Shown: positions 1-64,000 of the stretch, piece by piece
How the letters are laid out: every line of letters begins with the position of its first letter
How positions within the stretch are numbered: the stretch's first letter is position 1
Origin: Humulus lupulus
Lineage: Eukaryota > Streptophyta > Magnoliopsida > Rosales > Cannabaceae
DNA length: 64,000 nucleotides
Direction of reading: 5' to 3'
Assembly (NCBI RefSeq): GCF_963169125.1
Contig: NC_084795.1
Coordinates: 96,033,411 to 96,097,410, forward strand
Notes under the pieces: generated by a model
Database searches by the model: none
Told to the model about the DNA's origin: nothing
What the model saw: only the letters and a program-made list of their open reading frames with translations
Program-made: the position numbers and the translations under genes

Positions 1-380
1 CACATGAGAAGTTTTGTACTTGTACATCGCCACAACCGAGCATTCCATTAGTACAGTACTAGTACTGGAGGATAAGAAAGTACAAAAGTCTGTATACTAC
101 GTCAGCAGAAGATTATTGGGGGCAGAATCAAGAAACCCATTAATGGAGAAACTGACTTTGTGCCTGATGCACACATCTCGAAAGCTTCGACCCTATTTCT
201 AAGCACATCCTATTTATGTGTTAACTGACTAGCCTCTGAGGCAAGTATTATCTAAGCCTTAAGCATTCGGAAGACTGTTGAAATGGGTTGTCGAACTTGG
301 ATAGTTTGAGATTACCTATCATCCCAGAACAACGATCAAAGGACAAGCATTGGCAGATTTCATTGTCGAATGCACAGGGA
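1..380 (+). pseudogene. RNase H remnant of element A reverse transcriptase
   Basis: The translation of 14-202 matches the RT-linked RNase H of Ty3/gypsy elements: a VLVLED strand, then YYVSRRLLGAESR, then RKLRPYF. The intact relative in element B at 23168-24463 has the same motif series. In-frame stops follow directly (after RPYF and again near 228 and 258), so the gene is dead. The catalytic RT part lies upstream of the window. Confidence 0.8.
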
Positions 381-835
381 TATCCAATGAGGAAGTCGTA
401 ACCCTAGCCCGCAAGCTATGGATACTTTATGTCGATGGGTCCTCTAATTAAAATGGATCAAAGCAGGGATCATTCTAATCACCCCAACGAGAAATCACTT
501 CCATTCGGCGCTATGGTTTGGCTTCAAGGTATCGAACAACAAGGCCGGATATGAGGAGTTATTAGCAGGACTCCCAATAGCCACTGAGCTCAAAGCAAAG
601 GCCACTCATTGCTATAGCGACTCACAACTGGTTGTTAACCATGTCCTGGGTGAATATCAGGCTCGTGGTATAAAAATGGCAGCTTACCTGGAAAATGTAA
701 AAGCTACATTTGGAGGGTTTGAGTTCTACGCTATAGACCAAGTTCCCTAATAGAAAAATTCAAATGTAGATGCATTGGCCAGGCTCGCCACGACTAACGA
801 AGTTGATACACTCAATGTGGTCCAGTAGAATTTCT
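340..835 (+). pseudogene. Second (Tat-type) RNase H remnant of element A
   Basis: The segment runs from a QALADFIVEC motif, through LYVDGSS (D of the active site), to YSDSQLVVNHVLGEYQ and an LARLAT tail, with frameshifts and stops between them. This is the additional, archaeal-like RNase H found after the ordinary RNase H in Tat-lineage elements. The same domain is better preserved in C (39672-40433) and B (22600-23135). Confidence 0.75.
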
Positions 836-887
836 ACTGACTCTGAGTATAAACGAGCCTGAAGAGGAAGATATAAACACGATTGAA

Positions 888-2128
888 TTGCAACCCACAT
901 ACATGACCCCAATAGTTGACTACCTCAAAACCAGAAGTCTCCCAGCAAACCGGAATGAAGTTAGGAAGCTTATGTACCAAATACTAAGATATACCATTTT
1001 GGAAGGAAAGTTGTACAGAAGGGGGTGCTCTATGCCATTACTCAGGTGTGTAACTCCTCCCGAGGAGAAAAAGATTTTGGAAGAAATTCATGATGGATTT
1101 TGTGGAGATCACACCGGGGGCATAGCTTGTCAAAAAAGGTGATTAGGGAAGGGTACTTCTGGCCAACAGTCAAGGCAGACTCATTCGATTACGTCAAACA
1201 TTCCGATAAATGTCAACGGTTTGCCTCGATACCACGAGCTCCACCCACCAAACTTACCATGATGAGCTCCCCATGGCCATTCCTGATATGGGGAATTAAC
1301 CTAATAGGCTCATTACCAACTGAAAAAGGTGGAGTAAGATATGTTGTAGTCATTGTGGACTATTTCACAAAATGGACCGAAGCTGAACCCTTGGCCACCA
1401 TCACCTCAAAAAAAGTCCTAGATTTCGTAGTAAAAAACATCATCTGCAGATATGGGATGCCAAGGAAGATAGTTTCAGATAATGGGACCCAGTTCGACAG
1501 TGATTTGTTTACACATTATTACAGAAAGAATGGGATAATAAAAAGTTTTTCCTCCATGGCCCATCCCCAGGAAAATGGCTAGGTCGAAGCAGTCAATAAG
1601 ACCTTGAAAAGTTCCATGAAGAAAAGGATAAAAGAAGCAAAGGGGACTAGAGGAGTTGCCTCGAGTTTTGTGGGCCTATAGAACCACGTCAAGAAATTTG
1701 ACATGGCATACCCCTTTCTTCCTGGCTTATGGGTGCGAGGCCATGTTGTCCATCAAGGTCGAAATCCCAACCATAAGGTGTGACGCATATGACCAAACCT
1801 CGAACCAATCTCAGCTCGAAGAGACTCTGGACCTCATCGAAGAAAGACGAGATGAAGACCAGTTGAAAAACGCTGCATACCAACAATGAGCTACTGGATA
1901 TTTTAACAAGAAGGTCCAAGATAGGAAATTTGGATTGGGAGACTTGGTGTTAAGGCGCGTGTTTTTGGCCACACGAGACCCATCTGCCAGGTTACTTGGT
2001 CCTAATTGGGAAGGACCCTATCAGATCAAGTCCATTATTTGACCTGGAGTGTATAAGTTGGCGAAGCTGAATGGAGGATTGGTTCCTCGAGCTTAGAATA
2101 ATGAACATCTACGACCTTATTATCAGTA
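888..2128 (+). pseudogene. Integrase remnant of element A
   Basis: The zinc-binding N-terminus (HDGFCGDH, then SDKCQRF), the catalytic core (WGINLIGSL, DNGTQFD, VEAVNKTLK) and the C-terminal GPNWEGPYQIKS motif are all visible in order. They are spread over several frames with stops, for example just before VEAVN. Two key residues are changed. The first catalytic Asp (WGxD in the family, and WGMDLIG in B) is Asn here, and the first Cys of the zinc finger CxxC is Ser. Integration activity is therefore lost. The region ends about 2128, near HLRPYYQ. Confidence 0.85.
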
Positions 2129-3058
2129 ATGTAGAAAAGATGTCTATTCATTTTAACCAAGCATGTATTTTATTTTTTTCTTTTTATCAATAAAATATTA
2201 AATTTCATTCAAAAGTGTATTTTTATTTGTTATACTTTTTTGCAAACCCTCAAAATTCAATAACCTAAGATCAAAATCATATGATATTAAGGGAGCATAA
2301 GCGGTATACAATCATACCATAGGCTCGAAAAAATATAACATAAATAAAAATTAACTACAATAGCAATGGTTGGATTATTAACCCAACATAAAGATATTAA
2401 TAAGTGTATGGATCATTAACCAAACACACAAACTAAACAAGTCTGGAACAAACCAACAACACATAATCTACAGTCAAAAGTTGGAATTCTAGATAAACCA
2501 ACTATAAACTATAAGTCAAAACTATGGATTGAAATTTTGGCAAATAAGTTTCGACCATGCAGCCTCGAGGCCATTCTCGAGGATGAGGAAAAGTAACTAG
2601 AAAATAAAAATATAACTAGACTAACAGGATTACATACCAGTTAAGTATTTTTCAAATACATGGTAAAAGTAAAGTTCGACCTTGACAATAACAAAGTCGA
2701 ACATGGGCACTTCGAATCAACTATGCATGACTGTATTGAAATTCGAACTTAAACCAAACATATATTTGTACGAATAAACAAGTATAAAAGCAGGTCCTTA
2801 ATAATAGCATGCTTGAAATATTTCAATCTAGAAATATATTGAGTAATATTAAGGTAGAAAGCTAAAGTTAAAGGTAAACAATGTGCAAAAATGATCTTCG
2901 AGCTAGAAAATTGAAAGCACAAAATTACTAATTTGATATAAATTCATAAGATAATTAAAATTGCTCAAAATCGAGTTGTAAATTGTCATTTCCTCGAGGG
3001 CACAAAAAATATAATGAAAAAAAATTCTAAGGGACGCAGCCATGTTTGAAGCAGTTTA
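2129..3058 (+). other. AT-rich spacer between integrase and antisense ORF of element A
   Basis: No coding potential is visible on either strand. Tat elements carry a long, fast-evolving region between integrase and the 3' LTR, and this is its first part. Scattered tcgaacc/ctcgag words recur here, as in the other Tat copies, but I see no clear tandem array. Confidence 0.6.
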
Positions 3059-6000
3059 CTATTGATTGGCTGAACCAGACTCGCCCTCTTCACCTTTCTC
3101 GTCCTTATTCCCACCATCTTGGGTGGTGGCTGTGACCTCCTCCTCGACCAACCGAGCCTTCCACTTGGATATGAACTCCTCTTCTTTTTCCTGGAGGAAC
3201 GAGGTGTTGATGTCAGGCTTTAGAGACAACATCATATACATAGCTCGGTCAGTAGCCCAATCTTTCTTGGCCTTAAACTCTTCGAGCATGCGCTTTTTCT
3301 CATCCTCTAGAATTTTGAAGGAGGAATTATTTTCCTCCTTCAGGCGTTCAGCCTCAGCCTTAGCAATATTTGTCTCCACTTTTAGGCGATCTATCTTGGG
3401 CTTAGCAGTGTCGAAATCCGCAGTCTTGGTGTCAAATTTCGCCTTCAGGTTGTTGACAGTTGCCTCAGAGGAGTCAAGTTTGGCTTGGAGAGGTTTGAGG
3501 GCATCCTCGACTTTGGCTCGGGCTTCCTAAGCTTTGGTCTGGGCTCTTTTGGCCTCCTTCAGACATTCTTCGGCTCAAATACAAGCTTGGCTTGCCTCGT
3601 AAACCAGGGTCTCCGCTGTCGCTATCTTCGAGGAGAACAGCGAACATTGGCGAAGAACACCAAGAAAGTTCTGGAACAAAAATTTTTTTGTTTATAAGGG
3701 TTATAAAATAAACAGATAACTAAGGAGATTTAAAGACAAAAAAAACTAGACTCACCGAGACTGAGAGGTCCACTGTCTCGTCAGTGAGGTGTGTGGGGTT
3801 TTCTCCTCTAAAAAATTGCCACACATCGGCGTCGAGGTTGCTGCATGCCTAGCCGGCCTGAGACAGCATATCCGAGCATAGGTCATCTCCTAAGGCCCCT
3901 ACCACATTATCCTGGGGTACTCCCATATGTGGGATGATGCCACAAACTTACGGACCACGATCGGGGCACCCGTAGCCTTAAGGGCCGAAGGAGGCATGAG
4001 TTGATTGCCTTTGTCTATGGCAGGGGTCTCACAAGGAGGAGTTTTCTTCTCCTGGGGAGGTGGCATGATCTCTCCGAGGTCGTGAGAGTTGTGTCATACA
4101 CCATATCCGTGGAGTCCGGAGCCTGGAGCTTGGGCTCGATTGAAACGGGTTTTGAGGGAAGGGAGCCCTCTATGATCTTCGCTGACTTCGAGACGACCCC
4201 TTTCATAGAGGTTACGTGACCTCGCTTGGTTCTGCGGGGCTTGGGGGCTATCCCGGGAAGCTGTCCAGATCTGACTTCATGTCACCCGAAGAATACGAGA
4301 TACAATAGTCAAGCCAAGAAAGAAAAAAGTCTTACATATTTTTACAAGTAAAAATGACTAAATAACAAAAACCTAACAAGTAGACTCACTAGAGCTTGAA
4401 CATGGGGACCAGGAAATTCCCCTGTCTTCCAATGAGGCTATGGGAGTCCCCTCCCTAAAACTGGGGGACATCCTCGAAAGGTCTCTATAATCGTTTGAGC
4501 CATATTGCATTGCTACCCCATCCCAAACCTCATTTAGACTATACATGGTTTTGTACTTACCTAGCCAGCTATCAAAACTATGAACCCTAAGGTCTACCCA
4601 CGACCATTCTAAGAAATTATTCTTGGGGTCCTCAAAGAGGATCATCACACCAGGCTTATGCTTAAGTAATGAAGGAGACGACATGGATGAATCGAGCATG
4701 ACCTTACCTTTGGATGAGCTTGCTAAGGCTTCATTTTGTGCCTCATTTCCCGAGCCTGAGGGTTCGAAAGGGAAAGTTCGATAGGCCTGAGATCTTTGAC
4801 CCCCATCGTTGCCTCTCATAGGGAGCTTGGTAGTGGGCACGGGTACATCCTCCCATCTCGTGTATTTGTTGTTGTTGGAGCCGTCGGTGGTCTCACCTTC
4901 TCCTATAAGGTTGCAAAGCCGAAGCTTGTCCTCGTGGAGGAGATGGGAGAGGGATCGTTGGCCGTAGGGAAGCTTGAGGATTGTTTCCCTACGTTCCCTC
5001 ATGGCATCCGTAGGCTGAGGACGATGATAGGTGGCTATATAAAAGATTTAAGTAAGTCAGCAAGGCTCACAAATTAAAAGAGAATTTAGCTAGATAATAT
5101 GAGGAACTTACGAATTCTCCTAAAGGAGAAGAAAAAAGAAGTGCTTCAAATCATTGCTATTTGACTCGGACCTGTTCTAAAAAATTCGAGGCATTCGAGA
5201 AAGAGCGAGAGCGTTTGTCCAGAAGATGGCGATTTTGAAGTTTGGGGGGTGGTTCGGAATGTCCTCAAACAAGCTCTTCTCTTTCGGATAGCTGGACAAA
5301 TATTAGAACCCATCTCCACCGTGGGCTCGAGAATGGTTGCTTTTAAGGCAGAAGAGATACAAGATCTCATGTGTTGTGGGCTCCTCCTACTTCATCTCCT
5401 TATATAACGACTTTAGCGTAGACAGGACCTTATACTAGCTAGTCTGAAATTGGAATGGAGCAATACCGACATAGTCGAGAAAGCCTAAAAAATAATCATT
5501 TAGGGGCAGCAAGGCCCCAGCTCTTAAGTGCTCACAGCTCTAGGTCGCGAGCTTAACCTTTCTATATGGGTCGTCTTCCCCAGGTCTAGAGCAGCTCCTC
5601 TCATTGGAGCTGGTAGGATGATAGACCAAATTTCCAGAGAGTCTCAACCTGTGGCAAGAGAGGAGCTTAGAAATTTGTCGAGTTAAGGTTATGGAGCTTT
5701 GGTCATGTTTGGTCTCGAAGAAAGAACTCTCCAAGACCGAGATGGAAAGTGGTTTGGGAACCTTAAGTGGTTGGTTAGAAGGACCCTCCATCAAGCTGAA
5801 TACGAGCTCACCAGGTGGACAGGCTGCGGTAACCTTGAGTTTGGGGTCTACTAGGGTAGGCCTAATCTCGGGGTCTGGATGAGGATAAGCTGCCACTCAA
5901 AGTCTTTTTCTTTTTCTCTCTTTGACCTCGTTGATCTTACGTTAAAAATGGTCTCCTATATCTTCTTGCTCACACCGCTCTTTGTTCTTGTGGATCAATC

Positions 6001-6653
6001 GCTAGTTTTAGGGAAAGGCGATTTAGGACGGGGAGTTGGTGGGTGGTAAGGGATTGCAAACATGGGCCTCCACCGATTCTCAGAGTACTGTGACATCTAA
6101 CAAGTAAGAAAAATGTGAAGGACCATCATATAAAAAATAACTATGGATTAAAATTTTGATAACTTGAGCTCGAAAGCTTGAGATAACGAGATTGCCTAAA
6201 TCGAGACTGAAGCCTCGAAAGGGAAAGATTAACTTGGATGTTTGTCCTGAGCTGTTGTAAAGCTCTGGCATCGAGAGTGCTCCCACGCGAGAGTGGGACA
6301 GTTAATACCAGTTTAAAAGAATTTTGGATTTTCAGGGAACAATTTGGCAGTTATCTGAAAAGGTGATGTTTTCAGGATTCATGCACTTACACCCTAAACC
6401 AAAACCCTATTTCTTAAGCTACACGAAACCCCCCTTACCAGAAAAACTCCATTTTTTTACACATTTCTACCATAAATTTTTTAGTCTAAACCTTGATTCT
6501 AAACATGCCAAAATTACTCGAATCAGAAAACTTGCCTAATGCAAGAAATAAGCCATAAAATTTGGAAAAAAAACCAAAGGTATCCACACAGATAGAAGAA
6601 ACATGTAAAATGGAAAAAATATATATATAACAATGAAATATCAGAGCACTTAC
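3059..6653 (-). pseudogene. Antisense ORF (aORF) of Tat element A
   Basis: This gene runs opposite to gag-pol. After a 5' exon that ends at a GTAAGT donor (6653), the - strand contains a block near 5500-5250 (GAALPLNDYFL..., ILYLFCLKS). It is homologous to the aORF domain of B (GATLPLHPLYQG..., NYLFVTRRR) and of C. I associate it with the 'putative gypsy-type transposon' family (PF04195-like, from memory). The C-terminal 100-150 residues (3530-3059) are a Lys/Glu-rich coiled coil ending in an acidic tail and a stop. Stops and frameshifts break the gene into pieces. The function of these proteins is unknown. Antisense ORFs at this position are known from Tat-lineage elements. Confidence 0.65.
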
Positions 6654-6866
6654 ACAAATTAGATCGAGGATACAATGATATCGTCGATTGTAGAAGAGGC
6701 AGCAGAAACGATCCCACTGAAGTGAAGGTTGAAAGATTTCTTTGCTTTTTGGGCTTTGAAAACATTCGAAGGAGAAGAAAAATTTTGGTTCAAGTTTTCT
6801 CTGGTGTATAATTTTCAGAAAGGTGAAAGTGAAAAATGGAGAAGAAGAAAGGGATTATATATACCC
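6653..6866 (-). promoter_or_regulatory. Candidate promoter and first exon of element A aORF
   Basis: On the - strand a TATA box (gggtatatataatccc, 6852-6867) is followed about 200 bases later by a consensus splice donor (TTTGT|GTAAGTGC, GT at 6653-6652). The same TATA-to-GTAAGT spacing occurs at the equivalent position in B and C. This supports a real antisense promoter with a first intron. The exon between is pyrimidine-rich, like a plant 5' UTR. Confidence 0.55.
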
Positions 6867-7120
6867 CAGTCATCATTCCAAAAGTCAAATTGATCTAGGT
6901 TGTTGGTTTGGATTAGAAGAAGATCCAAGGGATCATGTTTGATTCCAGGTATATGGCGGCAAAAAAGAATTGGAAGGGACTTGCACAGAAAAAAAGAGTA
7001 CTCGAGTACTCAGTGTATTCAATTCCCAAGTGACGCGTGTCCGCACTCCAGTGTGGTAGGTGACACGATTCCCGAAAGTAAAGTTTAAAAGTTTCCTTCT
7101 CATAGGATTCGAACCAATAC

Positions 7121-7136
7121 TTTTGAGGGGGCAAAG
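7121..7136 (+). promoter_or_regulatory. Polypurine tract of element A
   Basis: ttttgagggggcaaag directly precedes the 3' LTR. It matches the PPT of B (cttggggggcaaa on the - strand at 8227-8239) and of C (58946-58960), and it marks the plus-strand priming site. It also shows that the LTR at 7137 belongs to A as its 3' LTR rather than to C as a 5' LTR. Confidence 0.8.
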
Positions 7137-7630
7137 TATTACACCAAAATTTTATATTCGTTATAAATGAGCCTCGAAATGTAGGCTCATAAAGCGTAAG
7201 CTCAAAGATAAGGGGCTAGGGTTCAACACTTGTATAAATTTTCATAATTCCTGACTTGTACTTATTAGTGATCGAACAATAGTTCAGAAGGCTTGAGCTT
7301 AAGCATCAAGCTTGACAAACGAATCATCTCCAATGCCTATGGGTGTTATTCGAGCCTAGTTGCAAGCTCGAAGATGTTGGTCTCCAAAGATTGAGCTTGA
7401 TGAAATCATGGGATAAGGATGAGGCTGACTATAATAACGAGCTCGAAGAGTTGATCGATCTCAAAAATGTGTAAGCCTTGCCTTCAAGGTCAGCAACGTG
7501 TTTTACATACCACAATTGTTAGGAAACCCCTATTCCTTAGGGATTTGTTATTATCTGATATTAAATCCCAATTATCATGGGATATTATGTAATTAATGCA
7601 TTTATTTATATTTATTTCAAATTTGAATTG

Positions 7631-8226
7631 TGTTGACCCTCGATTTGGTCAACTGACACGGAGTCAAATGCTTGATATGAATGAAGGTGTTGAAATGGGT
7701 ATAATGGAAAAAGCAATAAAGAACACGACAAATTATAGTGGTTCGCCCCCACGAAATGGTAATGACCTACATCCACTTAAGCTATTATTGATATTAGTTC
7801 TCAAAGGAGTGATCAACGAACTAGGGTTCTCTGAGTTTCACAGACCTGAGAGAGATGAATAATACAATCGTCAGATAATAGCTCTAATTCTCTTGTAAGG
7901 CGTAAACTTAAATCAGCCAAAAGTCCCTTCCTTGAGCTATTTCTCTCTATCTATAGGCTCAAGGAGGGTTACACGAATTAGTTACAGATATTATTTCCTA
8001 AATAATCGAATCATCATGGATCATGGGAGATAATCTCGGATATGATTACAATTGTACAAAATTATCTCTAAATATATAGAGTATACGACCAGGCTGGTCG
8101 TATAGAAACTTCAAATGTTACGTCAGGGGAATCTCACTGGTCGATGGTCGAAAAGAACTTCTGAAAGGTGTCAGCCACGTGTTAAAAAGGTCTGCCACGT
8201 CACCCATGCCTGCTTTTTGGATAACA
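7631..8226 (-). repeat. 3' LTR of element B
   Basis: This 596-bp LTR is nearly identical to 27568-28162. The TATA box of the 5' LTR (ctataaatag on the - strand) has become ctatagatag here. A, the host element, continues leftwards at the TSD. Confidence 0.95.
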
Positions 8227-8241
8227 TTTGCCCCCCAAGTT
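8227..8241 (-). promoter_or_regulatory. Polypurine tract of element B
   Basis: On the - strand aacttggggggcaaa directly abuts the 3' LTR (TGTTATCC). The core ttggggggcaaa is also found in front of C's 3' LTR. Confidence 0.85.
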
Positions 8242-8427
8242 TATTTATTACGACCAGTAATAAATGAACTTTACGACTCTTCGATTACCCCACCAAATCT
8301 GTCAGAGTAGTTCGTGCCTTCTTGGAAAAAGTGGCCTACCCCTATCTAATCATGGCTTTTCGGTTCCCAAGCAATCCATTGACGGCCATAACTCTTCCCC
8401 ATTACCTCTTTCTTCATGCCACAGACA

Positions 8428-8609
8428 AAATATATATAGCCTTCCCAGGGCTTCCTTTTTCTTTTTATGCAAGCTATTTCTCTATCAAGAAACCCTAAGT
8501 CAGAACCTCTATTTTCTCTGAAGATCATCTTTCGGTGTTCCAAGAACCACCAGCCGTTCGTTCGCCTACGCTCGGAATTTCCTCGAACCTCCATAATCTT
8601 TACTTCGGT
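8428..8609 (+). promoter_or_regulatory. Candidate promoter and first exon of element B aORF
   Basis: A TATA box (aaaatatatatag, 8428-8439) lies about 200 bp inside the PPT. It is followed by a pyrimidine-rich leader and a consensus splice donor TTCG|GTAAGTTT (GT at 8608). The matching acceptor is ctatccgcag, ending at 9064. This is the same layout as in A and C. Confidence 0.6.
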
Positions 8610-9064
8610 AAGTTTCAGAACTTTTCTACTCTTTATTTTTGTTGTGCATGCTGTTATGAGTTAGCTTTTAGGTTCTGATATTGCCTGTGTTCTTGGGTTG
8701 AGATGCATCAAAATAGGGGATTTATCGAGTGATGCTAGATAGGATGGTGTACCTTTGCCATTTAGGAGTCTTGTATCAGTCTGATAGTCGAGATCATAAA
8801 TTTAGGACGTAAAATCGAAGTAAAAATTCGATTTTTATGCTAGTTGAAAAACTAAGTTTTTCCTGCCCTAACTGGAGTTGAAAAAGCTTTTTCAAAAAAC
8901 TTTTTCCTTTCACTTTTTGATCAGTTTTTCAAACTGTTTCTGTGGAAAAAAAAATTTTCATTAGAATGTTGTTGTATAAAAGTTTCACTTTTATACACGA
9001 GCAACGTTATTCTAACCAACTTTCTAGGCTCTTCATCCTCACCTCCCCATTTTTCTATCCGCAG

Positions 9065-11637
9065 ATTTTAATGCCAGATTTGTGGGGAGGTGAAAGACCG
9101 ATCGAGGACGATCTTCTCGCACAACTGCTTGAAGGCGAAGAACAGCCTGCTTAGCATGTTCACGAGATTCCTTTTTCCAGACTCTCTTCTTCCAGACCTC
9201 AACCATCTCCAGCCAGAATGGCTCGTTCCAAATCCACTGGCCAAAAGAAACAAAAGCCTAACCACACTTCAAATTCTCCAACTCATCTTGATTCGCAGGC
9301 TGGGGTTCCCTCGACCAGTGGTCGAGAAAACATTGTCCCAGACCCTCCCATCCAGGTTAGGGCTCGCACTCGGCATTCAGTTCTTCTTGATGTCGAGTGG
9401 TATCTTTCTCCCCTTAGCCAAGTAACCCCCAGGATGCTTACCAATTATCTCAGGAAGTATCCCCTCACTACGGTAAATCTCAAGATCCCCACTGCGGATG
9501 AGAGGGCTAACTTGCCCGGAAGCGTTTACAGAGCCTGGTCGAGGTATCGCATAGAGGCGGGGGCTACCCTTCCTCTTCATCCATTATATCAGGGGGTGGC
9601 GAACTACTTTGGTGTCGCCTCCTTCCAAATTACTCCCAACGGATATAGAATGCTTGCGGCACTCTATATCCTTTACAAACTTAAAAAATGGCTGGAGCCT
9701 ACTCCTCATGAGGTCAATTACCTTTTTGTCACCAGGAGACGAACCAAACATTCCTAAGTGACACCACCCACATTTCCAACGTGGGGAAATACAGTCAGGA
9801 GTATTTCCTCATGCCTGACATGGCTGCAAATAGCCTGGCCTTCGCTCGAGGAGGCAAATGCCCTTTTCCACTGGTCGATGTTTATACTTAGCAATTTCCT
9901 TATACTTTTCTGAAACATATTGTGACTTTCAGGCCCATGGTTACGACTAGACCCGACACCTGACATGGTGTTGAGGTCCAACACGCTGGCCAAAATGACG
10001 GATGCTGAGAACTTGAGAACGAAGAGTACTTGAGGCTGTTTGGCCTCCTGACCCCTCATCAGGATATGAGGGAACCCGCGGCGGTTAGTGCCACTGCCGA
10101 GGGGAATCCCGAGCAGCAACCTCCAGCGTCTCCTCCTCGACGGAGACTGACTAGGGTTACAATCAGGGAACCCACTAGCAGTCCCTCAGCAGAAAGGCCT
10201 TCTGCCCCTCAAGGGAAGGGAAAACAAAAGGCAGTCGAGACTGTCGTAGACTTAGACGAGTCTTTAGACGAAAACGGTATTGTTATTTCACTCTTAGATA
10301 ACTTGCCAATTCCCTGTCATTTATTTGATGGGGATGGTAATTTTACATATACTCCAAATCTAGGGCTAGACTTCTTCGTGCCAGAGAGTGAGTGTATGAC
10401 TAGTAGAGTCAATAGTGTAGCGACAAGTAGTAATAGCTCGGGTATTGGTCTTTGTAATTTTCTTTATCTCTTTTCTGATGTGCCATAACTTGTCATCTAT
10501 TTTTAGCTTATTGTCTCCATATTTATCTCTTTCTGCAAAAATGGCCTCCGCAAACGTTTTCGACTTATTTAACACTCAGGAGGAGGAAGAGGTTCCTTTT
10601 GTCCGAAGGAGGAAATCGGCCAGGAAACACGACGGTGAGTCCAGCAAAGTTCCTCCAGCCAAGAAGAATTGAGCAGGCGATCCTCCAAAGGATGGGCCCT
10701 CTGGCCAACCGCCTGCCCAACCTTCTACTCCTGCTGAGAAGGAAATCCCTCCTCCTGCTGCCACAAATCCTTCACCCGCGGCTCCAAACGAACAGGCCCA
10801 GCATGCCGATCTTCCTGGGGCCAAACTATCGAGCCGCTCCCTACGATCAGCTAAGGATCGCCTCGCCCATATCCTTAAGCATGACCGCTGCAGAGAGGCC
10901 ATGGCTGAAGCTAAAAACATGGGGGTCGACCAGATCCTCAACAGGGCCCTGAATGAAGTGGCCAGTGTAAACACTCTTTCTCTTTTTGTGATCATGGTCT
11001 TGACTTTTCCTTCTTTGAAGTTTTCCTAACTCTTATTCTTTGATTGCAGGCCATGCTGACCATACCTGTTGCTCATGCCCGCGCGGGTACAAGCATCAAG
11101 CAGTCCCGATCGAAGCTTACTGAGGAGCTTCAAGTCGCGGATGCTAGGGAGCTGGAGGTGGTCACCCAGCAGAAGGATTCCTTGGCCGCGGAGCTGGCTG
11201 AAAAGCAAGCCTCTCTGGAAAATGCCAGGAAGCAGAGAGATGATTACCAGGATGCTAGTCGAACCCACTGGCGTGAAGTCAAAAGACTTCAGGAGGATAA
11301 TCTTGATAAGGACAGGAACATTGATGTCCTTAAGAGCCAGGTGGAGCAGCTCAAGCTTACAAATGCCAAGGACCTGGAAAGGTATAAGAACGTGACACTT
11401 CGGTGTTTCTACAACTTCTGGAAACACAACCAAAGTGCCATTTTCAACTACCTTCCAGAGGATGCCAGGAAGGCTGAGCTGGCTCATTGTATAGCTCGGT
11501 TGGCTGCTGAAGAAAGAGCCAGGATTCCTGCCTCCCGAGACATTCCGCTGGCCGCCGGAGTGGAGGGAGGGGAAGCTGCAGGAGATGTAGTCGATCAGAA
11601 TGCTCCCCAGGATCCTCCTGCTCCTCAAGCTTCATAA
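9065..11637 (+). pseudogene. Antisense ORF (aORF) of Tat element B
   Basis: This is the best preserved aORF in the window. After the 5' intron (8608-9064) come ATGs at 9071 and 9218. The frame from 9218 holds the conserved domain (GATLPLHPLYQG, NYLFVTRRR) to 9757. A frameshift then moves it to a frame reading DTTHISNVGKYSQEYFLMP. Likely introns include 10967-11049 (AGT|GTAAAC ... ttgattgcag) and one whose acceptor is near 9931 (tgactttcag). The last exon (11050-11637) encodes an uninterrupted coiled coil (KLTEELQ..., QKDSLAAELAEKQ, ENARKQRDDYQDASR) with a Pro/Ala/Gly tail. I read the domain as PF04195-like. The role is unknown: it could bind nucleic acid or partner proteins through the coiled coil, but the sequence does not decide. 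Transcription is opposite to gag-pol. Confidence 0.7.
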
Positions 11638-12310
11638 TTCTTTTTCTTTTATTTTTCTTTAACCATACGACCTACGGGTCGTAATGTAAAGACTGATTTT
11701 TCTTTGGTTTTGCTGCATGTGCAGCTTATTTTACTTTTACTTTTGAACAATTACATCCAAGCAGTACTGCTTGCGTTGTAAAAGAATTCTCTTTGATATT
11801 ATAATATTTCTGCTTTATTATAAGATATGTTCGCATGACCGAACTGAGCATAGTACTTTGGCTTGATTTAACAAAATATAAAATTTGAAAAATACTCTAA
11901 CATGCTTTCACTTATTTTGTTCATGTGTTTACATACCTCTTGGTATGCTTTGCTATCGATGTACCTTATATGCCCCCCAAGTGACTAAGGAGCATTAGGT
12001 CCTTGGTCACTTGCCTTGACCACGACCTGTACGAACATTACTGCTCAGTATGAAATGCAAAATGTATAATACAACAAATCAACACACGTAATGAACAAAT
12101 ACTTGTAAAAAATTACAAAATTTCGCAAGAATGACTGGCTGCGCACAGTCCCTTATAATACTCGTATTTAAATGGACTAAACATGTCTTTACGAGTGATC
12201 TTTAAAAGATCTTCCACTTATAAGCGATTAGCCATAGAACATGACTAACCCTTTTTCAAAACTTGTAAAAAGTAAAAATTAATACAAGCCAGTCCTTTAA
12301 TAAGGACTGT
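11638..12310 (-). other. Spacer between aORF and integrase of element B
   Basis: No gene is visible. The sequence is moderately AT-rich and lies between the convergent 3' ends of the aORF (+) and integrase (-). It presumably holds termination signals of both, but I cannot point to one. Confidence 0.5.
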
Positions 12311-12708
12311 TTATTGATAATACTTGCACAAGTGCTCTCCATTCCAATAACGCGGAACGAGATCTCCATTTAAGCGTGCAAGTTTGTATGTGTCTGGATG
12401 AAGGACTTCTTCAATCTGGTAAGGTCCTTCCCAGTTTGGTCCGAGTACTCCAGCAGCCGAGTTGCGGGTGCTTAAGAAACTCTTCGAAGTACTAAGTCTC
12501 CGATGCTGAACTTTCTTTCTTTTACTTTAGAGTTAAAATACCGAGTGACTTTTTGCTGGTACGCAGCTACTTGGAGTTGGGTTTCTCTCGTTTCTCCTCA
12601 ACCAAGTCTAGGGACTCCATCAATAGTTGACTATTTTGGTCCTGGTCGTATGCGATTCTTCGATGTGAGGGCGGATCTAACTCGACTGGCAACATAGCTT
12701 CATACCCG

Positions 12709-13060
12709 CACTACAAGAAAAAATGCTTTTAATAACACCAAAAATGTGTTATCAAAACCTACGATAACACTTTTTGATGTGTTAAGACAGACTATGTTAT
12801 CGTAGGTCAGGGTACTTTACATAACACTTTATCAGTGTTATACAGATGTGTTATTGTACTGTCAACGATAACACAATTTCTGTGTTATTTTAATATATAG
12901 ATAAGTGTTGAATTATATTATTTATAGTCGATACTATAACACTTTTTTTGTGTTATACTACACTTTAGTATAACACTTTTTTTGTGTTATCCTACACTTT
13001 AGTATAACACATTTTTTGTGTTATACTACACTTTATTATAACACATGTGTTATATTAGCT
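12709..13060. repeat. Left terminal and subterminal repeats of CACTA element J
   Basis: After the cactaca terminus, the short palindromic word ATAACAC/GTGTTAT recurs more than ten times. It includes a tandem run of about 48-49 bp units (tataacac-tttttttgtgttat-cctacacttta, 12937-13060). Such subterminal arrays are the usual transposase-binding (TNP1-like) sites of CACTA elements. The right end carries only a few copies (for example ataacgc, gtgttat near 21665-21700), so the two ends are asymmetric. Confidence 0.85.
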
Positions 13061-14255
13061 TAGAGAAACATAATCTTTTTTTACTTACAAAACTAGGAAA
13101 ACAAATATGAAAATTGAAGCCAAATAAGGTAACATAAATAGATTTTTATTAATTACTCAAATGTAATTACAATATTTAGTCTACTAGTCTAGTCTTAAGA
13201 AATCATATTACAACATAATATATGCCCAATTCAGATTCCTTTATCACTAAATACAAAACAAGAAATGTATACAAAAATTAGTGAAATACATTCTTCCATT
13301 CTAAAGGCCTCAACTACAAATGTTGTCAAGAATTGCTCCAAAGAAATCATCTCAATATACCTGCACATTGTAAAAAAAAAGTCTTTTTATTATTAAGAAC
13401 ATAAGACTTAAGCTAGTTTCCACTTGTAAGCATATAAAGTTTAAATAAGCAACTCAACTCAACTCAAGCAAACATCTCTTTTATCATACATAGAATAAGC
13501 ATAACAGATCAGTGAAAATAAGAGTTTATATATACATAGAATAAGCATAACAGGCATTTGTGTTGATAGTAACACCCTAATAAAAAAGAAAAAGAAAATT
13601 CTTATGTGTCACTATGTTGTAAGTTGGTTATGTACTATATATGGTTCGAAAATAAATTAGCTTTTGAGGAGAGAGATTTTTTAATGAGAATTAAGAGAGC
13701 TCAAAAAATTGGAGACTTTGGGAGCTGAAGTCAGAAAAAGCAAAGCAAGAAGCTTTTAAAAGTAAAAGATGTTATTATAGTAATTGGTAAAACACTAGGA
13801 CCAAGTTAACTGCCAGCATTGAATTATTTGATCCGACATTATGGTCCTAAGGCCAAGAGTTCTTTTATCCTTTGACCATATATACATAAATATTAGTAGG
13901 ACCAAATATTTGAGAGATTAAGGTCCAGAAAAAAAAGCAGGGTTTTTTATTTTACTACTTATCATCATCAATACCAGAAGAAAAGAAAAAGAAAACGAAA
14001 AAAAAAGAAAAGAAAGAAAACTCAATGACTTGTTATCAAGGATTAAAATACGTAACTGTCAATATGAAATAATCTACTTGTAATTTACTCATTGAATCAA
14101 TATAGATAGGGAAAAAAGATGTACTTTTTCATATTTGTGCTGCTGTCCAACCTTTAAGTGGCTAAAATTGAGTTGGATATACTATATTCAACTTTATAAT
14201 AGACAAATCGTGAAGACTGAAAAGATTATTGTTACCAAAAGAAGACTTAAATTAC
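13061..14255 (-). other. Non-coding left part of J, with possible terminal exon
   Basis: No captured gene is recognised. On the - strand, tttttacaatgtgcag ending about 13359 resembles a 3' splice site. The AT-rich sequence downstream contains aataaaaat (near 13145) and would suit a last exon and 3' UTR of a transcript running right to left through J. This is weak evidence. Confidence 0.3.
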
Positions 14256-14462
14256 CTCTAACTCAAACTCTGATCTGTTAAGCTTTAAGAGGTAGAGCAG
14301 AGCAAAGAAATCATCCGTATCAACATCTGTATCCAAGAGAATCCGGCGAGGCCTAGGCCGAGGAGCGCGTTTTGCAGTGTGCAAATTAGCTGCAAATCCT
14401 AAAAGGAGTAGAACAAAAATAACCCAGAAGTTTTTTTTCAACACCATTTTCATTGTGATCAT
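14256..14462 (-). pseudogene. Captured first exon of an NSH3-like inosine/uridine nucleoside hydrolase
   Basis: The exon starts with ATG at 14462. It encodes a basic N-terminus, a hydrophobic signal-peptide-like segment ([16 protein letters not shown]), and then the hallmark [17 protein letters not shown] of nucleoside hydrolases. The DxDxxxDD cluster in it binds the catalytic calcium. It ends at a clean splice donor (TTAGAG|GTAATT). Full-length relatives are hundreds of residues longer, and no further exon is found, so this is a fragment of 69 codons. The signal peptide fits the apoplastic, NSH3-type branch of purine/pyrimidine nucleoside salvage. It lies inside CACTA J, so it is a transduplicated piece. 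The frame is open. Confidence 0.85.
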
Positions 14463-14997
14463 TTACACCCCAGAAAAGTATGCAATCCTCACCAAACTTG
14501 ATGAAAGCTATCAAATTTTGCTTATGAAAAGGTTTGTGTTTAAGCCATGGACCAAATAAACAAACAAAGTTTCAAACCAATAAACTTTACAATACAATAC
14601 TTTGAATCAGATTCAATAGATATAGGAAATTCTAGAATTTGCTCATAGAATCAAGCATACAAAACAGAGAACTTGTGCTAGTAACAGGAAAATAAAACGC
14701 AGCCAATTTATACAGAAAGAAAGCACTTTAAAAAAAAATCGACATGTCCTCCATAAGAAATCAAAAAACATTTTACAAGTCCTCTAAAGCAAACCACAGA
14801 GACATACCTATATAAGTATGAATTCAGTAGCTTATAATAGATAGAAAATCTACAATTATATCCAAATATATATGTATAAATGCAGTAGCTTATAACATAA
14901 GGTCTAAAATTATGTATATATATATATCTATGTATGGATACGGCTAAACAATAATCTAGCAGCCATGGAGATGAACCATAACAGTACAACCTGGCAT

Positions 14998-15211
14998 CAT
15001 AAAGATTACTAAAGGCTCACTGCTAGTTATGAAATGGAATAAAGTAAATGGATTGTATGTGTTAGATGGGTAAATTGTATCTATTGCTGAAGCTGATGCT
15101 ATTAAAGTTCAAGAAAATGAGATGCAACTATGGCACCAAAGGATGGGTCATATAAGTGAACAAGGCTTGAGGGAACTACACAACCAGAAAATTATAGACA
15201 AGATAAAATAA
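14998..15211 (+). pseudogene. Ty1/copia gag-pre-integrase fragment inside J
   Basis: The + strand encodes KGSLLVMKWNKVNGLYVL and, after one stop, LWHQRMGHISEQGLRELH. This is the GAG-pre-integrase HHCC region that precedes integrase in Ty1/copia elements (H..H seen as WHQRMGH). No LTR or other pol domain is near. It is a short scrap on the strand opposite to the captured host genes. Confidence 0.8.
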
Positions 15212-16010
15212 AATAACAAAATAAAGACAAACAAAGCAATAACAAATTAAGAAAAAGCTTTTTCTAACAGACTTTTGGATTATCAACACTAATACAATCT
15301 AATCTAAAGGAAAATTTTGTTAATTTAAGAGATGAACTCTATCTCTAAACAGAGAGATACACCACAAAATGTAAGAAACCTATCATAACTTAAAAAAACA
15401 TTCAAAAAGATCACTCATGCAACTAAGAAGTTTATGCTCAGTCTAATATAAATTAAAATACTAAATAAGAGGAACACCTCATGTAGTTAATGACCATTAA
15501 ACAAATAAGCTCCAAAGCTTTTCACTTGCCTGAGAAACAAAAACAGGGTAGTACTCATATATTTCAGTTGAGGAAACAAAACTAAGTAGACTAGCAAAAA
15601 CAGAGGACAAATATCATCATCAGGCCAAAAAAAAAAGTTCATAATCTAAGAAGCAAAGATGGGCCAAAATAGATATCGACAAAATCAAATCCAATGTAAA
15701 CAAGAATGCACTGCAAACAGGTTCAAGTTACTTGATACAAAAGCATCAAAGGCATTGTCAAGTAGTGTTCAAAAACATGCATTATAAAACAGATTAATAA
15801 TAAAGGTAATCTTTAAATAATTCTTCCTCTAATATATTAACAGGTGATAAAGCAAATAAAGCATTATAAAACAGAGAATAACAAACTTAGATATTCAAAA
15901 GCCCTCAGATCTCATAAGCTAATATGGTCATTAACAGTGTACATGAGAATTTTCATTATAAGCCTTAAGAGCACTCACAATAGATTCTGTAAAATAGACT
16001 TTTTCTGGTG

Positions 16011-16041
<31 letters not shown>

Positions 16042-16067
16042 CAATATATATGTATGTATGTATGTAT

Positions 16068-16100
<33 letters not shown>

Positions 16101-17557
16101 CAAGGCTTATAATGCAAAACCATGAAACTGCTTCTGAAAATTAGATTTTCCATCACAGGGCAAATAAGCATGCAAAGAAAGTGAAAACTAACAAAAAAAA
16201 ATGACAATATCTTCATATTATTACACAAGGCAATAAAATATATATTTTGTAGCTGTAAAAAAAGACCATTTTAATATATAAATGCCTTCAGAGATTAATG
16301 CTAGAAATTTCATGAACATTGAAAATTCATTAAGAACCAATCACATCTTCAAGGTTTAAACACCACCACTTCAACCATCACCTTTGGCATTCACCACCAC
16401 CAATAGCAAACACAGATCATCATCACCACAGCCAACATGAGAAAATAGTAATAAATAAATAAATAAAATAAAATAATGGATCATGGTGAGTACCAAAGAT
16501 GGTGAGAGCAGAAAAGATGGAGGCTCAAAATGAAATCAATGCACATATCAATACAAAAATAAAAGTTTTCATCATCAGGCACAAAGTAATCTAGAAACAA
16601 ACTAAAGAACCGTGGAAAAAAGAGGAAAGTAATCATCAGGCCAAGGCATTGTTTCCAACATTGAGTTTTTCCATCACAGGGCTTGTTGAGGTACTGTTGA
16701 ATAAAAAAAAATTAGTATACATTGTTCCTCTGATCTAAATAAATCATAAAGAAAAGAAATTCTTAAGACTTTAATCATCAAAAGTTTAATGTGTTTAAGT
16801 AAGATCAAGAGTAATGTTAGTAAAAGAACACATTGTTAGAATTCTAGTTTGTTTTAACTACCTGGGGTACTTTTGCTATTCTGTTGTCAGATCAAGAATA
16901 ATGTTAGTTAGTAAAATACCATATTGTTAGAAGTCTAGTCGGTTTTAACTACCTTTTTTAGGAGTCGATATGAGTTGTTGAAATCAATTCTCATTAAAGT
17001 TTATTGAAACTTAAGCCTGTACATTTTCTCCACAATTCCTATTTGAACTCCTGGAAAGAATCTAAACTTCACTCTCACTACTTTCTGTTTCACCAAAACA
17101 AGACCATTTTCAACATTCTAAAGAATTCCAAAAAAATAAATAAATAAATAAATCAACTTTTCTCATTGGAATTTGTGTGCGAGTAATGTTGAAACACTTA
17201 CATAAACTTCTTGCAGCCTTTAAATAATTTCTCGCAACGATCTTTCAACTCTCAGCTGACTGCTCTATAGAACACACCTGTCAAAGAAGGCAATTGAATA
17301 GTATAGAAACTCTACATTGCATTAATATTAACTTTACAAGAAGTTTGGCTTGCTTAGATACAGAGTTCCCTATGACTACGAGACACTACAATTCCTAGAA
17401 TATAGTAAGAAAAATGGTAAAAGTAAACAAAGAATTATATCCAAATGAAAAACAAAGCAGACGTTTAAGCACCACAAGTGTTGCACTCTAATCAAGCTTC
17501 ATAGCTTCAAGCAACCTCTCAAAAAACATATCAAGCACAATAGCATCTTAAACAAAC
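15212..17557. other. Non-coding central part of J
   Basis: AT-rich DNA without a recognised gene. It holds the left copy of an internal duplication (15998-16256) with GA and TATG microsatellites (16016-16102). On the - strand near 17510-17440 a short reading AIVLDMFFERLLEAMKLD followed by a stop is compatible with a further exon, but I do not recognise it. Confidence 0.4.
15998..16256. repeat. Internal direct duplication in J, left copy
   Basis: The sequence from actttttctggtgaaaaag to tattttgtagctgt recurs almost unchanged at 18755-18950. The left copy is about 60 bp longer because its (GA)n/(TATG)n microsatellite is expanded. The two copies bracket the CHD1-like and UPRT-like exons. Confidence 0.9.
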
Positions 17558-17770
17558 CTGGGAAAAAATTAAAACACGATGTTTTGTCTCATGCAACCTA
17601 ACAAGCAGCTTATCGAGTATAACTAACTTCCCAATGCTCAAAATAATTCTCTCAAGTTTACTGCTATCATTGGTTCTTGAGTCTCCACCATAACCATGGT
17701 CTGCACTCTCAAACAGGAAGGGGTGATTGCAGCACTTCTTCAACTCAACCACAATATTTAAAAGTGAAAC
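17558..17770 (-). pseudogene. Captured exon of a CHD1/CHR5-type SNF2 chromatin remodeler
   Basis: The 213-bp exon is flanked by canonical splice sites (tattttcag| at 17771 and CAG|GTTTGT at 17558) and encodes 71 open codons. The motifs VVELKKCCNHPFLFE and GKLVILDKLLVRL ... HRVLIFSQ are those between the two helicase lobes of SNF2 ATPases. The spacing and the ADHGYGGDS insert match the CHD1 subfamily (Arabidopsis CHR5). In vivo the parent would slide or space nucleosomes. This fragment has neither the ATP-binding lobe nor the C-terminal motifs, so it cannot be an active remodeler. It is in the same orientation as the other captured pieces in J. Confidence 0.85.
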
Positions 17771-18629
17771 CTGAAAATAATTATTACACAAATGTTTCAG
17801 CAATTGCTTAATACGAAAACTAGAACCACACTATGATGTTGATATGGAATTGTGAAGTTTTATCCATGGTAAACTTATGAGTAATAACATATCAAATTTC
17901 CAGTAGACACTAACAGAACATGGACACTAGAATCACAATACTGGCGTTGCTAAAGAATATTAATTTATTAAAACAAAAAACTCTAGAAAGAAAAATCTCT
18001 TCCACCAATATTAATTTGGCATTTCCATGGAAGCATTATGTTATACATAAGAAGTTACAAAGACACCCATAAAATATGTACATTAAATTCCCTGTCAAAG
18101 CAAATTCAATAATAAAACCAAAATCAATTGAAAACCAACAGGATAGAATAAATCAAGAAGAGGAGTTCCAGAAGTAAAGAAAGGCAAATGATAGGTCCCA
18201 GTACATTAATAGAATATAGATAGTAGAGAGGTTGTTGTGCTACAAAGCAAAGCAAACAAAATGCACTTAGAATTGACAGTAAAAAGATGGAGAGACAAAA
18301 TAAAACTATATTCATTAATGGTTCAAACTTAACATAAAGAAACATATTCCAACTCAAATGTCCAAAAAAATCATCATTTTCATGTGACTGAAATTAATTG
18401 TATAGTTTCATGATTCCATCCTTGAAACAAAGAGTGCAATAAATATAAAATATGTAGACTTCAGTAATTGATGATTTCAGATTTTTATAATCTTTAAGAA
18501 CAGTAGACTTTTTTCTTTCTTCTTCTTTTCTTATTTGGTCTTATTGAATAAATGTAAAGTATAGACTTGGAAATGTTTATCACATTAAATAGAAATAAAA
18601 AAGAGGATTAGAATAGAGGGAATCGAAAC
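17771..18629. other. Non-coding stretch in J between CHD1-like and UPRT-like exons
   Basis: AT-rich, intron-like sequence. No exon of either neighbouring gene is recognised here, so this is probably captured intron plus filler. Confidence 0.4.
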
Positions 18630-18683
18630 CTGCTGGGCATTGTCTCCTTCTCTGTGGATTAGAATTTTCCCAATCTTGATTCC
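18630..18683 (-). pseudogene. Captured exon of a uracil phosphoribosyltransferase (uridine-kinase-like) gene
   Basis: The 54-bp exon encodes GIKIGKILIHREGDNAQQ. It closely resembles the conserved (K)GIKIGKILI-REGD segment of plant UPRT/uridine kinase-like proteins, which salvage uracil to UMP. It has a plausible acceptor (ttttaag|) and a canonical donor (CAG|GTTTCG), and the frame is open. Only this exon is visible. The identification rests on 18 residues, but they are characteristic. Confidence 0.7.
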
Positions 18684-18754
18684 CTTAAAAAGAACCAACA
18701 TCAAAAACTCCCATGAAAACAAAATAAAGCTGAGAGCACATCAAATTACCCTAT

Positions 18755-18950
18755 ACTTTTTCTGGTGAAAAAGTAGAGAGAGAGAGAGAGAGAGAAGGCT
18801 TATAATGCAAAACCATGAAACTGCTTCTGAAAATTAGATTTTCCATCACAGGGCAAATAAGCATGCAAAGAAAGTGAAAACTAACAAAAAAAAAATGACA
18901 ATATCTTCATATTATTACATAAGGCAATAAAATATATATTTTGTAGCTGT
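18755..18950. repeat. Internal direct duplication in J, right copy
   Basis: A 196-bp near copy of 15998-16256 with a shorter GA run and without the TATG tract. It sits just upstream (in transcript sense) of the UPRT-like exon. Confidence 0.9.
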
Positions 18951-19061
18951 CATCTAATCTCTAATAAAAAAAAAACTTAAACCAAAAACATAGTAAGGAA
19001 TCCTATGACAATACTATATTCTGAATTAAAGAACTACAGCGTAGGATAAAGATATACTTGC

Positions 19062-20671
19062 CTTCCACAATGTCAGCTAGACTTAAGCACCCAGTTGTAT
19101 GCATTGCCTGAAGACTTTGATTTAGTGCCTCAGTAGAGGCAGGTTTTTTCTCTTTCAATTTTTCCTTTATAAAAAAAAAATAAGAGAGAGAGAGAGAGAG
19201 ATAAATCAAAGGAGTTAGATAAATGCAATAAACCAATATCCCTTCTTCAATCTTTATTAAATTATTTCTAAGAAAAATCTGAGATAAACCAGATCAAAAT
19301 ATATATTAAAAGTAAAATTGAATAAAAAAATCACTTTATATACAAATCAAAGCTACGATCAACATCATTTGAACTTCTAAAAAAGAATCTACTCGTATGA
19401 CTAAGTGCACTTTTATTAATAAGAAAAATGAATGTACAAGTCAAAATCCAAAAAAAAAATACCACCATGCTCAGTTGTAAGTAACTGGCAAAAAGTAAAT
19501 GAACACTTGAACAGCTTGGTTACATTCAAACAGTCTGTTTGCATTTTAAGTTGATATAATATTATTTTTTTAGCTAGCAAAAAATGAACATACCAGCAAA
19601 ACTGGCAATAGGAAGCGTGAACTTGCAGAGAAATTAGTTCTTAAACCCCGAGCAAGATTGCCAATAGCTTGAATTGCCTCGACTGCTACAGCGATATTAA
19701 CATCTGTTATGAGCTGTACAGAAAAAGAATTAAATGATTTTTATTCATCAACTCAAAAAGCAAGTATAAACTTATAACAGAAGTAAGAATATAAAGCATG
19801 AAGTTAAAACTTAATGGAGCAGATTGAACACTTAACTATGCAATATTAAAAAGATCCTTGGCAATAGATAGAGGTATAAACGATGCAAATGAAATACCCA
19901 AACATAAAAAGACAATGTACCTTTTTTAGTGTCCGACAGATTTCTGAGAAATCACCGGGTGCTATTCTTTTTGTTGAAGTAAGCTTGGTTAGCTCTGCAA
20001 CAGCCTCTTTCCGTTCTGACCACTTGGTTGCTTTCTGTGACATAAGGCACAAGATGTTAATAGCAGTACAGGAACATCAAAACCAAATATTCCTAAATTA
20101 AATCACTACAACCAAAAAAAAACTGAACTAGTTTGACGGAGAGAAGAAAGAAGACTGACCACTCCATCCCAAAATCCAGACTTCTCCAAAGGAGCCAATA
20201 TATCAACAGGATCAACGAGCTCATACTCATCTATTTCCTGAGGAGCTGACAATTAAAATATGTTAAACTATGCATAAACAGGAGAGCTAAATAACCAACA
20301 TCTCTGCAGTAAAAAAACTAATAAAATATAACACTAAAGTGTCAAACTCCTACAATGGTAATCACTTGTTACCCGCTGATAGAACACCTACTTGTCGTCA
20401 TTTAATATCAACCAAGAAAAAGAATAATCTAATAGACTGTGTATTACACACCATCAGATGTAGATTCCTCAAATGGGCCAACACCCACAACTTCAGATAC
20501 AACCTCCTTTTCTGGCTCCTTGTCTTGCTCAGACCTGAAGACATCAATACCAACTAGGTTAAGAAAAATAAAAACAGCAAGCAGATCAAACATCTAGTGA
20601 AAAAATGAATTTTCACCTTATTTTGCGACATGGCCTAGCTGCCCTTGTTACATTCACCAGCTTGGCTTCCA
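19062..20671 (-). pseudogene. Captured six-exon fragment of a MOR1/XMAP215-family TOG protein gene
   Basis: On the - strand the exons are about 20671-20617, 20534-20452, 20245-20160, 20034-19921, 19713-19594 and 19164-19062. All introns from the second exon on have matching phases (83, 86, 114, 120 and 103 nt), and there is no in-frame stop. They encode a basic linker (RPCRKIRSEQDKEPE), PQEIDEYELVDPVDIL, then TOG helices (FWDGVKATKWSERKEAVAEL, NIAVAVEAIQAIGNLARGL, SSRFLLPVLLEKLKEKK, LADIVE). I place it at the linker plus TOG2 region of MOR1, a cytoplasmic microtubule polymerase. The last donor is AAG|GCAAGT, a consensus GC-AG site. The parent is about 2,000 residues, whereas about 187 are here. 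Confidence 0.9.
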
Positions 20672-21316
20672 ATTATTTTTTCTTCAAAAAATAAAAAATA
20701 ATAAATAAGTCATTACTTCAAAGGATCAGGGAGCAATTAAAGTATCACCTCAGTCACTGAATTTTCATTTCTTACCAAAAACAAACAACAAAGAAATGAA
20801 ACCCAAGTTTTCATTTTCTCATACTTTGAACAGCCAAAGAGAGCAAGAAAAGGAATATTATAATATCAAGAACAATAAGAGATCAAAGCAAATAAAAAAA
20901 AATCCAATAATTCACTTTTCTGTCCAAAAACAAACAAACACAATACATATCTGTAGATATAAGATTTAAAATCAATATCTTGATGCTTTCTAACCACAAC
21001 AATTGTTCAGTTCGGTTGGCTGAAATTTTAAAGGGGATACTGATAATAGCAATGTTGTAGCACCAAAAAAAATTAAGCAAACACAACATAAAACAAATCA
21101 TGGTAATGAAGCAAGATTAAGGAAGAAAATTAAGCCCCGTGATATATATACTTCATTACCTCAACAGTGAAAAAAAAAAAAGAAGAAGAAGAAAATCAAA
21201 CAAACAAAGTACAATAACTGAAATAAAACAATGAAGAACAAAAAATTAATAAACCCACGAAGTATATAACCCAAAAAATCACCCACCAACAGAACGAGAG
21301 AGAGAGAGATCTTTAC

Positions 21317-21560
21317 CTGCACCAACGAGTCTCCGAGTCCACGTCGTCGAGCCTCCTGCAGTCCCGCTGAGCCTCTGTCAGCCCCGTCGACCTCCACCGT
21401 GGTTGAAGCCTCGTCTATCCCCTTGTCGTCATAGTTGAGGGAGCAGGAAAGAAAGAGAGAGAAGGAGAGGGATCGGGGAAGAGTGAGTGAGGAGACCGGC
21501 TTAGAGATAGGGTTTTTAGATTAGAGGAAAAAAATGAGAGCTTTGGGTTTAGTTCTAGAG
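21317..21560 (-). promoter_or_regulatory. Putative 5' UTR/first exon of a J-encoded transcript
   Basis: Just inside J's right end the - strand has a pyrimidine-rich, leader-like stretch (ctctccttctctctctttcc). It is followed by a GC-richer segment ending in a strong splice donor, GTGCAG|GTAAAGATC (GT at 21316-21315). The first ATG opens only a five-codon ORF (MTTRG). The GC content is above that of the surrounding DNA. It lies upstream of, and is collinear with, all four captured host fragments, so it could drive a chimeric transcript. No clear TATA box was found. It could instead be a further captured 5' exon. Confidence 0.45.
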
Positions 21561-22599
21561 AATAGAACGGGAAGAGAGGGAAAAGGAAAGTATAACAATT
21601 TCCTAACCTGCCTTTTTTTTTTACTATTCATCATTTACCGCTTTTATTTTTACATTAGATAGGATAACGCTTTTTTAATAAAATTATATTTATGTGTTAT
21701 GGAATGGGGTATTTGGTGTAGTGCCGTATGCTAAGGAAAACAGGGTATGACCTGTTGCTGTTCGATGAGAAGTTCTATACGACCAGAGTACTTCAGGCAG
21801 CTATTCTGGCCATGCTCCTTTAGCTTCCTCGAGCCTTTTCTTCAAGGTATCCTTTAGTGTCTTATTTACCGCTTAGACTTGCCCATTTACTTGTGGATGC
21901 GCAACTAAAGAAAAGCTCTTGATGATTCCATGCCTCTTGCAGAAGTCTGTGAATAGGTCGTTGTCGAACTGGGTGCCGTTGTCTGAGACAATTTTCCGAG
22001 GCAATCCATATCAGCAAACAATGTTCTTGATGACAAAGTCAAGAACTTTCTTTGTCGTTATGGTAGCGAGTGGCTTAGCTTCGGCCCATTTGGTGAAGTA
22101 GTCGACTGCTACAACTGTGTATTTTACTCCACTTTTTCCTGTTGGCAAGGACCCGATTAAATCCATACCCCATATTGTGAAGGGCCACGGACTTTGCGTC
22201 TGCTTCAATTCATAAGGAGTTGCGCATGGGATCTTGGAAAACCTCTGACACTTATCACACTTTCACACAATCTCCATCGAGTCTTCGTTCATAGTTGGCC
22301 AGAAATAACCCTGCCTCGGTATCTTCTTCGATAAGCTCCGCCCCCCAGAATGATCTCCACAGAAGCCTACATGTACCTTCTTCATTAGCTCTTTAGCCTT
22401 TTCTAGTGTAATACATCTGAGCAGTGGCATGGAGTATCCTCTTTGGTATAGAACACCATCGACTAGTATGTACTTAGCAGCCTGTCTCTGAAGAGTCCTG
22501 GCTTTGTTTCTATCTGCTGGTAGTACACCACTCGTGAGACACTCCTAATATGATGCCATCCATGTATCTGCTAACCAGACCTCCATATTGGCTTCATCT

Positions 22600-23150
22600 G
22601 CTCGTATGCTCGGCTCGCGTAGCCGCTCCACTGCCACTATATTTAAAGTGTCAGCATCTTTCACACTCGCGAGTTTGGATAAGGCATCTGCGTTTGAATT
22701 CGGATCTCGGGGTATTTACTGGAGGGTATATTTCTCAAATTGTGCCAACAAATCTTTGGTTTTGTTCAGATAGGCCACCATTTCCAGACCTTGTGCTTAA
22801 TACTCCCCCAAGACTTGATTCACTACCAGCTATGAATCACTGTAAATATCCAGAACCTTTATGCTCATGTCTTTGGCCAACCTTAACCCAGCGAGTAGGG
22901 CTTCATACTCGGCTTCGTTGTTTGAAGCGGTGAAATCAAACCTAATTGCGTAGTGAAATTGATGCCCTTCTGGCTTTATCAATATCACTCCAGCTCCTGC
23001 GTGAGATTCGTTGGACGATCCATCTGTGAATAACTTCCACGAAGGAGTTTCAACTCGAGGCTTAGGCGCACTAGGCTTTTCGCTCTGCTCGCTATCTGGG
23101 AGTTCAGTAAATTCGGCGATGAAATCAGCCAACACTTGTCCTTTTACTGC
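22600..23150 (-). pseudogene. Second (Tat-type) RNase H of element B
   Basis: On the - strand: QVLADFIAEF, then WKLFTDGSS, NNEAEYEALLAGLRLAKD and a YSDS motif. The domain continues past a stop into VAYLNKTKDLLAQF and NADALSKLASVKDADTLN. The active-site acids (D of TDGSS, E of EAEYEAL, D of SDS) are present. This archaeal-like RNase H, downstream of the ordinary one, identifies the Tat lineage. Confidence 0.85.
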
Positions 23151-23167
23151 TACTCGCGGTGAATACG

Positions 23168-24463
23168 TTATATCGAACTGCCCGAGTTCGACTGCCCATT
23201 CAACAAATGTCCAGCAGCCTCTGGTTTTTGTAGAACTTGCCGAAGGGGCTGATCAGTTAAGACTGTGATGGGATGGGCTTGGAAGTAAGGACGTAACTTC
23301 ATTGATGCCAAAATTAAGCAATAGGCTAACCTTTCGATGGGAGGATACCTCAATTCGGCACCGATTAACCTCTTGCTTACATAATACACTGCCTTTTGTA
23401 CGCCTTCTTCTTCTCTTACTAGCACTGCACTAGCAGCATATTCAGTGATCGCCAGGTAAATGAACAAAGTTTGTGCCATGTGGGCTTTTAAGGCTTGGAA
23501 AGCCTGTTCGCAGTCTCCAGTCCACTCGAACTTCTTGTTGTCTCTAAGTAGATTAAAGAATGGGACGCATTTATCCGTCGATTTTGAAATAAATCTACTG
23601 AGTGCGGCAATCCTTTCAGTCAAACTTTGCACATCTTTGATTTTTACTGGCGATTTCATATCGATCAGCGCTTTGATATTTTCGGGGTTGGCTTCGATTC
23701 CCCTCGAATTGACAATGAACCCCAAAAATTTCCCTGATCCTACTTCGAAGGAACACTTGAGAGGATTTAGCTTCATTTGATACTTATTCAAAACATTGAA
23801 ACACTCCTGTAAATCCTTCACATGTCCTTCTGCCTTTTTCAACTTTACCAGCATGTCGTCCACGTACACCTCCATGTTTACTCCGATCAACTCCTTAAAC
23901 ATGTGGTTAACTAGTTGCTGGTAAGTCGCACCAACGTTTTTCAGTCTGAAGGGCATTACTTTATAATAGTATAACCCTGTATCGGTCTGAAAGCTAGTGT
24001 GAACCTCGTCAGGGGGATGCATACTGATCTGATTGTATCCTGAGTATGCATCCATGAAAGAGAGGATCTCATGTCCCGTAGTTTCATCGACCAGCTGGTC
24101 GATCCTTGGGAGTGGGAAACAATCCTTTGGGCAGGCTTTATTAAGGTTTGTGAAATCCACACAGGTACGCCATTTGCCGTTAGGCTTGGGAACCAGTACT
24201 GGATTAGAGACCCACGATGGATAAAACACCACCTTGATGAACCCATTCTCCTTCAGTTTTTCAACTTCTTCTTTTAAGGCTTTCAATCTATCTTTATCGA
24301 GCAGCCTTATTTTCTGCTGCACGGGTGGAAAGCTTCTGTCGACGTTTAGGACATGGCTTATGACTGCAGGATCTATCCCAGCCATGTCTTTATGTGACCA
24401 GGCGAAAACTTCCTGGTTCTTCCTTAAAAATTCCACCAGTGCATGCTTTGTTGTTGCTTCCAA
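23168..24463 (-). pseudogene. Reverse transcriptase and RNase H of element B
   Basis: This is the longest open stretch in the window (431 codons). RT motifs are in order: FIKVVFYPSWVSNPVLV, DFTNLNKACPKDCFPLPRID, MDAYSGYNQI, and the catalytic YVDD at about residues 200-203 (23866-23855). The RNase H part follows (AVYYVSKRLIGAELRYPPIERL). The RT would copy the element RNA into cDNA in cytoplasmic virus-like particles. The ORF is cut off at both ends by frameshifts. Upstream, RT continues in another frame to the protease. Downstream, the frame shifts near 23215 before the second RNase H. Confidence 0.9.
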
Positions 24464-24603
24464 ATTTTTGCCAACCTTTACTACTCTGGCCAGAAAATCT
24501 TCGTCAAGCTGGACCTCCTCTAGGTCCTCGACAGGTCCAATATCTTCCTCAAAATTCCCAAAGCGAGGATCTAAGTCTCTATCCTCTCACTTTGGGCAAC
24601 ACC

Positions 24604-25227
24604 CTATTTGGTGACTTCATCACCTGATTGGGCTTCTATATCAATGGCCATCTGCAACCTTTCTGGGGGTGCGCTCCTCGACGTTCCCTTCTTGGCCTTA
24701 GTAATTGAGGCATTATAGCACTCCCTTGCTTCCCTCTGATTTCCCAACACGCGTCCTACCCCTGCATCTATTGGGAATTTCATGGCCAGGTGCCATATTG
24801 AGGTGACGGCCCAAAGGTCAACCAGTATGGGTCTTCCGATTACAGCGTTGTAAGCCAAAGGACAATCGACTACTATGAAAGTAGTGAGTAATGTCTTGGT
24901 AGCGGGCGCTGTACCTACTATTACTGGAAGTCTGATTGACCCTGTTGGATTGAGTCCCTCACCAAAGAAGCAGTAAATTGTCTGTTTGCAAGGCTCCAAG
25001 TCCTTGACGGAAAACTTCATCCGTTCCATCGAACATTTATACAGGATGTTAACTGAACTTCCAGTATCGACCAACACTCTCTTTACCATCATGTTAGCAA
25101 TTTTAACATCCACGACCAGCAGATCGGAATGCGGGAACCAAACATGCTGGGCATCACTATCAAAGAAGGTTATTTCACCGTCCTCTGACTGAGCCTTCTT
25201 TGATGCCCGGTCCTCCAAAGTCATCAT
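24604..25227 (-). pseudogene. Aspartic protease region of element B
   Basis: The active-site motif LVDTGSSVNILY, and downstream ILVDLWAVTS and REARECYNASI, identify a retropepsin-like protease of the gypsy type, which cleaves the Gag-Pol precursor. The preceding ITFFDSDAQHVWFPHSD is typical of Tat elements and recurs in C (ITLFEDDARRVHFPH). A stop (after DEVTK) and a frame change separate it from RT. Confidence 0.85.
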
Positions 25228-25278
25228 CTCAATGTCCTAGTCGTGGCGTAGGGTCCGAGCATATCATTCCCTTGCCTT

Positions 25279-27520
25279 TCAGCTGTTTCTCGCAAGGTGA
25301 AGGCCTCCACAGATTGTGAGTAAAGTGCCAGCTACAGGATCAGGCTGCAAAGGTGGCGAGCGTTGGTGTGCAGGCGCCTGTTCGTTGCCACCTGGAGCCT
25401 CTCGTTGGGAATTTCCCGAGGCTCGTACGTGTCTCCTTAAGCATCCTTGTCTGATAAGGAACTCACTTTCATCTTTCAGCTGGTTGCACTCGTTCGTATT
25501 GTGTCCGTAGTCGTTATGAAAACGACAGAACTTGGTGGTATCTCTTTTCGAAATATCCTTTCGAATGACAGCGAGTCTTTTGTAAGGCACACTGGAACTC
25601 GTGGCCTGATACACCTCTGCTCGAGACTCAACAAGGGCAGTGTAGTTAGTGAATCGTGGCTCATAACGGTTGCCCTTAGCGCGCTTATTCTATGAGGTGG
25701 AAGGTTCGTTATGGGGTCTCTACCCCCCATTTTTGTCATTGCCATTGCCGCTCCCGTTGCCTTTACCGTTGCCGTTGGGTTTTGACCCATTGGCGGATTT
25801 GGCGGGGTCTTCACTCCCCTTATCTTTGCCTGGGGTCTTTCCCTCGCTGGCAATGGCATCTTCGAGCTTGATGTATCGATCAGCTCGATCCAAGAATTCT
25901 TGGGTAGTCTTAACCCCATGTTTCCAGAGGTTACTCCACAGAGGTGTACGACGCCTAACTCCTGCAGTTAGTGCCATCATTTTGTCTTCATCTCCCACTG
26001 TCTTGGCTCCAGCGGCTGCTCGCATAAAGCACTGGACGTAGTCTTTCAGTGGTTCTCCTTCTTGCTGGCATATCTTAACCAGCTGGTTTGCCTCAGTTGG
26101 GTGAACACGACCCGCATAGAATTGTCCATAAAACTCCTTTACGAACATCTCCCAAGATACAATACTTGCAGGAGGGAATTTAAAAAACCACTCCTGTGCA
26201 GTATCAGAAAGTGTTGCAGGAAAGATCCTGCACCAAGCATCTTCGGACACTTTCTGAATGTCCATCGGTATCTCAAACTTGTTCACATGAGATACCAGGT
26301 CACCATACCCGTCAAAGTTTGGAAGTGTGGGCATTTTAAACTTACTGGGAGTCTCTGTCACATCTATCCTCTGAACGAAAGGAGTGCCCCTTCTCCTGTC
26401 GTACTCGATGTGAGACATTCTTCCCCCGACCAGCTGTTGTACTGCTTAGTTCAGGGCATCTATCTGGGCTTGCACGGCTTCAGGAATCGTTGGGGCCTCT
26501 GCTACCCGGGGAATGCAGTCATCGTGTCGTTCCCGGCGGTCATTGAGTATATCCCTTAAATCTTCGTCTCTTCGCCATGCTTGCTCCGAGCCGGTTAAAG
26601 ACATTGGTTTGTCCGGGCTGCCCCCCAACGTTACGTCTCGCTTGTTGGTCTTCTCTAGGTGGTAGTCTTCTGCCTCCACCTCTCTCTTCATTTCTCCGAC
26701 CGGCATTCCCTCTGCCTGAGTCGGCCTCATTGTATCCATGGCCATCTCTAAACCTTGATTGGCTATGGTGGGACCGATTGTCCCCTCGGTTGCCTCCTCG
26801 GGTTGGAACTTCTCAAGCGCTAGGGGGAGGCTTGCGCTGGTCGGTGGGTCCCCATGCATTATCATGTCGTGGGAGTCCCCTGACTGCAGAGCTGATCTCT
26901 GAGTTCCTTCTGTTTCCAGAAGGACATTGTCCCCTCCTTGGTGGGTTTGGCTCTTCACCCCCATGGCGTCTAGGACTACGAGACTACTGCCCGGCCCTAT
27001 TCTGCCTTGGCTACGGGTGATTGCCTCGACCAGCCTGGGACGGAGGTTGCATTTCAGGATCTCTTGGTGGGACATCATCCTAAGGCATTGGTGGCTGCTC
27101 GGGCCTTTCAGGGCTCGTTGGCTGGATCGGAGGGCTAGGATTGGGACCCCGTTGAGGTGGCCCATTCAAGGGTTGATCAAGCTCTGAGGTAGGTGCAGCC
27201 TGATTCCTAGCCAATTGCAGGGCTGCCATGGCCTCCCTCTAATGACGGTCCATCTCCACCTGTCTTTCACTTAGCTCTTGGCGCTGACGCTCTATCTCTT
27301 GTTGTTGTCGCGCCATAATCTTCGCAACACTTTCTTGACTCGCCCTCAGATTGGCCAATTCATCTTGCAATACCCCCAGGGTATTTCTCAACGTCTCAGA
27401 GTCCAGTTCCTCCTTGTCAAATTCCAAGTGTGGCTCATTTTCAGCCATGTTTGGAGGAGGATGAGGTTGAGATGGTGCAGCGCCAGCCGCCTGCCCAATC
27501 TTCTTTGTTGTTTTTGCCAT
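25279..27520 (-). pseudogene. gag of element B, in several frames
   Basis: It begins at ATG 27520 with a Gln/Glu-rich coiled coil (QESVAKIMARQQQEIERQRQ) that meets a stop at 27239. It then continues in other frames through a low-complexity region. The retrotransposon gag core lies at 26418-25720 (WCRIFPATLSDTAQEWF, FVKEFYGQFYAGR), followed by a Gly/Asn/Lys-rich spacer. The conserved CRFHNDYGHNTNECNQLKDE zinc-knuckle-like motif is near 25500. Gag would form the particle that packages the RNA. There are several stops and at least two frameshifts. Confidence 0.85.
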
Positions 27521-27548
27521 TAATGCTTCAACAATCTCGTCTCAAGCT

Positions 27549-27567
27549 CTCAATGAAAGCACCAGAA
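27549..27567 (-). promoter_or_regulatory. Primer-binding site of element B
   Basis: Directly inside the 5' LTR the - strand reads ttc-tggtgctttcattgag. A TGG three bases after the LTR end is as expected for pairing with a tRNA 3' CCA. I could not assign the tRNA. Confidence 0.7.
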
Positions 27568-28162
27568 TGTTGGCCCTCGATTTGGTCAACTGACACGGAG
27601 TCCAATGCTTGATATGAATGAAGGTGTTGAAATGGGTCTAATGGAAAAAACAATAAAGAACATGACAAATTATAGTGGTTCGCACCCACGAAATGGTAAT
27701 GACCTACGTCCACTTAAGCTATTATTGATATTAGTTCTCAAAGGAGTGATCAAAGAACTAGGGTTCTCTGAGTTTCACAGACCTGAGAGAGATGAATAAT
27801 ACAATCGTCAGATAATAGCTCTAATTCTCTTGTAAGGCATAAACTTAAATCAGCCAAAAGTCCTTTCCTTGAGCTATTTCTCTCTATTTATAGGCTCAAG
27901 GAGGGTTACACGAATTAGTTTCAGATATTCTTTCCTAAATAATCGGATCATCATGGATCATGTGAGATAATCTCGGATATGATTACAATTGTACAAAATT
28001 ATCTCTAAATATATGGAGTATACGACCAGGCTGGTTGTATAGAAACTTCAAATGTTACGTCATGGTAATCTCACTGGTCGATGGTCGAATAGAACTTCTG
28101 CTAGGTGTCAGCCACGTGTTAAAAAGGTCTTCCACGTCACCCATGCCTGCTTTTGGATAACA
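27568..28162 (-). repeat. 5' LTR of element B
   Basis: This 595-bp LTR carries an intact TATA box, ctataaatag, on the - strand (27893-27884). It is flanked by TSD aattg at 28163-28167. Its pair is at 7631-8226. Confidence 0.95.
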
Positions 28163-28440
28163 AATTGTAACTTCCCAAAATAAGGGGAAGTTATTTTGTT
28201 AACCAGTCTATAAATAGACTGGAGAAATTCATTGTAGACAGACACAATTTGGTACTGAGAACACTTTGCTAAATTGCTTTGCAAATGCTTTGAGAGAATA
28301 CCACAAATCAATAATATTGACTAGTGAACTAGGCAGATTTTTACTACTGAACCACATAAAAATCCATTTGTTCTTCCTTATTTTCTTAAATCATTGTTTA
28401 GTGCTATTCAGATTTAAGTTGATGAAAAACGACATCAACA

Positions 28441-29413
28441 CAAAGGTAAGGGTAGAAGGCCCAAGGGAAATGGGACAGTGCAGACAAGATAGGGGACTTC
28501 CCTCGATGAGAATTATGTTCCATAGTAATCCAAGTACACTAACTTAGTAGACTCCTGAGAGAACATCTTTGTGGCCACGCAATAGCACAGCCATTACATG
28601 AAGCCACAACCCATTCGGTGAGAAAGGGAAAGGTGAGACCCCAAAAAGTTTTTCCATTTCCATAACGATGTGGGGTACCACACCAATGAGTGTCGCCAAC
28701 TCAAGGATGAGATTACAAACCTCATCAAACTGGGAAACCTTTGCCAGTATGCTCGGGATAGAGCACACCAGACTCATGTCGCAGTAACAATCGCATAGCT
28801 CGCAGCTCCCTAGGCTCCGGGTATGGTGCCGCAGCACCCCAGGTTCAGGTATGGTGCCCGCAGCTCTGCAACAACAGATTGTCCACGGACCTTCCTAAGT
28901 TAATGGGCGGGTGGGGACATCTCCGGAGGACCCCACTTGGGGGGCACCTCCTGAGGCTCGAAAAATAGGTATGCATGCGCCTTAAACTATGACAATGAAG
29001 GGTTGCCATTAGCTTAATTATCAGTCCAGATGCCATGGATAACTAACCAAGTTATCACACTCTTTGAGGATGATGCTCGGAGAGTGCACTTTCCACACCA
29101 CGATCCTTTGGAAACCAAGAGCTAAGTTTCCAATAAAATGGTGCCTTGGAACCTGCTGGACAATGGGAGTTCAGTGAACATCTTGTTCAAGTCAGCCTAT
29201 GAGAAGATCGGGTTGACCACAAGCAACTTGTCCCTGTGCACCTCAACACTATATGGATTCTTGGAGGATGGTCTCATACTGATGGGTCAGATCAAGCTGC
29301 CAGTGATGCTTGGAGAGGTGCCACACAAAGCTTTTAAGTACTACCCCTTCGTGGTGGTGGATGGCTCCTTGGTGTATAACGCCATCTTGGGGAGTCTGTG
29401 CATGAGGTTCCCC
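28441..29413 (+). pseudogene. gag C-terminus and protease start of element C
   Basis: The + strand holds a zinc-knuckle-like gag motif (NDVGYHTNECRQLKDEITN, near 28660), ITLFEDDARRVHFPHHD (near 29065) and the protease active site LLDNGSSVNILF (29155 onwards; family DTGSS). The 102-codon ORF at 29138-29446 runs out into D's LTR. Several stops lie between the blocks. The gag N-terminus is displaced by element A. Confidence 0.8.
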
Positions 29414-32400
29414 TGTTCACTAAAATTGATACGCAAGTATACATAATCGACATAAGTAATACAATGATAAACAAAGATCGTTCCCACGGAGATTGATTGT
29501 AACGACCCAAATTTACTAATAAGGCTTAAGGGCCTTGATTAGTGTGCCGGGAGGGCATAATTGGATTATATGTGATTTAATGATTAAACACATGATATAT
29601 GATTATTTGAATAACTGTGATGCATGACTATGTGCATTTGTATGCATGTAGGCCCTGATTAGGTTAGAAGGGCATAATCGTAATTCTGCCCCGTTGAGGG
29701 CATAACTGTATTTATTTGTGATAATTGTCGAGACCACATTATTATGTGGATATATTAGCAATCTGTGACTCGAGACAATCCTAGTGAGCAGTTTAGCAAA
29801 AAAGTCACGGCGGGGATTTATACCTGGCTCGGGGCGAGCCTGGGGGTATTTATGGGAATTTGGAGAGTATATTAGGGTCAACTTTGACATTAAGGAATAT
29901 AATTGGTGATTAGTTAGGTGTCGGGAAGTAAGTGGTAAATATTAGAGACACGCGGGGAATTAGCGGGAATTGGGTTAAATGACCAAAATGCCCCTGGTGG
30001 ATTAAAAGGCTTAGGAAATTATGGGAGGGTATTGTGGTCATTTGGCTTATAAAGGATAGGTATTACTAAGGTTTTATACGTAGTGGAAAATGTAGAAGGG
30101 GCTGGAATTCTGAAGGAAAGAAAAGAAAGGAAAGAAAGGGAATTAGAAGTTTATTTTTCTCTCCATCGGTTTAGGCTCTTCTCCATCAATTCTTGAGGTT
30201 TTTGGAGCAGAAACTCAGGGAAAGTCAGAGTAAAGCATGAGGCTAGAGTCCTTGGTATGGCCTGAAGAATTAGCAAGGATTTGGCAAGGGCAATCCATTT
30301 ATTTAAGGTAAGATTCAGGGTAGTTTTCAGTTTCTAGTATTGATGTTGAGCTGTTTTTCCTAAGCAAACTTCTGTGGGAATTCTAGGGAGTTGAGGCTGA
30401 AGATTTGAGGAGGAGAAGGCTAAGCAAGAGGGGGACACAACCTAGGCTAAGCTCATCCATCAGAGGTAAGGAACTCAAGCTTAAGCTTTGTGATTTCTGT
30501 GGTTTCATTGAGTTTCTGAGTTTTGGGTCCAGCCCTGGTGAATTCTATGTTTAGGGAAGCATGTGATTGGGTTATGTGTATTTGGGATGCTTGGGAGGAG
30601 TGGAGGATGTTGATAACCTTGTTTTTAAGTTTGGTTGAAGTTTGGAAAATTTTTGGTAAGGTTTGGCTCGGGAAAATCGAAGGAGGAAAAAATGCAGGGG
30701 TTTTATTCTGTGACTAGCGCTACAGCGCTAGCCTTTGGGTGCTGAGGGCTCGGGATTGGTCCCGAGGCTAGGTTTCGGACTTGGGGTTTCGTTATGATTT
30801 TGATCTATGGTTGTGACTAGGTGTGCGCTAGGGCTCAAGAGGGATCGTGCTTGAGGATCAAATCAAACAAATCTAGCAAATCCAAAGGTAAGAAAACTGC
30901 ACCCGATTATGTGTTTGTGATGGGACTAAGTGCTTCTGATATCTGTGTAATGTCATAGATGGTATTACGCCATGGGACATGTGATAAACGGCCTAAGGGT
31001 GCCGTAAATTATACTTGCACACAGGGCGCGGCTCGGCCACTGGTAGCCAAGGACAGCTTAATATTCACTGAGCTCGGTTTAAGCGCGCCGGAGTTAGTGG
31101 GATATATAGAGGGTGCGGCCTAAGGGCGTTAACCCTAGTTATCATATGAGGATTGATTATTCATATGAATTGATATATTTGGTATGATGAATACTTGATT
31201 ATTATGAATGCGTAAACTGATTGAGTACATGCTTATGCAGTATGAGATATCTGATTGTCTGTTGATTGATTGTGCTTTGTTATTGTGTTTTCTTGCCAGG
31301 CCTTGGCTCACGGGTGCTACGTGGTGTAGGTAAAGGCAAATGCAAGTTGGACCAATCCTGAGATGGAGGGCTGCAGGGCTGAATGTACATAGTCAGCTAT
31401 TTGGCTGCCACTGTTGAGGAGTGGAACGGGACGGGATATGTTTAATTGTCTGTTTTGCCTTAGTATGGCCAATCTCTGCATTTAGATCTTGAATCTTTTG
31501 TAAACAGTTTTTAACATATTATTTTTGGGATCCCATGTAAATAGAAAATGATTATTATAAGAAATACAACTTTTGAGACCAAAATCTTTTAACCCTAGTT
31601 CAACTATAGTTTCAGAAACACGTTTTTAATTAAATGACTTGATTAGCAAGTCTTGCACCTTTATAAACACATAGTGTAACGATCTTGATTATCCAGGGTG
31701 TTACATTGATTTACTAGTTACCAACAAATTAATATTCTATTTCTATTTGGTCAACTATAAATTGGTTTCAAAATATTAAAATAAGAAAAGCAATAAACAT
31801 AAAATATCACTATGAAAGAGAACAAATAATTGTAAAAACTTCAAAAATAAAGAACGAGGGATTTTAATTTCATCAACTACTCACTTTATTATTTCGCTAA
31901 TAAGACTTCACAATTTTTCTTCCTAAATTAATAGCGTATTAACAAAAACTATTCTTACTCTTTTTTAAGAAACAAAGATCTCAATTTACATGTAAATTTT
32001 CTATATTCCTGTGATAAATTCCAACACATAAAAGGCATTGAACACAATAATCCTAAAACTACACAATTCATATAGCTATTTTCATCCAATATGAAATTTA
32101 TGATTATTCAATCATAGCATAATCAATTCTCACTTTTCAGATTTTGAATCAAAATCATAAATCATGCAAATGGTGATTAAGCATTCACAAGCATTAAGAA
32201 CATATCAAATAATTTATAATAGAAGTGAAGAAAGAATCATGAAATCCTTATAGAAAATAACAAAGATCCAAGTGATTACATTAAAAACCCTAGAAAATAA
32301 AATTAGCTCATGCCCATGGCAAGAACAACCATCGAATAAAAAATAAACATAAAGAAAAATAGAGTAGAAGAAAAATAACTGTTGAGAATGAATGGAGATG

Positions 32401-32930
32401 CTCCATGGTGTGTTCTTCACTTCAAAATTCATACTCCCCTTTTCTGTCTCCTTCCTTCTTTTCAAAATTAGGTTTAAAACCTATTTTTTTTCTTTAAGTA
32501 GGGAGGCGGGCTGCACCGCTACAAAACCCATGCCGTGACGCATGTTAAATTTCTGGGTACTTGAAGATTCCATTGTCATGACCCCATAAAACCATACCGT
32601 GGCGCATGTTCACACTATGAAAACACCCTTTCTGTAAAGGGTCTAGCCGTGACCCTAAGTAACTTCTCCAATTTTAACCCTTTTTATTCCAAAAATTCTC
32701 CAGAGCTTTAAAATTTCATGAGAAATCATCTTTTTATGAAATCAACACGAAAAAGCTGGTTTTTTTTTATCTATTTTTAACAATTTTCCTCCAATTGCTC
32801 ATTTCCTTTATTTAAAAACTAAAACCTCCAAATAGACAAACACAAGTGTGATACCACACTAAACAATTGAAAAGCTTAATAAAAACTACCTAAAACACGA
32901 CCAAAACACAGCACAAAATTAGACTCAACA
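29414..32930 (-). repeat. 3' LTR of element D, split by solo LTR E
   Basis: Without E (29498-31710 including one TSD) it is about 1.3 kb. It runs tgttcactaaaattgatacg to agactcaaca in the + reading and pairs with 37023-38410. Confidence 0.92.
29498..31705 (+). repeat. Solo LTR E of a Tekay/Del-like family
   Basis: A 2,208-bp LTR (tgtaacgaccc ... gggtgttaca) is flanked by TSD ttgat (29493-29497 and 31706-31710), with no internal region. It is homologous along its length to G (42227-44513) and to both LTRs of F. The end pair TGTAACG/CGTTACA forms the short inverted repeat. A remnant ORF here is not a gene. Confidence 0.92.
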
Positions 32931-32945
32931 AACTCCCCCAAACTT
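32931..32945 (-). promoter_or_regulatory. Polypurine tract of element D
   Basis: On the - strand aagtttgggggagtt abuts the 3' LTR (TGTTGAGTC). It is typical of Athila elements. Confidence 0.8.
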
Positions 32946-34486
32946 AACCTTTACTTGCCCTTGAGTAAAGATTCAAATTGAACTCACACAACTAGACAAC
33001 TAAAAATACAACGACACAAACTAATGAATCAAGTCAACAACGCTTAATTAGCCTCAATTTCATAAAATCACACACAAAAGTCCAAAATTCCAATTTCTAA
33101 AATGATCTAGAATTTCCATTAAACCACATCAACTGTCCCTTTCGATCCCAAGAATGCTTATTCAACCATAATCACAAAAATTACTCAGCAATTTAATCTA
33201 TGTATGCATGCCAAAACTCTCCATCAAACCTTCAAACCAATAATTCATATGCTTGCGTTGTTCACCACCCTCCACTAATGTTGACAAAATATGCTCAAGA
33301 ATCATTAAGACTTTAGGCTCATAACAAAAGGCTTAGGCAACGGGAAGATATATGTCATTTATGCTCCAAATTATCATAAGCATATGAACTTACAAACCAA
33401 CAATTCACCCAAATAATTTTCAAAGAAAACCCAATGTAAACCCAAATAAAGGTTGAGAAAAGCTTATTTCTTCTTCTTCTTTTTTTCATTCAAACTACAC
33501 TCTCCCAAACTTATTTTTGTCAAAGCATATCATGAGTGTAGCTTGAATTTTTAAATTTCCTCCATATTATTATTATTATTATTATTTCTATTCTCAACCT
33601 TTAAACTTTTCATTATAATAACACCATATTTCATTACACCCCATTACAAACCATTCCCCTTTATTTGTCCATATGCTCGCTAAGGGAAGGAATTTAACAA
33701 AATGTCGATTCGGCTCACAATTGGTATTATTCAACAAAAAGGATATTTTTAGGCTCAACAAGGGTAATAATGGATAATTACTTTCGGGTTGGCTTGAAAA
33801 TCTCAAACATTCCAAGAAATTGCCTAAATCACTTTCCTAAGAATAACTCATCTAGGATTTCGTCTCAAATGGTAAATAAGCAAGTTCTAGATTCATTCAT
33901 TCATCAAACCACAAGCCAACAATGCATACACTCATATTCAATTTGCAAATAATTTTTCCAATCATGGCTAAACATTAATTTTTTTTTCATGGATCGAAAC
34001 AAACTACAAATGCAATCTAACCAAGAACACGAATTCAATCGATCAAAAATTTCAAAAATTTGCACAACATTTTCTCACATATCATAGGCTAGCATCGACA
34101 ACTTGATTCACACAAACATAACACAACATTTAACTAAGATAAAACTCAAACAACAACAAACACAAACTAACAACACGACGAAAACAAACAAAATAGTAAG
34201 ACTCCTCCCCTAAACTTGATTGACACATTGTCCCCAATGTGACATAAAAAAAAAGGAAAGAAAACTTACCAACGGTCCCGCTAAACATCATCAAAATGGA
34301 GGTGGTAGAGATGGTGATTGTAAAGTTTAGTTTGTCCCAGGTTCTGCAGCTCAAAATAAAGCTTTTTTTCCCCTTTTTTTTTTATGTATTTCATGATTCA
34401 AAAATTACAAACTAAACTTAAAATTACTTAAAATAAAATCTAAACCTAAGAAAAAAAATTAAAAAGTGTTTAATAGAAAATAAAAA
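32946..34486 (-). other. Non-coding interior of element D (deleted pol region)
   Basis: AT-rich, with a short (TTA)n run near 33566-33590. No RT, RNase H or integrase motif is seen on either strand where about 3-4 kb of pol would be expected. Confidence 0.6.
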
Positions 34487-35280
34487 TTACAAACACATAA
34501 AAAGTTGGATTAAAAATAATATTTGGTTGCCTCCCAAAAGCACTTTATTTAACGTCAGAGCCTTCCACTGCTTGTGTAGCCTTCGAGCCTTCCAACTATA
34601 GAACTGTTTCAAACATTGACGAATTACTTGACTACCAATTTCAACATTGGTTTTTCTCTTGGTGGTTTCCAAATTACTACCTCCATTACATACCACATCC
34701 ACTCTACAACAAGTTGGAATATCAGTTGCTTCAAAAACATTAAATGTTACCTCTTCGTTTTGCACTCGCAGCTTCAACTCCCCCTTTTCTTCATCATTTA
34801 GTGCTCTCCCTGTGCTAAGGACAGTCTTCCAAAAATAATGGGAATGTTTGCATCTTCCTCCATATATAGAATATTAAAATAAACAGGGAAGATAAATTTA
34901 CCAACCTTAACTAAGGCATCCTCAACTACTCCACCAGGTTGCTTAACAGAGGGGTTTGCCATTTGAAGGACAAATTAGTGGGGTGAGCTTCTCCTGATTG
35001 CAACTTCTGAAAAATAGAAAAGGGTATTAAATTTACACTAGCCCCTAAATCACATAAGGCCTTGGTCATAACAATATCTCCTATTGAGCAAGGAATCGCG
35101 AAACTACCCGGATCTTTAAGCTTAGGAGGTAGTTTCTTATGCAAAATAGCACTGTAGTCCTCAATAAGCGTCACTATCTCATAATCTTCCAACTTCTTTT
35201 TCTTTGACAAGATTTCCTTCATAAACTTCACATAACTTGGCATTTGTTCAAGTGCCTTGGCAAAAGGTATGTTAATGTGA
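34487..35280 (-). pseudogene. Protease region of element D
   Basis: On the - strand the ORF 35243-34926 has KELPPKLKDPGSF-like sequence and the active-site region ALCDLGASVNLIPFSIF. The family motif is typically D(L/S)GAS, and the Asp is retained. The downstream piece (34777-34487) with LRVQNEEVTFNVFEA is the stretch that leads towards RT in Athila elements. After it the pol is missing. Confidence 0.8.
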
Positions 35281-36790
35281 AGTTTTTGAAAAATTTATAG
35301 TAACTTCGAAAACTACTTGTTAAGTGTCTTATTTTGAAGTCGCTGAGGATATGGAATCTTGTTGTGGTGCTCATAACTCACTGGTGACTCCTTCTTCTCA
35401 AGGTCTTCAATAACCTCTTCTTCTACCTTACCCTCATTCTCAACATCAACTTTTAGTGCAGGCATAGACTTCTTGACTGTCACTTCCAACTTCTTCCCAC
35501 TCCTCAAAGAGATTGCATTGCACTACTCTTTAGGATTCACATCTGTATTTCTTGGAAAATTTCCTTGAGGCCTCATTTGTAACATATTTGCCAATTGGCC
35601 AACTTGCATCTCAAGATTTCTGATGCATGAGCGAGTTTTTGTCATAAATTGAGATTGGGAGTTGGTCAGAGTTAACAGTGCAGCTTGTAACTCTTTTGTC
35701 TTCTCTTGAGCTACAGGTAGTACCAATGGTTGTAATGGTGCTTGAGGTTGAGCTTGAAGCATAGGCTTCTGAATTTGTTGAGGACCTTGATTATTTCTCC
35801 ATGCAAAACCAGGATGATTTCTCTACCCTTGATTGAACGGGTTGGAGAATGGATTATTAGCTTGCCTATTACAATTTCCCAGCATATTCACCTGTTCCAT
35901 GGGAATGGAGTTATTCATCTCAACTACCTTGCATTGCTCAAATGGGTGAGGACCACCAAAATTATGACATACCGCTTAGATTTGCATGATTTGAGTGGCC
36001 ATAGAATTTTGTTGCAGATGCTTGTTCAATGATGGAACCTAAGCAGTGAGAGCGGTAATAGCATCCAACTCATGCATACCAGCTACCTTCTTATTTCTAT
36101 CTCGTTCACTAGGCCACTGATAGTTATTGATGGCCATTTCTTCAAGCAATTCATAAGCCTCATTAACATTCTTGCTCATGAAAGCACCACCTGCTGTAGT
36201 GTCAATAATGGTGCAAGTCGTCCCACACAAACCATTGTAAAAATTATGGACTAGCATCCATTTTTCAATCCCATGATGAGGACACGTCCTCAAAAGCTCC
36301 TTAAGCCTCTCTTATGCATAATAAAGAGACTCTCCATCAATTTAAGAGAAGTTATTAATTTCCCCTCTTAACTTTGTAGCCTTTGATGGAGGGAAAAATT
36401 TAGCAAGAAATTTCAGAGCTAATGCCTCCCATGTAGTGATTGAATTGGCTTGAAGAAAGTTCAAGCAATTTTTAGCTCTATCTCACAGAGAGAAGGGAAC
36501 AATCTTAGTCTAATAGCATCGTCGGTGACCCAATTATATTTAAAAGTTCCAAACAGCTCCAAGAAATTGGCTATGTGTGTATTGGGATCCTTAGTAGGGA
36601 GTCCACCAAACTGGACAGTAGACTGGACCATTTGTAGAATTGTCGGCTTAATTTCAAAATTATAGGCTGCAATTGTCGGCGGTTGGATGCATGATTATAC
36701 TCCAGTAACAGCGGGGAGTACATTGTCTTTGAGTGTGTGAATTGTTGGCTCAGCAACGTCCCCATTCAACCCATTGCCCTAATAATGGGC
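35281..36790 (-). pseudogene. gag of element D (Athila type)
   Basis: The - strand carries FYNGLCGTTCTIIDTTAGGA (36293-36039), then CHNFGGPHPFEQC (about 35960), the zinc-knuckle motif characteristic of Athila gag. Next come QFMTKTRSCIRNLEMQVGQLA (35762-35523) and SLRSGKKLEV (35507-35313). Stops separate the blocks. The upstream part to about 36790 is in mixed frames. Confidence 0.8.
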
Positions 36791-36998
36791 CATCTCTACT
36801 AACCATTTCTGCTTTCTGTTCTGTCTGCAAGTCCTCTCAATTTTAGTATTAATGGGCTAAAGATTGTCAGTCCCTTGACGTCGCATATACCAATTGGCAC
36901 CTGAAATTAAGAATCTCAAACACAACAGTTAGAGACAATTTACACAGAAAAACTAAATTAGAATAAAATTTAATTGTATTGATATTAATAAAACTAAA

Positions 36999-37016
36999 TC
37001 CCTGCCAATGGCGCCA
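36999..37016 (-). promoter_or_regulatory. Primer-binding site of element D (tRNA-Asp type)
   Basis: On the - strand, tggcgccattggcaggga lies six bases inside the 5' LTR. It resembles the tRNA-Asp PBS used by Athila elements with three mismatches (judged from memory). Confidence 0.7.
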
Positions 37017-37022
37017 AAAAAT

Positions 37023-38410
37023 TGTTCGCTAAAATTGATACGCAAGTATACGTAATCGACAAAAGTAATACAATGATGAATAAAGATCGTTCCTACGGAT
37101 ATTGATTTACTAATTACCAACAAATTAATTTTCTATTTCTATCTGGTCAACAATAAATTGGTTTCAGAAGTATTAAAATAACAAAAGCAATAAACATAAA
37201 ATAACAATATGAAAGAAAGCAAATAATTGTAAAAACTTCAAAAATAAAGAACTAGGGATTTTAATTTCATCAACTATTCAATTTATTATTTTACTAATCA
37301 GACTTCACAACTCTTCTTCCTAAACTAATAGTGGATTAACAAAAACGATTCTTACTCTTTTTCAAGAAACAAAGAACTCAATTTACATGTGAATTTTCTA
37401 CATTCCTCTGATAAACTCCAACACATAAAATGCATTGAACACAATAATCCTAAAACTACAAAATTCATATAGGTATTTTCATCCAATATGAAAATTGTGA
37501 TTATTCAATCATAGCAAAATCGATTCTCACTTTTCAGATTTCGAATCAAAATCATAGATCATGAAAATTGTGATTATTCAATCATAGCAAAATTGATTCT
37601 CACTTTTTCAGATTTTGAATCAAAATCATAGATCATGCAAATGGTGATCAAGCACTCACAAGCATTAAGAACAGATCAAATAATTTAGAATAGAAGTGAA
37701 GAAAGAATCATGAAATCCCCATAAAAAATAACAAATATCCAAGTGATTACATTAAAATCCCTAGAAAATAAAACTACTTCATACCCATGGCAAGAATAAC
37801 CATAGAATAAAAAATAAACATAAAGAAAAATAAAGTAGAAGAAAAAGAACTGTTGAGAACAAATGGAGATGCTCCATGGTGTTTTCTACACTTCAAAATT
37901 GATACTCTCCTTTTTTGTCTCCTTCCCTCTTTTCGAAATTAGGTTTAAAACCTAATTTTTTTCTTTTAGTAAGGAGGCGAGCCGCGGCGCTACAAAACCC
38001 ATGCTGCAACGCGTGTTAAATTTCTGTGTACTTCAAGATTTCAATGTCGGAGCCCCATAAAACTATGTTGCATTCACACTAGGAAAACACCCTTTATGTA
38101 AAGGGTTTGGTTGCGGCGCCACCAATCTATGCCGCGACCCAAGTAACTTCTCCAATTTTAACCCTTTTTAACCCAAAAATTCACCAGAGCTTTAAAATTT
38201 CATGAGGAATCATCTTTTTACGGAATCAAAACCAAACAATTGATGTTTATCTATTTTCAACCAATTTCCTCCAATTTCTTATTTCCTTTATTTGAAAACT
38301 AAAACATTCAAACAAACAAAAACAAGCATAATACCACACTAAAAAAATAAAAACCATAATAAAATCTACCTAAAACACGACCTAAACACAACACAAAATT
38401 AGACTCATCA
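37023..38410 (-). repeat. 5' LTR of element D
   Basis: A 1,388-bp LTR paired with 29414-32930. It contains a tandem duplication of about 72 bp (about 37488-37635, gattattcaatcatagcaaaat repeated) that the 3' LTR lacks. Confidence 0.92.
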
Positions 38411-38415
38411 TCCCC

Positions 38416-39670
38416 ACGGAGTTAGAGATTGGCACAGTGTGAGGAGACCAAAAAGAGGCGAGGAAATGCTCCAATTTTTCCCTCAAGCAACCAGTAATTG
38501 TAGTTAAAGAGTTGGTCCATGAGCAGCCTTTTCTAGAGGAGGTGGAGGTGCAGGCTATTCAAGTTGATGAAACCAATGAATTAAAGCCACAAGTTCAGAA
38601 AGAGAGGGCTATTGAGCCCATGGAGGAAGACGAGGAAGTGTCCCTTGATGCCTCCATCCCTGAAAGGAAGACCAAGGTTGGGAAGAATCTTCAGCAGAAG
38701 TCCGAAAAGAATTGGTGAGCATTCTTTGGGAAAATGATGATGATTTTGCCTGGTCTCACTCCGACATGACGGGTACTGACTCAGGCATCATTTGTCATGA
38801 CTTGAATGTCGATCACAACGTCACTTCAATTCAGTAAAAGCGGAGAATGTTTGACTAGACTAGGGTGAAAGCCTTAAAGGCAAAGTCTAACAAGCTACTC
38901 ACAAATAGATTCACTCGAGATGCCCAATATCCCAAGTGGGTACCCAATCTGGTCCTCGTGCCCAAGACAAATGGCACATAGATGACCTGCATAGACTTCT
39001 CTGACGTCAATAAGGCTTTCCCTAAAGAATGTTTCCAGTCCCGAAAATATAACAGATGCTCGACGCCACCTTTGGGTACGAGCTCTTGTCATTTATGGAC
39101 GTGTACTCAGGCTATAACCAGATTTCCATGCATGTCACAGTTCAAGAACACACCAGCTTCCAAACTGATAAATGAGTCTATTGCTATAAATTGATGCCCT
39201 TCAGGATGAAAAATGTTGGTGCCACCTACCAAAGGCTTGTGAACCGTATGTTCAAGGTAAAATTGGGATGAAACATGGAGGTATATGTAGACGACATGCT
39301 GGTGAAGTATAGAACATCACCCCCACCACATAAAGGACCTGGCGGAAGTGTTTTCAGTACTTCACAGGTTTGGGATGAAATTGAATCCCCAAAAGTGTAC
39401 TTCGCAGGTTTTCCTCCGAGATGTTCCTAGGATTTATTGTCAGTACTCGAGGGATAGAGGAAAAACTTGAGAAGATCAAAGCCCTGGTCGATATTCCATC
39501 CCCCCAAAGCATAAGGATGTTTAGAGCCTCACCAGGAGGATAGCCGCCCTGAGTCGCTTTGTTTCCAAGGCAATTAACAAGTGCATCCTGTTCTTCAACA
39601 TAGTCCGAGGAGGTCAGAGGTTTGAATGGACTGAGGAGTGCGAACAGGCATTCCAACAGCTGAAGGCGCA
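38416..39670 (+). pseudogene. Protease end and reverse transcriptase of element C
   Basis: The sequence resumes from D with EARKCSNFS (protease end). An acidic linker (38512-38718) follows, then RT motifs in shifting frames: WVPNLVLVPKTNG, CIDFSDVNKAFPKECF, EVYVDDMLVK with the catalytic YVDD at 39284-39295, and EMFLGFIVSTRGIEE. Stops are frequent. The RT core motif is readable but the gene is non-functional. Confidence 0.8.
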
Positions 39671-39671
39671 C

Positions 39672-40520
39672 ATGGAAAACCAACCTATCTTGTCAAAGCC
39701 TGTAGATGGAGAGCCTCTCCTACTCTACGTGGCTATCTCAGAAAATGCCATTAGTGTTACCTTAGTACCCAAGGAAGGCCACGTCGAACACCCCGTGTAC
39801 TATGAGAGCAAAAGACTCCTCAATGCAGAGTCCAGATACCCGTTCATGGGGAAGCTGAACTTTTTCCTAATGGTAGCATCTCGTAAGCTAAGGCCCCATT
39901 TCCAGGCGCATCACATCAAGGTCATCACGACCCACCCCTTACAAAAAGTCCTCCAAAAGCCAGATTCATTCGGGAGATCGGTCGAACTTAGTCAGTTTGA
40001 CATCACTTATCACTCGAGGAAAGCCCTAAAGGGGCAAGCACTGGCAGATTTCATCGTCGAGCGCACTAGAAACCATGAGAGACATCGAGATGCCTTGGTG
40101 GTTAGGCCCACATGGAAGCTATTCGTAGATGGATCATCAAAAGAAAATGGTTCCAGAGCATGCCTCTTTTTGGTATCCCCCGAGGGGCATAGGGTTCGCA
40201 GCACTCTGAGATTTAGGTTTGATGCCTTAAATAATGAAGCAGAGTATGAGGCGCTCATTGCCGAGCTCCGAGTAGCACTTGATCTCAAGACCAAGGGCCT
40301 CAAGATTTTTAGTGACTCTCAGCTTGTACTTAATCAGATACTCGAGGAGTACCAGACCCAGGGGACAAAAATGGCTGCTTACTTGGCAAAGACCCAAGCA
40401 ATGCTACACAACATAAAAAAAGTCACCATTTGACAAGTGCCACGGGAACATAACTCTAACGTTGATTCCCTGGCTAAGCTTGCAACCACCAAGGATGTTG
40501 AGCTAATTAATGTAGTATTT
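39672..40520 (+). pseudogene. RNase H and second RNase H of element C
   Basis: An open stretch of 253 codons holds the end of the RT-linked RNase H (YYESKRLLNAESRYPFMGKL, RKLRPHFQAH) and the Tat-type second RNase H (ALADFIVE, WKLFVDGSS, NNEAEYEALIAELRVALD, FSDSQLVLNQILEEYQ). The active-site acids are present. A stop at 40431-40433 is followed by NVDSLAKLATTKDVELINVV, and the frame is then cut by insertion I near 40520. Confidence 0.85.
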
Positions 40521-40534
40521 AATATATATATATA

Positions 40535-43500
40535 GACTACTCTGGTACCAATTTTTGGTATTAAAAGAGCAAATCAAAGATACGCATTAGGGAATGTGGC
40601 CTTTTTAATAATTATTAATACCAGCCAAGATCATACACACATATATATATATATTAAATCACATACAATTAGATTAGACATTACCTCTTGTAGCCTATCA
40701 TGTATCCTCGAATCGTTTTGTATAAAATCAACGATCTTCCTATCCAAGTTCTTAAAGCTCACACCTTGATCTTCCAGACCAATCCTCAAACACACAACGA
40801 CATGTTTGGGCACGTAGGATTCAAACGATTGATTTACGACTCTCTAGATGTACTTAACACATGAGATCTAGAGAGGTTTGATAGAGAGAAGAGGAATTGA
40901 ATAGTTTTCAGGTTTAGGAAAACTATCGCTTGTGTCTCAAAGAGAGATTCTAGCAGTCTATGAAAAACAATTGCTTGAAAAGTATCTCTTCTTTTCAAGT
41001 TTATAAAGATAATTAACTAATTTAATTATTATTTATTTTAATAAAATAAAATTGATCAATTTTAACCTTATTTAATTTAAATAATATATTAAAAAAAGAA
41101 AAATTAAATATAAACAATTAAACAAATAAATTATTTGAAATTCAAAATTCAAATGCCAAGGACAAGAAATCCATGTGTGTGGCCACACTCACTGTACAGA
41201 GAGTGTGTCGATGACACCATTAGGGTTATCCCTAATTTTCTCATTTTTTTATTTAATTAATATTAAGACAATATATTTATCCCAAAATAAATATCAGTTA
41301 ATTAAAAATTAACTTAATATTAAAATATCAGTTTTAAATAAATAAATATCTTATTCTAAATAAGATAATAATTAATCTCTCTTTATATTTTAATCCAAAC
41401 AAGATTAATATTTATTTTAACCTATAGTTTTTCAAAATAAAAACTATATAGTTAAATAATTGATTAATTCATAATTAATCAATTGCCCATAACTATCACA
41501 TAATTATTTCCTTGCCCTAAAAAAGCAACTCATTTGCAATTAAGTCCTTCTCTCTAAAAATCTTCTTTTGACATCTTTACCCTTGATAGTGTAGGACCGA
41601 GGTGATCTGGGGACCATGGACCTATAATATGAAGCTCTGATAAACCAAATTATTAATTAAACTCTTTAATCTAATAATCATATTTATTAAGTACATGATT
41701 ATTCCACTATAAATATGGAATTGCACTCTAAGTATTTATAGAATTTTATTTACACAATTCCTCTTATAGTTCATTGATATAATCAATTAATGTAGTTATG
41801 TCCTCCATTTATTGGTTCGTTAATTAGAGCTGATCAAGATTACTGTTTTACCCTTCTAATTACCTCTCGATCCTTAAGTACCATCAATTCACTAGTGAAT
41901 AATTAATCTATAATCAAATTATAGATTTGAGCTCAATAACTATTCAGTTCCAGAATTAACCCTTAATGGAACCAATATTCGATCTGTTAGGAAAGTATGG
42001 ATTCCATTATTGTAATTCATGTTCCAAGCCATTCATGATATTGAATCTCCAAAACAAAAGTCATTAGTCTCATTATACTAAGAAACCTTAATGAGTGAAT
42101 CAAAAGATCCAATAAACACAAATAGCAGTTCATGAATACTCAAGATTTAGACTGATCTACAAATAATCATCAATTATGAGAAGAATCAAATCGTGACGTC
42201 AAACGCAAGTTTATAGAGATAATTTGTAATGTCCCAAAAATGTTATTAGGGTTTAGTGCCTTGACCAGCATGCCATAAGGGCATAATTGGATATATGTGT
42301 TATTTATTGATTAAATTCGTGACTAGCATGCCAGAAGGGCATAATTGGATATATGTGTTATTTATTGATTAAATTCGTGACTATGTGGCATGCATGATTT
42401 AAATGATAATATGAATATATTTATATGTATGTTTATGAGCATTAAATATGCACATGGACCCGTTCTTGTTTATAAGGGCATATCTGTAACTTTGGTCCGT
42501 TAAGGGCATGAATGTGATTATATGCGTTAAATGATTTAGACCACATCATTATGTGGATAAATTCACATTGTATGACTCGAGGCGATCCAAGTGAGCAAAT
42601 TAGTGGAATAGTCACAATAGGACTTAATACCTGGCTCGGGGTGAGATTAGGGGTATTTTGGAAAATTTAATGTATATTTGGGACTTATCAGGTAACGAGT
42701 AAGTATTTAGGTGATTAGTTAGGCATGTCAGGGTTAATTGGCAATTTTAAGGACGACTCGAGGAATTAGCGGGAAACGGGGACAAATGACCATTGTGCCC
42801 TTAAGGGAAACTAATGGGTTGAGTTGTCTTGAGGGGTATTATGGTCTCTTGGTTAAAAGGGTATACTCAGCAAAGGTTTTAGGAAACAATCAGAATTACT
42901 AGAAATTTCTCACACTCCCAACACTCTCTCTCCCTCTCACTCACGTTCTCTCTATCTCTCCCTCTCTTGTGCCTAAGGAAGCTTGATGCTTTGGAGGAGA
43001 AAACTTTATGAATTAAGCATGAGGGTTGGGGAATTAAGGCTAGGACTTTAAGGTGTAGCTAAGGGACATCATCAGCATCATCAAGGTAAGGTTTCAGGTT
43101 TTAAACTATTGAATTTCAGATTGAGTATGATCATGTTGAGGGGTACTTGAGGGGACTTTGAATTTGGGCATTTAGGGATGATTGAACTAGTATTCTAGGC
43201 TTTAGGTGCTGTTTCTGAGGTGATATTTGGAATTCTGGATCTGACTTGGCTTGAATATGAATTTAGGTTGGATTTTAAGTTACTGAGTTTGGGAAAAAGG
43301 CAAAGAAAACTAGGGATTTATGGGTTTCACGGGGGCGCGCAACGACCCAGTTCATGGGCGTTGCGGCCCGCACGCCCCAGAAGGCCCTAAGGGGCTTGCT
43401 GACTTGTGGACGTATCACAACCCTAGGGGCAAGTCACGAACCATGCCTCCCCTAGAGCAAGAGGCTAGCACCTCTGACTTGAGGCATGCCGCAACCCTTA

Positions 43501-44881
43501 GGGCCAGGTCGCGGCCCACCTTGGCAGCCATAGGCTAGGTTGGTTTTTAGGCTCAGGGACTTAAACCTAAGCGCTCGACAAGAATTATACTACCCAATTT
43601 AGTAGAATTCAAGGTCCCAATAGTTAGTATTTGTTTCCAAAGCATTTAATTGGATTAGATTTTGATAGTTATCTATTGTCGCTTGTGACTAGGGTTACAG
43701 TTAAGGCTCAGGACTTAGGATCATGCTCGAGACCGCTCTGCATCCTTCGCTCGTGACTCGAGGTAAGAAAACTGCACCCAAGTTGTAAATGGGACTGAGA
43801 TTCTCTGTAAATGAACATATGTGTTCTATAACTTGTTTATCTATTATGTGTGATGTTAAAATACGGCCTAAGGGAGTTGGGCTGATGTTTAGCGTACTGA
43901 ACGCAGCTCGGCCTATGCGTGCCGAGACCAGCTAAATAACCAGAAGGCTTGGCCAAAGGGCGCTGACCATTATTTAACAATATTAAGGTTTATTTATATG
44001 TTTGGATTGAACTATTATCACTGCCTATTTTAGCACTTGTATTCTGTTGTTAATTGAAATTATTGATTTAAAGTTTGCTATGTATATTCTGTGTCTATGC
44101 TCGTTGATTATGGTTTTCTTGTCGAGCCTTGGTTCATGGGTGTTATATGGTGCAGGTAAAGGCAAGGTAATACTGGACCAACCATGAGTTGGAGAGCTTT
44201 GGAGGTGGAGTGTACATCGGCAGCTGCTCGACCGCCACGACCAATGGAATTAGAGGGACTAGAGCTCAAACTTGTGTTTTTCCATTTAGACTGGAACTTT
44301 TGAGGGATGTACCCGCCATGTAAATCTTATTTTTTCAATCCCATGTACCAAACTTTTATTTTAATGTAAATTAACCATTTTACAATCAAAATGTTTTAAT
44401 TCTCACTTGTCACCTGACTTTAGAGGCACATTTATGTTCAAACGACTTGAATAGCAAGTCTTGCACTATTCTAAACACACAGTGTAACGGTCTTGGTTAT
44501 CCAGGACGTTACATAATTAATTCTTATTGGTCATGTCATATATAATATCTATTATATACAGCACCTTTACTAAGATGTCTATCCATATCAATAATCCGAA
44601 TCTAGATCACTTGCATCCCGTATTCTTAGTAAACCGCACTAGTAACCATTCATTAAAGATTCCATATTTTAATATGTTACTGACTATTTTATTCACTATA
44701 TATGATCTTAAATCTCTCATACTAATACAAGATCATATTCTCATGAATGAATAAGGGATTTTCTTGACATTATCATATAATTAATTCAAACAATAATTAT
44801 AACATTCAAATATAATTAAAATTTTCTTTTTATTTAATTCAATAAATGTCTTTGCATGCTTTTATTGCATTAATCCTAATA
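40535..44881 (-). mobile_element. Truncated LTR element I: 2-kb LTR plus iMet-type PBS, split by solo LTR G
   Basis: On the - strand the sequence starts tattaggattaatgc at 44881 (decayed TG) and ends near 40556 (...aatacca). About 2.03 kb remain after removing G. It is followed by ttggtaccagagtagtc (40551-40535), a tRNA-iMet-like PBS. Nothing of the interior remains, and C resumes near 40520. No TSD is seen, and about 0.5-0.8 kb of C's integrase is missing across this site. A copia origin is likely from the LTR character but unproven. Confidence 0.55.
42227..44513 (+). repeat. Solo LTR G of the Tekay/Del-like family
   Basis: A 2,287-bp LTR (tgtaatgtccc ... ggacgttaca) with perfect TSD taatt (42222-42226 and 44514-44518). 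It is homologous to E and to the LTRs of F. It contains a direct duplication of about 65 bp near 42255-42382 (catgcca-aagggcataattgg twice) that is absent from the others, and a pyrimidine-rich ctctctctccctctc tract near 42930. Confidence 0.93.
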
Positions 44882-44882
44882 G

Positions 44883-45676
44883 GTGGTTGACTACTTCACA
44901 AAGTGGGTCGAGGCCAAGCCACTCGCTACAATCACTTCAAAGAAGGCACTGGACTTCGTCATTAAGAACATCGTTTGTTGCTATGGGTTCCTGAGCAAGA
45001 TAGTCTTCGACAACGACCTGCAGTTTGACAACAAGGTGTTCACAGACTTCTATCACCGATGCATGGTTATGAAGAGCTTTTCCTCTATGGCCCGCTCGCA
45101 GGTGGACATGTAGGTGGAAGAAGTCAACAAGATGCTCAAAGGCACCTTGAAGAAAAGGTTGAACAGGGAAAAGGCGCTTGGCTCAAGAAGCTGCCTAAGG
45201 AATTGTAGAGTTACCGCACTACATCCAAGACCTCCAGTGGCTACTTGCCATTCTCTATGGCCTATGATTATGAGGCCATGCTCTTAGCATAGGATGCAAT
45301 CTCCACGCACCGACGAGATACGTATGATTCGACCACAAATCACGCTTTACTTCGAGAGTCCCTTGACCTTGTGGAGGATTTCTGTGAAGCTTCTCAGCTT
45401 CGAGTAGTGTATTACCAGCAAAAAGCAACTTGATATTTCAACTCTAAGATGAAGGATAGAATGTCTGGGGTCGGAGATCTGGTGTTGCCAAGAGTCTTCT
45501 TAGCCACCCGAGACCCCAGTGCGGGAGTGCTGGGACCTAACTGGGAGGGCCCATACCAAGTTAAGAGTGTTGTATGTCCGAGGACATACAAATTAGCCCA
45601 ACTGAATGGGGAATTCATACCCCACACCGGGAATGTTGAGCATCGTCTTGTCACAGAGAATGACCTACGAAACTAA
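44883..45676 (+). pseudogene. Integrase C-terminal two thirds of element C
   Basis: It begins abruptly at VVDYFTKWVEAKPLATITSK, so the zinc finger and first catalytic Asp are missing. The second catalytic motif is DNDLQFD (family DNGTQF; the Asp is kept). The third is preserved as VEEVNKMLK after a stop. The C-terminal segment 45449-45676 reads LVLPRVFLATRDPSAG and GPNWEGPYQVKS in one frame. The last coding block ends about 45676. Confidence 0.85.
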
Positions 45677-46930
45677 ACTTGTCAAAAGCGGAGTAAGCGT
45701 AGTATCAAAACCCCGAGAATAGAAAAACCTAGGAAACTAAGAAGCCTTGAGTATGCGACATAAGAAGCTGAACTTTTTCAGAACGGAGTAGGCTTAGCAT
45801 CTAGAGACTAAAGACTAAGAATCCTAGTAGCACGAGAATGAACCTAGGTCACCTCCCATGGACATTGTTCCTGAGGAGCTCTTACCAAATCCCTAGATCT
45901 CGAGATGCGAAAAGAAGATTGATTCCTCAATACTCAGTCCTGAGGCATGGACTTAGGTCACCTCCCATGGACACTGGGCCCAAGGAGCCCTGACCAAGTC
46001 TCCAATAAGTCACAAGAAAAAATAGGATTGGAAATTCAATGACTTGGGAAGCTAAGCAAGTGGACAAGTGAAGCATCCTTAATGTCATGAGACCCCATAG
46101 CTAACTGGTCGGGAAAATACCCAATGCAAAAGTGATCCAAATAATGAGAGATTGGATTTAGCATATTCTCTTGAGGATAGTGCGCGCTCGAGCAGTAATA
46201 ATCAAATCCCAATCCTCGAGATGTGAACAGAAGCCCAAGTCATTGGAACTCAGAGCTAGACCTTGAGTGCTAAAAGCTGAGTATCACATAAAACCTAGTC
46301 TAAGGGTGTGAACTCGATTTGGTCTAGAGTTCTAAGCATCGAGCAGTAAGGAAAAACCCTATAGTACAATAGACCTCCTAAAAGCCCGAGTCGTTGAAAC
46401 TCGAAGGCATAGGATAGCCAAGTGCCCTCACTTGACACCGCATCAAAGTTACTCTTAGAACCATGAGCCTAAGAAGAAACTCTCAATGCACAAGTGTCAA
46501 GACACTGGCAGGAAGACCCTCAAGCTCTAAGTACCACAGGCTGGCCCCTTCCTGGGTCGTTGGAACTCGAGGACGTAGGACTGCGTCAAGTGTATCACCT
46601 TACCTGGCATTAAAGTTACTCTCGGGGACCGCGAGCCTACATAGCACACTAAATGCCTAAAAATTATCTAAGTACTATGAGAAGTCAATAAAGACTCGAG
46701 TCTTCGAGACTCGAGCAAAAGACCTAAGTAAGTCAATTGGGACTCTTGAGCATTATGTTATGTTGAGCTGAATTAACAAATTCCATGTTGCTTATTTACT
46801 AAGTGTCAATTCGATAATATTAGTGCAATCATGGCAATAAAATAGTGCAAGTTGCATAAATTTAAATGGAAAAATATTTACAACAAAGCTCATGGATTCG
46901 AGCATTAATTGTCTATACCCCAATAAACTA
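45677..46930 (+). repeat. 3' spacer of element C with degenerate tandem repeats
   Basis: No gene is visible. Units of about 150-165 bp recur at 46239, 46390 and 46557 (gtc-ttggaactcgag ... aaagttactct ... gagccta). A second short repeat (ggtcacctcccatggacatt) occurs at about 45849 and 45957. The region between pol and the 3' LTR of Tat-type elements is known to generate such arrays. Confidence 0.6.
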
Positions 46931-48291
46931 TGGCATGTAGGCCTAAATAAGGGTTATGCCACGTACCCCTCTTGAACCTCCTCCATCAGGTCAATGATTG
47001 GCTCCACTTCTAGAGCCTTCCCGACCTTGCAGTTTGAGTTGCCCGTACACGCTCTTCGAATAGGAGTTTGTACTTCTCGGGTTCTCTTGTGAAGTCCAAG
47101 CTTATCTCCCGATTATGAAACCAGGCCACGTAAAAGGCATCCTTAGCAATTCTCTAAACTTCCTGCTTGAGTGTGTCCACTTGATGCTGAGAGGACTTGT
47201 TCATCTCCATTTCTTGGATGGCCTTCCTCTTGCCGAGCTTGGCTCTATCATTGGCTTACTAAAGCTGCTCATGCAGTTGGGAAATCTCCCGGACTCCTCG
47301 GGAAACCTCTACTGTTGTCTTCTTAGCCACCTTCTTGGACTTTCACAGCTCTTCGACGGTCTTGAGGGCGGCCTCCTGAAGGTCTTTTTGCTTGGCTTCC
47401 AAGGTGGCCTGAAGGAGAGTGAGATCTTCAGGATGGACTCGATTCTTTTCCTTGAGAATCGTTATCTTGTCGTGGGCTCGGTGGAGTTCATATGAATTCT
47501 CCATCATGATATCTCTTAATCATTGACAAGCCAAGGCAGACTGCATAAATAGAAAAATTAGTTCAAGTAGTGTGGTGGGTAAGTAAAGTACGATCCCGAT
47601 AAGCGATGACTTACTCGAACAGTGGCATACCAGCATGAAGCAACGAGATTGGCCTCGTTTCTATCACCCAGCTGGGCAAAGCTGTGGGCATTCAACTCGT
47701 ACATGGTGGAGCTAACCCCCTGGAGATGCTCGGCTGTGAGAGGGGCAACAACTTTGCCCTAGCTTGGCAGAGAAAAGAGTCTCCAACTCTGCCCGACCTA
47801 TTGGAGGCACGTAGGTCCCTCTTTGGAAGGCTTCAGTTGGCTTAGGGCCTCCATAGTTTCATGAATTAGTCTATTACCCTCCACCATCCTCACATCAAAA
47901 TGATGGAGCATCGCCTAGTATTGCTTTAGCAAGTCCCCCTCATACCTCTCATGGTATACCAAGATTCGGGGACGAGAATCCAACTCATGGTTGTCCAACC
48001 TTTGGCTCACCAGCCTTGGAGGAGGGAGAAACCTCAAATACTGGAGGAGGGGAAACCCTCTGCCACTTGGCTGGCGTAGGGGAGTCAAGATCATCCCGAG
48101 AACGCGATGGTTCTCCAGCAGCCAAGGAGCTAAGAGGCGTTCCAAGCCTTTGGGTTGATCGGGCAATATCAGCTAGCCCCATGTGATCTACAAGAATAAA
48201 GAAAATTTTAGCACAAATTCCAAAACAGTGACGTAAAACAGTGCTATAGGCTTCTCGAAAGCCAACCATAAGTTATGTCTTTGGTGCAAGT

Positions 48292-50190
48292 TGTAACATC
48301 CCAAAAATGCTATTAGGGTTTAGAGCCTTGATTAGCGTGCCGGGATGGCATAATTGGATATATGTGTGACTATGTGGCATGCATGATTTATATAATAATA
48401 TGAATATATTTATATGCATGTTTATGCGCATTAAATATGCATGTGGGCCCGTTCTTGCTTATGAGGGCATATCTGTAATTTTGGCCTGTTGCAGGCATAA
48501 ACGTGATTATATGTGTTAAATGATTAAGACCACATTATTAGGAGGATATATTTGCAATATACGGCTCGAGGCGATCCAAGTGAGCGAATTAGCGGAATAG
48601 TCACAACAAGGTATAATACCCGGCTCGGGGTGAGCTTAGGGGTATTTTGGGAAGTTTAATGTATATTTGAGATTTATTGAGTAATGAGAAAGTATTTGGT
48701 AGTTAGTTGGGCATGATAGGATTAATTCGGAATTTGTAGGATGATTCGAGGAATTAACAGGAAACAGGGAAAATGACCATTTTACCCATAAGAGCAATTA
48801 GAGGGTTGGGTTGTCTTGAGTGGTGTTTTGATCTTTTGGTTAAAAGGTATATTCAGCTAAGACTCTAGGAAACAATCAGAACTTAACAGAAACCTCTCAA
48901 GCACTCTCTCTCCCTCTCTTGTGCCTAGGGGAGTTTTGAACTTTGGAAGAGAAACATAAGGAATTAGGCTTCAGGGCTAGGGGAACTAAGGCTAGGATTT
49001 TGAGGTGCAGCTTAGGGACATCATCAGCATCATCAAGGTAAGGGTTAAATTTCAATTGTTGGGTGGAAATCTGCTGTTGTTGTGGGAGTTTATAACCTTT
49101 TAAGTTTAGTTGGGAAAAATGCTGAGAAACCAAGGGATTTCTGGGTTCACGAGGGCACGCCGCGATCTACTTCATGGGCGTCGCGACTTGCGTGCCCTAG
49201 AAGGCCCTGGGGGGCTTGCTGACTTGTGGGTGTGCCGCGACCTTAGGGGGCAAGTCGCAGTCCACCTCCCCCTAGAGAAAAAGGGTAGTATTTCTTTCCA
49301 AAGCATTTAATTGGATGTGATTTTGATAGTTATCCATTGACACTTGTGACTAGGGTTACCGTTAAGGCTCAAGATTGAGGATCGTGCTCGAGACCGCTTC
49401 ATATCCTCTGCTCAGGACTCGAGGTAAGAAAACTGTACCAAGTAGTTGTGAATGGGACTAAGATTCCCTGTAAATGAACATGTGTTATGTAATTTACATA
49501 TCTGTTATGTGTAATGTGAAAGTACGACGTAAGGGATTCTGGGCTGATGATAAGCGTACTGAACGCAGCTCGGCCTAGCGAGTCGGGATCAGCTTACTAA
49601 CCAAAGGGCTCGGCCTAAGGGTGCTGACACATAAATATATGTATTAAAGATTGATTTATATGTTTGGAAGTATATGTTTACTGTTGCCTAATTTATTGCT
49701 TGTACTATTTTGTTTGTTGAACTAGTTGATTTAAAGTTTACTATGTACTTTCTGTGTTATCTATGCTTGTTGATTAAAGTTTTCTTGCTAAGCTTGGCTC
49801 ACGGGTGCTATGTGGTGTGGGTAAAGGCAAGGGAAAGCTAGACCAACCATGAGTTAGAGAGCTTTGGGGGCAAAGTGTACATCAACTGCTGCTCGACCGC
49901 CATGGGCGAGGGAATTACAGGGACTAGAGCTCATACTTGTAATTTGCCAATTAGACTAGCTACTTTTGTGTTAACTTTTTAGGGTTATATCCACCATGTA
50001 AATTTATTTTTGGGATCCCATGTATCAAACTCTTATTTTAATAAAAATTGACCATTTTACAATCGAAATATTTTAACCCTAACCTGTCACTTGACTTTAG
50101 AAACACATTTTTGTTCAAACGACTTGATTAGCAAGCCTTGCACTATTCTAAACACACAGTGTAATGCTCTTGGTTATCCAGGGCATTACA
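48292..50190 (+). repeat. 5' LTR of element F
   Basis: 1,899 bp (tgtaacatccc ... gggcattaca). Against the 3' LTR it has at least two internal deletions, around 49090 and around 49280, which explain most of the 320-bp length difference. Confidence 0.92.
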
Positions 50191-50215
50191 ACTTGGTATT
50201 AGTATCGTCTAGGTT
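50191..50215 (+). promoter_or_regulatory. Primer-binding site of element F (decayed iMet type)
   Basis: acttggtattagtatcgtc directly follows the 5' LTR. The first part resembles the usual acttggtatcagagc PBS with mutations. Confidence 0.65.
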
Positions 50216-50799
50216 TAAGGGTTCCTGAAGACTGGCTAGGCATGTACACTCGTTGCTAAAGACAAGCTCGACTCAGGGTTTGGGTAACCATATATGTTTG
50301 AATGTTTAAATGAACTATAAATGCTTTATCTAGACAATTAATAGGGATCCTGAGATATACTGATAGAGCCTGGCCCTTGACTGTTATGTCAATATGTTGA
50401 GGGGTGCTTATTATCATTGCTACTGTATGTGAATAATTGTTTAAATGCTTGATTGCATTATGATTGTGTGTTGTTGGTTGAGTTTCGGCCCTGGATCATG
50501 GAATGAGTATAAACCTGTTATTATTGCCTGACCAGCCAAGTCGTTGATTGCAAATAAACTTAGATAGTTATGCATCCAAGGCGATCAATTCGACTAGTCG
50601 GCATCGGGGTCGAGGCAAGATGATGAGTAGGGCAAGAACCCTCCGCCAGTTTCTGAGAATTGGCAACAGTTGCTTGTTGATAGCAAGCTACACTTCAGAG
50701 TCAGGAGGAAGAGATTCACCTTCTGAGGCAGCACGCTCTGACAGGGAGAGCTGCACCTAACTTTCCATCTATTGTGGCACCAGTTGTACACCCGCCTGA

Positions 50800-51660
50800 G
50801 ATTCGAAACAGGTCGGAGCCACTTTATGAAAGATTTAGGAGACAACATCCTCCAATCTTTGAGGGAGCACCAGATCCACTTAAGGCTGAATAGTGGATGA
50901 GTATGATCACCTCCATCCTGGATTATATGAGGGTGGAAGGTAACAACACGGTGGCTTGTGCCACCTATATGCTTAGAGAGGATGCCCACATTTAGTGGGA
51001 GGTGGCATCCCAGACTCGAGACGATACTACTCTAAGTTGGAATGAGTTCAGAGATTTGTTCAACTAGAAATACTACAACATTGTCATCAAGGTGGCAAAG
51101 GTGAATGAGTTCACTGGGCTGGTGCAGGGCAGCATAAAAGTTACTGGGTATGCCCTGAAATTTGACAAGTTAGCAAAGTTTGCACCAGATCTAGTGCCTA
51201 CAGATGCAGCTAGGCAAGATAGGTTTGTTCGAGGGCTTAATGCTATGATAGCCCAAGATGTGAGGATCACATTAGTGCCTGGGGAGACGACTTATGCCCA
51301 AGCTGTTGAGAAGGTCCTCGCTGCTGAGGAGGCACAGAACAAGATTTGGAGGGAGAATGCTGTGAGATGGGATGTTCGCAGGGTAGTGCCTCCATTTACA
51401 TGGGTCGGTAGGGGTGGAGGACCCAATGATTAGAAGAGGAAGACCCCTGACACCTCGACCATTGTTGGTTTTGATACAAGGAGCCAGGGTGTTCAGTGTG
51501 GCCCCCAGGAAGGCGATGAGTTATGGAGGAGTTGTCCAGAGTGTGCTAGATGCAGGAAGCGCCATCTGGGCGAATGCTAAGCAAAGTTTTGTTACTTGTG
51601 CAAGGTGATTGGACACCTCAAGAAGGATTACCTGACGTTGAAGAAAAAGGAACAAGGGAA
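50800..51660 (+). pseudogene. gag of element F
   Basis: Gag core blocks (RRQHPPIFEGAPDP, then TSILDYMRVEGNN, ATYMLREDAH) are followed by an open stretch (51092-51433) with RQDRFVRGLNAMIAQDVRI and YAQAVEKVLAAEE. A zinc-knuckle region lies at about 51535-51650 (CPECARCRKRHLGEC, then CKVIGHLKKDY). This is the chromovirus-type gag. Stops include the one before KYYN (51066). The start codon is not clear. Confidence 0.8.
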
Positions 51661-51699
51661 GGCAAACAGCCTGACTCCAGTTCGAGTGTTTGCCTTGAC

Positions 51700-52240
51700 A
51701 TAGGCAGAGGCTGAGGCTAGTCCCTCGATAGTGACAGGTTAACTTTCTAGCACCGGCTCTTCATATACTTTATTGATTGAATATGGTGCTACACATTCAT
51801 TTGTTTCTAGTAAAGTTATTTATAGGTTGTGTAGACCTAGTGAGTATTATACTGCGGGGTTCGGGACGATATTGCCTACAGGGGAGATTGTAGTTTCTAG
51901 GAGATGGATTAGAGCACTGCCAGTGATGGTGGATAGTAGGGAACCATCAATAGATTTGATTGAGTTTGGTATGGATGATTTTGATATGATTTTGGGGATG
52001 GATTGGCTAGTCAGATACAGGGTTACTATAGATTGCAGGAAGAAGATGGTGACTTTCGAGACAGAGGGTGAGGACCCCTTTGTTTTTGTTGGTGATATGT
52101 ACGAACCATGCATTCCTGTGATATTAACGTTGATGGCTAGGGACCTATTACAAGGAGGTTGTATAGGTTTTCTAGCTAGTGTGGTGGATACCACTAGAGT
52201 TACGCCAATGGGGCTGGGAGAGACTAGACTGTATGCGAGT
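51700..52240 (+). pseudogene. Protease of element F, interrupted by H
   Basis: The open stretch from about 51755 (157 codons from 51773) contains EYGATHSFVSS in place of the active-site DSGATHSF motif, so the catalytic Asp is lost. GMDDFDMILGMDWLVRY is the conserved downstream protease block. It ends at TSD cgagt, where solo LTR H begins. Confidence 0.85.
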
Positions 52241-53352
52241 TGTTGACCACGATTTTAGCCAACGACGAGTAGACGTCAAAACTACAGTAAGCCTTGAATA
52301 GAAAATAATGACACCAATAATTTTATAGTGGTTCAGCCCCAATTTGTTAGTAATAGCCTAATCCACTTGGAGTTTTGATATATGTGGCCTACACTTAAGA
52401 TCAGATGGACCTAAGCCAACTGAGTTTCTCAAGTGTAAATAGAAAAATACAAAGTTTCTCTCTCTAAAGAATACAAGCTTTCTCTCTCTAAGCTCTCTTA
52501 GAAAATGCCCCAACAATGCCCCAAGTAATAGTCCCATGTTCTCAAAACCAGAGAGCTCTTTTTTCTTTCAAAAGACCAGCCCCCCATAATGATGCCATGA
52601 GCCATTTATTTATAGGCTCATGGATCGTACATCAGAAATATCCCTTTGACGAGAACCTTGGTTCTTCCAACCAACATTAATTAACTAAAATATAAATAAA
52701 TTCAAATTACAACAATATAGCTATTATTCTGGGATATCTGAGAGATTCTCGCGGCAGTTGAGAATGATTCGAGTTGAAGCTGTTACTGAGATTTTACTGA
52801 AGAGTCACTAGATGGTAACTTCTGAGACTCTAATCCGTGGACCGACCAAATCCATTCCCGAAGTGACTGGTCGGCCAAGACAACTCACCAGTCGGCACAG
52901 GCAAGCACCTCTCGTCGGCATAGGCAAAGCACACCTCTAGCACACCTCTGGTCGGTATAGGCAAAGAATTCCTCTTGTACACCTCTGGTCGGTATAGGCA
53001 AAGCACTCCTATAGCACACCTCTGGTCGGCATAGGGAAAGCACGCATCTAGCACACATCTGGTCGGCATAGGGAAAGCACCTCTAGCACACATCTGACCG
53101 GCATGGAATACTATTGGTTCGGCATGGCACATCTCTGGTTGGGCGTGACACACCTCTGGTTGGGCATGACACATCTCTAGTCGGCTAAATTTACTTCCTG
53201 ACCAGTAATATCACAACTCCACATGTCAACTCCCAACTTTTTCACTTCTTTAGTCAACACATTTACTAACTATTAATGTGTCATTTACTGACCATGTATT
53301 TCCACTTTTCCCATCCTATTCCCATGTCACTGAACTAAATTTTGGGATAACA
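52241..53352 (-). repeat. Tat-type solo LTR H
   Basis: 1,112 bp, tgttgaccacg ... ttgggataaca in the + reading, with perfect TSD cgagt (52236-52240 and 53353-53357). The first 150 bp (tatagtggttc-gcccc, taatccacttg) and the last bases resemble the LTRs of B, so it derives from a related Tat family in the - orientation. It includes a minisatellite. Confidence 0.9.
52860..53185. repeat. Minisatellite in solo LTR H
   Basis: About eight imperfect units of roughly 20-45 bp on the theme ctggtcggcatagg-aaagcac-cctctagcacac follow one another. The unit core ctggtcgg is also present singly in B's LTR (actggtcgatggtcg), which suggests expansion from a resident motif. Confidence 0.85.
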
Positions 53353-53357
53353 CGAGT

Positions 53358-54270
53358 TCTTGAATGTGTTCTTGAGGATTTACTGGGATTGTCGCCACTC
53401 TGAGAGATTCAGTTCGTCATTGAGTTAGTGTCGGGTACAGAGCCAATGTCGAGGGAACCATATTGGATGGCTTCGGTAGAGCTAAAAGAGTTGAAGATAC
53501 AGTTGCAGGAACTATTGGATTTGGGATTCATCAGACCTAGGTACTCGCCATGGGGTGCTCCGGTCTTATTTGTGAAGAAGAAGGATGGGACTTTGAGAAT
53601 GTGTATAGACTACAGGGAGTTGAACAAGTTGACTATGAAGAACAAGTACCCCCTACTAAGGATAGATGACCTGTTCGACTAGCTGCAGGGTAAGACGGTA
53701 TTCTCGAAGATTGAACTTCGATCTGGTTATCACCAGCTGAGGATCAAGGATGAGGATATTCTGAAGACAGCCTTCCACGGGAGGTGTGGGCATTATGAGC
53801 TTTTGGTCATGTCGTTTGGATTGACCAATGCCCTGCAATATTTATGGATATAATGAACAAGGTGTTCAAGGATTTCTTAGATTAGTTTGTGATTGTCTTC
53901 ATCGATGACATCCTGGTTTACTCTCTTTTAGAGGCAGAGGATGAGCAGAGTCTCTGACTGGTATTGTAGAGGTTGAGGGAGCATTGACTATATGCTAAAT
54001 TTAAGAAGTGTGAGTTCTAGCTGCCGGAAGTGACATTCCTTGGACACATTGTTAGTGGGGATGGGATTAAGGTGGATCTGGCCAAGGTAGAAGCAATTAT
54101 GGATTGGCCAAGGCCAAGGAATGCCTCGGAGGTTAAGAGTTTCCTTGGATTAGTGAGATATTACAAACAATTCATGGAAGGGTTTTCAAGGATTGCCACA
54201 CCATTGACTGAGTTGACACAGAAGATAGAGTCGGCTATGCGAGATCAGTATCCTGAGTTATTCACATAAA
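53358..54270 (+). pseudogene. Reverse transcriptase of element F, fused to the 3' terminus of pol
   Basis: RT motifs: [62 protein letters not shown] (catalytic IDD at about 53900), FLGHIVSGDGI, LGLVRYYKQFMEGFS. After TPLTELTQK (about 54220) the frame passes directly to DQYPELFT-stop at 54267, close to the PPT. RNase H, integrase and any chromodomain have been deleted. Stops also occur within RT. Confidence 0.88.
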
Positions 54271-54292
54271 TTTCGAGGTTGAAATTCTCAGT

Positions 54293-54305
54293 AGGAGGGG
54301 ATAGT
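54293..54305 (+). promoter_or_regulatory. Polypurine tract of element F
   Basis: aggaggggatagt directly precedes the 3' LTR TGTAATG and is typical of Tekay-type elements. Confidence 0.8.
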
Positions 54306-56527
54306 TGTAATGTCCCAAAAATACTATTAGTGTTTAGTGCCTTGATTAGCGTGCTGGGAGGTCATAATTTGATATATGTGTGATTTATTGATTAAATGTG
54401 TGACTATGTGTCATGCATGGTTTATATGATAATATGAATATATTTATATGCATGTTTATGAATATAAAATATGCATGTGGGCCCATTCTTGTTTATAAGG
54501 GCATAAATGTGATTATATGTGTTAAATGATTGAGACCACATCATTATGTGGATAAATTCACAGTATACGGCTCGAGTCGATTCAAGTGAGTGGGTAAGTT
54601 GAATAGTCACAGCAAGGTTTAATACCCGGCTCGGGGTGAGCTTGGGGGTAGTTTGGGAACTTTAATGTATATTTGAGATTTATTGAGTAATGGGTATGTA
54701 TTTGGTAGTTAGTTGGGCATGACAAGATTAATTGGGAATTCATAGGACGATTTGAGGAACTAACGGGAAACGGGGAAAATGATTGTTTTACCGGTAATAG
54801 CAAATAGAGGGTTGGGTTGTCTTGAGGGGTTTTTTGGTCTTTTGGTTAAATGGTATATTTAACTATGACTCTAGGAAACAATCAGAACTTAGCAAAAACC
54901 TTTCAAGCACTCTCTCTACCTCTCACTCACGTTCTCTCTCTCTCCCTCTCTTGTGCCTACGGGAGTTTTGAACTTTATAAGAGAAACTTAAGGAATTAGG
55001 CTTGAGGTCTGGGGAACTAAGGCTAGGATTTTTAGGTGCAGCTGAAGGACATCATCAACATCATCAAGGTAAGCGTTAAATTTCAGTTGTTGGGTGGAAT
55101 TTTGTTGTAGTTGTGGGAGTTTATAAGCTTTCAAGTTCCAAAGGGGTTTTAATGAATTCTAGGTTTTGACAAGGATTTGGGTTAGAATTTTAGGGGATTA
55201 GGGTGATTTAAGTAGGCTATTGTGATATAATGGTCGAATTCTAGTTCTGGTGTAAGTTATGATAAATTTTTGATTAATTAAGTTGGGAAAAATGTTGAGA
55301 AACCCAAGGATTTCTGGGTTTATGGGGCGCACTGCGATCCAGTTCATGGGGGTCGCAGCCCGCGTGTCCCAGAAGGCCCTGGGGGCTTGCTAACTTGTAG
55401 GTGTGTTGTGACCTTAGGGGGCAAGTCGCGGCTCGCCTCCCCTCTGGAGCAAAAGGCTGGCGCCTCTGACTTGAGGTGGGCCATGACCCTTAGGGCTAGG
55501 TCACGGCCCCCCTAGGCAGCCATAGCCTAGGTTGGTTTTTTGGCTCGGGGATTTTAACCTAAGCGCTCGGGACAAATTCTACTACCTGATTTAGTAGAAT
55601 TCGAGGTCTCGGAGGCTAGTATTTGTTTCCAAAGAATTTATTTAGATTAGATTTTGATAGTTATCCATTGACGCTTGTGACTAGGGTTACTGTTAAGGCA
55701 TAAGATTGAGGATCGTGCTTGGGACCGCTTCATATCCTCCACTTAGGACTCTAGGTAACAAAACTACACCCAAGTAGTTGTGAATGGGACTGAGATTCTC
55801 TGTAAATGAACATATGTGTTCAATAATTTATATATCTGTTATGTGTAATGTAAGAGTACAGCCTAAGGGATCCGGGGCTGATGAAAAGCGTATTGAATGC
55901 ATCTCGGCCTAAGCGAGCAGGGATCAACTTAATAACCAGAGGGCTCGGCCTAAGGGCACAGACGCCTAAATATTTGTGTTAAAGATTGATTTATGTGTTT
56001 GGAAGTATATGTTTACTGTTGCCTAATTTATCGCTTGTACTTTGTTGTTGGTTGAACTAGTTGATTTAAAGTTTACTATGCACTTTCTGTGTTATATATG
56101 CTTGTTGATTAAGATTTTCTTGCTTACCCTTGGCTAACAGGTGCTACGTGGTGTAGGTAAAGGCAAGGGAAAGCTGGACCAACCATGAGTTAGAGAGCTT
56201 TGGGGGTTGAGTGTACATCAGCAGCTTCTCGACTGCCACGGCTAAGGGAATTACTGGGAGTAGAGCTCAAACTTATATTTTTCCATTTAGACTGGTTATT
56301 GTTGTGTTAACTTTTGAGGGCTGTATTCTCCATGTAAATCTTATCTTTTGGATCCCATGTATCAAATTCTTATTTTAATGAAAATCGACCATCTTACGAT
56401 CAAAATCTTTTAACCTTAACCTATCACTTGACTTTAGAAACACATTTATGTTCAAACGACTTGATTAGCAAGCCTTGCAATATTCTAAACACACAATGTA
56501 ACTGTCTTGGTTATCCATGGAGTTACA
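54306..56527 (+). repeat. 3' LTR of element F
   Basis: 2,222 bp (tgtaatgtccc ... ggagttaca), homologous to the 5' LTR and to solo LTRs E and G. A GC-richer block at 55310-55510 (ggggcaagtcgcgg-type words) is shared with G (43320-43540). Confidence 0.92.
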
Positions 56528-58488
56528 CAAGAATTGGAGGTGTCTAACTTTGTCTCCCATCTCACAGCTCAAGTTGGTGCCATATTGGCAAAACATGTTG
56601 GAGTTGAAGGATGTCACACGGTCTATGGGTATAAAACCCAGAGGAGGTAACTATCTCCTCAAGCAGTGAAAATAGACGTGTATTATATCTAAGTAATCCT
56701 AAAACTCTTCCCTAGTCCATTGTCAGTGCCCAATCTGGCCACAATGGAGAAGGGCCTGAGAAGCCCAGACATGCTCGGGACTTACCATATCCCCTACGTG
56801 TGACACATGGTATAGAGTAAAGAGAGAATTACCTGGGGGAAGATGAGAAACCTCCATCCTCGCCTGGAGCTCCTCCTCGAGCTCTGGTCTTCTTATGCTT
56901 CTCAAGCTGCTTCTACGGCCCGGATATTCTCCACCCGCTCCTCCGACAGCTACTAATTCAACATTGCGAAGGTGCGCCCATCAATATAATTTATGTGTCG
57001 GGATGCCATCTCCCAGAATTTCCTGGATTGACAGTACTTGGTCAGCTCCAGATTGCTGATTTTCTGCCTCGCCTGAAGAAGTCTTGACCTGATGAGGATT
57101 TCCTCTGTCACCAAAAATTTGAGCTCCAAGTCTTACACATGAAGGGATTTCATCTACTGGAGATGGTCCTAAAAAATTTGGACATATGGAGTCTGGCAGA
57201 AGGGACCTATTAAAATGAATGACTAAGTATAGAGCACAAAGTGATCAAGAAAACACAGAAAAAGGAGAATGGTCATGAAGATACTCTTCAACCTTAGAGA
57301 AGTCGAGGATCAGGTAAGGTTATTACGGGTCAAGAACCCATTCGTGAAAAAGAAGGCATCCTTGTAGTCTCAAGAATTGTTCTCGTTGTTGTGGGGAGCC
57401 TTGCAGTCGAAGGATGATGCGACATACTTTATCAAGGCATAGTACCCATCCTAGTTGGTCTTCTTCCTCAGGGTGGTACGGAAGCTGTAGAAGTACAGGA
57501 TCTCAGTCGAGGAAGGTGCAGGCCAATTCCTCTTCCAATACAAAATGTACATCCCTTCGAGCACCCAATAGGCGTTGGGGAAGAGTTTAAAAGGAGCTGT
57601 CCCTATGAACTTCAGGAAGTGAACAAAATATTAATGCAGGGGCAGGGTGGCCCCAGCCAACAGGTGGCCTTGGTGCCAAGCGCCAAATCCATTCATGCGG
57701 CAATGCACCCTCTTGGATTCCTCACAAAGGTGCACTAGACATTTTTCCCCGATAACGTAATGCCTCATGATGGGCTCCAAGGCCTCGGGGTGTCAGAGTA
57801 AGGTGTGATACTCCTTCGCTTCAAACCCATCAGTCACATACAGTTGAGTGGGGTGTTGAACAGGGCCTCGATTGACTTCATCCATGGTCAACCCCATTTG
57901 GACCGACATCATTGTCCTCTCTACTATCGGGCCATCAGTACAGACAACTAGTTCCCTAACTGGTTCTCGGGTTTCCGCCCTCATGTCATCTTGTTGTACG
58001 TAGTGTTCTTGGGCCATGTCAAGGATCTCCTAATCAAAGTGGTAAAAACCTTGTTCGTGTAGCAGTCATAGCTCCTCAAACATTTGAGAAGAAAGCCAAG
58101 CAGTTAGTATTTTGACAGAAGAAAAGAGGGCCAAACCATGAGAAACCCCTAAGACTACTACTCAGGGAGAAGAGAAGGGAATTTATAAAGACTTGGGATG
58201 TCCTCAAGACCAATGAATCAGCGCCGGAGAACACCACTGAAGATTACGAACATCGTTGGAGTCTGGGAATTTTCTAGATTCTGGTCAAATGCTTAGATAG
58301 GAAAAAAGCGCATAAGGTGTCCAGCATGCCATTTTGGCTACTTCTAACGTCAAAGTATGGCTAAGAAGACCTATAGGAGGTCGAAATAGCCTCTCCAGTG
58401 CTACAAAAAACTTGTTCCTAAGCATGCACCTAAATCTCAAATGAAACTCGACTCAAACGAAAAGCCAAACAAAACCAGTAAAAACTTA

Positions 58489-58654
58489 CTCGAAATAAGA
58501 GGATTCTCACCAATCGTCTGCAATTGCAGAGAAATCCCACGAATGGTTTAAGGTTTAGGAAGCTTAAGAAAGAAGAGAGGTTTTTTGAATTTGGAAATTT
58601 TAAATTTCGAATGGGTAAGGCTAGTACAGAGTCGGTTCTCGAGTTTTTATACTC
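58489..58654 (-). promoter_or_regulatory. Candidate promoter and first exon of element C aORF
   Basis: On the - strand, TATA box gagtataaaaactc (58654-58641) is followed 155 bp later by splice donor TTTCGA|GTAAGTTTT (GT at 58489-58488). It is equivalent in position and spacing to the A and B promoters. Confidence 0.6.
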
Positions 58655-58945
58655 ATAGAACTTAGGGGGGAGCAACCCCACCCCGACCGTCACATTTCTT
58701 ACAATGTAGGTACTCGAGAACGATCCAATGGTCAGGATTCAAAAGGCATGCATCATGATCATTAGCATTGGAAAATGACGCCTCGGGTACAGGGTGAAAG
58801 GACACATAGAGTATGGAGTGGATGTTTTGGGTCGTGGATTTGACCCCTAATTAATTGAACAGATTGACGGGCTCAGCAATAGGGAGTCAACCCATGGCAT
58901 GAATTACTCCTCATTCTAAGTCTCCACTGTCCAAGGTTGAGTGAA

Positions 58946-58960
58946 GACTTGGGGGGCAAA
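58946..58960 (+). promoter_or_regulatory. Polypurine tract of element C
   Basis: gacttggggggcaaa abuts the 3' LTR TGTTGTCC. The core is identical to B's PPT. Confidence 0.85.
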
Positions 58961-59627
58961 TGTTGTCCGTATTTTCATCACTCGACATGTGGCAATTAGG
59001 ATTAATTAACAATAAGACAAGTCATGAAGTTCTTGGAGTGTGAACTCCTTGAGGAAACCCAATCCGGCCAAGTCGTGGATATCCCCAGGTGAGGCCACGT
59101 CCCAAGGCCTGTCCTCGTGGCGAGGATGTCTCCAGGTGATGCCACGTCCTGAGAAGCTCTCTTCACTCGCCCATCTCCCAGGTCTAGGATGTCTCCAGAG
59201 ATATGTTCCCCATAAAGTTGGTACATGACTTTCTTTAATGTGCCACGTGCAATCCTCCTGTGTCGTAGTCTCTATTTAGTGCAGCCTATTTGGTATTAAT
59301 TCAGCATTAACACCCGAGAATGGGGGGAAATTTTATTAATGATTGTTGATTAACATTAATGACCCCAACCTCTATAAATAGGACTAGGGTATCTCCTTGT
59401 AAAGAGTTGAGACTTTTAGAGAGAGAAACTCTGTAACTCAGCGCAATATATACTCCACTTGAGAACAACCATTGAAACTTGCTCAAACAAGCCTCAAGCT
59501 CACTAAATATCAGAGACTCGTGGACTAGGGCTCTATTAAATCCTGAACCACATAAAATCCTTGTGTTCTTGTCTATTATTTTCTTTAAACTCTCAGATTA
59601 GGTTGATAGCGAAAAATGCAGTCAACA
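58961..59627 (+). repeat. 3' LTR of element C
   Basis: 667 bp, tgttgtccg ... gtcaaca, with TATA box ctataaatag at 59372-59381. The tail (actcgtggactaggg, ctgaaccacataaaatcc) is shared with A and with the LTR at 63225. The 5' LTR is outside the window, so the TSD (ctcct on this side) cannot be confirmed. Confidence 0.85.
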
Positions 59628-62237
59628 CTCCTATAGGGGCTTCAAAAATAGCCCCACTGGTGGGGCTCTTGTGTATTCCCAACCCGTGAATAATTTTCAG
59701 TGCGATTTTTTATGACCGTGTGTTTTGTAGTTATTTAGAGCATCTGCGAATTTTTCAGAAAACTCCGAATAATTTACAGTGTCAAAAACTAAGTTCAAAA
59801 CAGGTTGTTGCACACGTGACTAATTTTTTTTATGCTCGTGGAAAACAACATGTTTGAATCTAGTTTTCGGCACTATAAATTATTTAGAATTTTCTGAAAA
59901 TTTGCAGGATGCACTAAACAAGTACAAAATACATGATCATACAAGAAAATCGCGCCAAAACTGTTCACAGTCGATAATACTGGAATTCTATAATAGGGGC
60001 ATACCTTTGTCCCGATTAGTAGGGGAATTTCTATTGTTAGTGCGTCAAGAAATTATAACAAATTTGTTTTATATGGCGGTGTACACTGTAGTTATAGTAG
60101 GCATCCTATCAATTTTCCTGAAATTCTGAATAATTTACAGTACCAAAAAAGACTTTAAAATAATTTATTTCATGGGTGTATAAAACAGGCTTAAAACAAC
60201 CTGTTTTCGTGTTTTCAGTAAATGGATAGATTACAATTCAAATTTTTTTATATGACGGTGTACAATGTAGTTATTTAGAATTCTTCATAAATTTTTTTGA
60301 AAATTCTAAATAATTTATAGTGTTGAAAATAAGAAATAGATTGTTTTCAAGCTTATAAGAAATAAGAAATATGGGCGTGAAACAATTTATTTTGTCCCGA
60401 GTGTAGTGGTCATTATATATATATATATATTGATGTGGAAATATTAGTTTAGTATAATTTAAAAAAAAAATACTTTTGGATGTTGTGTGAATATGCAGCC
60501 TTCGAGTTTGGTCCTTGTTAATCCTTTTTATCAAGTTTAATATCCTAATGATCTATATGAAAAGTTGAAGACTAATTCACAAAGTAAATGGTTTAAAAAG
60601 TTTAGAGATCAAGATGATCATAATTAATCATATTAGAAGACTAATCTCCAATAAAAAAAATAATTTAAATATCATTAGGAGTCAACCTACTTCACTTACC
60701 GAATTTCGACATGATAACACGTTATGGCTACTATGAATTGCAATACTAACCTCCTTTTACTTTCTCAGATCAACTCTTGAGATTTTAGGTTTGGCATGAA
60801 CAAAGGCCAAAGAAAAATAATCAATTAGCTTTAACCTTTCATGTTTGGTTTTGGCCCTTTTGGGGGGTCCAAAATGGAAGTTGGTAAGTCATTTTCTGCT
60901 TGCAAAGTGCCCAAAATGTATCCCTTCTTATATTGTTTTTCCCCCCTTGAAATTTATATGGATTATTTGCGTCATCAACATAGTTTATTCTTACAAAAGA
61001 TTTACCCCTGGTTGGTGAGTTTACCTGGAGTCTAATCACGAGTTTATCTATTTACCTCAATTTGTAATATCACCATTAATGTCAAATATCACCAATGCTT
61101 CTTTAATTCCCTTTTTGGTATGCTTTTGGCCCTTGATTTAGTTAAATATATTATAAAGTTACCCTATATTAAAATATTTATAGAAAAGAAAAAAGCTGAT
61201 GTCCTACATTAGGTGTTAATTATTGTTAAATCAATCATTCTTTTTTTTTAAGCTCACATATTAGCCACTAGAAGAAGAATATACTATTAATTTTAATCAA
61301 AGATCATTTTTTTTAATAGAAATTAAAATAATAATAATAATAAATATGTAAATTGAAAAATATTTTTGTCAAGGCAATGTAAAACTCCAAAAGAGCAGAA
61401 CATTTATTTTTAATTAAATAACGTATTTAGTTTTATCTTTAATCTTTTTAACAACTACTTATTGTACAATAAACTTTTCCATATAACTATTTTATATTAT
61501 ACTTAAAAAAATATATGTATGAAAAACTATAAGATATATATACCATTTTAGTCTTTCAATTTCGATTTCAGTTACTTATTACATTTTTTTAATAATTGTC
61601 ATTTGTCTTAAAAATACAATATCTCAAACTTTTTTTATTGGACTGGCCAATCATTATTTTTCAACTTATAATAATCCTTTAATTTATTTTAAAATAAGAA
61701 TAAAATGTTATACAAAAAATGATTATCACTATTAAGTGTAAAAATAATTTCAATAAATTTTTTAAAGTAAATAGGAATTATAACATTTTTTAATAAAAAT
61801 AAATGATTAAATTTCATTAAAAAAATTATAGTCAGACTAAATTTTGATTTACCTCCATTGTTTGTAATTATACTCCATAATATTATGATTTCAATGTAGT
61901 GACAAACCCAATAATTTTGTTCAGCGGAGGCATAAAATAAAAATTGTATGTATTAGCTGAAATTAATAAACATAAAAATTATAATTGTCTACTTCGAATA
62001 AAAATTATAGTTATTTTCAGAAATTCTTCGTATATAGTAGGAGCTTAATTGTTGTAAAAAATATATTTGTTGGGGTACTTTTGGCACTTAGACGCAACTA
62101 GGTCCTCCCTGTTTCAATGTAGAGAATAATATACAACAAACATGTGATACTATTATGAAAATACTATTTTATACCAATTAGGACTTTAATTATAAAGCAA
62201 AAAAATAGTGGTGAAAGTATAATTGTATTTTTTGTAA
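59628..62237. other. AT-rich DNA outside element C, no gene seen
   Basis: No convincing ORF or RNA gene on either strand. The stretch 59690-60330 holds inverted and direct copies of a repeat. An (AT)n run lies at 60413-60430. The rest is AT-rich and unstructured to my reading. Confidence 0.55.
59690..60330. repeat. Dispersed repeat in direct and inverted copies
   Basis: A core of about 80 bp (tgtagttattta ... tttttcagaaaa-tc-gaataatttacagtg) occurs at about 59715-59785, 60075-60145 and 60255-60325 in + orientation. It occurs inverted at about 59868-59925 (cactataaattatttagaattttctg). Copies are 70-85 percent alike by eye. This could be a decayed MITE-like or foldback cluster. Confidence 0.6.
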
Positions 62238-63160
62238 GGAATAATGGTGACAAAGCTACTTAAGTAGAAATAAATATTGCTGTTAAATATCTATGTAAAA
62301 AATTTGACGGTAAAATTATATTAATTGTTAAAATTCTTGCAGTTAAATATTCATGTAAAAAATTTGACAACAAAACTATTTAAGTAATTGATTTTCTTGC
62401 ACTTAACTGTCTGTCGTTAAGTCAACTGTTAAAACTAATCATATGGGAACATGACAGCCTCAAATTCGTCCAAAATATTTTAAAAATAAATAAAAATATA
62501 AAAAAATTCTGGAAAAAATAAAAAATATATATTTTAATTACTAAAAGTTGAATTTTCAAATATTTTTAAAATAATTAAAAATTCAGAAATAATAATATAA
62601 AGTATTTTAAATTCCAAAATATTAACATAAGTATTTTTTAAAAAAAAAATTAATTTAATGAAAAATCTAAATAAATTCATAAAAATTTCATTTTGATTTT
62701 GATTAATATCTAAATAGATTCTAATTTCATGATGATTAAAAATAAAAATTTTATGATTTTTATTTAGATTTTTCATTAAATAATGTTATTTTTTTAGTTT
62801 TTAAAATACATGTACTTAATTTTTGTATGAATTTAAAATAAGGTATTTATTTTTTTAGGAGTTAAATATTTTATTTTTTTCATAAATTTTTAATTAATTT
62901 TAAAATATTTAAAAATTAAAAATAAAAGGAAAGAATAGAGGTTATCACGTGTCTCGTAGGATTAGTTTTAATAATTGACTTAATGACAATGAGTTAAGTG
63001 CAAGAAAATTCACTACTTAAGTAGTTTTGCCGTCAAGATTTTTACATAGTATTTAAGCGCAAGAATTGTAACTACTTGTGTAGTTTTGCCACCAAATTTT
63101 TATATAGGTATTTAACTGCAAGAATTCTAACTACTTGAGTAGTTTTGCCGCCATTATCCC
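62238..63160. mobile_element. Foldback/MITE-like element with long terminal inverted repeats
   Basis: The left arm (ggaataatggtgacaaagctac ... 62238-62450) is the reverse complement of the right arm (... gtagttttgccgccattatccc, about 62950-63160). Each arm contains internal repeats of about 60 bp (aattcttgcagttaaatac, ttacatag, gacggcaaaactacttaagtag). The AT-rich centre also folds (taatgaaaaatctaaat near 62655 against atttagatttttcatta near 62762). No coding capacity and no clear TSD. A Mutator-like MITE is possible. Confidence 0.65.
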
Positions 63161-63224
63161 TTTATATTTTTAATTTTTAATTCTTCAAAGAATTTAGATT
63201 TTTTTTATTCATCAAATTAATTAA

Positions 63225-64000
63225 TGTTACACCCAGATTTCGAGCCATGAGAATTGTGACCTCGAAAGCTGGATTCGTAATGAATGGACTCGTAATATCT
63301 GGAACACGTTCGAAATCTAGGCATCGAGCCTTCGAAGCAGAGACGACTTCGAAGATGGTAGCCTCGAGATCCTCACAAGCTCGAAAGACAGACCCCGAAG
63401 TACGTCTGTTCTCGGAATGGCCTCGGATTAGGGCTCCGAGCCTGACACCCGTATGAGCTCGAAGTCATGTGGTCTCGGGAAGATGCTATAGCTTGAAAGT
63501 CAACAAGAGACCTGGGTGAATAGGGCCTTGGCGATATAAGATAACAATTTTATATATCTTCGTGAATCATTAATGACAGACGCGGTCTACATTGTTTGCT
63601 ATAAATCCCCTATAATCAAGTGATATTAATTCTTCAGTTATACGCCCCCTGATCTTCAGGGGACGTTTCCTTGTATATAGGATTACAGGCTTTGAATGCC
63701 ATTAAATTTATTTGCATATCAAGAATAACTTCCCGAAATATGTGGGATAGTATTCTGAAACTTCCTCTATAAATAGAGAGGTCATGTATCATTGTAAAGG
63801 AGCGAACTTTTGTAATCTTGAGAGAAAACTCTAGAAAATTCATCCTTGAATTTTCAGAGATCATCTTAAGTTTAATAACAAGGACTCGTGGACTAGGCAG
63901 AGTCAACTGCTGAACCACGTAAAAAATCCCATTTGTGTTATCATATTTTTATTGGCCATAACTGATTATTGTTTTCATGCTCTTATTTCACTGTTGACGA
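63225..64000 (+). repeat. LTR of a Tat-like element running off the window
   Basis: It starts tgttacacccagatttcgagc and has TATA box ctataaatag at 63767-63776. It carries the tail actcgtggactaggcag ... ctgaaccacgtaaaa shared with A and C. The expected end lies at or just past the window edge, so I cannot tell a 5' LTR from a solo LTR. Its start aligns with A's decayed LTR start at 7137. Confidence 0.75.

What the first reader, a model, noticed from the sequence alone, without database searches (positions are those of the whole stretch)
12709..21723. Pack-type CACTA element carrying fragments of at least four unrelated host genes, all in one orientation
J is precisely delimited (CACTACA ends, 3-bp TSD ccg). 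It contains exons of a MOR1-like TOG protein, a UPRT-like enzyme, a CHD1-like remodeler and an NSH3-like nucleoside hydrolase, all on the - strand, with introns and clean splice sites. I see no transposase. Four genes from different families in one orientation suggest repeated DNA-level capture into a sense-transcribed unit. All frames are open although J is younger than B. Possible outcomes are a chimeric protein or small RNAs acting on the parent genes.
Basis: partly seen in the sequence, partly recalled or inferred. Interest (0 to 1): 0.88.

Follow-up and report, generated by a model that had tools for sequence, protein, structure and literature searches.

The report
Hop transposon carrying host gene scraps
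A 9-kb jumping DNA element in the hop plant carries pieces of several ordinary plant genes, one of which a public database lists as a hop protein; gene-carrying elements of this kind are already known from other plants.

Summary
The observation largely holds. J (12709-21723, 9,015 bp) has CACTACA ends and a CCG duplication. Its joined flanks read in frame across the insertion point and align to a related copy in the window that lacks J. The host is hop: NCBI's "protein MOR1-like" P0001 equals a reading of J at 207 of 207 residues. On the minus strand J carries one partial and five whole MOR1 exons, a CHD1/ISWI-type helicase exon and the first exon of nucleoside hydrolase 3. UPRT rests on 18 residues that no tool confirmed. 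Introns came along, so capture was at DNA level. No transposase domain was found. "All frames open" does not extend to a chimera: the full exon chain shifts frame after MOR1 and stops 8 residues into the helicase exon. Six private replacements in the MOR1 piece all fit C>T or G>A, as in unselected methylated DNA. Best reading: a non-autonomous Pack-CACTA element, much like soybean Tgm-Express1, with decaying cargo. New member of a known kind. RNA and small-RNA effects are untested.

The parts
12709..21723 (.). Element J, non-autonomous Pack-CACTA transposon, 9,015 bp
   Evidence: CACTACA termini (13 of 20 terminal bases agree between the ends), CCG duplication, empty site
12709..13060 (.). Left terminal region with dense TAACAC/GTGTTA subterminal repeats
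   Evidence: 17 hexamers in the first 350 bp, 3 in 8,200 bp of interior; 34-bp spaced units
21604..21723 (.). Right terminal region, few subterminal repeats
   Evidence: 1 hexamer in the last 120 bp and 1 in the last 350 bp
12706..12708 (+). Target-site duplication CCG, left copy
21724..21726 (+). Target-site duplication CCG, right copy
21317..21580 (-). GC-richer leader-like stretch ending at a possible donor AG|GTAAAG; its ATG opens only 5 codons; origin unknown
   Evidence: sequence by eye; no Pfam match in overlapping stretches
20617..20670 (-). MOR1 partial exon M1p, 5' breakpoint inside the exon, TAA just upstream in frame
20452..20534 (-). MOR1 exon M2
20160..20245 (-). MOR1 exon M3
19921..20034 (-). 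MOR1 exon M4 (TOG region)
19594..19713 (-). MOR1 exon M5 (TOG region)
19062..19164 (-). MOR1 exon M6, followed by GC donor AG|GCAAGT
   Evidence: Morus MOR1 model P0087 has GKYIF at the same point
18630..18683 (-). 54-bp exon-like piece, 18 aa, UPRT-like by recall only
   Evidence: AG/GT borders; nothing relevant
17558..17770 (-). CHD1/ISWI-type SNF2 helicase exon, 71 aa
   Evidence: Chd1 3mwy E 2.5e-14, ISWI 6pwf E 3.7e-14
14256..14462 (-). Nucleoside hydrolase 3 first exon with ATG, 69 aa
   Evidence: Cannabis NSH3 P0201, 85% identity over 90% of the query, E 3.8e-29
14975..15208 (+). Copia gag-pre-integrase fragment, interrupted by a stop
   Evidence: PF13976 E 3.5e-9, above cut-off, for 15074-15208; no match for 14975-15070; stop between the halves
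15995..16256 (.). Internal direct duplication, copy 1
   Evidence: 98% over 176 columns to copy 2
18752..18950 (.). Internal direct duplication, copy 2
7631..28162 (-). Host element B, Ty3-type retrotransposon interrupted by J (limits approximate)
   Evidence: LTR-like pair 7631-8226 / 27568-28162, 23 of 595 aligned bases differ; reverse transcriptase at 23168-24586 minus and integrase piece in the right flank, the latter below Pfam cut-off

Best explanation
J is a non-autonomous CACTA transposon that gathered genomic pieces of several unrelated plant genes, introns included, between CACTA ends (shown by anatomy). It then moved as one unit, presumably with a transposase supplied from elsewhere (inferred), into the integrase region of an older Ty3-type retrotransposon (shown). 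Growth was probably stepwise (inferred): the pieces come from different genes, a copia scrap is included and one stretch is duplicated inside J. The published model, in which closely spaced CACTA copies fuse and trap the DNA between them, fits but is not shown here. The cargo is most likely not a working gene (inferred); the NCBI MOR1-like protein is a reading of its MOR1 piece. If transcribed, its retained splice sites should give varied, mostly truncated exon chains.
For: Ends, duplication and empty site. Dense subterminal repeats at the left end. Exon homology: MOR1, CHD1/ISWI-type, NSH3. Introns: another hop MOR1-like model, P0021, reads into the intron after M3, and its residues match J's intron apart from the length of a T run. 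P0001 equals J's reading at 207 of 207 residues. No transposase family in 22 of 22 stretches. Six of six private MOR1 replacements fit C>T or G>A: null 8.9e-6, 1.2e-4 and 8.7e-4 at transition weights 1, 2 and 4. The script gave a one-step path for five; for the sixth its hop rows split V/A and I took alanine as ancestral from P0003, Cannabis and Parasponia. The full chain stops in the helicase exon.
Against: Parent genes and other J copies in hop could not be examined at DNA level: the genome search did not answer in seven tries. Right-end subterminal repeats are sparse and the ends agree at only 13 of 20 bases. Comparators for the private changes are other truncated hop models and two relatives, not the functional hop MOR1. 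The whole MOR1, helicase and NSH3 exons keep open frames and splice sites, which could mean youth or constraint. Eight of 32 exon-skipping combinations keep the helicase frame.
Confidence: 0.85

Rival explanations
1. J encodes a functional truncated or chimeric protein, for example a lone MOR1 TOG fragment, or a 251-aa MOR1-UPRT-helicase fusion made by skipping exon M6.
For: NCBI lists the reading as protein MOR1-like. M6 has a GC donor, often weaker (recalled); skipping it leaves one 251-aa frame.
Against: The start codon of that frame lies in a retained intron and, with M6 included, the frame stops in the helicase exon. The TOG match is partial and below Pfam cut-offs. Private replacements fit unselected decay.
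Confidence: 0.06
2. J is a source of small RNAs that act on MOR1, the CHD1-type gene and NSH3 through shared sequence.
For: A published outcome for captured fragments (PMC13317346 section 8; a passage of PMC8903248). CpG observed/expected is 0.30 in J and 0.55 in the window, which fits long methylation.
Against: No RNA or methylation data seen. Low CpG may come with the introns. The review says that plants in which essential donor genes are silenced may be removed by selection.
Confidence: 0.2
3. A Helitron gathered the gene pieces and later inserted inside a plain CACTA element.
For: Helitrons are known to carry gene fragments (PMC13317346 section 4).
Against: A strict scan for CTRR ends with a GC-rich hairpin gave 0 hits on both strands of J. 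Shuffles gave a mean of 0.04, so the scan is strict and would miss degraded ends.
Confidence: 0.05

Closest known systems
Tgm-Express1, soybean CACTA element in the wp allele (PMC1947982; abstract and passages seen)
   Same: CACTA transposon with exonic and intronic pieces of five unrelated host genes whose splice sites are still used
   Different: 5.7 kb, in an intron of a pigment gene, with 12 chimeric transcripts isolated. J is 9.0 kb, sits in a retrotransposon, has no transcript evidence here, and also holds a copia scrap and an internal duplication
Pack-CACTA / Pack-TYPE elements of Arabidopsis, rice and maize (PMC8903248; outline, sections 9 and 10 and passages seen)
   Same: Non-autonomous DNA transposons with terminal repeats and target duplication that carry coding DNA, often from several loci; in maize the CACTA class held the most distinct loci
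   Different: Other species; the copy number and family of J are unknown
CACTA-like elements of Chenopodium (PMC8978399; passages seen)
   Same: Host gene fragments captured inside CACTA elements
   Different: The passages place the fragments upstream of a TAD domain (transposase-associated, recalled) of the element; J has no such domain detected

Membership tests
CACTA superfamily | Terminal inverted repeats beginning CACTA | tested here: met
   CACTACA at both ends; 13 of 20 bases agree
CACTA superfamily | 3-bp target-site duplication | tested here: met
   CCG on both sides; empty site supported
CACTA superfamily | Subterminal repeats near both ends | tested here: inconclusive
   Dense on the left, 1 hexamer in the last 350 bp on the right
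CACTA superfamily | Mobilised by a CACTA transposase | not testable with these tools
   No autonomous partner could be searched; the genome search did not complete
Pack-TYPE element | No transposase of its own | tested here: met
   No transposase family in 22 of 22 stretches of 60 aa or more; shorter stretches mostly not scanned
Pack-TYPE element | Host gene fragments between the ends | tested here: met
   MOR1, CHD1/ISWI-type, NSH3
Pack-TYPE element | Intact parent genes in the same genome | tested here: inconclusive
   Full-length MOR1 and NSH3 in Cannabis and others; no hop full-length protein is named in the 120 listed of 1,051 or the 120 listed of 302, where clusters at 90% identity may hide it
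Pack-TYPE element | Other copies with the same ends | not tested
   The genome search did not complete
Helitron | CTRR end with hairpin | tested here: not met
   0 hits in a strict scan of both strands

The most novel reading that the evidence does not exclude
J makes a spliced RNA in which the GC-donor exon M6 is skipped, giving a 251-aa in-frame MOR1-UPRT-helicase fusion, so that a Pack-CACTA element has assembled a three-gene protein by matching exon phases.
Probability: 0.03. Interest if true: 0.75.

Novelty: new member of a known kind. Interest (0 to 1): 0.3.

Why it matters
J is a well-bounded hop example of multi-gene capture with its empty site shown. A database entry named as a hop MOR1-like protein (P0001) matches transposon cargo exactly; five further truncated hop MOR1-like entries deserve the same check. 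Such entries can mislead counts of gene families.

Tried and rejected
Helitron origin: a strict end scan gave no hit. A fused internal CACTA end at 20104: it lies in a MOR1 intron, and P0021's residues are consistent with the same bases there, so it is probably native. The internal duplication as an inserted element: by eye I saw no flanking duplication. UPRT by tool: nothing relevant (the only hit, was an unrelated copper transporter chimera at E 2.3). CACTA gene capture in hop in print: searches (5 papers listed of 5; 15 listed of 395; 10 listed of 138) showed no title or shown abstract on it; these are listings of an open-licence library, so absence is not proven. A search for the morning-glory Tpn1 family failed on its term format and was not repeated.

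Full report
The element. J runs from 12709 to 21723 and is 9,015 bp long. It begins CACTACAAG and ends with the reverse complement of CACTACACC, with CCG on both sides. The ends agree at 13 of 20 bases. The left 350 bp hold 17 TAACAC/GTGTTA hexamers, 8,200 bp of interior hold 3, and the last 350 bp hold 1.

The empty site. With the flanks joined and one CCG removed, the minus strand has a 71-codon open stretch that spans the insertion point. The frame has stops upstream and a frame change downstream, so the host copy is itself decayed. A 45-residue piece of the right flank matches the integrase core domain at 4.8e-5, below Pfam's cut-off; reverse transcriptase lies at 23168-24586 minus at 9.7e-29. 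A related copy at about 44,870-45,570 aligns across the point with 458 of 666 aligned bases identical and no 9-kb insert; close to the point the identity is lower, 64 of 121 columns. J is therefore one insertion into element B, whose LTR-like ends differ at 23 of 595 aligned bases. J is younger than B.

The host. A protein search with the MOR1 piece gave 78 proteins of 815 candidates. The best, P0001, is NCBI's "protein MOR1-like [Humulus lupulus]". Reading J from an ATG inside an intron through M2-M6 and past the GC donor gives P0001 at 207 of 207 residues, intron-derived ends included. The window is thus hop, at that locus or one with the same reading. Five other truncated hop MOR1-like entries are among the 78 (P0002, P0003, P0021, P0046, P0078). 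The search used J's own piece and a length window, so their overlap with J is expected and does not show that they are J copies.

The cargo. MOR1: one partial and five whole exons, 20670-19062 minus. PDB chain 2qk2 (TOG protein; fly, recalled) matched at 4.8e-18. TOG-type Pfam families matched only below their cut-offs. Full-length Cannabis MOR1 matched at 9.8e-107. J agrees with Cannabis MOR1 at 171 of 186 residues, with Parasponia at 166, and with hop P0002 and P0003 at 172 and 170. Helicase: a 71-residue exon that matches Chd1 (3mwy, 2.5e-14) and ISWI (6pwf, 3.7e-14) about equally; the CHD1 label is likely but not separated from ISWI by score. Pfam found nothing there, and no full-length CHD1 was among the 120 listed of 1,051. 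NSH3: first exon with its ATG; Cannabis NSH3 at 3.8e-29, 85% identity over 90% of the query. Pfam matched below cut-off and PDB gave nothing. UPRT: 18 residues with AG/GT borders; the name rests on recalled plant sequences and no tool supported it. A copia gag-pre-integrase piece lies on the plus strand with a stop inside.

DNA-level capture. Exons keep their introns. Hop entry P0021 reads on into the intron after M3, and its residues match J's intron apart from the length of a T run. Morus MOR1 entry P0087 carries GKYIF just where J has its GC donor, which suggests that the donor is native; proteins alone cannot separate GC from GT.

Coding capacity. J has 22 stop-to-stop stretches of 60 aa or more, all scanned with Pfam. 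None matched a transposase; one bacterial family matched a stretch at E 0.036, below its cut-off. M6 is 103 bp, so joining it to the next exon shifts frame. The full chain from P0001's start gives 214 residues and stops 8 residues into the helicase exon. From the leader-like stretch, the two chains tried have one ATG frame of 25 aa or more, of 40 aa. Of 32 combinations of internal exons, 8 keep the helicase frame; the longest, with M6 skipped, has 251 aa. A TAA lies in frame just upstream of the partial first exon.

Decay. Six MOR1 residues are private to J among up to seven other sequences. Five have a single C>T or G>A step. The sixth is G>A too if alanine is ancestral, which I take from P0003, Cannabis and Parasponia; the script left it without a path because the hop rows split V/A. 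A null over one-base replacement changes gives 8.9e-6, 1.2e-4 and 8.7e-4 for six of six at transition weights 1, 2 and 4. CpG observed/expected is 0.30 in J, 0.66 in the 11,517 bp of B around it and 0.55 in the window. This fits methylated, unselected DNA, but such bias is general in plants (recalled), and intron content may contribute.

Growth. A stretch at 15995-16256 recurs at 18752-18950, 98% over 176 columns, the second copy lying upstream of the UPRT-like exon in the cargo's direction. This suggests growth inside J. Fusion of neighbouring CACTA copies is a published model (PMC8903248 section 9; PMC13317346 section 4). I saw no internal CACTA ends beyond a probably native match, so the model is compatible but unproven.

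Comparison. Tgm-Express1 of soybean is a 5.7-kb CACTA element composed of five unrelated gene fragments with usable splice sites (PMC1947982, abstract and passages). Pack-CACTA elements of maize often hold DNA from several loci (PMC8903248 section 10). J belongs with these. Four host pieces on one strand have a chance of 1/8, so orientation alone supports no mechanism.

Noticed in passing
42320-56527: Three related direct stretches about 6 kb apart (42.3-44.5, 48.3-50.2, 54.3-56.5 kb; 78-87% identity), possibly a tandem or nested retroelement array.
   Followed up: no
31705-32927 and 37101-38407: LTR-like pair, 86-92% identity.
   Followed up: no
61001-63000: Very AT-rich tract, 19-21% GC, with an inverted repeat 62236-62461 / 62938-63162 at 78%.
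   Followed up: no
21317-21580: GC-richer leader-like stretch at J's right end with an AAACCCTA motif and a possible donor site; perhaps another captured promoter.
   Followed up: partly
44870-45570: A related retrotransposon copy that spans J's insertion point without the insert.
   Followed up: yes
proteins P0002, P0003, P0021, P0046, P0078: Five other truncated hop MOR1-like entries on contigs of several lengths; they may also be transposon cargo or pseudogenes.
   Followed up: partly
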